Assembly (NCBI GenBank): GCA_026874595.1
Contig: CM049306.1
Span: forward strand, 1,874,019 to 1,938,018
Source of the DNA: Sipunculus nudus
Taxonomy: Eukaryota; Annelida; Sipuncula; Golfingiida; Sipunculidae
Direction: 5' to 3'
DNA: 64,000 bases
Part shown: positions 1-64,000 of the stretch, piece by piece
How positions within the stretch are numbered: the first letter of the stretch is position 1
Layout: every line of letters begins with the position of its first letter
The notes under the pieces: model-generated
The model's database searches: none
Told to the model about the DNA's origin: nothing
Seen by the model: the letters and a program-made list of their open reading frames with translations, nothing else
Position numbers and translations under genes: made by a program

Positions 1-181
1 AAACTTATTAAAATGTCTAGTGGGTTTATTTGAAGTGACACGATACTTGTAAGCAATGAGGCGTTCTCAAAAATGACGAAAATATTTGCATCCTCGTTAA
101 ATCGATCCTCAAGGTTAGATGTCCAGGCACTCTGGCAAGCCAATAATCTGGCCATAATGTCAGAGGGCCGATCTGGCGCTA
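1..181. mobile_element. 409-bp MITE-like element, partial (right part)
   Basis: The window opens inside a copy of the interspersed element. Its right end, CTGGCGCTA, closes at 181 and is followed directly by satellite beginning GTCCAGTAC. It carries the GATACTTG/GAGGCG subtype. Confidence 0.75.
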
Positions 182-1543
182 GTCCAGTACAGACAGTGTT
201 CACCATACCACTTCCCTTGTAGGTCAAGTACAGACAGTGTTCACGACACTACTTCCCTTGTAGGTCCAGTACAGACAGTGTTCACCATACCACTTCCCTT
301 GTAGGTCAAGTACAGACAGTGTTCACGACACTACTTCCCTTGTAGGTCCAGTACAGACAGTGTTCACGACACTACTTCCCTTGTAGGTCCAGTACAGACA
401 GTGTTCACCATACCACTTCCCTTGTAGGTCAAGTACAGACAGTGTTCACGACACTACTTCCCTTGTAGGTCCAGTACAGACAGTGTTCACCACACCACTT
501 CCCTTGTAGGTCAAGTACAGACAGTGTTCACGACACTACTTCCCTTGTAGGTCCAGTACAGACAGTGTTCACCATACCACTTCCCTTGTAGGTCAAGTAC
601 AGACAGTGTTCACGACACTACTTCCCTTGTAGGTCCAGTACAGACAGTGTTCACCATACCACTTCCCTTGTAGGTCAAGTACAGACAGTGTTCACGACAC
701 TACTTCCCTTGTAGGTCCAGTACAGACAGTGTTCACCACACCACTTCCCTTGTAGGTCCAGTACAGACAGTGTTCACCACACTACTTCCCTTGAAGGTCC
801 AGTACAGACAGTGTTCACCATACCACTTCCCTTGTAGGTCAAGTACAGACAGTGTTCACGACACTACTTCCCTTGTAGGTCCAGTACAGACAGTGTTCAC
901 CATACCACTTCCCTTGTAGGTCAAGTACAGACAGTGTTCACGACACTACTTCCCTTGTAGGTCCAGTACAGACAGTGTTCACCATACCACTTCCCTTGTA
1001 GGTCAAGTACAGACAGTGTTCACGACACTACTTCCCTTGTAGGTCCAGTACAGACAGTGTTCACCACACCACTTCCCTTGTAGGTCAAGTACAGACAGTG
1101 TTCACGACACTACTTCCCTTGTAGGTCCAGTACAGACAGTGTTCACCATACCACTTCTCTTGTAGGTCAAGTACAGACAGTGTTCACCATACCACTTCCC
1201 TTGTAGGTCAAGTACAGACAGTGTTCACGACACTACTTCCCTGGTAGGTCCAGTACAGACAGTGTTCACCACACCACTTCTCTTGTAGGTCAAGTACAGA
1301 CAGTGTTCACCACACCACTTCCCTTGTAGGTCCAGTACAGACAGTGTTCACCACACTACTTCCCTTGAAGGTCCAGTACATACAGTGTTCACCACACTAC
1401 TTCCCTTGTAGGTCCAGTACAGACAGTGTTCACTACATTACTTCCCTTGTAGGTCAAGTACAGACAGTGTTCACGACACTACTGCCCTTGTAGGTCAAGA
1501 ACAGACAGTGTTCACCACACTACTTCCCTTGTAGGTCCAGTAC

Positions 1544-1952
1544 TAGCCGTGACAAACAGGACTCAGTTAGGACCCCCTACTGAGTCGTGACACAAACCAA
1601 ATTAAGAATCGCCCTGCAAGTGCACGCCACGCTTTACAACCGTATCTCCGCATACAGTCAGCAGGCAGACCGCAGGCAGAAATCTCCCATACATGCAGAA
1701 CAATAAACGAATATATTGGGTTATAACGGAATATTTCACACACATGGTAAGTATCGTTAGAGAGATAAAAAAAACTTATTAAAATGTCTAGTGGGTTTAT
1801 TTGAAGTGACACGAAACTTGTAAGCAATGAGCCGTTCTCAAAAATGACGAAAATATTTGCATCCTCGTTAAATCGATCCTCAAGGTTAGATGTCCAGGCA
1901 CTCTGGCAAGCCAATAATCTGGCCATAATGTCAGAGGGCCGATCTGGCGCTA
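1544..1952. mobile_element. 409-bp MITE-like element captured in satellite, copy 2
   Basis: This non-satellite segment begins TAGCCGTGAC and ends CTGGCGCTA, giving 4-bp terminal inverted ends (TAGC/GCTA). The 9 bp on each side are the same, GTCCAGTAC, which is normally present once per satellite unit. That is the pattern of a target-site duplication of 8-9 bp, as made by hAT-type transposases. It encodes no transposase. A hairpin lies just inside the left end (1560-1586). The subtype is GAAACTTG/GAGCCG. Assignment to hAT is an inference from duplication length and the YARNG-like ends. Confidence 0.65.
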
Positions 1953-3519
1953 GTCCAGTACAGACAGTGTTCACCATACCACTTCCCTTGTAGGTCAAGT
2001 ACAGACAGTGTTCACGACACTACTTCCCTTGTAGGTCCAGTACAGACAGTGTTCACCATACCACTTCCCTTGTAGGTCAAGTACAGACAGTGTTCACGAC
2101 ACTACTTCCCTTGTAGGTCCAGTACAGACAGTGTTCACCATACCACTTCCCTTGTAGGTCAAGTACAGACAGTGTTCACGACACTACTTCCCTTGTAGGT
2201 CCAGTACAGACAGTGTTCACCATACCACTTCTCTTGTAGGTCAAGTACAGACAGTGTTCACCACACTACTTCCCTTGTAGGTCCAGTACAGACAGTGTTC
2301 ACGACACTACTTCCCTTGTAGGTCCAGTACAGACAGTGTTCACCACACCACTTCCCTTGTAGGTCAAGTACAGACAGTGTTCACGACACTACTTCCCTTG
2401 TAGGTCCAGTACAGACAGTGTTCACCACACCACTTCCCTTGTAGGTCAAGTACAGACAGTGTTCACGACACTGCTTCCCTTGTAGGTCCAGTACAGACAG
2501 TGTTCACCATACCACTTCTCTTGTAGGTCAAGTACAGACAGTGTTCACCATACCACTTCCCTTGTAGGTCAAGTACAGACAGTGTTCACGACACTACTTC
2601 CATTGTAGGTCCAGTACAGACAGTGTTCACCACACCACTTCCCTTGTAGGTCCAGTACAGACAGTGTTCACCACACTACTTCCCTTGTAGGTCAAGTACA
2701 GACAGTGTTCACGACACTACTTCCCTTGTAGGTCCAGTACAGACAGTGTTCACCATACCACTTCCCTTGTAGGTCAAGTACAGACAGTGTTCACGACACT
2801 ACTTCCCTTGTAGGTCCAGTACAGACAGTGTTCACCATACCACTTCCCTTGTAGGTCAAGTACAGACAGTGTTCACGACACTACTTCCCTTGTAGGTCCA
2901 GTACAGACAGTGTTCACCATACCACTTCCCTTGTAGGTCAAGTACAGACAGTGTTCACCATACCACTTCCCTTGTAGGTCCAGTACAGACAGTGTTCACC
3001 ACACCACTTCCCTTGTAGGTCAAGTACAGACAGTGTTCACGACACTACTTCCCTTGTAGGTCCAGTACAGACAGTGTTCACCATACCACTTCCCTTGTAG
3101 GTCAAGTACAGACAGTGTTCACGACACTACTTCCCTTGTAGGTCCAGTACAGACAGTGTTCACCATACCACTTCCCTTGTAGGTCAAGTACAGACAGTGT
3201 TCACGACACTACTTCCCTTGTAGGTCCAGTACAGACAGTGTTCACCACACCACTTCCCTTGTAGGTCAAGTACAGACAGTGTTCACGACACTACTTCCCT
3301 TGTAGGTCCAGTACAGACAGTGTTCACCACACCACTTCCCTTGTAGGTCAAGTACAGACAGTGTTCACGACACTACTTCCCTTGTAGGTCCAGTACAGAC
3401 AGTGTTCACCATACCACTTCCCTTGTAGGTCAAGTACAGACAGTGTTCACGACACTACTTCCCTTGTAGGTCAAGTACAGACAGTGTTCACCACACTACT
3501 TCCCTTGTAGGTCCAGTAC

Positions 3520-3928
3520 TAGCCGTGACAAACAGGACTCAGTTAGGACCCCCTACTGAGTCGTGACACAAACCAAATTAAGAATCGCCCTGCAAGTGCA
3601 CGCCACGCTTTACAACCGTATCTCCGCATACAGTCAGCAGGCAGACCGCAGGCAGAAATCTCCCATACATGCAGAACAATAAACGAATATATTGGGTTAT
3701 AACGGAATATTTCACACACATGGTAAGTATCGTTAGAGAGATAAAAAAAACTTATTAAAATGTCTAGTGGGTTTATTTGAAGTGACACGATACTTGTAAG
3801 CAATGAGGCGTTCTCAAAAATGACGAAAATATTTGCATCCTCGTTAAATCGATCCTCAAGGTTAGATGTCCAGGCACTCTGGCAAGCCAATAATCTGGCC
3901 ATAATGTCAGAGGGCCGATCTGGCGCTA
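3520..3928. mobile_element. 409-bp MITE-like element, copy 3
   Basis: It has the same ends and the same flanking GTCCAGTAC direct repeats as the 1544 copy. The subtype is GATACTTG/GAGGCG. Because the junctions are identical in every copy, the element was inserted once and then amplified with the satellite, rather than inserting repeatedly. Confidence 0.65.
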
Positions 3929-6900
3929 GTCCAGTACAGACAGTGTTCACCATACCACTTCCCTTGTAGGTCAAGTACAGACAGTGTTCACGACACTACT
4001 TCCCTTGTAGGTCCAGTACAGACAGTGTTCACCATACCACTTCCCTTGTAGGTCAAGTACAGACAGTGTTCACGACACTACTTCCCTTGTAGGTCAAGTA
4101 CAGACAGTGTTCACGACACTACTTCCCTTGTAGGTCCAGTACAGACAGTGTTCACCATACCACTTCCTTTGTAGGTCAAGTACAGACAGTGTTCACGACA
4201 CTACTTCCCTTGTAGGTCCAGTACAGACAGTGTTCACCACACCACTTCCCTTGTAGGTCAAGTACAGACAGTGTTCACGACACTACTTCCCTTGTAGGTC
4301 CAGTACAGACAGTGTTCACCATACCACTTCCCTTGTAGGTCAAGTACAGACAGTGTTCACGACACTACTTCCCTTGTAGGTCCAGTACAGACAGTGTTCA
4401 CCATACCACTTCCCTTGTAGGTCAAGTACAGACAGTGTTCACGACACTACTTCCCTTGTAGGTCCAGTACAGACAGTGTTCACCACACCACTTCCCTTGT
4501 AGGTCCAGTACAGACAGTGTTCACCACACTACTTCCCTTGAAGGTCCAGTACAGACAGTGTTCACCATACCACTTCCCTTGTAGGTCAAGTACAGACAGT
4601 GTTCACGACACTACTTCCCTTGTAGGTCCAGTACAGACAGTGTTCACCATACCACTTCCCTTGTAGGTCAAGTACAGACAGTGTTCACGACACTACTTCC
4701 CTTGTAGGTCCAGTACAGACAGTGTTCACCATACCACTTCCCTTGTAGGTCAAGTACAGACAGTGTTCACGACACTACTTCCCTTGTAGGTCCAGTACAG
4801 ACAGTGTTCACCACACCACTTCCCTTGTAGGTCAAGTACAGACAGTGTTCACGACACTACTTCCCTTGTAGGTCCAGTACAGACAGTGTTCACCATACCA
4901 CTTCTCTTGTAGGTCAAGTACAGACAGTGTTCACCATACCACTTCCCTTGTAGGTCAAGTACAGACAGTGTTCACGACACTACTTCCCTGGTAGGTCCAG
5001 TACAGACAGTGTTCACCACACCACTTCTCTTGTAGGTCAAGTACAGACAGTGTTCACCACACCACTTCCCTTGTAGGTCCAGTACAGACAGTGTTCACCA
5101 CACTACTTCCCTTGAAGGTCCAGTACATACAGTGTTCACCACACTACTTCCCTTGTAGGTCCAGTACAGACAGTGTTCACTACATTACTTCCCTTGTAGG
5201 TCAAGTACAGACAGTGTTCACGACACTACTGCCCTTGTAGGTCAAGTACAGACAGTGTTCACCACACTACTTCCCTTGTAGGTCCAGTACTAGCCGTGAC
5301 AAACAGGACTCAGTTAGGACCCCCTACTGAGTCGTGACACAAACCAAATTAAGAATCGCCCTGCAAGTGCACGCCACGCTTTACAACCGTATCTCTGCAT
5401 ACAGTCAGCAGGCAGACCGCAGGCAGAAATCTCCCATACATGCAGAACAATAAACGAATATATTGGGTTATAACGGAATATTTCACACACATGGTAAGTA
5501 TCGTTAGAGAGATAAAAAAACTTATTAAAATGTCTAGTGGGTTTATTTGAAGTGACACGAAACTTGTAAGCAATGAGCCGTTCTCAAAAATGACGAAAAT
5601 ATTTGCATCCTCGTTAAATCGATCCTCAAGGTTAGATGTCCAGGCACTCTGGCAAGCCAATAATCTGGCCATAATGTCAGAGGGCCGATCTGGCGCTAGT
5701 CCAGTACAGACAGTGTTCACCATACCACTTCCCTTGTAGGTCAAGTACAGACAGTGTTCACGACACTACTTCCCTTGTAGGTCCAGTACAGACAGTGTTC
5801 ACCATACCACTTCCCTTGTAGGTCAAGTACAGACAGTGTTCACGACACTACTTCCCTTGTAGGTCCAGTACAGACAGTGTTCACCATACCACTTCCCTTG
5901 TAGGTCAAGTACAGACAGTGTTCACGACACTACTTCCCTTGTAGGTCCAGTACAGACAGTGTTCACCATACCACTTCTCTTGTAGGTCAAGTACAGACAG
6001 TGTTCACCACACTACTTCCCTTGTAGGTCCAGTACAGACAGTGTTCACGACACTACTTCCCTTGTAGGTCCAGTACAGACAGTGTTCACCACACCACTTC
6101 CCTTGTAGGTCAAGTACAGACAGTGTTCACGACACTACTTCCCTTGTAGGTCCAGTACAGACAGTGTTCACCACACCACTTCCCTTGTAGGTCAAGTACA
6201 GACAGTGTTCACGACACTGCTTCCCTTGTAGGTCCAGTACAGACAGTGTTCACCATACCACTTCTCTTGTAGGTCAAGTACAGACAGTGTTCACCATACC
6301 ACTTCCCTTGTAGGTCAAGTACAGACAGTGTTCACGACACTACTTCCATTGTAGGTCCAGTACAGACAGTGTTCACCACACCACTTCCCTTGTAGGTCCA
6401 GTACAGACAGTGTTCACCACACTACTTCCCTTGTAGGTCAAGTACAGACAGTGTTCACGACACTACTTCCCTTGTAGGTCCAGTACAGACAGTGTTCACC
6501 ATACCACTTCCCTTGTAGGTCAAGTACAGACAGTGTTCACGACACTACTTCCCTTGTAGGTCCAGTACAGACAGTGTTCACCATACCACTTCCCTTGTAG
6601 GTCAAGTACAGACAGTGTTCACGACACTACTTCCCTTGTAGGTCCAGTACAGACAGTGTTCACCATACCACTTCCCTTGTAGGTCAAGTACAGACAGTGT
6701 TCACCATACCACTTCCCTTGTAGGTCCAGTACAGACAGTGTTCACCACACCACTTCCCTTGTAGGTCAAGTACAGACAGTGTTCACGACACTACTTCCCT
6801 TGTAGGTCCAGTACAGACAGTGTTCACCATACCACTTCCCTTGTAGGTCAAGTACAGACAGTGTTCACGACACTACTTCCCTTGTAGGTCCAGTACAGAC

Positions 6901-7494
6901 AGTGTTCACCATACCACTTCCCTTGTAGGTCAAGTACAGACAGTGTTCACGACACTACTTCCCTTGTAGGTCCAGTACAGACAGTGTTCACCACACCACT
7001 TCCCTTGTAGGTCAAGTACAGACAGTGTTCACGACACTACTTCCCTTGTAGGTCCAGTACAGACAGTGTTCACCACACCACTTCCCTTGTAGGTCAAGTA
7101 CAGACAGTGTTCACGACACTACTTCCCTTGTAGGTCCAGTACAGACAGTGTTCACCATACCACTTCCCTTGTAGGTCAAGTACAGACAGTGTTCACGACA
7201 CTACTTCCCTTGTAGGTCAAGTACAGACAGTGTTCACCACACTACTTCCCTTGTAGGTCCAGTACTAGCCGTGACAAACAGGACTCAGTTAGGACCCCCT
7301 ACTGAGTCGTGACACAAACCAAATTAAGAATCGCCCTGCAAGTGCACGCCACGCTTTACAACCGTATCTTCGCATACAGTCAGCAGGCAGACCGCAGGCA
7401 GAAATCTCCCATACATGCAGAACAATAAACGAATATATTGGGTTATAACGGAATATTTCACACACATGGTAAGTATCGTTAGAGAGATAAAAAA
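3748..7494. repeat. 3,747-bp higher-order repeat, second copy
   Basis: Element starts at 3520 and 7266 are 3,746 bp apart, and those at 1544 and 5291 are 3,747 bp apart. The single-base difference lies in the A-run of the 5291 element. Downstream blocks 7266-8298 (1,033 bp) and 8299-9248 (950 bp) end with the same block-terminal variants but are shorter. They look like internally deleted descendants of the two half-blocks. Confidence 0.85.
5291..5698. mobile_element. 408-bp MITE-like element, copy 4
   Basis: Same junctions as the other copies. It is one base shorter in the internal A-run, and the subtype is GAAACTTG/GAGCCG. It pairs with the 1544 copy at an offset of 3,747 bp. Confidence 0.65.
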
Positions 7495-7674
7495 AACTTA
7501 TTAAAATGTCTAGTGGGTTTATTTGAAGTGACACGATACTTGTAAGCAATGAGGCGTTCTCAAAAATGACGAAAATATTTGCATCCTCGTTAAATCGATC
7601 CTCAAGGTTAGATGTCCAGGCACTCTGGCAAGCCAATAATCTGGCCATAATGTCAGAGGGCCGATCTGGCGCTA
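7266..7674. mobile_element. 409-bp MITE-like element, copy 5
   Basis: Same junctions, with the GATACTTG/GAGGCG subtype. It pairs with the 3520 copy at an offset of 3,746 bp. Confidence 0.65.
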
Positions 7675-8298
7675 GTCCAGTACAGACAGTGTTCACCATA
7701 CCACTTCCCTTGTAGGTCAAGTACAGACAGTGTTCACGACACTACTTCCCTTGTAGGTCCAGTACAGACAGTGTTCACCATACCACTTCCCTTGTAGGTC
7801 AAGTACAGACAGTGTTCACGACACTACTTCCCTTGTAGGTCCAGTACAGACAGTGTTCACCATACCACTTCTCTTGTAGGTCAAGTACAGACAGTGTTCA
7901 CCATACCACTTCCCTTGTAGGTCAAGTACAGACAGTGTTCACGACACTACTTCCCTTGTAGGTCCAGTACAGACAGTGTTCACCACACCACTTCTCTTAA
8001 AGGTCAAGTACAGACAGTGTTCACCACACCACTTCCCTTGTAGGTCCAGTACAGACAGTGTTCACCACACTACTTCCCTTGAAGGTCCAGTACATACAGT
8101 GTTCACCACACCACTTCCCTTGTAGGTCCAGTACAGACAGTGTTCACCACACTACTTCCCTTGTAGGTCCAGTACAGACAGTGTTCACTACATTACTTCC
8201 CTTGTAGGTCAAGTACAGACAGTGTTCACGACACTACTGCCCTTGTAGGTCAAGTACAGACAGTGTCCACCACACTACTTCCCTTGTAGGTCCAGTAC

Positions 8299-8706
8299 TA
8301 GCCGTGACAAACAGGACTCAGTTAGGACCCCCTACTGAGTCGTGACACAAACCAAATTAAGAATCGCCCTGCAAGTGCACGCCACGCTTTACAACCGTAT
8401 CTCCGCATACAGTCAGCAGGCAGACCGCAGGCAGAAATCTCCCATACATGCAGAACAATAAACGAATATATTGGGTTATAACGGAATATTTCACACACAT
8501 GGTAAGTATCGTTAGAGAGATAAAAAAACTTATTAAAATGTCTAGTGGGTTTATTTGAAGTGACACGATACTTGTAAGCAATGAGGCGTTCTCAAAAATG
8601 ACGAAAATATTTGCATCATCGTTAAATCGATCCTCAAGGTTGGATGTCCAGGCACTCTGGCAAGCCAATAATCTGGCCATAATGTCAGAGGGCCGATCTC
8701 GCGCTA
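8299..8706. mobile_element. 408-bp MITE-like element, copy 6 (most diverged)
   Basis: Same junctions, but with private substitutions: TCATCGTTAA instead of TCCTCGTTAA, GTTGGATG instead of GTTAGATG, and GATCTCGCGCTA at the right end. It has the shorter A-run. Confidence 0.65.
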
Positions 8707-9248
8707 GTCCAGTACAGACAGTGTTCACCATACCACTTCCCTTGTAGGTCAAGTACAGACAGTGTTCACGACACTACTTCCCTTGTAGGTCCAGTACAGA
8801 CAGTGTTCACCATACCACTTCCCTTGTAGGTCAAGTACAGACAGTGTTCACGACACTACTTCCCTTGTAGGTCCAGTACAGACAGTGTTCACCATACCAC
8901 TTCCCTTGTAGGTCAAGTACAGACAGTGTTCACGACACTACTTCCCTTGTAGGTCCAGTACAGACAGTGTTCACCACACCACTTCCCTTGTAGGTCAAGT
9001 ACAGACAGTGTTCACGACACTACTTCCCTTGTAGGTCCAGTACAGACAGTGTTCACCACACCACTTCCCTTGTAGGTCAAGTACAGACAGTGTTCACGAC
9101 ACTACTTCCCTTGTAGGTCCAGTACAGACAGTGTTCACCATACCACTTCCCTTGTAGGTCAAGTACAGACAGTGTTCACGACACTACTTCCCTTGTAGGT
9201 CAAGTACAGACAGTGTTCACCACACTACTTCCCTTGTAGGTCCAGTAC

Positions 9249-9656
9249 TAGCCGTGACAAACAGGACTCAGTTAGGACCCCCTACTGAGTCGTGACACAA
9301 ACCAAATTAAGAATCGCCCTGCAAGTGCACGCCACGCTTTACAACCGTATCTCCGCATACAGTCAGCAGGCAGACCGCAGGCAGAAATCTCCCATACATG
9401 CAGAACAATAAACGAATATATTGGGTTATAACGGAATATTTCACACACATGGTAAGTATCGTTAGAGAGATAAAAAAACTTATTAAAATGTCTAGTGGGT
9501 TTATTTGAAGTGACACGATACTTGTAAGCAATGAGGCGTTCTCAAAAATGACGAAAATATTTGCATCCTCGTTAAATCGATCCTCAAGGTTAGATGTCCA
9601 GGCACTCTGGCAAGCCAATAATCTGGCCATAATGTCAGAGGGCCGATCTGGCGCTA
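9249..9656. mobile_element. 408-bp MITE-like element, copy 7 (last)
   Basis: Same junctions, GATACTTG/GAGGCG subtype, shorter A-run. From 9657 to 12102 the satellite is uninterrupted. Confidence 0.65.
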
Positions 9657-12102
9657 GTCCAGTACAGACAGTGTTCACCATACCACTTCCCTTGTAGGTC
9701 AAGTACAGACAGTGTTCACGACACTACTTCCCTTGTAGGTCCAGTACAGACAGTGTTCACCATACCACTTCCCTTGTAGGTCAAGTACAGACAGTGTTCA
9801 CGACACTACTTCCCTTGTAGGTCCAGTACAGACAGTGTTCACGACACTACTTCCCTTGTAGGTCCAGTACAGACAGTGTTCACCACACTACTTCCCTTGT
9901 AGGTCCAGTACAGACAGTGTTCACCACACTACTTCCCTTGTAGGTCCAGTACAGACAGTGTTCACGACACTTCTTCCCTTGTAGGTCCAGTACAGACAGT
10001 GTTCACCACACTACTTCCCTTGTAGGTCAAGTACAGACAGTGTTCACGACACTACTTCCCTTGTAGGTCCAGTACAGACAGTGTTCACCATACCACTTCC
10101 CTTGTAGGTCAAGTACAGACAGTGTTCACGACACTACTTCCCTTGTAGGTCCAGTACAGACAGTGTTCACCATACCACTTCTCTTGTAGGTCAAGTACAG
10201 ACTGTGTTCACCATACCACTTCCCTTGTAGGTCAAGTACAGACAGTGTTCACGACACTACTTCCCTTGTAGGTCCAGTACAGACAGTGTTCACGACACTA
10301 CTTCCCTTGTAGGTCCAGTACAGACAGTGTTCACCATACCACTTCCCTTGTAGGTCAAGTACAGACAGTGTTCACGACACTACTTCCCTTGTAGGTCCAG
10401 TACAGACAGTGTTCACCACACTACTTCCCTTGTAGGTCAAGTACAGACAGTGTTCACGACACTACTTCCCTTGTAGGTCCAGTACAGACAGTGTTCACCA
10501 CACTACTTCCCTTGTAGGTCAAGTACAGACAGTGTTCACGACACTACTTCCCTTGTAGGTCCAGTACAGACAGTGTTCACCATACCACTTCCCTTGTAGG
10601 TCAAGTACAGACAGTGTTCACGACACTACTTCCCTTGTAGGTCCAGTACAGACAGTGTTCACCACACCACTTCCCTTGTAGGTCAAGTACAGACAGTGTT
10701 CACGACACTACTTCCCTTGTAGGTCCAGTACAGACAGTGTTCACCATACCACTTCCCTTGTAGGTCAAGTACAGACAGTGTTCACGACACTACTTCCCTT
10801 GTAGGTCCAGTACAGACAGTGTTCACCACACCACTTCCCTTGTAGGTCCAGTACAGACAGTGTTCACGACACTACTTCCCTTGTAGGTCAAGTACAGACA
10901 GTGTTCACGACACTACTTCCCTTGTAGGTCAAGTACAGACAGTGTTCACGACACTACTTCCCTTGTAGGTCCAGTACAGACAGTGTTCACCATACCACTT
11001 CTCTTGTAGGTCAAGTACAGACTGTGTTCACCATACCACTTCCCTTGTAGGTCAAGTACAGACAGTGTTCACGACACTACTTCCCTTGTAGGTCCAGTAC
11101 AGACAGTGTTCACGACACTACTTCCCTTGTAGGTCCAGTACAGACAGTGTTCACCATACCACTTCCCTTGTAGGTCAAGTACAGACAGTGTTCACGACAC
11201 TACTTCCCTTGTAGGTCCAGTACAGACAGTGTTCACCACACTACTTCCCTTGTAGGTCAAGTACAGACAGTGTTCACGACACTACTTCCCTTGTAGGTCC
11301 AGTACAGACAGTGTTCACCACACTACTTCCCTTGTAGGTCAAGTACAGACAGTGTTCACGACACTACTTCCCTTGTAGGTCCAGTACAGACAGTGTTCAC
11401 CATACCACTTCCCTTGTAGGTCAAGTACAGACAGTGTTCACGACACTACTTCCCTTGTAGGTCCAGTACAGACAGTGTTCACCACACCACTTCCCTTGTA
11501 GGTCAAGTACAGACAGTGTTCACGACACTACTTCCCTTGTAGGTCCAGTACAGACAGTGTTCACCATACCACTTCCCTTGTAGGTCAAGTACAGACAGTG
11601 TTCACGACACTACTTCCCTTGTAGGTCCAGTACAGACAGTGTTCACCACACCACTTCCCTTGTAGGTCAAGTACAGACAGTGTTCACGACACTACTTCCC
11701 TTGTAGGTCCAGTACAGACAGTGTTCACCATACCACTTCCCTTGTAGGTCCAGTACAGACAGTGTTCACCATACCACTTCCCTTGTAGGTCCAGTACAGA
11801 CAGTGTTCACCACACCACTTCCCTTGTAGGTCAAGTACAGACAGTGTTCACGACACTACTTCCCTTGTAGGTCCAGTACAGACAGTGTTCACCATACCAC
11901 TTCCCTTGTAGGTCAAGTACAGACAGTGTTCACGACACTACTTCCCTTGTAGGTCCAGTACAGACAGTGTTCACCATACCACTTCCCTTGTAGGTCAAGT
12001 ACAGACAGTGTTCACGACACTACTTCCCTTGTAGGTCCAGTACAGACAGTGTTCATCACACTACTTCCCTTGTAGGTCTGATACAGACAGTTTTCACCAC
12101 AC
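9657..12102. repeat. Element-free distal part of the 41-bp satellite with an 820-bp period
   Basis: The rare ACAGACTGTG variant occurs at 10201 and again at 11021, exactly 820 bp (20 monomers) later. The monomer order around the two sites agrees. This period differs from that of the element-containing part, so the two halves of the array were amplified by separate events. Confidence 0.75.
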
Positions 12103-13960
12103 TTGGTCCAGCTGTTCTTTTTTTATTGTAAAGTACACGATGATTGCTCCTCAACAGAAGTTTTACCAATGCCATGTATTAATTATATTAGAGGCAGTAA
12201 TGTTGTCGAGACCATGCATACAATCGAAGTACGTGTGCAAATCCGAGTCTGCTAACACGAGTCCATGAGGTTTAAGTCCAATCTAACTCCTTCCAGTTAT
12301 TTGGAACCCAAGTGTAAGTTCGAGTCCAGGTCTAACTCAGATATGATGAAAGGTTATTTAAAATTTGAATTTGAGATAATCGTTTCAATTCTGCATCATG
12401 ATGTTGTTTTTCGTATGGTTTTAACTTTAACATCTTAATACTTGATGTTCCCGATTCAGACCTAAGGCTTGGTATTTATAGTCTTTTTTGTTGCAATATT
12501 TTGTTACTGGTCCCAAACATATATGTACAAATATGTACACAAATCTTCTCAGTAAATGACATTTTCACCCTTAGATCAAGGTGGATATGGCTTGATTTAT
12601 CGAGTCAAGGACCATCGAGACTAAGTCCGAGACCCTAAAAAGTGGACTATAGTTCGTACTCGAATCCAAGTGATCACACACTTTGTAATCCCAATACACA
12701 CACTCACACACACACACGGTCCCTACTCGCACTGCTCTGCCAATGTTTGTGTATACGACTTCCCCATTGTAGGCCGTATATCTTTTGGGGGGTTTCATGT
12801 ACCAGGACAGTGTGTGACCGCCATGCCAAGTAAACACTCTAATAACGCTGTAATTAAACTGAAATCCATGAATATAATGGCCGAGTGCAGAGCGCCCGGT
12901 TAATTATACATAGCATGTTGAAACAACGGTAATTATACGTCACATGCTGGTGTTTCTGGAAGACGTAGTCACGCACAGCCGAAATCATGTTTGTTTATAC
13001 AGGTTAATGTGCTGTCAGAACATGACATGTCATGTATACAAAAGGATGTACGCCCTGGTATGACATGATTGGACGCATTGTCCAGTGCCTGGCTAACTAC
13101 GCTTCTCGGCCGTGAATTTTCTTTTACAACCAGTATTTGTTCTGAGATAAATCTTTCCTGTGTAGTTCTCAATTTCTGTAAAAATACATCTCAATTCATG
13201 TATTGGTAGAACATTGTGGTTTATCACAGGATATGGTATCTTTATACAAAAGACGCTAGTGCACTGCACGATTTTGTTTCCATGTGTATTTTTAACTCTT
13301 TTCTCATGTATACTTTAATATATTGCTTATATAAGACGAGACTTTTTTCTTACATTCTTAACGGTTTTCGCGAATGTCTTCGTTGTGTGCTCGACATCAG
13401 AGCTATAAGCAGTAACAGTTTAAAGTCAGTAGGCCATTGTCCATTGATGAAATTTTTTTTGTTTAATTGTATCAGTAACACAGACAGTCCTTTTGCAAGG
13501 CAAAATCATTTTTTTTTTAATTCTATTTTTGTCGCATATTTTTTGCACAAGAATTTCATCAGTTCGACTTTGTAAAAGAGAACCCTAACGTCTACAATAC
13601 ATACATGTCATGTTTTGAAATAGTCAAGACAAAGTTTGAACCAAAGAAACGTGTTTGTCAGTCACCAGCTGGTCTTACGGATCAGATTTTAGTGGTATCG
13701 CAAGCGATATAGAAGCTGTGTCTATTGATATGGTTGTGTTTAATTTATTAAGGTTTAGTGAATTTTTATTTTAAAAAAAGTAGAATGCATATTCATATCT
13801 GTAATACCAGGAGAGACTTGCACGGCCAAAATTCAAGAACTAACCTATACTTTTTAGTGTCATATACTTCCAGATCTTTGATTACCAATAATATACTTAT
13901 TTAATTTATTCGATAAAGTAAATAACCCGGGCTGCCACAGCCAGTCCCTCAAAATATTCA
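12103..13960. other. AT-rich intergenic DNA with a CA microsatellite and degraded short repeats
   Basis: An (AC)n tract lies at about 12695-12717. Scattered CGAGTCC-like words occur at 12240-12330 and 12600-12675 and look like an eroded repeat. The open frames here (for example 13216-13575 plus and 12969-13172 minus) are short, AT-rich and match nothing I recognise. No gene is supported. Confidence 0.6.
13931..13940 (+). repeat. 10-bp inverted repeat arm, left flank of the 40-bp array
   Basis: GCTGCCACAG here is the exact reverse complement of CTGTGGCAGC at 15018-15027. The two arms bracket the 40-bp minisatellite about 30 bp and 14 bp outside its edges, so the array could sit inside a small terminal-inverted-repeat element. 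Confidence 0.45.
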
Positions 13961-15004
13961 GTTACCTTTGAGTTATTAACATCTAGGACACTGATAAATC
14001 AAAATTACCTTTGATTTATTAACAGTGAGGCCGCTGGTTAATCTTTACCTTTGATTTGTCAACAGTGGGGCCGCTGGGAAAGCTTTTCCTTTGATTTGTC
14101 AACAGTGAGGCCGCGCGGAAAGCCGTACCTTTGATTTGTCAACAGCCAGGCCGCGCGGAAAGCCGTACCTTTGATTTGTCAACAGCCAGGCCGCGCGGAA
14201 AGCCGTACCTTTGATTTGTCAACAGCCAGGCCGCGCGGAAAGCCGTACCTTTGATTTGTCAACAGCCAGGCCGCGCGGAAAGCCGTACCTTTGATTTGTC
14301 AACAGCCAGGCCGCGCGGAAAGCCGTACCTTTGATTTGTCAACAGCCAGGCCGCGCGGAAAGCCGTACCTTTGATTTGTCAACTGCGAAGCCGCGCGGAA
14401 AGCCGTACCTTTGATTTGTCAACTGCGAAGCCGCGCGGAAAGCCGTACCTTTGATTTGTCAACAGCGAGGCCGCGCGGAAAGCCGTACCTTTGATTTGTG
14501 AACAGCGAGGCCGCGCGGAAAGCCGTACCTTTGATTTGTGAACAGCGAGGCCGCGCGGAAAGTCTTACCTTTGATTTGTCAACAGCGAAGCCGCGCGGAA
14601 AGCCTTACCTTTGATTTGTGAACAGCGAGGCCGCTGGGAAAGCCTTACCTATGATTTATGAACAGCGAGGCCGCTGGGAAAGCTGTACCTTTGATTTGTC
14701 AACTGCGAAGTCGCGCGGAAAGCCGTACCTTTCATTTGTCAACAGCCAGGCCGCGCGGAAAGCCGTACCTTTGATTTGTCAACAGCGAAGCCGCGCGGAA
14801 GCCTTACCTTTGATTTGTGAACAGCGAGGCCGCGCGGAAAGCCGTACCTTTGATTTGTCAACAGCCAGGCCGCGCGGAAAGCCTTACCTATGATTTATGA
14901 ACAGCGAGGCCGCTGGGAAAGCTGTACCTTTGATTTATGAACAGCGAGGCCACTGATAAATCTTTACCTTTGATTTATTAACATCTAGGACACTGATAAA
15001 TCTT
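13961..15004. repeat. 40-bp minisatellite, about 26 units, with TCF/LEF-type motif
   Basis: The unit is 40 bp: a GC-rich half (GGCCGCGCGGAAAGCCG) followed by an AT-rich half (TACCTTTGATTTGTC). Central units are nearly identical and edge units are diverged. The two outermost units share the unusual ACATCTAGGACACTGATAAA at 13979 and about 14981. CCTTTGATTT matches the TCF/LEF consensus and is kept in almost all units, including edge units that have lost the CpG-rich half. The open frame at 14618-14893 is a by-product of frame rotation (40 is not a multiple of 3). Confidence 0.93.
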
Positions 15005-15017
15005 GATACCACCAAGT

Positions 15018-15027
15018 CTGTGGCAGC
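15018..15027 (-). repeat. 10-bp inverted repeat arm, right flank of the 40-bp array
   Basis: CTGTGGCAGC is the reverse complement of the arm at 13931-13940. Ten bases pair perfectly, and outside them the similarity stops. Confidence 0.45.
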
Positions 15028-15479
15028 TACTTTTTCACTGACCTTGATTCAACGGGCAGCTCTACCATTTTTTTTTCGTGAATACCGAACAAACCTGCAA
15101 GTGGTCGAGCCGAAATCAAAACTGCGTTAATTAAATAGGTTTCAATAGGAGCTCTAGCCGAATCTTGACCAGGGACTTGTTTACTGTAAAAACAACATCA
15201 TATATATCCCAGATCCATGTCAGGTTCGATTATTTATTTTTTTACATATATTTTAGCAGGATGGCCCATTAAGCATGTTCAGCTGTGTTTCGATGGGGTC
15301 CTGGAAATATCACAGAGAAATATACATTGACAAAGAGATATACATTACATACTCTCACCTAAATAGTCATGAAAATAAATAAAATGTTTAAAATAATGAT
15401 CTGAACATACGCATATTTAAAACATAGATTGTTTAATATGACACTGCTGTAAACATATACAATTATAAAGGTCGAGTAA
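15028..15479. other. Intergenic DNA, no feature seen
   Basis: AT-rich sequence with no convincing open frame, RNA gene or repeat. It may include the 3' tail of the LINE that starts at 15480. Confidence 0.5.
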
Positions 15480-16675
15480 CTTAAACTCTGAATTTAAAAA
15501 CATGGAATCATCATAGAAAGGATTTATAGTTGTTTAAGCGTTGATTCCAGTGATGCGGGCCTGCGTAAAGAAAGCTTGATTTAAATCTGCTAATTCTCGG
15601 TTTTACGATGGCAAGATTGCCACTGGTCGTGTGTCGTGTATTGTATGGATCACATATATATTTGAGGCCATGTCTAAAAGTAGGAGGTGAATCACCAAAT
15701 AAACATTTAAAAACTAAAAGATTTACAAAATAGCGAATTCTCTGTTCCATGGTCATCCAACCTAACTGAATGATTAATGATGCTGGAGAAGTATTTATAT
15801 CTAAGTTTTTTGTAACATATGGGCAGCTTTATTCTGGAGTCTCTGGATGTTTGACTTGTACGATTTCGAGCATCCACCCCAAACAGAAATACAGTAATCA
15901 GTGTTGGTAGAAACTTGCTAAGTCGGTAAAGGACATGTAATTTTGTGATAATTTTATCGTAAATATAATCTAAATGATCCTTCCATTTTAAGCTACGCTC
16001 TTTACACAGCGCTTTACCTGTAGGCCTACTACCTTTAAGCGGGAGTTGACGATTAAACCCGAAAGTTTTGTGTTATTTTCGGGAATTAGTGTAATATTAT
16101 AAATGTTAATATTTTTTAGTAAAATTAGAGTTATGACTGAATATCACAATACTCGATTTAGCAGCGTTAATACATAAATGATTTACTCTGAACCATTTTA
16201 GGGCAATGTCAATCTTGCTTTGTAAATGGCTGGTTGCATTATCGACAGAATCAGCACAGGTAAGCAATGTGATATCGTCAGCATAAAGTATACACTTGTT
16301 ATTCATATATCACGGGAAATCATTCATATAAATAAGAAAAAAGCATAGGCCCTAGTACTGTGCCTTGAGGAGTACCGATGTTTACGGTAGAAGTTTTCGA
16401 TATTGAACCACAAGAGGAAACGAACAGACGTTTGTCGGATTAATAAGAATTGAACCATGCGAGCTCTTCATTTTCTATTCCATACTTCGGGAGTTTTTCA
16501 AGCAATATAGAATGATCGCGGCTGTCGAAACCCTTCTTTATGTCCATAAAGCATGCAGCTGTAATGTTATTATAATCAAGGTTAGTAAGACATTCATCGA
16601 CTAGCGTATGTAAAGCTAAGTGAGTTGATCGATTGGGTTGGTATGCGAACTCTCCATCAGTAAACATTTGATTTT
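15480..16675 (-). pseudogene. Degenerate non-LTR retrotransposon (CR1/L2-like LINE), reverse transcriptase C-terminal part
   Basis: Minus-strand fragments in shifted frames reproduce the usual order of a LINE reverse transcriptase. At 16667-16440 are the palm block FAYQPNRST and CFMDIKKGFDSRDHS, equivalent to FxDxxKAFDxxxH with the catalytic aspartate. Then comes GTPQGTVLGPMLF at about 16376-16338. After that is ILYADDITLL (the YxDD catalytic motif) in 16306-16106. Near 15930-15830 is a thumb segment containing DYCISVWGGCSKSY. Last is the C-terminal EQRIRYFVNLLVFKCLFGD segment in 15756-15511. An extra T in the run just after GPMLF shifts the frame, and several stops follow, so it is dead. The 5' part (endonuclease) is absent, as in typical 5'-truncated copies. 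Family placement within the Jockey/CR1/L2 group is by motif style only. Confidence 0.88.
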
Positions 16676-16679
16676 TATT

Positions 16680-17059
16680 AAGGTGTGCACAATGTACCAG
16701 TTAATAATAATATAATCACATAATTAATAATTAAATCATTATTATTATTACAAATAACAAAATCAACTGCAACAATAATAAATGTAATAATCGTTATATT
16801 ATTTATATATAAAATAGGTGACACAATTTACCAGTTACCAGGTAATCATGATAATAATATAATCATGTAATTAATAATAAAATTCTGAGAGAGAGAGAGA
16901 GCGACCACTTTATTGTGTTTCTTAATATAATATGTATCTTTGTATATTATGTAAATAAAGGTTCCAGTCTTCTTCTTGTTTCATATTAAAACAAGTGACC
17001 CATGGGTCATGACGCTCAGCTGACTGGGAAGAGATTCACAAAAGGAAATTTTATCATCA
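16680..17059. repeat. AT-rich low-complexity DNA with a duplicated segment and a GA microsatellite
   Basis: A segment of about 60 bp with ACCAGTTA and ATAATATAATCA at 16681-16740 recurs, diverged, at 16815-16880. A (GA)n run occupies 16886-16901. No gene is visible. Confidence 0.6.
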
Positions 17060-18310
17060 GAATGGTAGATACCCATTCAACTGAAGCATCAAACAGATTA
17101 ACCAACAGGCCAAGATTTAGTCTGTATTTATATATCTGAAAAATAGAGAAAAAATGTGTAAACTTTAAAAACTAGAATACGGGTAGTCGACAAGTGACTA
17201 CGTGTATCTGCCAAAATCAGAGTAAAGTTAGGCATGGATTGAGTGGCAAGGGGAAACAGAGTGAGGTATGTTGCATATTAGCATGGATGTCTGCAGCCTA
17301 AATGTGTATGTAGGTTGTGCAACCTACCACAAATCCAGAAAGCTGTCCAAGTTGTATACATATGCAAAATTTTAGGCAGAAAAGTCAAACCACTACATGG
17401 ATATGAGTGATTTTACCCCACGGCAGACAAACAGACAGACGCTGTGCAAAAATGGTTGCAGTTTTGTGTATGATAAAGACCTATGTGAGATCTAAACACA
17501 AGCACAATTTTGGCCCAATCGGTCAAATGGTTCCTGAGATATTAGCTTGGATGTGTGCAGCGTTAACTAGAATGTAGGTGGCGCCACCTGTCATAAAATA
17601 AAGAAAGCTATCCAGGATGAATAAACCTGCAAAATTTTAGGCAGTTATGTCAAACCACTACAGAGAAATGAGTGATTTTAGGCCACGGCAGACCAACAGA
17701 CAGACGCTGTGCAAAATGTGCTAAAATGGTTGCAGGTGGCCCCTCCAGTTTTGTGTATGATAAAGACCTATGTAAGATCTATACACATGCAAAATTTTGG
17801 CCCAATCGTTCAAATGGTTCCCGAGATATGAGCTTGGATGTCTGCAGCATAAACTAGAATAAAGGTGGCGCCACCTGTCATAAAATCAAGAAAGCTATCC
17901 AGGATGTATAAAACTGCAAAATTTTAGGCAGATATGTCAAACCACTGCCGAGATATGAGTGACATTATTGCACGGCAGACAAACAGACAGACGCTGTGCA
18001 AAAATGGTTGCAGGTGGTGCCACCAGTTTTGTGTATGATAAAGAGCTATGTTAGACCTATATACATGCAAAATTTTGGCCCGATCGGTCAAACGGTTCCC
18101 GAAATATGAGCTTGGGTGTCATCAGCGTGAATGAGAATGTAGGTGGCGCCACCTGTCATAAAATCAAGAAAGCTATCCAGGATGTATACGCATGCCGAAT
18201 TTCAGGTGAATTAGTCAATTCACTGCAGAGATATGAGTGATTTTAACCAAAGGCAGATGAACAGATGGACACTGTGCAAACATGGTTACAGGTGGCGCCA
18301 CCATTTTTTG
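17060..18310. repeat. Dispersed-repeat subarray, about 280-bp units with paired palindromes
   Basis: Units recur at about 280 bp: AGGTGGCGCCACCT lies at 17576-17589, 17863-17876 and 18141-18154. A second copy of the palindrome, degenerate in places, lies roughly midway in each unit (near 17731, 18013, 18291). Shared words include AAGAAAGCTATCCAGGATG, GAGATATGAG and ACAGACAGACGCTGTGCAAA. An older unit starts at 17310 with GTAGGTTGTGCAACCTAC. Open frames here are short and not conserved, so this is a noncoding repeat. Confidence 0.85.
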
Positions 18311-18512
18311 TGTATGTTATAGAGCTATCCAAGGACTACATTAGTATAAATTTTATTTCCTGATCAGTCAAACGGTTCCCGAGATATGAGCTTGGAAAGC
18401 TGATAAAATCAAGTCCCAGAGGAGCTCTCTGGAAACGAACGCGGCAACGGCGGAGGAACCCGGTCAAAAACATAGTATCCACAAAACTTCGTTTTGGCGG
18501 GTACAAAAATAC
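18311..18512. other. Junction between the two palindrome-bearing subarrays
   Basis: It starts as a 280-bp-type unit (GATCAGTCAAACGGTTCCCGAG). From about 18400 to 18512 it carries a GC-richer segment found in no other unit (GGCAACGGCGGAGGAACCCG). This is either an insertion or the remnant of whatever separated the two subarrays. Confidence 0.5.
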
Positions 18513-20515
18513 AGGTGGCTCCACCAGTCTGCAGAAACTAATAAAAACACTTACCAACATCAATATCCATGCAAAGAATCATGGGGATCTCCCCATTAGT
18601 TGTTCAGATACTTCAGCTTTTGTATCAAATTGTCCGTTATTCTGAGGGATACTTCGGAGTCCTATAGCTTGAAGGATATGGGTAACAGAGACCTAATTTT
18701 AAGTTTCCACAGGCACTTTTCATGGGCCTTCTTGCATGACAAGAATGAAGATTCTAGGTCCAGTTGTTGCGATTTGTACCCTGTTGACAGATAACCACAT
18801 TTTTAAAGGTATCAAAAAAAGAGAAAAAAAAATCGTAAAAATTTGAAAAAAAATTGAGGTGGCGCACCCAGTCTGCAGAAACTGATGGAACAGGTCATGA
18901 TCAATATGTATGCCGAAAATCATGACCATCAGTGTTGTAGTTATTGAGATACTGCAGTTTTTGTATCAAATTTTCCATTATTCTGGGGGGTAATTTGGAG
19001 CCATACAGCTTAAAGAATATGGGTAACAGAGACCTAATTTCAGGTTTCCATGGTGACTTTTCATGGGTCTCCCTGTGTGTCAAGAATGAAGATTCTAGGT
19101 CCAGTTTTAATGATTTGTGCCCTGTTAACAGATGTTCATAACTTTAAAGGTCTCAAAAATAGAGAAAAAATTCTAAAAAAAAAAACCCCGAACAAATACA
19201 GGTGGTGCCACCAGTCTGCAGAAACTGATGAAACACTCCATGATCAATATCCATGAAAACAATTATGGTGATCTCTGCATTAGTTGTTCAGATACTTCAG
19301 CTTTTGTATCAAATTTTCCATTATTCTGAGCTGTACTTTGGAGTGCCATAGCTCAAAGGATATGGGTAACAGAGACCTAATTTCAGGTGTCCATGGACAC
19401 TTATCATGGGTCTCCCTGTGTGTCAACAATGAAGATTCTAGGTCCAGTCCTAACGATTTGTACCCTGTTGACAGATAACTACATCCTGAAAGGTCTCGAA
19501 AATAGAGAAAAAAAAATTGTGAAAATTTGAATAAATACAGGTGGCACCACCAGTCTGCAGGTACTGATGAAACACCTCTTGATCAATATGTATGCCAAAA
19601 ATCATGACCATCAGTGTTGTAGTTATTGAGATGTTGCAGTTTGTTTTTATCAAATTTTCCATTATTCTGGGGGGTTATTGGGAGCCCCCCATAGCTCAAA
19701 GGATATGGGTAACAGAGACCTTATTTCAGGTTTCCATGCAGACTTTTTATGGACCTCTCAGTGTGTCAAGAATGAAGATTCTAGGTCCAGTCTTTATGAT
19801 TTGTGCCCTGTTAACAGCTGTTAACATTTTTAAATTCGTAAAAAATCGAAAAATTCAGGTGGCGCCACCAGTCTGCAGGAAGTAATGGAACATCTCATGA
19901 TCAATACGTATGCCAAAAATCATGACCATCAGTCAAGCAGTTAATGAGATATTGAAGTTTTGGTATGAAATTTTTTACTTTTCTGGGGGGTACTTTGGGG
20001 CCCCATAGCTCGAAGGATATGGGTAACAGAGATCTAATTTATGGTTTCAACGGAGACTTTTAATAGGTTTCTCAGTGTGTCGAGAATGAAGATTCTAGGT
20101 CCAGCGGTTACGATTTGTGCCACGTTAACAGATGACAGCATCTTTAAACGTCTCAAAAATAGAGGAAAAAATTGTAAAAAAGTCGAAAAATACAGGTGGC
20201 GCCACCAGTCTGCAGGAACTTATGGAACATCTCATGATCAATATGTATGCCAAAAATCATGACCATCAGTGTTGTAGTTATTGAGATATTGAAGTTTTTG
20301 TATGAAATTTTTTACTATTCTGGGGGGTACTTTGGGGCCCCATAGCTCAAAGGATATGGGTAACAGAGACCTAATTTCTGGTTTCCAAGGAGATTTTTCA
20401 TGGACCTCTCAGAATCCTAAGTTACAAGGTTCTAGGTTCAGCGGTTACGATTTGTGCCTGGTTAACGGACGGACAGACGGACAGACGGGCACACGGACGA
20501 CGGACAAAGAGTGAT
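18513..20515. repeat. Dispersed-repeat subarray, about 340-bp units, ending in a GGAC-rich tail
   Basis: The boundary word AGGTGGCGCCACCAGTCTGC, with variants, starts at 18513, 18857, 19200, 19539, 19857 and 20184, giving steps of 344, 343, 339, 318 and 327 bp. Each unit repeats CATGATCAATATG, GGATATGGGTAACAGAGACC and AATGAAGATTCTAGGTCCAG. The last unit ends in a (GGACAGAC)-type run at 20465-20505. Repeated 60-70-residue open frames on the plus strand follow the repeat rather than codon constraint. I think this is a tandemly expanded mobile element of the kind seen in mollusc genomes, with no identifiable protein. Confidence 0.87.
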
Positions 20516-20882
20516 TGAATCAATTAAAAATCAAATATATATGCAAGGTACTCATGTAGACAAATATACACACATATGTACACAAACAGACATATACAAT
20601 ATTAAATTTTCCCAAATTATAATATTAATAAGGAACTGAGCATAAAAAAGCAAAACACTCAAGCAAAACCTGAATAAATAAAAATATTTCTCCTAGAATT
20701 TCCTATAAAAACAGGTTATAATTAAAATTGGCAAGCATAAACAGGTGTCTTAATTTTTTTATTTGTTGATACATAACATGTATTCAACATTTCTTAGCAA
20801 TTGAACCTATAAAAATGTATATTTTTCAAATGGGAGACCTAGAGTTGAAGAGTCATGCCTGCTTTTCCTGTGGTCGTCCACG

Positions 20883-20896
20883 AGCGCCCTCTGGTG
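20883..20896 (-). promoter_or_regulatory. CTCF-like motif
   Basis: The minus strand reads CACCAGAGGGCGCT, close to the CTCF core CCASNAGRKGGCRS that is conserved in bilaterians. The same word also occurs in invertebrate repeats, so a chance or repeat-borne match is possible. Confidence 0.4.
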
Positions 20897-20906
20897 TGAC
20901 ACAGTA

Positions 20907-20920
20907 TCACACTAGTGTGA
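20907..20920. other. 14-bp perfect palindrome
   Basis: TCACACTAGTGTGA is its own reverse complement. GTGTGA at 20894-20899 adds a further half-site immediately upstream. It lies about 10 bp from the CTCF-like motif. Confidence 0.55.
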
Positions 20921-21856
20921 CAGGAAGGGTGCCCTATTTTTATGGAACTGGCTGAAAGTGAAGTCGGCGCTCGAGCCAGTCACAGGTCTCCGGAAAGTCC
21001 GGCCCGCACTGGCTCCCTCAGCAACGACAAAGTTTGACACATTGAATCCGTATACAGTTAGATATTAAGGGCGAAAATAGATATACTGATAGAGTTGCAG
21101 ATCGTAGTGAGAAAGGTGGAGAACCCGGAGAGAACCATCGACCTTGGACGGGCCACTACAACCCACTCTCTATTTTATAGAACAGGCCACAACAAAAACA
21201 ACGACGTGAGAGGGCCTCGTGGATAACAAAATCGGTGTTAACTAAATAAATAGAGAGAATTTCAGCCTTGGATTTGTTGTGCTTGGGCATTTATTCATAA
21301 GCTGTATAGCTGAGCACTTTTGCAACAATATAACTCACCATACCTGCAAAAATACTAGCATTTCATTCCATCCGGCTTTCGTCCGAGAAGAATATCGGTT
21401 GATAAAATTATTATTAGTCAATATATAACTCACGTGATTCAGTATTATAAAAGAACTATATACGAGCAATAGACATGTGATATTTTATTGGTACATGATG
21501 AGTAATTATAAAAATATGGCGAAATTTATCAAATTTGCGTCCGACTTCCGGCGTCCGGTTTTAACACACAGCCAATAAATGATCCGTTACCATAGAGACG
21601 GGTTTTCAAATTGGTTTATGAGTTCACATTATTCTCTCATGTTAATAAATCACTCATAGACTTATTTTAAGATTATTGGCTGTTAACCTTGATATCAATG
21701 AAAAAAATGAAAAAGTATAGGTGGCCGTTGCAGTACATTCAATGCCCCCGTAGACATGGCTTGTGTCGTTCACAAATCAAGCTATATATAAATACCTACC
21801 GAGTACATTCACGGCAAAATTGCAACAGACTTTGTGATATGAAGATGAACTGATAT

Positions 21857-22051
21857 GTTAAAAAGGAACATGTTAAATGCTCACAATAATAATCACAGTG
21901 AGCTAGGTTAAAAAGGAACATGTTAAATGGTCACAATAATAATCACAGTCAGCTAGGTTAAAAAGGAACATGTTAAATGGTCACAATAATAATCACAGTC
22001 AGCTAAAAAGGAACATGTTAAATGGTCACAATAATAATCACAGTCAGCTAG
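21857..22051. repeat. 50-bp tandem repeat, four units
   Basis: The unit contains AAAAAGGAACATGTTAAATG and CACAATAATAATCACAGT. Copies start near 21857, 21907, 21957 and 22004. The last lacks the GGTTA of the others (a 5-bp deletion), and the first has TGCTCAC where later units have TGGTCAC. Confidence 0.93.
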
Positions 22052-22184
22052 GTTTATAGCATTTGGATTCATGTGAATCTGTAAAAAATCTGAGTGATTG
22101 CAAATGGCGCCAGAAATCATTGTCAATAGTCCAATTACGGATAAGGCAAATTAAATAAATGCTCAAGAGAAATAGTGGTTAGCA
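22052..22184. other. Spacer between two minisatellites
   Basis: Short unique sequence with no feature seen. Confidence 0.5.
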
Positions 22185-23263
22185 GTCATAGGGCAATGAA
22201 ATACGGGTTTACATCAGTCATAAGGCAATGAAATACGGGTTTACATCAGTCATAGGGCAATGAAATACGGGTTTACATCAGACATAGGGCAATGAAATAC
22301 GGGTTTACATCAGTCATAGGGCAATGAAATACGGGTTTACATCAGACATAGGGCAATGAAATACGGGTTAACATCAGACATAGGGCAATGAAATACGGGT
22401 TTACATCAGTCATAGGGCAATGAAATACGGGTTTGCATCAGTCATAGGGCAATGAAATACGGGTTTACATCAGTCATAGGGCAATGAAATACGGGTTTGC
22501 ATCAGACATAGGGCAATAAAATACGGGTTTACATCAGTCATAGGGCAATAAAATACGGGTTTACATCAGACATAGGGCAATAAAATACGGGTTTACATCA
22601 GTCATAGGGCAATAAAATACGGGTTTACATCAGTCATAGGGCAATAAAATACGGGTTTACATCAGTCATAGGGCAATGAAATACGGGTTTACATCAGTCA
22701 TAGGGCAATAAAATACGGGTTTACATCAGACATAGGGCAATAAAATACGGGTTTACATCAGTCATAGGGCAATGAAATACGGGTTTACATCAGTCATAGG
22801 GCAATAAAATACGGGTTTACATCAGACATAGGGCAATGAAATACGGGTTTACATCAGTCATAGGGCAATAAAATACGGGTTTACATCAGTCAAAGGGCAA
22901 TGAAATACGGGTTTACATCAGTCAAAGGGCAATGAAATACGGGTTTACATCAGACATAGGGCAATGAAATACGGGTTTACATCAGTCATAGGGCAATAAA
23001 ATACGGGTTTACATCAGTCATAGGGCAATGAAATACGGATTTACATCAGACATAGGGCAATGAAATACGGGTTTACATCAGACATAGGGCAATGAAATAC
23101 GGGTTTACATCAGTCATAGGGCAATGAAATACGGGTTTACATCAGTCATAGGGCAATGAAATACGGGTTTACATCAGTCATAGGCCAATAAAATACGGGT
23201 TTACATCAGTCATAGGGCAATGAAATACGGGTTTACATCAGACATAGGGCAATGAAATACGGT
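22185..23263. repeat. 32-bp minisatellite, about 34 units
   Basis: The unit is GTCATAGGGCAATGAAATAC followed by GGGTTTACATCA. Two positions vary between units: GTCATA or GACATA, and AATGAAA or AATAAAA. Other changes are rare (GTTTGCATC, GTCAAAGGG, GGATTTAC). The last unit is cut after ATACGG. Confidence 0.96.
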
Positions 23264-24466
23264 ACAATATATAAATACTGTGCTGTGTCTTCTAATTTGG
23301 TTGATAGATTTGCTGCATAATGACTAATGATGAAAATGATGATTACCCTTCATGATCTGTCAAGAAACCCTGCTAACCAAGGCTCGACATTTGTGTCACA
23401 GCAGGACGAATCTAGCATATGGCCAATTCTATCTCCTAAATTCTAGACCCTCAACCACCCCCTTCCACCACACATACCACACTATCTTCCTCTCTGTCAT
23501 CATATATTGAATAAGCTTAGGGTCTGTAGGTTAAACCACATAAATTACAAACACAGTTTAAATAATGAAATATATTTAAATGTCGTGTAAATATCACAGG
23601 TGTATTCATATATGATAAAAACATCTAAAATTAAACAAACTTTGTTTGCTTGAAGCAGCTTTGTAGAATTGCAACTACAGTACATTGTTAAACAAATAAC
23701 CTTTACATCATGTAATTTATTAAACCTGTGCAGTTACAATCCATGTCTGGATATCATCATGCTCAGAGCTAAATGTGTACTCTGTTCCTGGCACATGATC
23801 ATTCACTTTATTCTACAGTGGCCATGAATCGCTTAGCATTACCGTAAATCCATGCAGGATGGCTTAAGAAAGAACAAACTGTATATTTAATATAATACAA
23901 TAGTATAAATTTTACATTTATGATAAAATAATAATTTCAATATCTTTAAAAATAATTAATAATCAGCTTTCCTCAGCCTACAAATTCAGGGCTCTCAGGA
24001 TGAGTAGAATGACTTGTTTTACCTACTTAAGAATCAACATTTTGTTAATAAAACCTGTTCTGTGAAGTTATACCTGGGCGCCACGAAAATCTGGAGGGCA
24101 TAGAAGGGGTAACAAGATCCCGGGATTTAAGGAATACGAATACGCGTCTTACCTTAAAGAACTGATCTGAAAATAAGTCAGTTTTCAAACTTTCACGTGT
24201 TGCAAAGAGGAGTACATGTACTGTAATCTTTATGACAATATTGACCGTTTTCACGATAAAAAGATTTGACCTTTACTGATGAACATGTGAAATACACATT
24301 ATAGGTCTGACGCTCGGCTATCGTCATCTACATATGAAAATAAATTTTGAAGCCTATTTACAACTCTCTTTAATTCAGAAAACCATAATGGGGTCACATG
24401 ACCATAGTCTCACACTTCCAGATCACGTATGACACGACTGAGACCGGATAAATGCCATTGATTATT
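23264..24466. other. AT-rich intergenic DNA
   Basis: No repeat, RNA gene or convincing open frame. A 69-residue minus-strand frame at 24045-24254 has no recognisable domain. If the ankyrin transcript reads through the 56-bp array, its poly(A) site should lie here. The plus-strand word TTTAAT at 24369-24374 reads ATTAAA on the minus strand. Confidence 0.5.
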
Positions 24467-24605
24467 TCCGGCACCACTGTAACCGGGCACCGATTTTACC
24501 CAGTACCACAGTTAACAGGCACCACAGTTTACGGGTTTACCGGGCGCCGTAGTATCCCGGCACGCCAGCTACTGGATACCACAGTTACCACAGTTACAAT
24601 CATAG
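24467..24605. repeat. Degenerate short tandem repeat, roughly 20 bp
   Basis: Variants of GGCACCACAGTTAAC recur about seven times (GGCACCACTGTAACC, GGCACCGATTTTACC, AGTACCACAGTTAAC, GGCACCACAGTTTAC and others). They are too diverged for an exact unit. Confidence 0.55.
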
Positions 24606-24682
24606 ATAGTATACCGTCTATCAAGATTATTTTCATTCGATTAATTAAGACTGGTATTGACAGCCCTCGCCTGGACCGGAAA

Positions 24683-27600
24683 TCTGCACGCTCTATTCGT
24701 CGGTTTTGATCACAAGTCTTGTCAGGGAGCGCGTGGGAGATGCACGCTCTACTCGTCGGTTTTGATCACAAGTCTTGTCAGGGAGCGCATGGGAGATGCA
24801 CGCTCTACTCGTCGGTTTTGATCACAAGTCTTGTCAGGGAGCGCATGGGAGATGCACGCTCTATTCGTCGGTTTGATCACAAGTCTTGTCAGGGAGCGCA
24901 TGGGAGATGCACGCTCTATATGCGGTTTTGATCACAAGTCTTGTCACGGAGCGCATGGGAGATGCACGCTCTACTCGTCGGTTTTGATCACAAGTGTTGT
25001 CAGGGAGCGCGTGGGAGATGCACGCTCTACTCGTCGGTTTTGATCACAAGTCTTGTCAGGGAGCGCATGGGAGATGCACGCTCTACTCGTCGGTTTTGAT
25101 CACAAGTCTTGTCAGGGAGCGCATGGGAGATGCACGCTCTATTCGTCGGTTTTGATCACAAGTCTTGTCAGGGAGCGCATGGGAGATGCACGCTCTACTC
25201 GTCGGTTTTGATCACAAGTCTTGTCAGGGAGCGCATGGGAGATGCACGCTCTACTCGTCGGTTTTGATCACAAGTCTTGTCAGGGAGCGCGTGGGAGATG
25301 CACGCTCTACTCGTCGGTTTTGATCACAAGTCTTGTCAGGGAGAGCGTGGGAGATGCACGCTCTACTCGTCGGTTTTGATCACAAGTCTTGTCAGGGAGC
25401 GCATGGGAGATGCACGCTCTACTCGTCGGTTTTGATCACAAGTCTTGTCAGGGAGCGCATGGGAGATGCACGCTCTATTCGTCGGTTTGATCACAAGTCT
25501 TGTCAGGGAGCGCATGGGAGATGCACGCTCTATATGCGGTTTTGATCACAAGTCTTGTCACGGAGCGCATGGGAGATGCACGCTCTACTCGTCGGTTTTG
25601 ATCACAAGTCTTGTCAGGGAGCGCATGGGAGATGCACGCTCTACTCGTCGGTTTTGATCACAAGTCTTGTCAGGGAGCGCGTGGGAGATGCATGCTCTAC
25701 TCGTCGGTTTTGATCACAAGTCTTGTCAGGGAGCGCATGGGAGATGCACGCTCTACTCGTCGGTTTTGATCACAAGTCTTGTCAGGGAGCGCGTGGGAGA
25801 TGCACGCTCTACTCGTCGGTTTTGATCACAAGTCTTGTCAGGGAGAGCGTGGGAGATGCACGCTCTACTCGTCGGTTTTGATCACAAGTCTTGTCAGGGA
25901 GCACATGGGAGATGCACGCTCTACTCGTCGGTTTTGATCACAAGTCTTGTCAGGGAGAGCGTGGGAGATGCACGCTCTATTCGTCGGTTTTGATCACAAG
26001 TCTTGTCAGGGAGCGCATGGGAGATGCACGCTCTACTCGTCGGTTTTGATCACAAGTCTTGTCAGGGAGCGCATGGGAGATGCACGCTCTATTCGTCGGT
26101 TTGATCACAAGTCTTGTCAGGGAGCGCATGGGAGATGCACGCTCTATATGCGGTTTTGATCACAAGTCTTGTCAGGGAGCGCATGGGAGATGCACGCTCT
26201 ACTCGTCGGTTTTGATCACAAGTCTTGTCAGGGAGCGCATGGGAGATGCACGCTCTACTCGTCGGTTTTGATCACAAGTCTTGTCAGGGAGCGCATGGGA
26301 GATGCACGCTCTACTCGTCGGTTTTGATCACAAGTCTTGTCAGGGAGCGCGTGGGAGATGCACGCTCTACACGTCGGTTTTGATCACAAGTCTTGTCAGG
26401 GAGCGCATGGGAGATGCACGCTCTACTCGTCGGTTTTGATCACAAGTCTTGTCAGGGAGCGCGTGGGAGATGCACGCTCTACTCGTCGGTTTTGATCACA
26501 AGTCTTGTCAGGGAGAGCGTGGGAGATGCACGCTCTACTCGTCGGTTTTGATCACAAGTCTTGTCAGGGAGCGCATGGGAGATGCACGCTCTACTCGTCG
26601 GTTTTGATCACAAGTCTTGTCGAGAGCGCATGGGAGATGCACGCTCTACTCGTCGGTTTTGATCACAAGTCTTGTCAGGGAGCGCATGGGAGATGCACGC
26701 TATACTCGTCGGTTTTGATCACAAGTCTTGTCATGGAGCGCATGGGAGATGCACGCTCTATTCGTCGGTTTTGATCACAAGTCTTGTCAGGGAGCGCATG
26801 GGAGATGCACGCTCTACTCGTCGGTTTTGATCACAAGTGTTGTCAGGGAGAGCATGGGAGATGCACGCTCTATTCGTCGGTTTTGATCACAAGTCTTGTC
26901 AGGGAGCGCATGGGAGATGCACGCTCTACTTGTCGGTTTTGATCACAAGTCTTGTCAGGGAGCGCATGGGAGATGCACGCTCTATTCGTCGGTTTGATCA
27001 CAAGTCTTGTCAGGGAGCGCATGGGAGATGCACGCTCTATATGCGGTTTTGATCACAAGTCTTGTCACGGAGCGCATGGGAGATGCACGCTCTACTCGTC
27101 GGTTTTGATCACAAGTCTTGTCAGGGAGCGCATGGGAGATGCACGCTCTACTCGTCGGTTTTGATCACAAGTCTTGTCAGGGAGCGCGTGGGAGATGCAC
27201 GCTCTACTCGTCGGTTTTGATCATAAGTCTTGTCAGGGAGAGCGTGGGAGATGCACGCTCTACTCGTCGGTTTTGATCACAAGTCTTGTCAGGGAGCGCA
27301 TGGGAGATGCACGCTCTATTCGTCGGTTTTGATCACAAGTCTTGTCAGGGAGCGCATGGGAGATGCACGCTCTACTCGTCGGTTTTGATCACAAGTCTTG
27401 TCAGGGAGCGCATGGGAGATGCACGCTCTATTCGTTGGTTTGATCACAAGTCTTGTCAGGGAGCGCATGGGAGATGCACGCTCTATATGCGGTTTTGATC
27501 ACAAGTCTTGTCACGGAGCGCATGGGAGATGCACGCTCTACTCGTCGGTTTTGATCACAAGTCTTGTCAGGGAGCGCATGGGAGATGCACGCTCTACTCG

Positions 27601-30600
27601 TCGGTTTTGATCACAAGTCTTGTCAGGGAGCGCGTGGGAGATGCACGCTCTACTCGTCGGTTTTGATCACAAGTCTTGTCAGGGAGAGCGTGGGAGATGC
27701 ACGCTCTACTCGTCGGTTTTGATCACAAGTCTTGTCAGGGAGCGCATGGGAGATGCACGCTCTACTCGTCGGTTTTGATGACAAGTCTTGTCAGGGAGCG
27801 CATGGGAGATGCACGCTCTACTCGTCGGTTTTGAGCACAAGTCTTGTCGAGAGCGCATGGGAGATGCACGCTCTACTCGTCGGTTTTGATCACAAGTCTT
27901 GTCAAGGAGCGCATGGGAGATGCACGCTCTACTCGTCGGTTTTGATCACAAGTCTTGTCAGGGAGCGCATGGGAGATGCACGCTCTACTCGTCGGTTTTG
28001 ATCACAAGTCTTGTCAGGGAGTGCATGGGAGATGCACGCTCTATTCGTCGGTTTTGATCACAAGTCTTGTCAGGGAGCGCATGGGAGATGCACGCTCTAC
28101 TCGTCGGTTTTGATCACAAGTGTTGTCAGGGAGAGCGTGGGAGATGCACGCTCTATTCGTCGGTTTTGATCACAAGTGTTGTCAGGGAGAGCGTGGGAGA
28201 TGCACGCTCTATTCGTCGGTTTTGATCACAAGTCTTGTCAGGGAGCGCGTGGGAGATGCACGCTCTACTCGTCGGTTTTGATCACAAGTCTTGTCAGGGA
28301 GCGCATGGGAGATGCACGCTCTATTCGTCGGTTTTGATCACAAGTCTTGTCAGGGAGCGCATGGGAGATGCACGCTCTACTCGTCGGTTTTGATCACAAG
28401 TCTTGTCAGGGAGAGCGTGGGAGATGCACGCTCTATTCGTCGGTTTTGATCACAAGTCTTGTCAGGGAGCGCATGGGAGATGCACGCTCTACTCCTCGGT
28501 TTTGATCACAAGTCTTGTCAGGGAGCGCATGGGAGATGCACGCTCTATTCGTCGGTTTGATCACAAGTCTTGTCAGGGAGCGCATGGGAGATGCACGCTC
28601 TATATGCGGTTTTGATCACAAGTCTTGTCACGGAGCGCATGGGAGATGCACGCTCTACTCGTCGGTTTTGATCACAAGTCTTGTCAGGGAGCGCATGGGA
28701 GATGCACGCTCTACTCGTCGGTTTTGATCACAAGTCTTGTCAGGGAGCGCGTGGGAGATGCACGCTCTACACGTCGGTTTTGATCACAAGTCTTGTCAGG
28801 GAGCGCATGGGAGATGCACGCTCTACTCGTCGGTTTTGATCACAAGTCTTGTCAGGGAGCGCGTGGGAGATGCACGCTCTACTCGTCGGTTTTGATCACA
28901 AGTCTTGTCAGGGAGAGCGTGGGAGATGCACGCTCTACTCGTCGGTTTTGATCACAAGTCTTGTCAGGGAGCGCATGGGAGATGCACGCTCTACTCGTTG
29001 GTTTTGATCACAAGTCTTGTCGAGAGCGCATGGGAGATGCACGCTCTACTCGTCGGTTTTGATCACAAGTCTTGTCAGGGAGCGCATGGGAGATGCACGC
29101 TCTACTCGTCGGTTTTGATCACAAGTCTTGTCAGGGAGCGCATGGGAGATGCACGCTATACTCGTCGGTTTTGATCACAAGTCTTGTCAGGGAGCGCATG
29201 GGAGATGCACGCTCTACTCGTCGGTTTTGATCACAAGTCTTGTCAGGGAGCGCATGGGAGATGCACGCTCTACTCGTCGGTTTTGATCACAAGTGTTGTC
29301 AGGGAGAGCATGGGAGATGCACGCTCTATTCGTCGGTTTTGATCACAAGTCTTGTCAGGGAGCGCATGGGAGATGCACGCTCTACTCGTCGGTTTTGATC
29401 ACAAGTCTTGTCAGGGAGCGCATGGGAGATGCACGCTCTATTCGTCGGTTTGATCACAAGTCTTGTCAGGGAGCGCATGGGAGATGCACGCTCTATATGC
29501 GGTTTTGATCACAAGTCTTGTCACAGAGCGCATGGGAGATGCACGCTCTACTCGTCGGTTTTGATCACAAGTCTTGTCACGGAGCGCATGGGAGATGCAC
29601 GCTCTACTCGTCGGTTTTGATCACAAGTCTTGTCAGGGAGTGCGTGGGAGATGCACGCTCTACTCGTCGGTTTTGATCATAAGTCTTGTCAGGGAGAGCG
29701 TGGGAGATGCACGCTCTATTCGTCGGTTTTGATCACAAGTCTTGTCAGGGAGCGCATGGGAGATGCACGCTCTATTCGTCGGTTTTGATCACAAGTCTTG
29801 TCAGGGAGCGCATGGGAGATGCACGCTCTACTCGTCGGTTTTGATCACAAGTCTTGTCAGGGAGCGCATGGGAGATGCACGCTCTATTCGTCGGTTTGAT
29901 CACAAGTCTTGTCAGGGAGCGCATGGGAGATGCACGCTCTATATGCGGTTTTGATCACAAGTCTTGTCACGGAGCGCATGGGAGATGCACGCTCTACTCG
30001 TCGGTTTTGATCACAAGTCTTGTCAGGGAGCGCATGGGAGATGCACGCTCTACTCGTCGGTTTTGATCACAAGTGTTGTCAGGGAGAGCATGGGAGATGC
30101 ACGCTCTATTCGTCGGTTTTGATCACAAGTCTTGTCAGGGAGCGCATGGGAGATGCACGCTCTACTCGTCGGTTTTGATCACAAGTCTTGTCAGGGAGAG
30201 CGTGGGAGATGCACGCTCTACTCGTCGGTTTTGATCACAAGTCTTGTCAGGGAGCGCATGGGAGATGCACGCTCTACTCGTCGGTTTTGATCACAAGTCT
30301 TGTCAGGGAGCGCATGGGAGATGCACGCTCTACTCTTCGGTTTTGATCACAAGTCTTGTCGAGAGCGCATGGGAGATGCACGCTCTACTCGTCGGTTTTG
30401 ATCACAAGTCTTGTCAGGGAGCGCATGGGAGATGCACGCTCTATTCGTCGGTTTTGATCACAAGTCTTGTCAGGGAGCGCATGGGAGATGCACGCTCTAC
30501 TCGTCGGTTTTGATCACAAGTCTTGTCAGGGAGCGCATGGGAGATGCACGCTCTATTCGTCGGTTTTGATCACAAGTCTTGTCAGGGAGCGCATGGGAGA

Positions 30601-33600
30601 TGCACGCTCTACTCGTCGGTTTTGATCACAAGTGTTGTCAGGGAGAGCGTGGGAGATGCACGCTCTATTCGTCGGTTTTGATCACAAGTGTTGTCAGGGA
30701 GAGCGTGGGAGATGCACGCTCTATTCGTCGGTTTTGATCACAAGTCTTGTCAGGGAGCGCGTGGGAGATGCACGCTCTACTCGTCGGTTTTGATCACAAG
30801 TCTTGTCAGGGAGCGCATGGGAGATGCACGCTCTACTCGTCGGTTTTGATCACAAGTCTTGTCAGGGAGCGCGTGGGAGATGCACGCTCTACTCGTCGGT
30901 TTTGATCACAAGTCTTGTCAGGGAGAGCGTGGGAGATGCACGCTCTACTCGTCGGTTTTGATCACAAGTCTTGTCAGGGAGCGCATGGGAGATGCACGCT
31001 CTACTCGTCGGTTTTGATGACAAGTCTTCTCAGGGAGCGCATGGGAGATGCACGCTCTACTCGTCGGTTTTGATCACAAGTCTTGTCGAGAGCGCATGGG
31101 AGATGCACGCTCTACTCGTCGGTTTTGATCACAAGTCTTGTCAGGGAGCGCATGGGAGATGCACGCTCTACTCGTCGGTTTTGATCACAAGTCTTGTCAG
31201 GGAGCGCATGGGAGATGCACGCTCTACTCGTCGGTTTTGATCACAAGTCTTGTCAGGGAGCGCATGGGAGATGCACGCTCTATTCGTCAGTTTTGATCAC
31301 AAGTCTTGTCAGGGAGCGCATGGGAGATGCACGCTCTACTCGTCGGTTTTGATCACAAGTGTTGTCAGGGAGAGCGTGGGAGATGCACGCTCTATTCGTC
31401 GGTTTTGATCACAAGTGTTGTCAGGGAGAGCGTGGGAGATGCACGCTCTATTCGTCGGTTTTGATCACAAGTCTTGTCAGGGAGCGCGTGGGAGATGCAC
31501 GCTCTACTCGTCGGTTTTGATCACAAGTCTTGTCAGGGAGCGCATGGGAGATGCACGCTCTATTCGTCGGTTTTGATCACAAGTCTTGTCAGGGAGCGCA
31601 TGGGAGATGCACGCTCTACTCGTCGGTTTTGATCACAAGTCTTGTCAGGGAGAGCGTGGGAGATGCACGCTCTATTCGTCGGTTTTGATCACAAGTCTTG
31701 TCAGGGAGTGCATGGGAGATGCACGCTCTACTCCTCGGTTTTGATCACAAGTCTTGTCAGGGAGCGCATGGGAGATGCACGCTCTATTCGTCGGTTTGAT
31801 CACAAGTCTTGTCAGGGAGCGCATGGGAGATGCACGCTCTATTCGTCGGTTTTGATCACAAGTCTTGTCAGGGAGCGCATGGGAGATGCACGCTCTATTC
31901 GTCGGTTTGATCACAAGTCTTGTCAGGGAGCGCATGGGAGATGCACGCTCTATTCGTCGGTTTTGATCACAAGTCTTGTCAGGGAGCGCATGGGAGATGC
32001 ACGCTCTACTCGTCGGTTTTGATCACAAGTCTTGTCAGGGAGCGCATGGGAGATGCACGCTCTACTCGTCGGTTTTGATCACAAGTCTTGTCAGGGAGCG
32101 CGTGGGAGATGCACGCTCTACACGTCGGTTTTGATCACAAGTCTTGTCAGGGAGCGCATGGGAGATGCCGCTCTACTCGTCGGTTTTGATCACAAGTCTT
32201 GTCAGGGAGCGCGTGGGAGATGCACGCTCTACTCGTCGGTTTTGATCACAAGTCTTGTCAGGGAGAGCGTGGGAGATGCACGCTCTACTCGTCGGTTTTG
32301 ATCACAAGTCTTGTCAGGGAGCGCATGGGAGATGCACGCTCTACTTGTCGGTTTTGATCACAAGTCTTGTCGAGAGCGCATGGGAGATGCACGCTCTACT
32401 CGTCGGTTTTGATCACAAGTCTTGTCAGGGAGCGCATGGGAGATGCACGCTCTACTCGTCGGTTTTGATCACAAGTCTTGTCAGGGAGCGCATGGGAGAT
32501 GCACGCTATACTCGTCGGTTTTGATCACAAGTCTTGTCAGGGAGCGCATGGGAGATGCACGCTCTACTCGTCGGTTTTGATCACAAGTCTTGTCAGGGAG
32601 CGCATGGGAGATGCACGCTCTACTCGTCGGTTTTGATCACAAGTGTTGTCAGGGAGAGCATGGTAGATGCACGCTCTATTCGTCGGTTTTGATCACAAGT
32701 CTTGTCAGGGAGCGCATGGGAGATGCACGCTCTACTCGTCGGTTTTGATCACAAGTCTTGTCAGGGAGCGCATGGGAGATGCACGCTCTATTCGTCGGTT
32801 TGATCACAAGTCTTGTCAGGGAGCGCATGGGAGATGCACGCTCTATATGCGGTTTTGATCACAAGTCTTGTCACAGAGCGCATGGGAGATGCACGCTCTA
32901 CTCGTCGGTTTTGATCACAAGTCTTGTCAGGGAGCGCATGGGAGATGCACGCTCTACTCGTCGGTTTTGATCACAAGTCTTGTCAGGGAGTGCGTGGGAG
33001 ATGCACGTTCTACTCGTCGGTTTTGATCATAAGTCTTGTCAGGGAGAGCGTGGGAGATGCACGCTCTATTCGTCGGTTTTGATCACAAGTCTTGTCAGGG
33101 AGCGCATGGGAGATGCACGCTCTATTCGTCGGTTTTGATCACAAGTCTTGTCAGGGAGCGCATGGGAGATGCACGCTCTACTCGTCGGTTTTGATCACAA
33201 GTCTTGTCAGGGAGCGCATGGGAGATGCACGCTCTATTCGTCGGTTTGATCACAAGTCTTGTCAGGGAGCGCATGGGAGATGCACGCTCTATATGCGGTT
33301 TTGATCACAAGTCTTGTCACGGAGCGCATGGGAGATGCACGCTCTACTCGTCGGTTTTGATCACAAGTCTTGTCAGGGAGCGCATGGGAGATGCACGCTC
33401 TACTCGTCGGTTTTGATCACAAGTGTTGTCAGGGAGAGCATGGGAGATGCACGCTCTATTCGTCGGTTTTGATCACAAGTCTTGTCACGGAGCGCATGGG
33501 AGATGCACGCTCTACTCGTCGGTTTTGATCACAAGTCTTGTCAGGGAGCGCATGGGAGATGCACGCTCTACTCGTCGGTTTTGATCACAAGTGTTGTCAG

Positions 33601-36600
33601 GGAGAGCATGGGAGATGCACGCTCTATTCGTCGGTTTTGATCACAAGTCTTGTCAGGGAGCGCATGGGAGATGCACGCTCTACTCGTCGGTTTTGATCAC
33701 AAGTCTTGTCAGGGAGAGCGTGGGAGATGCACGCTCTACTCGTCGGTTTTGATCTCAAGTCTTGTCAGGGAGCGCATGGGAGATGCACGCTCTACTCGTC
33801 GGTTTTGATCACAAGTCTTGTCAGGGAGCGCATGGGAGATGCACGCTCTACTCTTGGGTTTTGATCACAAGTCTTGTCGAGAGCGCATGGGAGATGCACG
33901 CTCTACTCGTCGGTTTTGATCACAAGTCTTGTCAGGGAGCGCATGGGAGATGCACGCTCTATTCGTCGGTTTTGATCACAAGTCTTGTCAGGGAGCGCAT
34001 GGGAGATGCACGCTCTACTCGTCGGTTTTGATCACAAGTCTTGTCAGGGAGCGCATGGGAGATGCACGCTCTATTCGTCGGTTTTGATCACAAGTCTTGT
34101 CAGGGAGCGCATGGGAGATGCACGCTCTACTCGTCGGTTTTGATCACAAGTGTTGTCAGGGAGAGCGTGGGAGATGCACGCTCTATTCGTCGGTTTTGAT
34201 CACAAGTGTTGTCAGGGAGAGCGTGGGAGATGCACGCTCTATTCGTCGGTTTTGATCACAAGTCTTGTCAGGGAGCGCGTGGGAGATGCACACTCTACTC
34301 GTCGGTTTTGATCACAAGTCTTGTCAGGGAGCGCATGGGAGATGCACGCTCTATTCGTCGGTTTTGATCACAAGTCTTGTCAGGGAGCGCATGGGAGATG
34401 CACGCTCTACTCGTCGGTTTTGATCACAAGTCTTGTCGAGAGCGCATGGGAGATGCACGCTCTACTCGTCGGTTTTGATCACAAGTCTTGTCAGGGAGCG
34501 CATGGGAGATGCACGCTCTACTCGTCGGTTTTGATCACAAGTCTTGTCAGGGAGCGCATGGGAGATGCACGCTCTACTCGTCGGTTTTGATCACAAGTCT
34601 TGTCAGGGAGCGCATGGGAGATGCACGCTCTATTCGTCGGTTTTGATCACAAGTCTTGTCAGGGAGCGCATGGGAGATGCACGCTCTACTCGTCAGTTTT
34701 GATCACAAGTGTTGTCAGGGAGAGCGTGGGAGATGCACGCTCTATTCGTCGGTTTTGATCACAAGTGTTGTCAGGGAGAGCGTGGGAGATGCACGCTCTA
34801 TTCGTCGGTTTTGATCACAAGTCTTGTCAGGGAGCGCGTGGGAGATGCACGCTCTACTCGTCGGTTTTGATCACAAGTCTTGTCAGGGAGCGCATGGGAG
34901 ATGCACGCTCCATTCGTCGGTTTTGATCACAAGTCTTGTCAGGGAGCGCATGGGAGATGCACGCTCTATTCGTCGGTTTTGATCACAAGTCTTGTCAGGG
35001 AGCGCATGGGAGATGCACGCTCTATTCGTCGGTTTTGATCACAAGTCTTGTCAGGGAGCGCATGGGAGATGCACGCTCTATTCGTCGGTTTTGATCACAA
35101 GTCTTGTCAGGGAGCGCATGGGAGATGCACGCTCTATTCGTCGGTTTGATCACAAGTCTTGTCAGGGAGCGCATGGGAGATGCACGCTCTATATGCGGTT
35201 TTGATCACAAGTCTTGTCACGGAGCGCATGGGAGATGCACGCTCTACTCGTCGGTTTTGATCACAAGTCTTGTCAGGGAGCGCATGGGAGATGCACGCTC
35301 TACTCGTCGGTTTTGATCACAAGTCTTGTCAGGGAGCGCGTGGGAGATGCACGCTCTACTCGTCGGTTTTGATCACAAGTCTTGTCAGGGAGAGCGTGGG
35401 AGATGCACGCTCTACTCGTTGGTTTTGATCACAAGTCTTGTCAGGGAGCGCATGGGAGATGCACGCTCTACTCGTCGGTTTTGATGACAAGTCTTGTCAG
35501 GGAGCGCATGGGAGATGCACGCTCTACTCGTCGGTTTTGATCACAAGTCTTGTCGAGAGCGCATGGGAGATGCACGCTCTACTCGTCGGTTTTGATCACA
35601 AGTCTTGTCAGGGAGCGCATGGGAGATGCACGCTCTACTCGTCGGTTTTGATCACAAGTCTTGTCAGGGAGCGCATGGGAGATGCACGCTCTACTCGTCG
35701 GTTTTGATCACAAGTCTTGTCAGGGAGCGCATGGGAGATGCACGCTCTATTCGTCGGTTTTGATCACAAGTCTTGTCAGGGAGCACATGGGAGATGCACG
35801 CTCTACTCGTCAGTTTTGATCACAAGTGTTGTCAGGGAGAGCGTGGGAGATGCACGCTCTATTCGTCGGTTTTGATCACAAGTGTTGTCAGGGAGAGCGT
35901 GGGAGATGCACGCTCTATTCGTCGGTTTTGATCACAAGTCTTGTCAGGGAGCGCGTGGGAGATGCACGCTCTACTCGTCGGTTTTGATCACAAGTCTTGT
36001 CAGGGAGCGCATGGGAGATGCACGCTCTATTCGTCGGTTTTGATCACAAGTCTTGTCAGGGAGCGCATGGGAGATGCACGCTCTACTCGTCGGTTTTGAT
36101 CACAAGTCTTGTCAGGGAGAGCGTGGGAGATGCACGCTCTATTCGTCGGTTTTGATCACAAGTCTTGTCAGGGAGCGCATGGGAGATGCACGCTCTACTC
36201 CTCGGTTTTGATCACAAGTCTTGTCAGGGAGCGCATGGGAGATGCACGCTCTATTCGTCGGTTTGATCACAAGTCTTGTCAGGGAGCGCATGGGAGATGC
36301 ACGCTCTATTCGTCGGTTTTGATCACAAGTCTTGTCAGGGAGCGCATGGGAGATGCACGCTCTACTCGTCGGTTTTGATCACAAGTCTTGTCAGGGAGCG
36401 CATGGGAGATGCACGCTCTACTCGTCGGTTTTGATCACAAGTCTTGTCAGGGAGCGCGTGGGAGATGCACGCTCTACACGTCGGTTTTGATCACAAGTCT
36501 TGTCAGGGAGCGCATGGGAGATGCACGCTCTACTCGTCGGTTTTGATCACAAGTCTTGTCAGGGAGCGCGTGGGAGATGCACGCTCTACTCGTCGGTTTT

Positions 36601-39600
36601 GATCACAAGTCTTGTCAGGGAGAGCGTGGGAGATGCACGCTCTACTCGTCGGTTTTGATCACAAGTCTTGTCAGGGAGCGCATGGGAGATGCACGCTCTA
36701 CTCGTCGGTTTTGATCACAAGTCTTGTCGAGAGCGCATGGGAGATGCACGCTCTACTCGTCGGTTTTGATCACAAGTCTTGTCAGGGAGCGCATGGGAGA
36801 TGCACGCTCTACTCGTCGGTTTTGATCACAAGTCTTGTCAGGGAGCGCATGGGAGATGCACGCTATACTCGTCGGTTTTGATCACAAGTCTTGTCAGGGA
36901 GCGCATGGGAGATGCACGCTCTACTCGTCGGTTTTGATCACAAGTCTTGTCAGGGAGCGCATGGGAGATGCACGCTCTACTCGTCGGTTTTGATCACAAG
37001 TGTTGTCAGGGAGAGCATGGTAGATGCACGCTCTATTCGTCGGTTTTGATCACAAGTCTTGTCAGGGAGCGCATGGGAGATGCACGCTCTACTCGTCGGT
37101 TTTGATCACAAGTCTTGTCAGGGAGCGCATGGGAGATGCACGCTCTATTCGTCGGTTTGATCACAAGTCTTGTCAGGGAGCGCATGGGAGATGCACGCTC
37201 TATATGCGGTTTTGATCACAAGTCTTGTCACAGAGCGCATGGGAGATGCACGCTCTACTCGTCGGTTTTGATCACAAGTCTTGTCAGGGAGCGCATGGGA
37301 GATGCACGCTCTACTCGTCGGTTTTGATCACAAGTCTTGTCAGGGAGTGCGTGGAAGATGCACGCTCTACTCGTCGGTTTTGATCATAAGTCTTGTCAGG
37401 GAGAGCGTGGGAGATGCACGCTCTATTCGTCGGTTTTGATCACAAGTCTTGTCAGGGAGCGCATGGGAGATGCACGCTCTATTCGTCGGTTTTGATCACA
37501 AGTCTTGTCAGGGAGCGCATGGGAGATGCACGCTCTACTCGTCGGTTTTGATCACAAGTCTTGTCAGGGAGCGCATGGGAGATGCACGCTCTATTCGTCG
37601 GTTTGATCACAAGTCTTGTCAGGGAGCGCATGGGAGATGCACGCTCTATATGCGGTTTTGATCACAAGTCTTGTCACGGAGCGCATGGGAGATGCACGCT
37701 CTACTCGTCGGTTTTGATCACAAGTCTTGTCAGGGAGCGCATGGGAGATGCACGCTCTACTCGTCGGTTTTGATCACAAGTGTTGTCAGGGAGAGCATGG
37801 GAGATGCACGCTCTATTCGTCGGTTTTGATCACAAGTCTTGTCAGGGAGCGCATGGGAGATGCACGCTCTACTCGTCGGTTTTGATCACAAGTCTTGTCA
37901 GGGAGAGCGTGGGAGATGCACGCTCTACTCGTCGGTTTTGATCACAAGTCTTGTCAGGGAGCGCATGGGAGATGCACGCTCTACTCGTCGGTTTTGATCA
38001 CAAGTCTTGTCAGGGAGCGCATGGGAGATGCACGCTCTACTCTTGGGTTTTGATCACAAGTCTTGTCGAGAGCGCATGGGAGATGCACGCTCTACTCGTC
38101 GGTTTTGATCACAAGTCTTGTCAGGGAGCGCATGGGAGATGCACGCTCTATTCGTCGGTTTTGATCACAAGTCTTGTCAGGGAGCGCATGGGAGATGCAC
38201 GCTCTACTCGTCGGTTTTGATCACAAGTCTTGTCAGGGAGCGCATGGGAGATGCACGCTCTATTCGTCGGTTTTGATCACAAGTCTTGTCAGGGAGCGCA
38301 TGGGAGATGCACGCTCTACTCGTCGGTTTTGATCACAAGTGTTGTCAGGGAGAGCGTGGGAGATGCACGCTCTATTCGTCGGTTTTGATCACAAGTGTTG
38401 TCAGGGAGAGCGTGGGAGATGCACGCTCTATTCGTCGGTTTTGATCACAAGTCTTGTCAGGGAGCGCGTGGGAGATGCACGCTCTACTCGTCGGTTTTGA
38501 TCACAAGTCTTGTCAGGGAGCGCATGGGAGATGCACGCTCTATTCGTCGGTTTTGATCACAAGTCTTGTCAGGGAGCGCATGGGAGATGCACGCTCTACT
38601 CGTCGGTTTTGATCACAAGTCTTGTCGAGAGCGCATGGGAGATGCACGCTCTACTCGTCGGTTTTGATCACAAGTCTTGTCAGGGAGCGCATGGGAGATG
38701 CACGCTCTACTCGTCGGTTTTGATCACAAGTCTTGTCAGGGAGCGCATGGGAGATGCACGCTCTACTCGTCGGTTTTGATCACAAGTCTTGTCAGGGAGC
38801 GCATGGGAGATGCACGCTCTATTCGTCGGTTTTGATCACAAGTGTTGTCAGGGAGAGCGTGGGAGATGCACGCTCTATTCGTCGGTTTTGATCACAAGTC
38901 TTGTCAGGGAGCGCGTGGGAGATGCACGCTCTACTCGTCGGTTTTGATCACAAGTCTTGTCAGGGAGCGCATGGGAGATGCACGCTCCATTCGTCGGTTT
39001 TGATCACAAGTCTTGTCAGGGAGCGCATGGGAGATGCACGCTCTATTCGTCGGTTTTGATCACAAGTCTTGTCAGGGAGCGCATGGGAGATGCACGCTCT
39101 ATTCGTCGGTTTTGATCACAAGTCTTGTCAGGGAGCGCATGGGAGATGCACGCTCTATTCGTCGGTTTTGATCACAAGTCTTGTCAGGGAGCGCATGGGA
39201 GATGCATCCTCTACTCGTCGGTTTTGATCACAAGTCTTGTCAGGGAGCGCGTGGGAGATGCACGCTCTACTCGTCGGTTTTGATCACAAGTCTTGTCAGG
39301 GAGCGCGTGGGAGATGCACGCTCTACTCGTCGGTTTTGATCACAAGTCTTGTCATGGAGCGCGTAGGAGATGCACGCTCTACTCGTCGGTTTTGATCACA
39401 AGTCTTGTCAGGGAGCGCATGGGAGATGCACGCTCTACTTGTCGGTTTTGATCACAAGTCTTGTCAGGGAGCGCATGGGAGATGCACGCTCTATTCGTCG
39501 GTTTGATCACAAGTCTTGTCAGGGAGCGCATGGGAGATGCACGCTCTATATGCGGTTTTGATCACAAGTCTTGTCACGGAGCGCATGGGAGATGCACGCT

Positions 39601-42600
39601 CTACTCGTCGGTTTTGATCACAAGTCTTGTCAGGGAGCGCATGGGAGATGCACGCTCTACTCGTCGGTTTTGATCACAAGTCTTGTCAGGGAGCGCGTGG
39701 GAGATGCACGCTCTACTCGTCGGTTTTGATCATAAGTCTTGTCAGGGAGAGCGTGGGAGATGCACGCTCTACTCGTCCGTTTTGATCACAAGTCTTGTCA
39801 GGGAGCGCATGGGAGATGCACGCTCTATTCGTCGGTTTTGATCACAAGTCTTGTCAGGGAGCGCATGGGAGATGCACGCTCTACTCGTCGGTTTTGATCA
39901 CAAGTCTTGTCAGGGAGCGCATGGGAGATGCACGCTCTATTCGTCGGTTTGATCACAAGTCTTGTCAGGGAGCGCATGGGAGATGCACGCTCTATATGCG
40001 GTTTTGATCACAAGTCTTGTCACGGAGCGCATGGGAGATGCACGCTCTACTCGTCGGTTTTGATCACAAGTCTTGTCAGGGAGCGCATGGGAGATGCACG
40101 CTCTACTCGTCGGTTTTGATCACAAGTCTTGTCAGGGAGCGCGTGGGAGATGCACGCTCTACTCGTCGGTTTTGATCACAAGTCTTGTCAGGGAGAGCGT
40201 GGGAGATGCACGCTCTACTCGTCAGTTTTGATCACAAGTCTTGTCAGGGAGCGCATGGGAGATGCACGCTCTACTCGTCGGTTTTGATCACAAGTCTTGT
40301 CAGGGAGCGCATGGGAGATGCACGCTCTACTCGTCGGTTTGATCACAAGTCTTGTCGAGAGCGCATGGGAGATGCACGCTCTACTCGTCGGTTTTGATCA
40401 CAAGTATTGTCACGGAGCGCATGGGAGATGCACGCTCTACTCGTCGGTTTTGATCACAAGTCTTGTCAGGGAGCGCATGGGAGATGCACGCTCTACTCGT
40501 CGGTTTTGATCACAAGTCTTGTCAGGGAGCGCATGGGAGATGCACGCTCTATTCGTCGGTTTTGATCACAAGTCTTGTCAGGGAGCGCATGGGAGATGCA
40601 CGCTCTACTCGTCGGTTTTGATCACAAGTGTTGTCAGGGAGAGCGTGGGAGATGCACGCTCTATTCGTCGGTTTTGATCACAAGTGTTGTCAGGGAGAGC
40701 GTGGGAGATGCACGCTCTATTCGTCGGTTTTGATCACAAGTCTTGTCAGGGAGCGCGTGGGAGATGCACGCTCTACTCGTCGGTTTTGATCACAAGTCTT
40801 GTCAGGGAGCGCATGGGAGATGCACGCTCTATTCGTCGGTTTTGATCACAAGTCTTGTCAGGGAGCGCATGGGAGATGCACGCTCTACTCGTCGGTTTTG
40901 ATCACAAGTCTTGTCAGGGAGAGCGTGGGAGATGCACGCTCTATTCCTCGGTTTTGATCACAAGTCTTGTCAGGGAGCGCATGGGAGATGCACGCTCTAC
41001 TCGTCGGTTTTGATCACAAGTCTTGTCAGGGAGCGCATGGGAGATGCACGCTCTATTCGTCGGTTTGATCACAAGTCTTGTCAGGGAGCGCATGGGAGAT
41101 GCACGCTCTATATGCGGTTTTGATCACAAGTCTTGTCACGGAGCGCATGGGAGATGCACGCTCTACTCGTCGGTTTTGATCACAAGTCTTGTCAGGGAGC
41201 GCATGGGAGATGCACGCTCTACTCGTCGGTTTTGATCACAAGTCTTGTCAGGGAGCGCGTGGGAGATGCACGCTCTACACGTCGGTTTTGATCACAAGTC
41301 TTGTCAGGGAGCGCATGGGAGATGCACGCTCTACTCGTCGGTTTTGATCACAAGTCTTGTCAGGGAGCGCGTGGGAGATGCACGCTCTACTCATCGGTTT
41401 TGATCACAAGTCTTGTCAGGGAGAGCGTGGGAGATGCACGCTCTACTCGTCGGTTTTGATCACAAGTCTTGTCAGGGAGCGCATGGGAGATGCACGCTCT
41501 ACTCGTCGGTTTTGATCACAAGTCTTGTCGAGAGCGCATGGGAGATGCACGCTCTACTCGTCGGTTTTGATCACAAGTCTTGTCAGGGAGCGCATGGGAG
41601 ATGCACGCTCTACTCGTCGGTTTTGATCACAAGTCTTGTCAGGGAGCGCATGGGAGATGCACGCTATACTCGTCGGTTTTGATCACAAGTCTTGTCAGGG
41701 AGCGCATGGGAGATGCACGCTCTATTCGTCGGTTTTGATCACAAGTCTTGTCAGGGAGCGCATGGGAGATGCCCGCTCTATTCGTCGGTTTGATCACAAG
41801 TCTTGTCAGGGAGCGCATGGGAGATGCACGCTCTATATGCGGTTTTGATCACAAGTCTTGTCACAGAGCGCATGGGAGATGCACGCTCTACTCGTCGGTT
41901 TTGATCACAAGTCTTGTCAGGGAGCGCATGGGAGATGCACGCTCTACTCGTCGGTTTTGATCACAAGTCTTGTCAGGGAGCGCGTGGGAGATGCACGCTC
42001 TACTCGTCGGTTTTGATCATAAGTCTTGTCAGGGAGAGCGTGGGAGATGCACGCTCTATTCGTCGGTTTTGATCACAAGTCTTGTCAGGGAGCGCATGGG
42101 AGATGCACGCTCTATTCGTCGGTTTTGATCACAAGTCTTGTCAGGGAGCGCATGGGAGATGCACGCTCTACTCGTCGGTTTTGATCACAAGTCTTGTCAG
42201 GGAGCGCATGGGAGATGCACGCTCTATTCGTCGGTTTGATCACAAGTCTTGTCAGGGAGCGCATGGGAGATGCACGCTCTATATGCGGTTTTGATCACAA
42301 GTCTTGTCACGGAGCGCATGGGAGATGCACGCTCTACTCGTCGGTTTTGATCACAAGTCTTGTCAGGGAGCGCGTGGGAGATGCACGCTCTACTCGTCGG
42401 TTTTGATCATAAGTCTTGTCAGGGAGAGCGTGGGAGATGCACGCTCTATTCGTCGGTTTTGATCACAAGTCTTGTCAGGGAGCGCATGGGAGATGCACGC
42501 TCTATTCGTCGGTTTTGATCACAAGTCTTGTCAGGGAGCGCATGGGAGATGCACGCTCTACTCGTCGGTTTTGATCACAAGTCTTGTCAGGGAGCGCATG

Positions 42601-44736
42601 GGAGATGCACGCTCTATTCGTCGGTTTGATCACAAGTCTTGTCAGGGAGCGCATGGGAGATGCACGCTCTATATGCGGTTTTGATCACAAGTCTTGTCAG
42701 GGAGCGCATGGGAGATGCACGCTCTACTCGTCGGTTTTGATCACAAGTCTTGTCAGGGAGCGCATGGGAGATGCACGCTCTACTCGTCGGTTTTGATCAC
42801 AAGTGTTGTCAGGGAGAGCGTGGGAGATGCACGCTCTACTCGTCGGTTTTGATCACAAGTCTTGTCAGGGAGAGCGTGGGAGATGCACGCTCTACTCGTC
42901 GGTTTTGATCACAAGTCTTGTCAGGGAGCGCATGGGAGATGCACGCTCTACTCGTCGGTTTTGATCACAAGTCTTGTCAGGGAGCGCATGGGAGATGCAC
43001 GCTCTACTCGTCGGTTTTGATCACAAGTCTTGTCGAGAGCGCATGGGAGATGCACGCTCTACTCGTCGGTTTTGATCACAAGTCTTGTCAGGGAGCGCAT
43101 GGGAGATGCACGCTCTACTCGTCGGTTTTGATCACAAGTCTTGTCAGGGAGCGCATGGGAGATGCATGCTCTACTCGTCGGTTTTGATCACAAGTCTTGT
43201 CAGGGAGCGCATGGGAGATGCACGCTCTATTTGTCGGTTTTGATCACAAGTCTTGTCAGGGAGCGCATGGGAGATGCACGCTCTACTCGTCGGTTTTGAT
43301 CACAAGTGTTGTCAGGGAGAGCGTGGGAGATGCACGCTCTATTCGTCGGTTTTGATCACAAGTGTTGTCAGGGAGAGCGTGGGAGATGCACGCTCTATTC
43401 GTCGGTTTTGATCACAAGTCTTGTCAGGGAGCGCATGGGAGATGCACGCTCTACTCGTCGGTTTTGATCACAAGTCTTGTCAGGGAGCGCATGGGAGATG
43501 CACGCTCTATTCGTCGGTTTTGATCACAAGTCTTGTCAGGGAGCGCATGGGAGATGCACGCTCTACTCGTCGGTTTTGATCACAAGTCTTGTCGAGAGCG
43601 CATGGGAGATGCACGCTCTACTCGTCGGTTTTGATCACAAGTCTTGTCAGGGAGCGCATGGGAGATGCACGCTCTACTCGTCGGTTTTGATCACAAGTCT
43701 TGTCAGGGAGCGCATGGGAGATGCACGCTCTACTCGTCGGTTTTGATCACAAGTCTTGTCAGGGAGCGCATGGGAGATGCACGCTCTATTCGTCGGTTTT
43801 GATCACAAGTCTTGTCAGGGAGCGCATGGGAGATGCACGCTCTACTCGTCAGTTTTGATCACAAGTGTTGTCAGGGAGAGCGTGGGAGATGCACGCTCTA
43901 TTCGTCGGTTTTGATCACAAGTGTTGTCAGGGAGAGCGTGGGAGATGCACGCTCTATTCGTCGGTTTTGATCACAAGTCTTGTCAGGGAGCGCGTGGGAG
44001 ATGCACGCTCTACTCGTCGGTTTTGATCACAAGTCTTGTCAGGGAGCGCATGGGAGATGCACGCTCCATTCGTCGGTTTTGATCACAAGTCTTGTCAGGG
44101 AGCGCATGGGAGATGCACGCTCTATTCGTCGGTTTTGATCACAAGTCTTGTCAGGGAGCGCATGGGAGATGCACGCTCTATTCGTCGGTTTTGATCACAA
44201 GTCTTGTCAGGGAGCGCATGGGAGATGCACGCTCTATTCGTCGGTTTTGATCACAAGTCTTGTCAGGGAGCGCATGGGAGATGCATCCTCTACTCGTCGG
44301 TTTTGATCACAAGTCTTGTCAGGGAGCGCGTGGGAGATGCACGCTCTACTCGTCGGTTTTGATCACAAGTCTTGTCAGGGAGCGCGTGGGAGATGCACGC
44401 TCTACTCGTCGGTTTTGATCACAAGTCTTGTCATGGAGCGCGTGGGAGATGCACGCTCTACTCGTCGGTTTTGATCACAAGTCTTGTCAGGGAGCGCATG
44501 GGAGATGCACGCTCTACTCATCGGTTTTGATCACAAGTCTTGTCAGGGAGCGCATGGGAGATGCACGCTCTACTCGTCAGTTTTGATCACAAGTCTTGTC
44601 AGGGAGCGCATGGGAGATGCACGCTCTACTCGTCGGTTTTGATCACAAGTCTTGTCAGGGCGCGTGTGGGAGATGCACGCTCTACTCGTCGGTTTTGATC
44701 ACAAGTCTTGTCAGGGAACGCGTGAGAGATGCTACT
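24683..44736. repeat. 20-kb array of a 56-bp unit, homologous to the 3' end of the ankyrin gene
   Basis: The unit runs GTTTTGATCACAAGTCTTGT, CAGGGAGCGCATGGGAGATG, CACGCTCTACTCGTCG. About 357 units fit the span. Recurrent variants are GTGTTGTCAGGGAGAGCGTG, the one-base-short GGTTTGATC, the one-base-short TATATGCGG, and the one-base-short TTGTCGAGAGCGC. A frequent 11-unit block of 614 bp (11 x 56 minus 2) recurs, for example at 24719, 25333 and 25947. Read on the minus strand, each unit contains the codons for SLTRLVIKTDE and a TAG stop. This is exactly the C-terminus of the ankyrin gene at 44682, the last unit on the gene side. The 60-126-residue frames in the array rotate with the 56-bp period and are not genes. 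Confidence 0.97.
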
Positions 44737-46352
44737 TCACCCTTCAACTCATTCAATGAATTTGCTAGGTTCGGCATTGGACTTGTACTTTTAAAGTCTT
44801 TGTTTGGTTCATCTACTGGTGACATTTCTGAGTCAAGCTCCTCCAGAACATCTTTAATTTCCTGCATATCTGCTTGGAGGGTGGTTAACTGTCGGGATAG
44901 GGCCCGTGGATTATCCATCTCTTCCGGGTTTTTCTCGGGAGAAACACTTGTTTCTGACCACGCGGCGGCAACGTTTTCCATGTCCAGCTTCCCCGTCGTT
45001 AAATCTTCTTTTCCGGCAATTCGCTTTGCACTTCTGGCCCGCTTGGTGGGAGGACGATGTCTGTCATACCAACGAGAGTCCATTATTTTCGGGGTTCTGC
45101 CTCGGCAGTCTGCCTGATTTGCGTCGGCACCCAGAGCCAGTAAAGTGTCTGCAGCGTGGTAGTGCCTTAATTTTAGGGCATGGTGGAGTGGTGTGGAGCC
45201 CTTTTTACTTTGGGCGTTAATATCTGCTCCTTGATCAAAAAACATCCGTATCAGAGTCTGTGACAGGCACTTTTTGTTTGACTGGTATTCTCCCAGTTCA
45301 CATTCATGACCTGTTCCGCACAGCACATGTACAGCCGAGTGACCGGCTTGGTCCTGGTTGTTGATATCCTTTGTCCTGGTCAAGAGGAGCTGTACCGCCT
45401 CCACAGAGGGCACAGCGTGAGCAACAGACGCGTGCAGCGCCATTCTACCATGCAGGTCCACAAGGTCAGGGTCAGCTCCTGCGTCCAGTAATATCTGCAC
45501 ATTATCAGGATTCCCTGAATGTACATGTAATGGCGTACTGCCGTCGTTCGCTTTAGCGTTAAGTGCTTCAGGTCCGCATATTTTACAGAGTTTCCGTAAG
45601 ACCTCGGGTTGTTGGGCGATGTGCACTGGGACGTGCCCTTGTTTATTCTGGGTTCGCAGTGCCCCCGTGGCCCCACAGCGCAGTAGCAGGCGCAGGACCT
45701 CGGAGAGCAAGGCGTGACGACAGCATATATGGACAGGGGTATCACCGTTTGAATTCGAGACATTGACAGAGCATCCTTTTTTTACAAGATGTTCTATCAC
45801 GCCACGGGGCTGTGTAGATTGTTCAGACAACTGAGCTGCCATTGCTAGACACACATGCAGTGGCGTATTACCCTTTGCATCCTTAGCGTTGATATCTGAC
45901 TCGACCTCAATCAGGCAGTCGGCCATTTCTAGTTGTCTCATCCTTAAGGCGATATGAAGCGGCGTCTCATGATCCGTGGTGGTAGCATTTAAGGATGCAC
46001 CGCAGTCTAGGAGTACTGGGGTCAGAGTCAAATCACCAACCGAAACTGAGCAGTGAAGTGGAGTCCACTGATACTTAACCGAAGGCACGTCTATCCGAAA
46101 AGTAGGAATGCAGTTTAATAGCGTTGTGAACATTTCAACCTGACCCTTCAAGGAAATGACATGAAGTATACTCACATAATCTGTGGTGAGGTCTGGCAAA
46201 GTATGCTCAATAATGGCTGCCTCACAAGCCTCTCGCGATTCTGGACCACAATCGTCAAGGCAAGCCTGGAATTTTTCTGTTTTACCGGTCTGGATAGAAT
46301 CCAATAGAGACATCACGGCCTCCTGGATGTCAAAATCCTCCTCTTGTTCCAT
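44682..46352 (-). CDS. Ankyrin-repeat protein with NLS-like and coiled-coil C-terminus
   Basis: The protein is 556 residues from one uninterrupted frame. After an acidic N-terminus (residues 1-60) come about nine to ten ankyrin repeats over residues 62-424. TPLH-type helix starts are at about 97 (WTPLH), 129 (ETPLH), 163 (NTPLH), 205 (DTPVH), 241 (VPVH), 272 (STPLH), 304 (MALH), 339 (SAVH), 387 (STPLH) and 420 (RTPKI). A basic stretch at about 431-445 (RHRPPTKRARSAKR) resembles a bipartite nuclear signal. Residues 484-510 and 529-552 look like coiled coil. Ankyrin repeats bind protein partners; the specific partner and pathway are unknown. The start is the first ATG after an in-frame TGA at 46395-46397, and its Kozak context is weak. 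The final 15 or so codons and the TAG fall in the first 56-bp array unit. There is no intron in the frame, though a splice out near 44737 (AGG|GTGAAG) would change the C-terminus. Confidence 0.85.
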   Translation of the reverse strand: MEQEEDFDIQEAVMSLLDSIQTGKTEKFQACLDDCGPESREACEAAIIEHTLPDLTTDYVSILHVISLKGQVEMFTTLLNCIPTFRIDVPSVKYQWTPLHCSVSVGDLTLTPVLLDCGASLNATTTDHETPLHIALRMRQLEMADCLIEVESDINAKDAKGNTPLHVCLAMAAQLSEQSTQPRGVIEHLVKKGCSVNVSNSNGDTPVHICCRHALLSEVLRLLLRCGATGALRTQNKQGHVPVHIAQQPEVLRKLCKICGPEALNAKANDGSTPLHVHSGNPDNVQILLDAGADPDLVDLHGRMALHASVAHAVPSVEAVQLLLTRTKDINNQDQAGHSAVHVLCGTGHECELGEYQSNKKCLSQTLIRMFFDQGADINAQSKKGSTPLHHALKLRHYHAADTLLALGADANQADCRGRTPKIMDSRWYDRHRPPTKRARSAKRIAGKEDLTTGKLDMENVAAAWSETSVSPEKNPEEMDNPRALSRQLTTLQADMQEIKDVLEELDSEMSPVDEPNKDFKSTSPMPNLANSLNELKGEVASLTRSLTRLVIKTDE

Positions 46353-46402
46353 TGAGAACTCAGAAAATAATATGATATACCACTGTAAACAACTTCATAC
46401 AG

Positions 46403-46417
46403 CTAAAAAGGAAATGG
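46403..46417 (-). other. Candidate 3' splice acceptor upstream of the ankyrin start
   Basis: The minus strand reads CATTTCCTTTTTAG, a pyrimidine tract ending in AG, about 50 bp before the ATG at 46352. It would make a short 5' leader on the coding exon and implies an upstream noncoding exon. RNA evidence is needed to confirm it. Confidence 0.4.
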
Positions 46418-46524
46418 TCCGGCACACATTTGAGTCAAGTATCATGTTGACCAGGTATCCCCATCGGTCACTAAAATGAAATCAGTGTTTGCTTAAAAAA
46501 TCCTAGCAACTTGACAGGACAAAG

Positions 46525-46665
46525 GTGACGACCAGCCAGCAGATACACAGACTGTTCCCCATCACAGGTTATATGACGGCCAGCCAGCAGATACACACAC
46601 TGTTCCTCCACACAGGTTATATGACGACCAGTCAGCAGATACACAGACGTTCCTCCTCAAAGGCT
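46525..46665. repeat. 48-bp tandem repeat, three units
   Basis: Units contain CCAGCCAGCAGATACACA, a TGTTCC-type word and ACAGGTTATATGACG. The third has CCAGTCAGCAG and a shortened end. It lies about 170 bp upstream of the ankyrin start, in its presumed first intron or promoter. Confidence 0.85.
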
Positions 46666-47983
46666 ACGTCAATTATTCAGAAACAGTGCTGTCATAGAGC
46701 AGGGCGATGTACTAAAAGTCGATAAGCCACATGAAAGAGCCTTAACAGTCAGTGGGCCAGTGGTCCTTTTATTTAGATACAGATCACAGGCATTTCCCTT
46801 TGGTCCAAGCACGATATAGTCTTGCTGTATTATTTGAGACGGTAATACTCCGGGCACACGGCGGCCTCCGGTTGGTGTGAGAGAAACACCTAATCAGCCA
46901 CTGGCACGATCACAACAAAAGCATGATGAGTTACTTGATATAGAATAGAATCGACAGCACTGGGCAACAGAAGTTTTTTTTGTTTTGCAGCTCTCAAGCA
47001 GGATTGCTTCAATAAAATGGCTCGCGTGGGGCACTTTGCTTTGCTTGACGCTCGATGGCAGTGTTTGGTATATTTAGCGTGTATTATGCGAAATTGATCT
47101 GTGACGGCCCCTCCCTCATTCAGGAGACAGAGCTGCCTAGACACCGCCTGGCGAGTCGATACAGCTTAACGTAACTTGGGTCTTCACAATACACCTGTCT
47201 TTTTCTCCTATGATATTCGATTGACTCGTCTCCGCCCTCCTGCCTACACCAGGATAAATGAGCTTTGCCCTTGTATGCCGGGGTATTTAATTTCATTTAC
47301 CATAAAACAAATGATTGGTTAACCAATTCATCATATGCAGCAAAAAGTAGCTGCCCCTTTCACCTGTTTGGTAATGCCATGCCACGTATTCAAAAGAAGG
47401 AAGTAGTCTGAAAATAACTGTCATTTCATGTATATGTTGTGAGTTAACAATTAAACAGACCCAGCAGGGTGCGGTGTAAGATGTATGAGGGATCAATCCT
47501 TATGGATCCTTTGTACGTGCTATCTCTCACTGTTGAGTATCAATTATGTTTTGGCGCGCGCCGTTTCGAGGCTGTTCAATGAAAAGCAGTTCCTGTTAAA
47601 GCGTGACTCTGTATTAATTGGGCAAGAGTATTGACACCCCCTTTGTTCATGAATGTTTCAGTTTAGGTATCATCGGATACTGAGCCAGGCGCAGTCTGTA
47701 GAACAGAGGCAGCCTCTAGCTACAAGGTCTATAGAACAGACTTAACATGCATTTGTAACACGATTAACTCCTACATGGAACATGTCAAATATTTTTAAAA
47801 GACAAAATTTGTTTAATATCATGTCTCCTCAAACTTTTTGTTTGTCAAAATAGCAGAAACTAGCAGCAAAACGTAACCGTCATCCTCATAATACCCTCCC
47901 GTTTGACATTACATCTCACATGATGTAATATTAACTACTGCCTGTTACGCTCTTAACGTGATTTGTCAAGGCTGACACTGGAG
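46666..47983. other. Intergenic DNA between two divergent candidate genes
   Basis: No repeat or RNA gene is visible. The region separates the minus-strand ankyrin gene from the plus-strand 47984 frame, so promoters of both could lie here. I see no clear core promoter element. Small open frames (for example 46890-47144 minus) are not recognisable. Confidence 0.5.
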
Positions 47984-48202
47984 ATGTGCTCTGATTCACA
48001 CGTAAGGCTGGCCCTGTATTTCTGCTTTATTATGGTGCAGGCAAGCCTGTATGCGGCCGCAGCTAGCGGAGCTCAGGGTATGGATCCTGACCAGGCGGGC
48101 TGGTATTTCAAATGGTCATTAGAAGAACTCAAAGAATCATCGGTCAATAGGCGTGCCGCGACCAACCTGATCACAAAGTATATTCACCGTCCAAAAAAGT
48201 GA
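47984..48202 (+). CDS. Possible secreted peptide precursor, short or first exon
   Basis: The frame is 72 residues from ATG 47984, with an in-frame TAA upstream at 47954-47956. The N-terminus resembles a signal peptide: a short polar/basic lead, a hydrophobic core LALYFCFIMVQASLYAAAA, and small residues ending near SGAQG. The rest (about 40 residues) is hydrophilic, has no cysteine, contains GWYFKWSLEEL, and has dibasic sites RR and KK typical of prohormone cleavage. The last codons (AAAAAA|GTGAGG at 48198-48205) form a plausible 5' splice site, so the true product could continue into another exon. I do not recognise the family. It could also be a chance frame. Confidence 0.35.
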   Translation: MCSDSHVRLALYFCFIMVQASLYAAAASGAQGMDPDQAGWYFKWSLEELKESSVNRRAATNLITKYIHRPKK

Positions 48203-50035
48203 GGATCGGATCTAGATTGTTATTTCTTTTATCATCACCAGCTTTTAGAATTCTGCAAACTGATATTCAACCATGAAAAAGTTAATACGCGCGTTCAACC
48301 GTAAAACAGTGTTCAGCTCGTTATGCACCATATAGATATCCAAGTGCAACTTTAACAAGTGAAAAATATTTCTGTTTTCAAGCCCAAAGTCTTACAATCC
48401 AATATTTCAACTTAGTTGCTTTCGCCCGAGGATCATGCAGTCCGCTGCTTTGACATGTTCACATTTCTTCTTATGCTTTTTTTCTAAAAACAACGTGATC
48501 CACACGCGTCGTGTGTAAACTGTGTAAAGATATGTATTCAATCCTGTAAAAAATGTTTTGGTAAATATCCACGATGATGCCATATGCCAGTCCTCACGCT
48601 CAATTATTTCATTTAAACTGGGATTAACTGTGAATGGTTCGGCGTGTTTTTATTTTCAATTTTCTTTTTCTGTGGTGAAACGTTCATATAAATAAACTAA
48701 ATCTCTATCATATCCAAGACCCATCTTCACATCCTAATTGTCCCTTTTGGATAATCTCGACACTTTTGTCCGAGTGTTTTTATCAGTAACCTTCATTTCG
48801 TCATCTCAATCCTCGCGGGATCAATCTACTCGCCCTTATTGTCTCTTACTCTGGTTTTACGGACCGAGGTTAATCTCCAAAGGATAACTTTGTTTCCAAG
48901 TCTCCAAGGGACGAGCCGTGCGCATGCGGAGTGACAGGTGCTATTGTCTAGGTATATTACCGTTTTACGTTTTCCAATTCAACCCGAAATAACGTGCTGG
49001 GTTGACATGATCCATGCTTCCATATCATGTTCCAGGCTGATCAGGTCGGCATTTTGAAGTAGAGTTTTCTGTTTGCTTCAGACTTGTGATTGCCTGGCGG
49101 CCTGGAGAGTAGCCTTGTAATCATGCGATGTATAACGTTGGACCATTATGTGATCGATCTGCAATACGGACATGACCCTACAATAAACGTCTTCTCGATC
49201 TGTCTAAATTTGCTCTTACGGTGTGTTTACCCAAGATCATTATATCGCTGATGACACTGAATTGAGGGTGATTTTTGGAATGAAAGACTCTGTCGACAAT
49301 CGGTGGTTCTGCCTATGTTGACATGCATTATTGCTGTATATTCAGGTCACTTTGTATGATCTCATATCACCACGCGTACGGCAGGTCCTCGGGTTACAAG
49401 GACGAGTGTTTAAACAACCATCAAATATCTAAAAGTTTTTACTGTCCACATTTACGCGTTCGTGTGCAAGGTCTGGGGAACTCTGTATAACTAATGCTGG
49501 TATATGTATTTATACTTGCGTGTTTACTTCAGTTCATTACATATAAGTAGAGCCTGAGTTTATTTACCTACCACTCTCTTTGCTGGTAAGGACTACCCTG
49601 TATACATATAAACCTACTATATTTATATTGACAATTAACACAGTTAACATATCATTATTCCCGTATTTCTCATTTTAAAGCAAAACTCAGTATAGCAGTC
49701 ACGTTTAATGGAGAACGTTCCTAAATGTCTAGTTGCATTCCAAGTTTCTTTTACTTTTCGAATTAACTTGAGTTTTCATTATGGTATGTGTTCATTCTAT
49801 ATAAAAACATCATAAAGAATGTATATTTATTTTTTTACCCACTTGTCTGTTAATCATTTTTAAGCTAATTAATCTAAAAATTTGCGTCATTTCACCTGCG
49901 TATTAATTCGCAAATTTAATATAAATGTTCTGTAGAAAATGCAGCGTTGACTGTAAAAAAAATGTGACAGATGGGTCACGTCGCCCAGCTGAGTTTTGGA
50001 AAATTTTACCAAATGCAAAATATGCTTATTTCTTT

Positions 50036-50037
<2 letters not shown>
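48203..50037. other. Unique intergenic or intronic DNA
   Basis: No repeats, RNA genes or convincing frames. If the 48199 donor is used, this would be the start of an intron. Confidence 0.5.

Positions 50038-50120
<83 letters not shown>
50038..50120. repeat. (TA)n microsatellite
   Basis: About 80 bp of alternating TA, interrupted twice by TTTA. The 65-residue frame at 49925-50122 ends in translated TA repeat and is not a gene. Confidence 0.97.
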
Positions 50121-50121
<1 letters not shown>

Positions 50122-51129
50122 AAACGATGAAAAAAAAACAACTGTAAATTCACTTAAATATGTTTCACGGGATGCGACCCGATCCTCAGGTGAATGTTAT
50201 TAGCTGAATGTCGTCATCGTTATCATCGTTATATCGCTCTGGCCTTGTATGAAGGCCATCATAGAGCACTTTACACCGGAGGGAGGAAATGGCCCTGCTA
50301 ACTGGTGATAATCAAATATTAAATATATGTTTGCCAAACTAATAATGTGCACTTTTTTGGACTATATCAAAGATGCAAGAGCCTCTCATGATTCAATATT
50401 TCATTATTATAGTATCATTATTTCAGCTATATAACAGTAATATTATTATAGAACAAGGAAGAAAATCAAAATTAGAATAAAAATACACATTAAATTTATT
50501 ACCTGAAATAAAATGCTGTAAAAAATTAAAATTTTCCATTTTCAAAGGAGCATAAAATAAAATTGATAAAATATATTGTACTGTGTAATACATGTAAATT
50601 GGGGTCTGAAACTATTTAATAATGCAACACGGGAAAAGCGTGATGTGCACAAGCGTTATTTGACCTACAAAAAATGTGTTAATGTTATTTATAATTCTGA
50701 AAACAAGTTACACATATTTCCATATACAAATTCCAAACAATTTAATCATGGCTAAAAGTAACACCTATCATGGCTTTAATATATCATTTATAAGACTGAA
50801 CATTTTACAATTAACAGCTATATACTTAAGATATAAATTGCAAAACACTTGCATTAATTCAACACATAAACAAAACAGGATTGTTACTGACTGTCTTAAT
50901 GCCATAATTAAATCTTAAAATGTGTCTACAAGTACTTGTCGTACTTGTTGCAATAAAACTAATGATCCAGTCCACAGGTGCAAGGCCTCGATGGAAAGGG
51001 GAAGGGGCGGGGTTAATGGTGGGAGTTACATATACACATACATATTTATATACACAAGATATAAAATTTAATTCAACAGTGCTTATAGGCAAAAAATTAT
51101 TCATAATAATTAAATTTTTAAATTTAAAA
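50121..51129. other. AT-rich intergenic DNA
   Basis: Nothing beyond short AT-rich frames. A GC-rich stretch, AAAGGGGAAGGGGCGGGG, at about 50995-51012 stands out but has no partner feature. Confidence 0.5.
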
Positions 51130-51956
51130 TAGACAGAGAGATAGTCAAACAAAGCCTATCATTTTATTTCAAATTCTGCTGAGGCAGGAAAATAATAAAA
51201 TTATGTTTGCATAAGATCAAATCGTTTATCAATTTTATAAATTTTATACATTTGCGATATAACACATATAACTGAATATATAAGTTAATTCATAATTCTA
51301 AACTGCATCAACATTTACTAATAATTTGGTCAGATAACGTCACATTATGTACACAGATGTATATATTTATTAACCACAATAATATTATAAATTTGCAAAA
51401 CAATAAATATATGAAAATAATATGTGATTCAGAATTCACAGTTCTAAAGTGCACCACTATCCATAATTTGGCTCATATATTATCAAATAATACATACTGA
51501 TGGGTTTAATTGTATTTTAATTTCCTAATAATTAAAAGAAAATTAATTTCTTTTACAATGCTACATTACCACAACATGGCATCTTCAGGATTACTCCTTG
51601 AATTGATATTTCAAGAAAATGTTTGTATATTGGAGTGGAAACAGCATTACAATATAGGAAATTCAGTTCAAGCAATAACAGTCACTGCTAAACACTTGGT
51701 GGGTGGGTGTGGAGGTGGTTGTATCAGAATAACTGCACACCTGCCCCAAGCAGGGGATCTCCCCCAGTGACCCATGATAAATCAGGTATCCTGGCACAGC
51801 TGACCTCCAGTAACCAAAAGTGGGCTGGCTGGAGTTTCACCATGCAAGTGAATACAATAAGAGCCTTCCAAAAATTCAATAACTAGCCTAATTTTCAAGC
51901 TTTTATTTTTAAATTTAAGATTTTAACAGCTTATAAAAATAATTAAATATGTAAAA
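51130..51956. repeat. Tandem duplication of about 0.83 kb, copy 1
   Basis: It begins ATAGACAGAGAGAT and shares, in order, TTCTGCTGAGGCAGGAAAAT, GTTTGCATAAGATCA, TGGCACAGCTGACCTCCAGT and CAATAACTAGCCTAATTT with the copy about 828 bp downstream. The copies differ by many substitutions and small indels, so the duplication is old. An 86-residue frame at 51510-51770 is not preserved in the second copy. Confidence 0.88.
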
Positions 51957-52750
51957 ATAGACAGGGAGATCAACAAACAAAGCCAATCACTTAATTCCAT
52001 ATTCTGCTGAAGCAGGAAAATAATAAGCAAAATGTTTGCATAAGATCACATTGTTTATCAATTTTATACATTTTATACATTTGCAATATAACATATAAAA
52101 CTGAATGTATATGTTGATTCACAATTCTAAGCTGTATCAACATTTATTAATAATTTGGTCAGATAACATCACTTTATGCACACAGATGTATTTATTTTTA
52201 AGACATAAATTTTATAAATTTGCAAAACATCAAATATAAAAAAAAATAACATTTGATTTAGAATTCACAATTTTAAATTGCACCACTATATATCCATCAC
52301 CTGGCTCATATATTATCAAATTATGCATACTGATGGGTTGAATTATATTTTGATTCGCTAAAATTGTTTAAAAGGAATTAATTTCTTTTAAAATGCTACA
52401 TATGTTACCACATGGCATCTTCTGGAGTAAAGAATTACTCCTTGAATTATTAATTAAAAAGTTTTGTATACAGCATTACAATTAAGGAAATGCAGTTCAA
52501 ACAATAACAATTACTGCTTAACACTTGGTGGGTTAGTATGAGAATAACAGCATGTACACCAGCCACTGCAAGGTTCCCCCCAGTGGCCCATGATAAATCG
52601 GGTACCCTGGCACAGCTGACCTCCAGTTACCAGAAGTCAGCTAGCTGGATTTTCACTGTGCCAGTCAAATTGAGTGAATACAATAAGAGCCTCCAAAACA
52701 AATTCAATAACTAGCCTAATTTCTAGATTTTATTTTCAAGTTTATATTTT
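51957..52750. repeat. Tandem duplication of about 0.83 kb, copy 2
   Basis: It begins ATAGACAGGGAGATC and keeps the same order of shared words as copy 1. It has lost the GTGGGTGTGGAGG segment near 51705 of copy 1. Confidence 0.88.
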
Positions 52751-53214
52751 AACAGATATAATCCTTATGTGTAAATGTTGTGAAACTTGAATGAAAATAG
52801 GTACAGGAAAAAAAACGTGCCATGGCCAAGGTTGGGCAAAATTTAAGGTACTGATTTTAAATTTACGCTAATAACTTTAAAAAATTGCGATTCAGATCTA
52901 ATTTTGGGTATACAATTGATTTTTGATAAAATGAAATTATATCCGTTAAAAAAGTCACTAGCTACAACAATTCTCAGGTTAAGTGAGCAAATATCTTTCC
53001 TGTTTTTTACAACATGCATGATGTTCAGGCCCATAACTTCAAGAATTTACACAATACTGACCAACTTTCTGGTATGAACATAGGAAATATATAAAGAAAT
53101 GGTTATATAAAATATGATCGAATCAGATAAGTGATTTTGATATTAGTCAGTCTTTTAGTGTGACAATGGGTTTTTATTAGGAAATTTAGTTTTTTCCTTA
53201 ACTGACCCAACTGT
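52751..53214. other. AT-rich intergenic DNA
   Basis: No gene is supported. The phrasing of the sequence (CCATAACTTCAAGAATTTAC) resembles the palindrome-bearing repeat family, but I could not align it. Confidence 0.4.
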
Positions 53215-53320
53215 CGGTTGATAGGAGATTCTGGGACATATAACTGTTATGCCGAATTTCGGGTTCATAGGTCCAACGGTTTCAAAACGTGCCCTGTTAA
53301 TGGACAGACGATAAGACGGC
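53215..53320 (+). repeat. Solo fragment of the 17-20 kb repeat family
   Basis: GGTCCAACGGTTTCAAAACG, GCCCTGTTAATGGACAGACG and the following GACGG words parallel the 3' end of the 340-bp units (GGTTCAGCGGTTACGATTTG, then GGTTAACGGACGGACAGAC near 20435-20475). It is a single truncated copy 33 kb away from the array. Confidence 0.6.
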
Positions 53321-54098
53321 ACGACGATCGCACAGCTGACCAACAAAGGACCACCGCTATAGCTCAGTTGACTTATGGTCAGCTAAAAATGGTTGGCATT
53401 TTGTGATGTATTTGCAGTTTTAATCAAATTGTTTGTCTGCTTGCGCATACATGGAGTAGCAATTATCTGACCTTCTAGTAGTCCATGAATATATGTCCAT
53501 ATTGTCCATAAACAATCCAGTAATTTATAACATAAACAAAGACATCAGCTGTATATAACTTTGGGGTTCCATTTAATGGGCCGACGTTAAAATGCTTGAA
53601 AAGCTTTCTTGTCGCCAGTTGGTTTTTCACTGCTGTGATTCATTGTCCCATTTCACGATTGGTAAGGCATTATTACATAAGCAGCAACAGTGGGCTGCTA
53701 TTTGACAGCGAGTCAGCCATGACAGCCTGACAGGATAAATCTCCATTGGATCAAAATTATATAGGCATACTCCTCCACATCCTCCGCTGGATAGTCTCCA
53801 TATAGCTATCATAGAATACTTAAAGGTGTTGATAATTAGGCCACCCCAGTCACCCTCTAGCCTGCCCTGAGACTACCAGTAAATATTTGACTGCTGAGGA
53901 TGATGCAATAAAGATGATACATCCTAATGAGAAATTGACCACCAGACAGATGAGTAACACAGACAAAGGGACTGCTTCTTATTTATTTAATTAAATTTTA
54001 CAGAGTCAGTCTTAGTTTGATCAAGTTTAATCCATTATCATCAGAAACAGACCCGCTTACCGATCAATTACAATGGCGTCAATTTTTCTTCAAGGGTT
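53321..54098. other. Intergenic DNA, no feature seen
   Basis: No convincing open frame, RNA gene or repeat. Confidence 0.5.
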
Positions 54099-54118
54099 GG
54101 GGGGGGGGGGGGGGGGGG
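54099..54118. repeat. Homopolymer G run of 20
   Basis: Twenty consecutive G on the plus strand. Length is likely to be unreliable in any assembly. Confidence 0.9.
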
Positions 54119-54369
54119 AGATGACTTGCAGCCACACACACGTATACCTTTTTAGCGTCTGTATGATACATTTCAAAAATATATACTCAATTACATTTCA
54201 AATATATTAAAAGGTAATATTAAAAGGATTGAGAAAATAAGGTCTAATGTTTATAAGAACAAGTTAATTCTAAACCTGGTTTAGATATTATATTTCATAG
54301 AAAACTCGTAAATAGCACCCAAGTTTATAATGCTATTGTTTAATTTATTTCATTAGCATTATATAAATA

Positions 54370-54583
54370 TAATTCCCTGAATAGTGGGGGGGGGGGGAGA
54401 ATGATCACATTGATCATCCCCTCCCCGACCCCCTTTGCCTAAAATGGTCTGTGTTGGGGGATGGGGGGGGGGGGGGTAGATATATACCCAAAACTCCCAC
54501 CTTACCCTCAACCCCCCCCCCCCCCCCCCATTATTGACGCCCCTGATCATGAAAATATATCATATAATTGCATTCAGGGAATA
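54370..54583. repeat. Inverted-repeat segment with facing G and C runs
   Basis: ATTCCCTGAAT near 54371 and its reverse complement ATTCAGGGAAT near 54573 bracket the segment. Inside are G runs (about 54386-54397 and 54463-54476) and a C run (about 54512-54528) that can pair with either G run, plus TGATCACATTGATCA. It could be a fold-back element or a recombination product. Confidence 0.5.
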
Positions 54584-54649
54584 TCTCACAAAGTTGAAGT
54601 CAGTAAAGTAACTGAACTGCTGTTCAACGATGCACCCATCCACATCATT

Positions 54650-57600
54650 CCTATCTGCAACAAGCTCATTCTGAATGCCATATATGACGCTCCCATCCTG
54701 ACCAAGCCCGTTCTGAATGCAAAGGTCGACGCGCCCATCCTGACCAAGCCCGTTCGGAATGCCAGGAAAGACGCGCCCATCCTGACCAATCCCGTTCTGA
54801 ATGCCAGGGTCGACGCGCCCATCCTGACCAAGCTTGTTCTGAATGCAAGGATCGACGCGCCCATCCTGACCAAGCTTGTTCTGAATGCCAGGGTCGACGC
54901 GCCCATCCTGACCAAGCTTGTTCGGAATGCCAGGGTCGACGCGCCCATCCTGACAAAGCCCGTTCGGAATGCCAGGGTCGACGCGCCCATCCTGACCAAG
55001 CTTGTTCTGAATGCCAGGATCGACGCGCCCATCCTGACCAAGCCCGTTCTGAATGCCAGGACAGACGCGCCCATCCTGACCAAGCCCGTTCTGAATGCCA
55101 GGACAGACGCGCCCATCCTGACCAAGCTTGCTCTGAATGCCCATCTGGACCAAGCTTGTTCTGAATGCCAGGAACAACACGCCCATCCTGACCAAGCTTG
55201 TTCTGAATGCCAGGATCGACTCGCCAATCCTGACCAAGCTTGTTCTGAATGCCAGGAGAGACTCGCCCATCCTGACCAAGCCTGTTCTGAATGCCAGGAC
55301 AGACTCGCCCATCCTGACCAAGCCCGTTCTGAATGCCAGGGTCGACGTGCCCATCCTGACCAAGCCCGTTCTGAATGCAAGGATCAACACGCACATCCTG
55401 ACCAAGCTCGTTTTGATTTCCAGGATCGACTCGCCCATCCTGACCAAGCCCGTTCTGAATGCCAGGGTCAACTCGCCCATCCTGACCAAGCTCGTTCTAA
55501 ATGCCCATCTGGACCAAGCTCGTTCTGAATGCCTGGATCAACTTGCCCATCCTGACCAAGCTTGTTCTGAATGCCAGGAACAACACGCCCATCCTGACCA
55601 AGCTTGTTCTGAATGCCAGGATCGACTCGCCAATCCTGACCAAGCTTGTTCTGAACGCCAGGATCGACTCGCCTCTCCTGACCAAACTTGTTCTGAATGC
55701 CAGGATCAACACGCCCATCCTGACCAAGCTTGTTCTGAATGCCAGGATCGACTCGACCATCTTGACCAAGCTTGTTCTGAATGCCAGGATCAACACGCCC
55801 ATCCTGACCAAGCTTGTTCTGAATGCCAGGATCGAATCGCCCATCCTGACCAAGTTTATTCTGAATGCCAGGATCGACTCGCCTATCCTGACCAATCTTG
55901 TTCTGAATGCCAGGATCGACTCGCCCATCCTGACCAAGCTTGTTCTGAATGCCAGGATCGACTCGCCCATCCTGACCAAGCTTGTTCTGATTTCCAGGAT
56001 CGACTCGCCCATCCTGACCAAGCTTGTTCTGAATGCCGGGATCGACTCGCCCATCCTGACCAAGCTTGTTCTGAATGCCAGGATCGACTCGCCTATCCTG
56101 ACCAAGCTTGTTCTTAATGCCAGGATCAACACGCCCATCCTGACCAAGCTTGTTCTGAATGCCAGGATCGACTCGCCCATCCTGACCAAGCTTGTTCTGA
56201 TTTCCAGGATCGACTCGCCCATCCTGACCAAGCTTGTTCTGAATGCCAGGATCGACTCGCCCATCCTGACCAAGCTTGTTCTGAATGCCAGGATCGACTC
56301 GCCTATCCTGACCAAGCTTGTTCTTAATGCCAGGATCAACACGCCCATCCTGACCAATCTTGTTCTGAATGCCAGGATCGACTCGCCAATCCTGACCAAG
56401 CTTGTTCTGAATGCCAGGATCAACACGCCCATGCTGACCAAGCTTGTTCTGAATGCCAGGATCGACTCGCCCATCCTGACCAAGCTTGTTCTGAATGCCA
56501 GGATCGACTCGCCCATCCTGACCAAGCTTGTTCTGATTTCCAGGATCGACTCGCCTATCCTGACCAAGCCCGTTCTGAATGCCAGGGTCAACACGCCCAT
56601 CCTGACCAAGCTCGTTCTAAATGCCCATCTGGACCAGGCTCGTTCTGAATGCCAGGATCTACTCGCCCATCCTGACCAAGCTTGTTCTGAATGCCAGGAT
56701 CTACACGCCCATCCTGACCAAGCTTGTTCTGAATGCAAGGATCGACTCGCCAATCCTGACCAAGCTTGTTCTGAACGCCAGGATCGACTCGCCTATCCTG
56801 ACCAAACTTGTTCTGAATGCCAGGATCGACTCGCCCATCCTGACCAAGCTTGTTCTGAATGCCAGGATCAACACGCCCACCCTGACCAAGCTTGTTCTGA
56901 ATGCCAGGATCGACTCGCCCATCCTGACCAAGCTTGTTCTGAATGCCAGGATCGACTCGCCCATCCTGACCAAGCTTGTTCTGAATGCCAGGATCGACTC
57001 GCTCATCCTGACCAAGCTTGTTCTGAATGCCAGGATCGACTCGCCCATCCTGACCTAGCTTGTTCTGAATGCCAGGGTCGACACGCACATCCTGACCAAG
57101 CTCGTTCTGAATGCCAGGATCGACGCGCCCATCTGACCAAGCCCGTTCTGAATGCCAAGGTCGACGCGCCCATCCTGAACAAGCCCGTTCTGAATGCAAG
57201 GATCAACACGCCCATCCTCACCAAGCTCGTTCTGAATGCCAGGATCTACGCGCCCATCCTGACCAAGCTCGTTCTGATTTCCAGGATCAACTCGCCCATC
57301 CTGACCAAGCCCGTTCTGAATGCCAGGGTCGACACGTCCATCCTGACAAAGCTCGGTCTAAATGCCCATCTGGACCAAGCTCGTTCTGAATGCCAGCATC
57401 AACTCGCCCATCCTGACCAAGCTTGTTCTGAATGCCAGGATCAACTCGCCCATCCTGACCAAGCTTGTTCTGAATGCCAGGATCAACTCGCCCATCCTGA
57501 CCAAGCTTGTTCTGAATGCCAGGATCAACACGCCCATCCTGACAAAGCTTGTTCTGAATGCCAGGATCGACTCGCCCATCCTGACCAAGCTTGTTCTGAA

Positions 57601-59240
57601 TGCCAGGATCAACTCGCCCATCCTGACCAAGCTTGTTCTGAATGCCAGGATCAACACGCCCATCCTGACCAAGCTTGTTCTGAATGCCAGGATCGACTCG
57701 CCAATCCTGACTAAGCTTGTTCTGAATGCCAGGATCGACTCGCCCATCCTGACCAAGCTTGTTCTGAATGCCAGGATCAACACGCCAATCCTGACCAAGC
57801 TTGTTCTGAATGCCAGGATCGACTCGCCCATCCTGACCAAACTTGTTCCGAATGCCAGGATCAACACGCCCATCCTGACCAAACTTGTTCTGAATGCCAG
57901 GATCAACACGCCCATCCTGACCAAGCTTGTTCTGAATGCCAGGATCGACTCGCCCATCCTGACCAAGCTTGTTCTGAATGCCAGGATCGACTCGCCCATC
58001 CTGACCAAGCTTGTTCTGAATGCCAAGATCGACTCGCCCATCCTGACCAAGCTTGTACTGAATGCCAAGATCGACTCGCCCATCCTGACCAAGCTTGTTC
58101 TGAATGCCAGGATCGACTCGCCCATCCTGACCAAGCTTGTTCTGAATGCCAGGATCAACACTCCCATCCTGACCAAGCTTGTTCTGAATGCAAGGATCAA
58201 CACTCCCATCCTGACCAAGCTTGTTCTGAATGCCAGGTTCAACACTTCCATCCTGACCAAGCTTGTTCTGAATGCCAGGATCGACTCGCCCATCCTGACC
58301 AAGCTTGTTCTGAATGCCAGGATCAACACTCCCATCCTGACCAAGCTTGTTCTGAATGCCAGTATCAACACGCCCATCCTGACCAAGCTTGTTCTGAATG
58401 CCAAGATCGACTCGCCCATCCTGACCAAGCTTGTCCTGAATGCCATGATCAACACTCCCATCCTGACCAAGCTTGTTGTGAATGCCAGGATCGACTCGCC
58501 CATCCTGACCAAGCTTGTTCTGATTTCCAGGATCAACTCGCCCATCCTGACCAAGCCCGTTCTGAATGCCAGGGTCGACTGGTCCATCCTGACAAAGTTC
58601 GGTCTAAATGCCCATCTGGACCAAGCTCTTTCTGAATGCCAGGATCAACTCGCCCATCCTGACCGAGCTTGTTCTGAATGCCAGGATCAACACGCCCATC
58701 CTGACCTAGCTTGCTCTGAATGCCAGGATCGACTCGCCAATCCTGACCAAGCTTGTTCTGAATGCCAGGATCGACTCGCCCATCCTGACCAAGCTTGTTC
58801 TGAATGCCAGGATCAACACGCCCATCCTGACCAAGCTTGTTCCGAATGCCAGGATCAACACGCCCATCCTGACCAAGCTTGTTCTGAATGCCAGGATCGA
58901 CTCGCCCATCCTGACCAAGCTTGTTCTGAATGCCAGGATCATAACTCCCATCCTGACCAAGCTTGTTCCGAATGCAAGGATCAACACGCCCATCCTGACC
59001 AAGCTTGTTCTGAATGCCATGATCGACTCGCCCATCCTGACCAAGCTTGTTCTGAATGCCAGGATCATAACTCCCATCCTGACCAAGCTTGTTGTGAATG
59101 CCAGGATCGACTCACCCATCCTGACCAAGCTTGTTCTGAATGGCAGGCTCGACTCGCCCATCCTGACCAAGCTTGTTCTTATTGCCAGGATCGACTCGCC
59201 CATCCTGAATAAGCTTGTTCTGATTGCCATGGTAGACATC
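54650..59240. repeat. 42-bp minisatellite, about 109 units, open in five frames
   Basis: The unit runs CTGAATGCCAGGATCGACTC then GCCCATCCTGACCAAGCTTGTT. The unit length is a multiple of three, so frames stay open for hundreds of codons: plus strand LNARIDSPILTKLV and ECQDRLAHPDQACS, and all three minus frames. Variants are ATCGACTCG, ATCAACACG or GTCGACGCG, and AAGCTT, AAGCCC or AAGCTC. Five short 28-bp units (near 55136, 55500, 56619, 57359, 58608) lack 14 bp and shift every frame, dividing the array into blocks. The longest frame (55501-57714, 737 codons) starts in such a short unit. Coding is not supported: the short units break each frame, and open frames on both strands are expected from the unit. 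Confidence 0.95.
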
Positions 59241-59472
59241 TAAAACTGGGAAATTGAATTTCCTCTGATCTTAGTTATAGCTCACAAATTACTTCCTGGC
59301 TGAACAGGAAAAGTGGAGAAACCACTAGAAAGGAGATCATTTTAATAATTCCTTTTGTTTCCATCTTGTGAGCCCTGGTTTAAATTCTGCACCTGTACTA
59401 AGATTCCAGAATTCCTCGACAATCACAGAAACATGCAGTTATGGTCTATTTTTCTATTGACTTTAAGTCTAA
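59241..59472. other. Spacer between the 42-bp and 52-bp arrays
   Basis: Short unique sequence with no gene visible. Confidence 0.5.
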
Positions 59473-62400
59473 ACAAGATTACCTTAGTACATGAAGGTCA
59501 CATTCTGCCAGACTTGCCACATACACAAGATGACCTTGGTTCATTAAGGTAACAGTCTCCTGGGCTGGTCACATACACAAGATTACCTTGGTTCATGAAG
59601 GTCACAGTTTTCTGGGCTTGCTACATACACAAGAATACCTTGGTACATGAAGGTCATAGTTTGCCATACTTGCCACATACACAAGATGACCTTGGTACAT
59701 TAAGTTCACAGTCTGCTTGGCTAGCTACATACACAAGATTACCTTGGTACATTAAAAGGTCACATTCAGCCAGACTTGCCACAAACACAAGTCTACCTTG
59801 GTACATGAAGGTCACATTCTGCCAGACTTTCCACACACACAAAATGACCTTGGTACATTAAGGTCACAGTCTGCCAGACTTGCCACATACACAAGATTAC
59901 CTTGGTACATGAAGGTCACATTCTGCCAGACTTGCCACATACACAAGATTACCTTGGTACATGAAGGTCACAGTCTGCTTGGCTAGCCACATACACAAGA
60001 ATACCTTGGTCATGAAGGTCACATTCTGCCAGACTTGCCACATACACAAGATGACCTTGGTACATGAAGGTCACAGTCTGCTTGGCTAGCCACATACACA
60101 AGATTACCTTGGTACATGAAGGTCACATTCTGCCAGACTTGCCACACACACAAAATGACCTTGGTACATTAAGGTCACAGTCTGCCAGACTTGCCACATA
60201 CACAAGATTACCTAGGTACATTAAGGACACAGTCTGCTTGGCTAGCCACATACACAAGATTACCTTGGTACATGAAGGTCACATTCTGCCAGACTTGCCA
60301 CATACACAAGATTACCTTGGTACATGAAGGTCACATTCTGCCAGACTTGCCACATACACGGTATTAGCTTGGTACATGAAGGTCACATTCTGCCAAACTT
60401 GCCACATACACAAGAAGACCTTGGTACATTAAGGTCACAGTCTGCTTGGCTAGCCACATACACAAGAATACCTTGGTACATGAAGGTCACTGTCTGCCAG
60501 ACTTGCCACATACACAAGATGACCTTGGTACATTAAGGTCACAGTCTGCTTGGCTAGCCACATACACAAGATGACCTTGGTACATGAAGGTCACATTCTG
60601 CCAGACTTGCCGCATACACAAGATGACCTTGGTACATTAAGGTCACTGTCTGCCAAACTTGCCACATACACAAGATTACCTTGGTACATGAAGGACACAT
60701 TCTGCCAGACTTGCCACATACACAAGATGACCTTGGTACATTAAGGTCACAGGCTGCTTGGCTAGCCACATACACTAGATTACCTTGGTACATTTAGGTC
60801 ACAGTCTGCCAGACTTGACACATACACAAGATTACCTTGGGACATTAAGGTCACAGTCTGCTTGGCTGGCCACATACACAAGATGACCTTGGTACATGAA
60901 GGTCACTGTCTGCCAGACTTGCCACATACACAAGATTACCTTGGTACATGAAGGTCACATTCTGCCAGACTTGCCACATACACAAGATGACCTTGGTACA
61001 TTAAGGTCACAGTCTGCTTGGCTAGCCACATACACAAGATTACCTTGGTACATGAAGGTCACATTCTGCCAGACTTGCCACATACACAAGATGACCTTGG
61101 TACATTAAGGTCACAGTCTGCTTGGCTAGCCACATACACAAGATTACCTTGGTACATGAAGGTCACATTCTGCCAGACTTGCCACATACACAAGATGAAC
61201 TTTGTACATTAAGGTCACAGTCTGCTTGGCTAGCCACATACACAAGATTACCTTGGTACATGAAGGTCACATTCTGCCAGACTTGCCACATACACAAGAT
61301 GACCTTGGTACATTAAGGTCACAGTCTGCTTGGCTAGCCACATACACAAGATTACCTTGGTACATGAAGGTCACATTCTGCAAGACTTGCCACATACACA
61401 AGATTACCTTGGTACATGAAGGTCACATTCTGCCAGACTTGCCACATACACAAGATGACCTTGGTACATTAAGGTCACATTCTGCCAGACTTGCCACATA
61501 CACAAGATTACCTTGGTACATTAAGGTCACATTCTGCCAGACTTGCCACATACACAAGATTAACTTGGTACATGAAGGTCACATTCTGCTTGGCTAGCCA
61601 CATACACAAGATTACCTTGGTACATTAAGGTCACATTCTGCCAGACTTGCCACATACACAAGATGACCTTGGTACATGAAGGTCACAGTCTGCTTGGCTA
61701 GCCACATACACAAGAATACCTTGGTACATGAAGGTCACATTCTGCAAAACTTGCCACATACACAAGATTACCTTGGTACATGAAGGTCACATTCTGCCAG
61801 ACTTGCCACATACACAAGATGACCTTGGTACATCTAGGTCACAGTCTGCTTGGCTAGCCACATACACAAGATTACCTTGGTACATGAAGGTCACATTCTG
61901 CCAGACTTGCCACATACACAAGATGACCTTGGTACATGAAGGTCACAGTCTGCTTGGCTAGCCACATACACAAGATTACCTTGGTACATGAAGGTCACAT
62001 TCTGCCAGACTTGCCACATACACAAGATGACCTTGGTACATTAAGGTCACAGTCTGCTTGGCTAGCCACATACACAAGATTACCTTGGTACATGAAGGTC
62101 ACAGTCTGCTTGGCTAGCCACATACACAAGATTACCTTGGTACATGAAGGTCACATTCTGCCAGACTTGCCACATACACAAGATGACCTTGGTACATTAA
62201 GGTCACAGTCTGCTTGGCTAGCCACATACACAAGATTACCTTGGTACATGAAGGTCACATTCTGCCAGACTTGCCACATACACAAGATGACCTTGGTACA
62301 TTAAGGTCACAGTCTGCTTGGCTAGCCACATACACAAGATTACCTTGGTACATGAAGGTCACAGTCTGCTTGGCTAGCCACATACACAAGATTACCTTGG

Positions 62401-64000
62401 TACATTAAGGTCACATTCTGCCAGACTTGCCACATACACAAGATTAACTTGGTACATGAAGGTCACATTCTGCTTGGCTAGCCACATACACAAGATTACC
62501 TTGGTACATTAAGGTCACATTCTGCCAGACTTGCCACATACACAAGATTACCTTGGTACATGAAGGTCACAGTCTGCTTGGCTAACCACATACACAAGAT
62601 TACCTTGGTACATGAAGGTCACATTCTGCCAGACTTGCCACATACACAAGATGACCTTGGTACATGAAGGTCACAGTCTGCTTGGCTAGCCACATACACA
62701 AGATTCCCTTGATACATGAAGGTGACATTCTGCCAGACTTGCCACATACACAAGATGACCTTGGTACATTAAGGTCACAGTCTGCTTGGCTAGCCACATA
62801 CACAAGATTATCTTGGTACATGAAGGTCACATTCTGCCAGACTTGCCACATACACAAGATGACCTTGGTACATGAAGGTCACAGTCTGCTTGGCTAGCCA
62901 CATACACAAGAATACCTTGGTACATGAAGGTCACATTCTGCCAGACTTGCCACATACACAAGATGACCTTGGTACATTAAGGTCACAGTCTGCTTGGCTA
63001 GCCACATACACAAGATTACCTTGGTACATGAAGGTCACATTCTGCCAGACTTGCCACATACACAAGATGACCTTGGTATATTAAGGTCACAGTCTGCTTG
63101 GCTAGCCACATACACAAGATTACCTTGGTACATGAAGGTCACATTCTGCCAGACTTGCCACATACACAAGATTACCTTGGTACATGAAGGTCACATTCTG
63201 CCAGACTTGCCACATACACAAGGTGACCTTGGTACATGAAGGTCACAGTCTGCTTGGCTAGCCACATACACAAGATTACCTTGGTACATGAAGGTCACAT
63301 TCTGCCAGACTTGCCACATACACAAGATGACCTTGGTACATTAAGGTCACAGTCTGCTTGGCTAGCCACATACACAAGATTACCTTGGTACATGAAGGTC
63401 ACATTCTGCCAGACTTGCCACATACACAAGATGACCTTGGTACATTAAGGTCACAGTCTGCTTGGCTAGCCACATACACAAGATTACCTTGGTACATGAA
63501 GGTCACAGTCTGCTTGGCTAACCACATACACAAGATTACCTTGGTACATGAAGGTCACATTCTGCAAGACTTGCCACATACACAAGATGACCTTGGTACA
63601 TGAAGGTCACAGTCTGCTTGGCTAGCCACATACACAAGATTACCTTGGTACATGAAGGTCACATTCTGCCAGACTTGCCACATACACAAGATGACCTTGG
63701 TATATTAAGGTCACAGTCTGCTTGGCTAGCCACATACACAAGATTACCTTGGTACATGAAGGTCACATTCTGCCAGACTTGCCACATACACAAGAATACC
63801 TTGGTACATGAAGGTCACATTCTGCCAGACTTGCCACATACACAAGGTGACCTTGGTACATGAAGGTCACAGTCTGCTTGGCTAGCCACATACACAAGAT
63901 TACCTTGGTACATGAAGGTCACATTCTGCATGACTTGCCACATACACAAGATGAGCTTGGTACATTAAGATCACATTCTGCTTGGCTAGCCACATACACA
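59473..64000. repeat. 52-bp minisatellite, about 87 units, runs off the window
   Basis: Two unit types often alternate. One is AGGTCACATTCTGCCAGACT then TGCCACATACACAAG; the other is AGGTCACAGTCTGCTTGGCT then AGCCACATACACAAG. Both are followed by ATTACC or ATGACC, then TTGGTACAT and GA or TA, giving a frequent 104-bp dimer. Every unit carries AAGGTCA. Frames of 60-130 codons on the plus strand follow unit rotation (52 is not a multiple of 3) and are not genes. The array continues past 64000. Confidence 0.96.

Follow-up and report, generated by a model that had tools for sequence, protein, structure and literature searches.

According to a review, any sequence can in theory yield a satellite (PMC5615363). 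In the model of Haber and Louis, as summarised in PMC3389668 and PMC6947457, minisatellites are born when direct repeats of 5-10 bp undergo slippage or unequal exchange. Other satellites have been described as grown from tandem repeats in the 3' UTR of Ogre retrotransposons (PMC7004042), and in the oyster dispersed satellite-like arrays are carried by Helentrons (PMC7492417, PMC8268682). Here we describe a tandem array that adjoins an ankyrin gene in a stretch of 64,000 nucleotides (hereafter the window) of the genome of Sipunculus nudus. The founders of tandem arrays are seldom identified, since as a rule they disappear or become homogenised. In the present case we favour, with moderate confidence, an origin in situ from the 3' end of the ankyrin/coiled-coil gene, which would have given rise to a locus-specific minisatellite of satellite size.

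The array lies on the minus strand at positions 24685-44732 and extends over about 20 kb, with 359 units arranged head-to-tail and followed by the trinucleotide GCA. TRF gave a period of 56 bp, 359.1 copies and 95% matches, and segmentation of the array yielded 301 units of 56 bp, 57 of 55 bp and one of 54 bp. The array of approximately 357 copies downstream of the gene, which had been noticed in a first-pass annotation made from the letters alone, is therefore real. Because 56 cannot be divided by 3, one 56-bp unit is out of frame with the next, and for the same reason the array gives no long coding frame. According to the first-pass annotation every unit reads SLTRLVIKTDE plus TAG; this holds for 235 of the 359 units (236 if only LTRLVIKTDE and the stop are considered), while the remainder carry deletions of 1-2 bp, substitutions or an altered stop. 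There are 61 distinct unit sequences, 34 units have a sequence that occurs only once, and some interior units are 4-6 edits away from the array consensus. Duplicated blocks of up to 14 units, unevenly placed, were found inside the array interior. A 26-mer search allowing up to 3 mismatches retrieved 336 matches in the window and none in each of 100 shuffles, and the matches in the array are not due to chance. RNA folding of the first four units was unremarkable (z -0.60). The hexamer AATAGA, a weak variant of the polyadenylation signal, is present in 105 copies within the array on the strand of the gene (24685-44700), and 11 other hexamers tried gave no copies.

The gene beside the array is an uninterrupted ORF of 556 amino acids at positions 44682-46352 of the minus strand, as judged by ORF calling, Pfam and PDB matches, and its reading frame stays open for 14 codons upstream of the ATG. 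Pfam Ank_2 matched it with an E value of 9.5e-40 (135.5 bits versus a cut-off of 27.3), other Ank models matched as well, and by curated model the product belongs to the ankyrin-repeat proteins. The repeats are located at about residues 62-424, the span of the PDB ankyrin matches, and the tail (about residues 485-555) has, judged by eye, a coiled-coil-like spacing of leucines, with two weak, sub-threshold Pfam matches at residues 485-549. When the protein was searched against its own genome, the best other match of the whole sequence had 33% identity and covered residues 93-409, that is, the ankyrin part only (78 of 438 candidates scored), and the C-terminal 138 residues matched only themselves when all 12 candidates were scored at E values of up to 1; no close paralogue was found among these candidates. 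A 48-bp tandem repeat with 2.9 copies is found at 46526-46663, about 170 bp upstream of the ATG, and together with the 56-bp array it means that the gene is flanked by tandem repeats near both ends.

The gene-side unit (44677-44732, minus strand) is at the same time the coding end of this single-copy gene. As had been claimed in the first-pass annotation, the stop and the final codons lie inside it: read from 44732 to 44677, it holds the last 16 codons of the ORF (ASLTRSLTRLVIKTDE), then TAG, and then AGCGT. It differs from the consensus by 3 substitutions, two of which occur in no other unit. Unit 2 (44621-44676, minus strand), as delimited by segmentation, likewise has 3 substitutions, two of them private. 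The gene-side unit had been called the most divergent, and in this respect the claim needs correction, as it has 3 edits like unit 2 and interior units have 4-6; what stands is that these two units are the only ones among the 359 without a relative within 1 edit, the nearest relative of the gene-side unit in the array being 2 edits away. The lack of ACGCTC, also mentioned for this unit, merely marks the array boundary, and the unit's own TAGAGCGT is present. One-off sequences account for 4 of the first 6 units at the gene side versus 1 of 6 at the far end (34 of 359 overall), an excess with a hypergeometric p of 0.0009, and no block of at least two units is common to the first 6 units and the remaining array. 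Exchange is thus weakest at the gene side of the array, which speaks in favour of the gene as source. An edge effect could, however, yield divergent gene-side units whichever way the array arose, and the direction is not given by this pattern alone.

At its distal edge the array ends in phase: the GCA at 24685-24687 (minus strand) is a further copy of the unit's opening trinucleotide, and next to it lies unique DNA (GATTTCC...). The 600 bp of the distal flank (24085-24684, minus strand; GCAGATTTCCGGTCC) are single copy, with one match in the genome, which is the flank itself. If the array arose in situ, this segment would be the old 3' flank of the gene. Beyond the array there is an ATTAAA at 24374, which would suit a former 3' UTR; it was dropped as evidence, since ATTAAA or AATAAA is present in 3,193 of 5,054 comparable stretches (63%).

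The unit was found only in this array. The exact 29-mer core has 234 matches in the genome of 1.43 Gb and 234 in the window, and the 26-mer with up to 3 mismatches has 336 in each, those of the window all at 24699-44713; the genome counts may be lower bounds and leave out some stretches, and the places of the genome matches were listed in part. Since genome and window counts are equal, the repeat was taken to occupy a single locus, and no copy with up to 3 mismatches was detected outside the array in the 1.43 Gb. A widespread occurrence of the unit would have spoken against the gene as its source, and all 234 exact and all 336 near matches are in the array. The origin of the repeat in the gene, as put forward in the first-pass annotation, is the better-supported direction. 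With regard to repeat class, the tandem units of a locus-specific minisatellite measure roughly 10-100 bp and are confined to one locus, and here 336 of 336 matches lie inside the array. Classical satellite families are abundant and occupy many loci or heterochromatic blocks, whereas the 56-bp repeat has one 20-kb locus in 1.43 Gb. Repeats borne by transposons have flanks common to dispersed copies, whereas here the distal flank and the C-terminus of the gene match only themselves.

The repeat is not alone in being confined to one place. The 32-bp array of the window is single-locus too (33 matches in both genome and window), and so is its 52-bp array, whose 152 genome matches are accounted for by 72 within the window and 80 within the piece that adjoins it. 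TRF assigned 46,463 of the 64,000 bases of the window to tandem repeats, and 30,342 of 120,000 bases in twelve pieces from six other contigs, or 20,342 of 110,000 when one piece that is wholly array is left out. Repeats limited to a single place look common here. Given this amount of tandem DNA, a seed that overlaps the end of a gene is to be expected now and then and is not very surprising. The claim that such a case is rarely encountered was consequently not supported, both other window arrays tested being single-locus and tandem DNA being plentiful in the sampled contigs. Several further arrays were seen along the way. A sampled 10-kb piece (C3, 20.0 Mb) is array throughout, its 52-bp unit having no match to the 52-bp unit of the window, and tandem repeats make up 92% of the piece sampled immediately upstream of the window. 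Two long arrays with a period of 41 bp, one at 182-12103 of the window and the other at 866-9314 of the upstream piece, are about 11 kb apart. The 42/126-bp array at 54661-59229 is open in several frames, with up to 737 codons (PILTKLVLNARIDS-like); this openness perhaps reflects merely a period that is a multiple of 3 and units without stops in those frames.

An origin from the gene end could have proceeded as follows. Before the array existed, two GCA trinucleotides at the locus would have bordered a single 56-bp copy, in which the last 16 codons and the stop were followed by 5 bp of 3' UTR. Slippage or a microhomology-mediated tandem duplication between these trinucleotides would have added another copy on the downstream side of the coding one, which remained intact, and unequal exchange, with block duplications of up to 14 units, may then have extended the array to 20 kb. 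The coding copy would have been retained as the C-terminus of the gene, with the array as its 3' flank. What we infer is the duplication step and a coding tail that predates the array. The observations on which this proposal draws are the confinement to one locus, the overlap with the gene end, the presence of whole units plus GCA, the two isolated units at the gene side and the duplicated blocks of the interior. Against it, the flanking direct repeats measure just 3 bp, below the classical 5-10 bp.

A whole number of units plus GCA between single-copy flanks is what is expected from tandem duplication in situ, and the join between the gene and the first unit would then be original sequence. 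As a control for the phase of array ends, the window and 14 further 10-kb pieces were scanned with TRF, and 30 arrays reached the minimum values set for period (15), copy number (3) and matches (75%). An array was counted as in phase when its tail, according to the rounded copy number of TRF, was at most 5.7 bp. This applied to 10 of the 30, and after leaving out 7 arrays cut by piece ends (3 of them in phase) it applied to 7 of 23 complete arrays, the focal one included. As 6 of the 22 other complete arrays are likewise in phase, the end phase was dropped as strong evidence; it is consistent with birth in situ and not decisive.

The protein sequence across the junction also speaks for the gene as the source. 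The heptad L529 L533 L536 V540 carries on into the unit-derived part as L543 L547 L550, with T554 at the next site. The base that gives L543 is C in 358 of the 359 units, and only the gene unit has T, hence Leu; the commonest array unit has Pro at this position (ASPMRSLTRL). A single-sequence AlphaFold2 model predicted one helix at residues 526-555, spanning the junction, with low confidence (pLDDT 64 for residues 531-550). Run without an alignment, the model had a mean pLDDT of 38.1 and recovered the ankyrin part badly, and only the local C-terminal helix was used.

In the reverse course of events, which we regard as unlikely, the repeat would be the older element and would have lain beside the gene until the ORF was extended into it, making the last 16 codons recruited satellite. 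The gene unit, at 2 edits from its nearest relative, falls within the variant range of the array, so that the sequence alone cannot root it; on the other hand, no source for the repeat was found elsewhere in the 1.43-Gb genome. Capture would also require that an in-frame extension continued the heptad by coincidence. When 10,672 stop-free stretches of 48 bp were taken from the non-array DNA of the window, 55 of them (0.5%) had at least 3 Leu at the four heptad sites; the stretches overlap, and the test was devised post hoc with the sequence already seen. A looser test that accepted any of LIVMF was passed by 1,333 of the 10,672 stretches (12.5%), and by this measure an in-register tail is not rare by chance. 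Of 112 rotations of the consensus unit, 4 passed the looser test as well, and the one used by the gene is not one of these 4. The commonest unit would, if captured, have placed a proline in the helix. A quite unlikely alternative is that the exon really ends upstream by splicing, and that the last codons are an unspliced reading into an array housed in a large intron. A candidate donor GT is available at 44740 (AGG/GTGAAG), 8 bp before the array, with 4 of 7 consensus positions, a level reached by two sites in 44500-45000, this one included; it is, however, weak and without G at +5. A search for coding sequence past the array, in which short or unfamiliar exons are missed, gave nothing at the Pfam cut-off for any of the 9 minus-strand stop-to-stop ORFs of at least 45 amino acids in 20500-24765, two matches with E values of 0.06-0.09 being far below it. 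The continuity of the heptad would then, once more, be chance.

We give next to no credence to an assembly artefact. Arrays of this kind do assemble poorly and the copy number may be inexact, but 61 distinct units, duplicated blocks at uneven positions, and flanks that are clean and unique are unlike a simple mis-assembly. Birth from the gene end is the reading that we retain. It is very doubtful that array and gene have stayed coupled since, with transcription running into a giant 3' UTR of 20 kb, gene conversion rewriting the tip of the coiled coil, and the array acting as a store of C-terminal variants.

In the part of the literature on gene-derived satellites and stop-codon arrays that was covered, no satellite beside a coding founder was found. 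Among the described systems, the minisatellites of the Haber and Louis model resemble the array in having a unit of tens of bp, a single locus, a flanking direct repeat and internal block duplications, and they are seeded from unique sequence, as the array probably was. Unlike them, the array has a putative seed that overlaps a stop codon and a size of 20 kb and 359 units, and it is bordered at both ends by 3 bp (GCA), where the model has direct repeats of 5-10 bp around the seed. The model may thus serve as an analogy, and microhomology-mediated duplication would do as well. With the Ogre-derived satellites, as described in PMC7004042, the array has in common a (here putative) seed at the 3' end of a transcription unit and the expansion of a short array, but the Ogre source is a dispersed retroelement, whereas here it would be a single-copy cellular gene with the array at one locus. 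The Helentron arrays of the oyster, according to PMC7492417 and PMC8268682, are similar in that an animal genome has many short-unit arrays dispersed through it, but unlike the 56-bp array, with its one locus and single-copy flanks, they form multi-locus families tied to mobile elements. The coding copy at the end of this array, which a function in a protein helix may have held back, could act as a fixed reference for rooting and dating array growth. Seen beside these systems, the array is probably a clear example of a familiar process in which the likely founder has been preserved, and it is useful for studies of minisatellite birth, with the accepted picture that any sequence can act as a seed unchanged.
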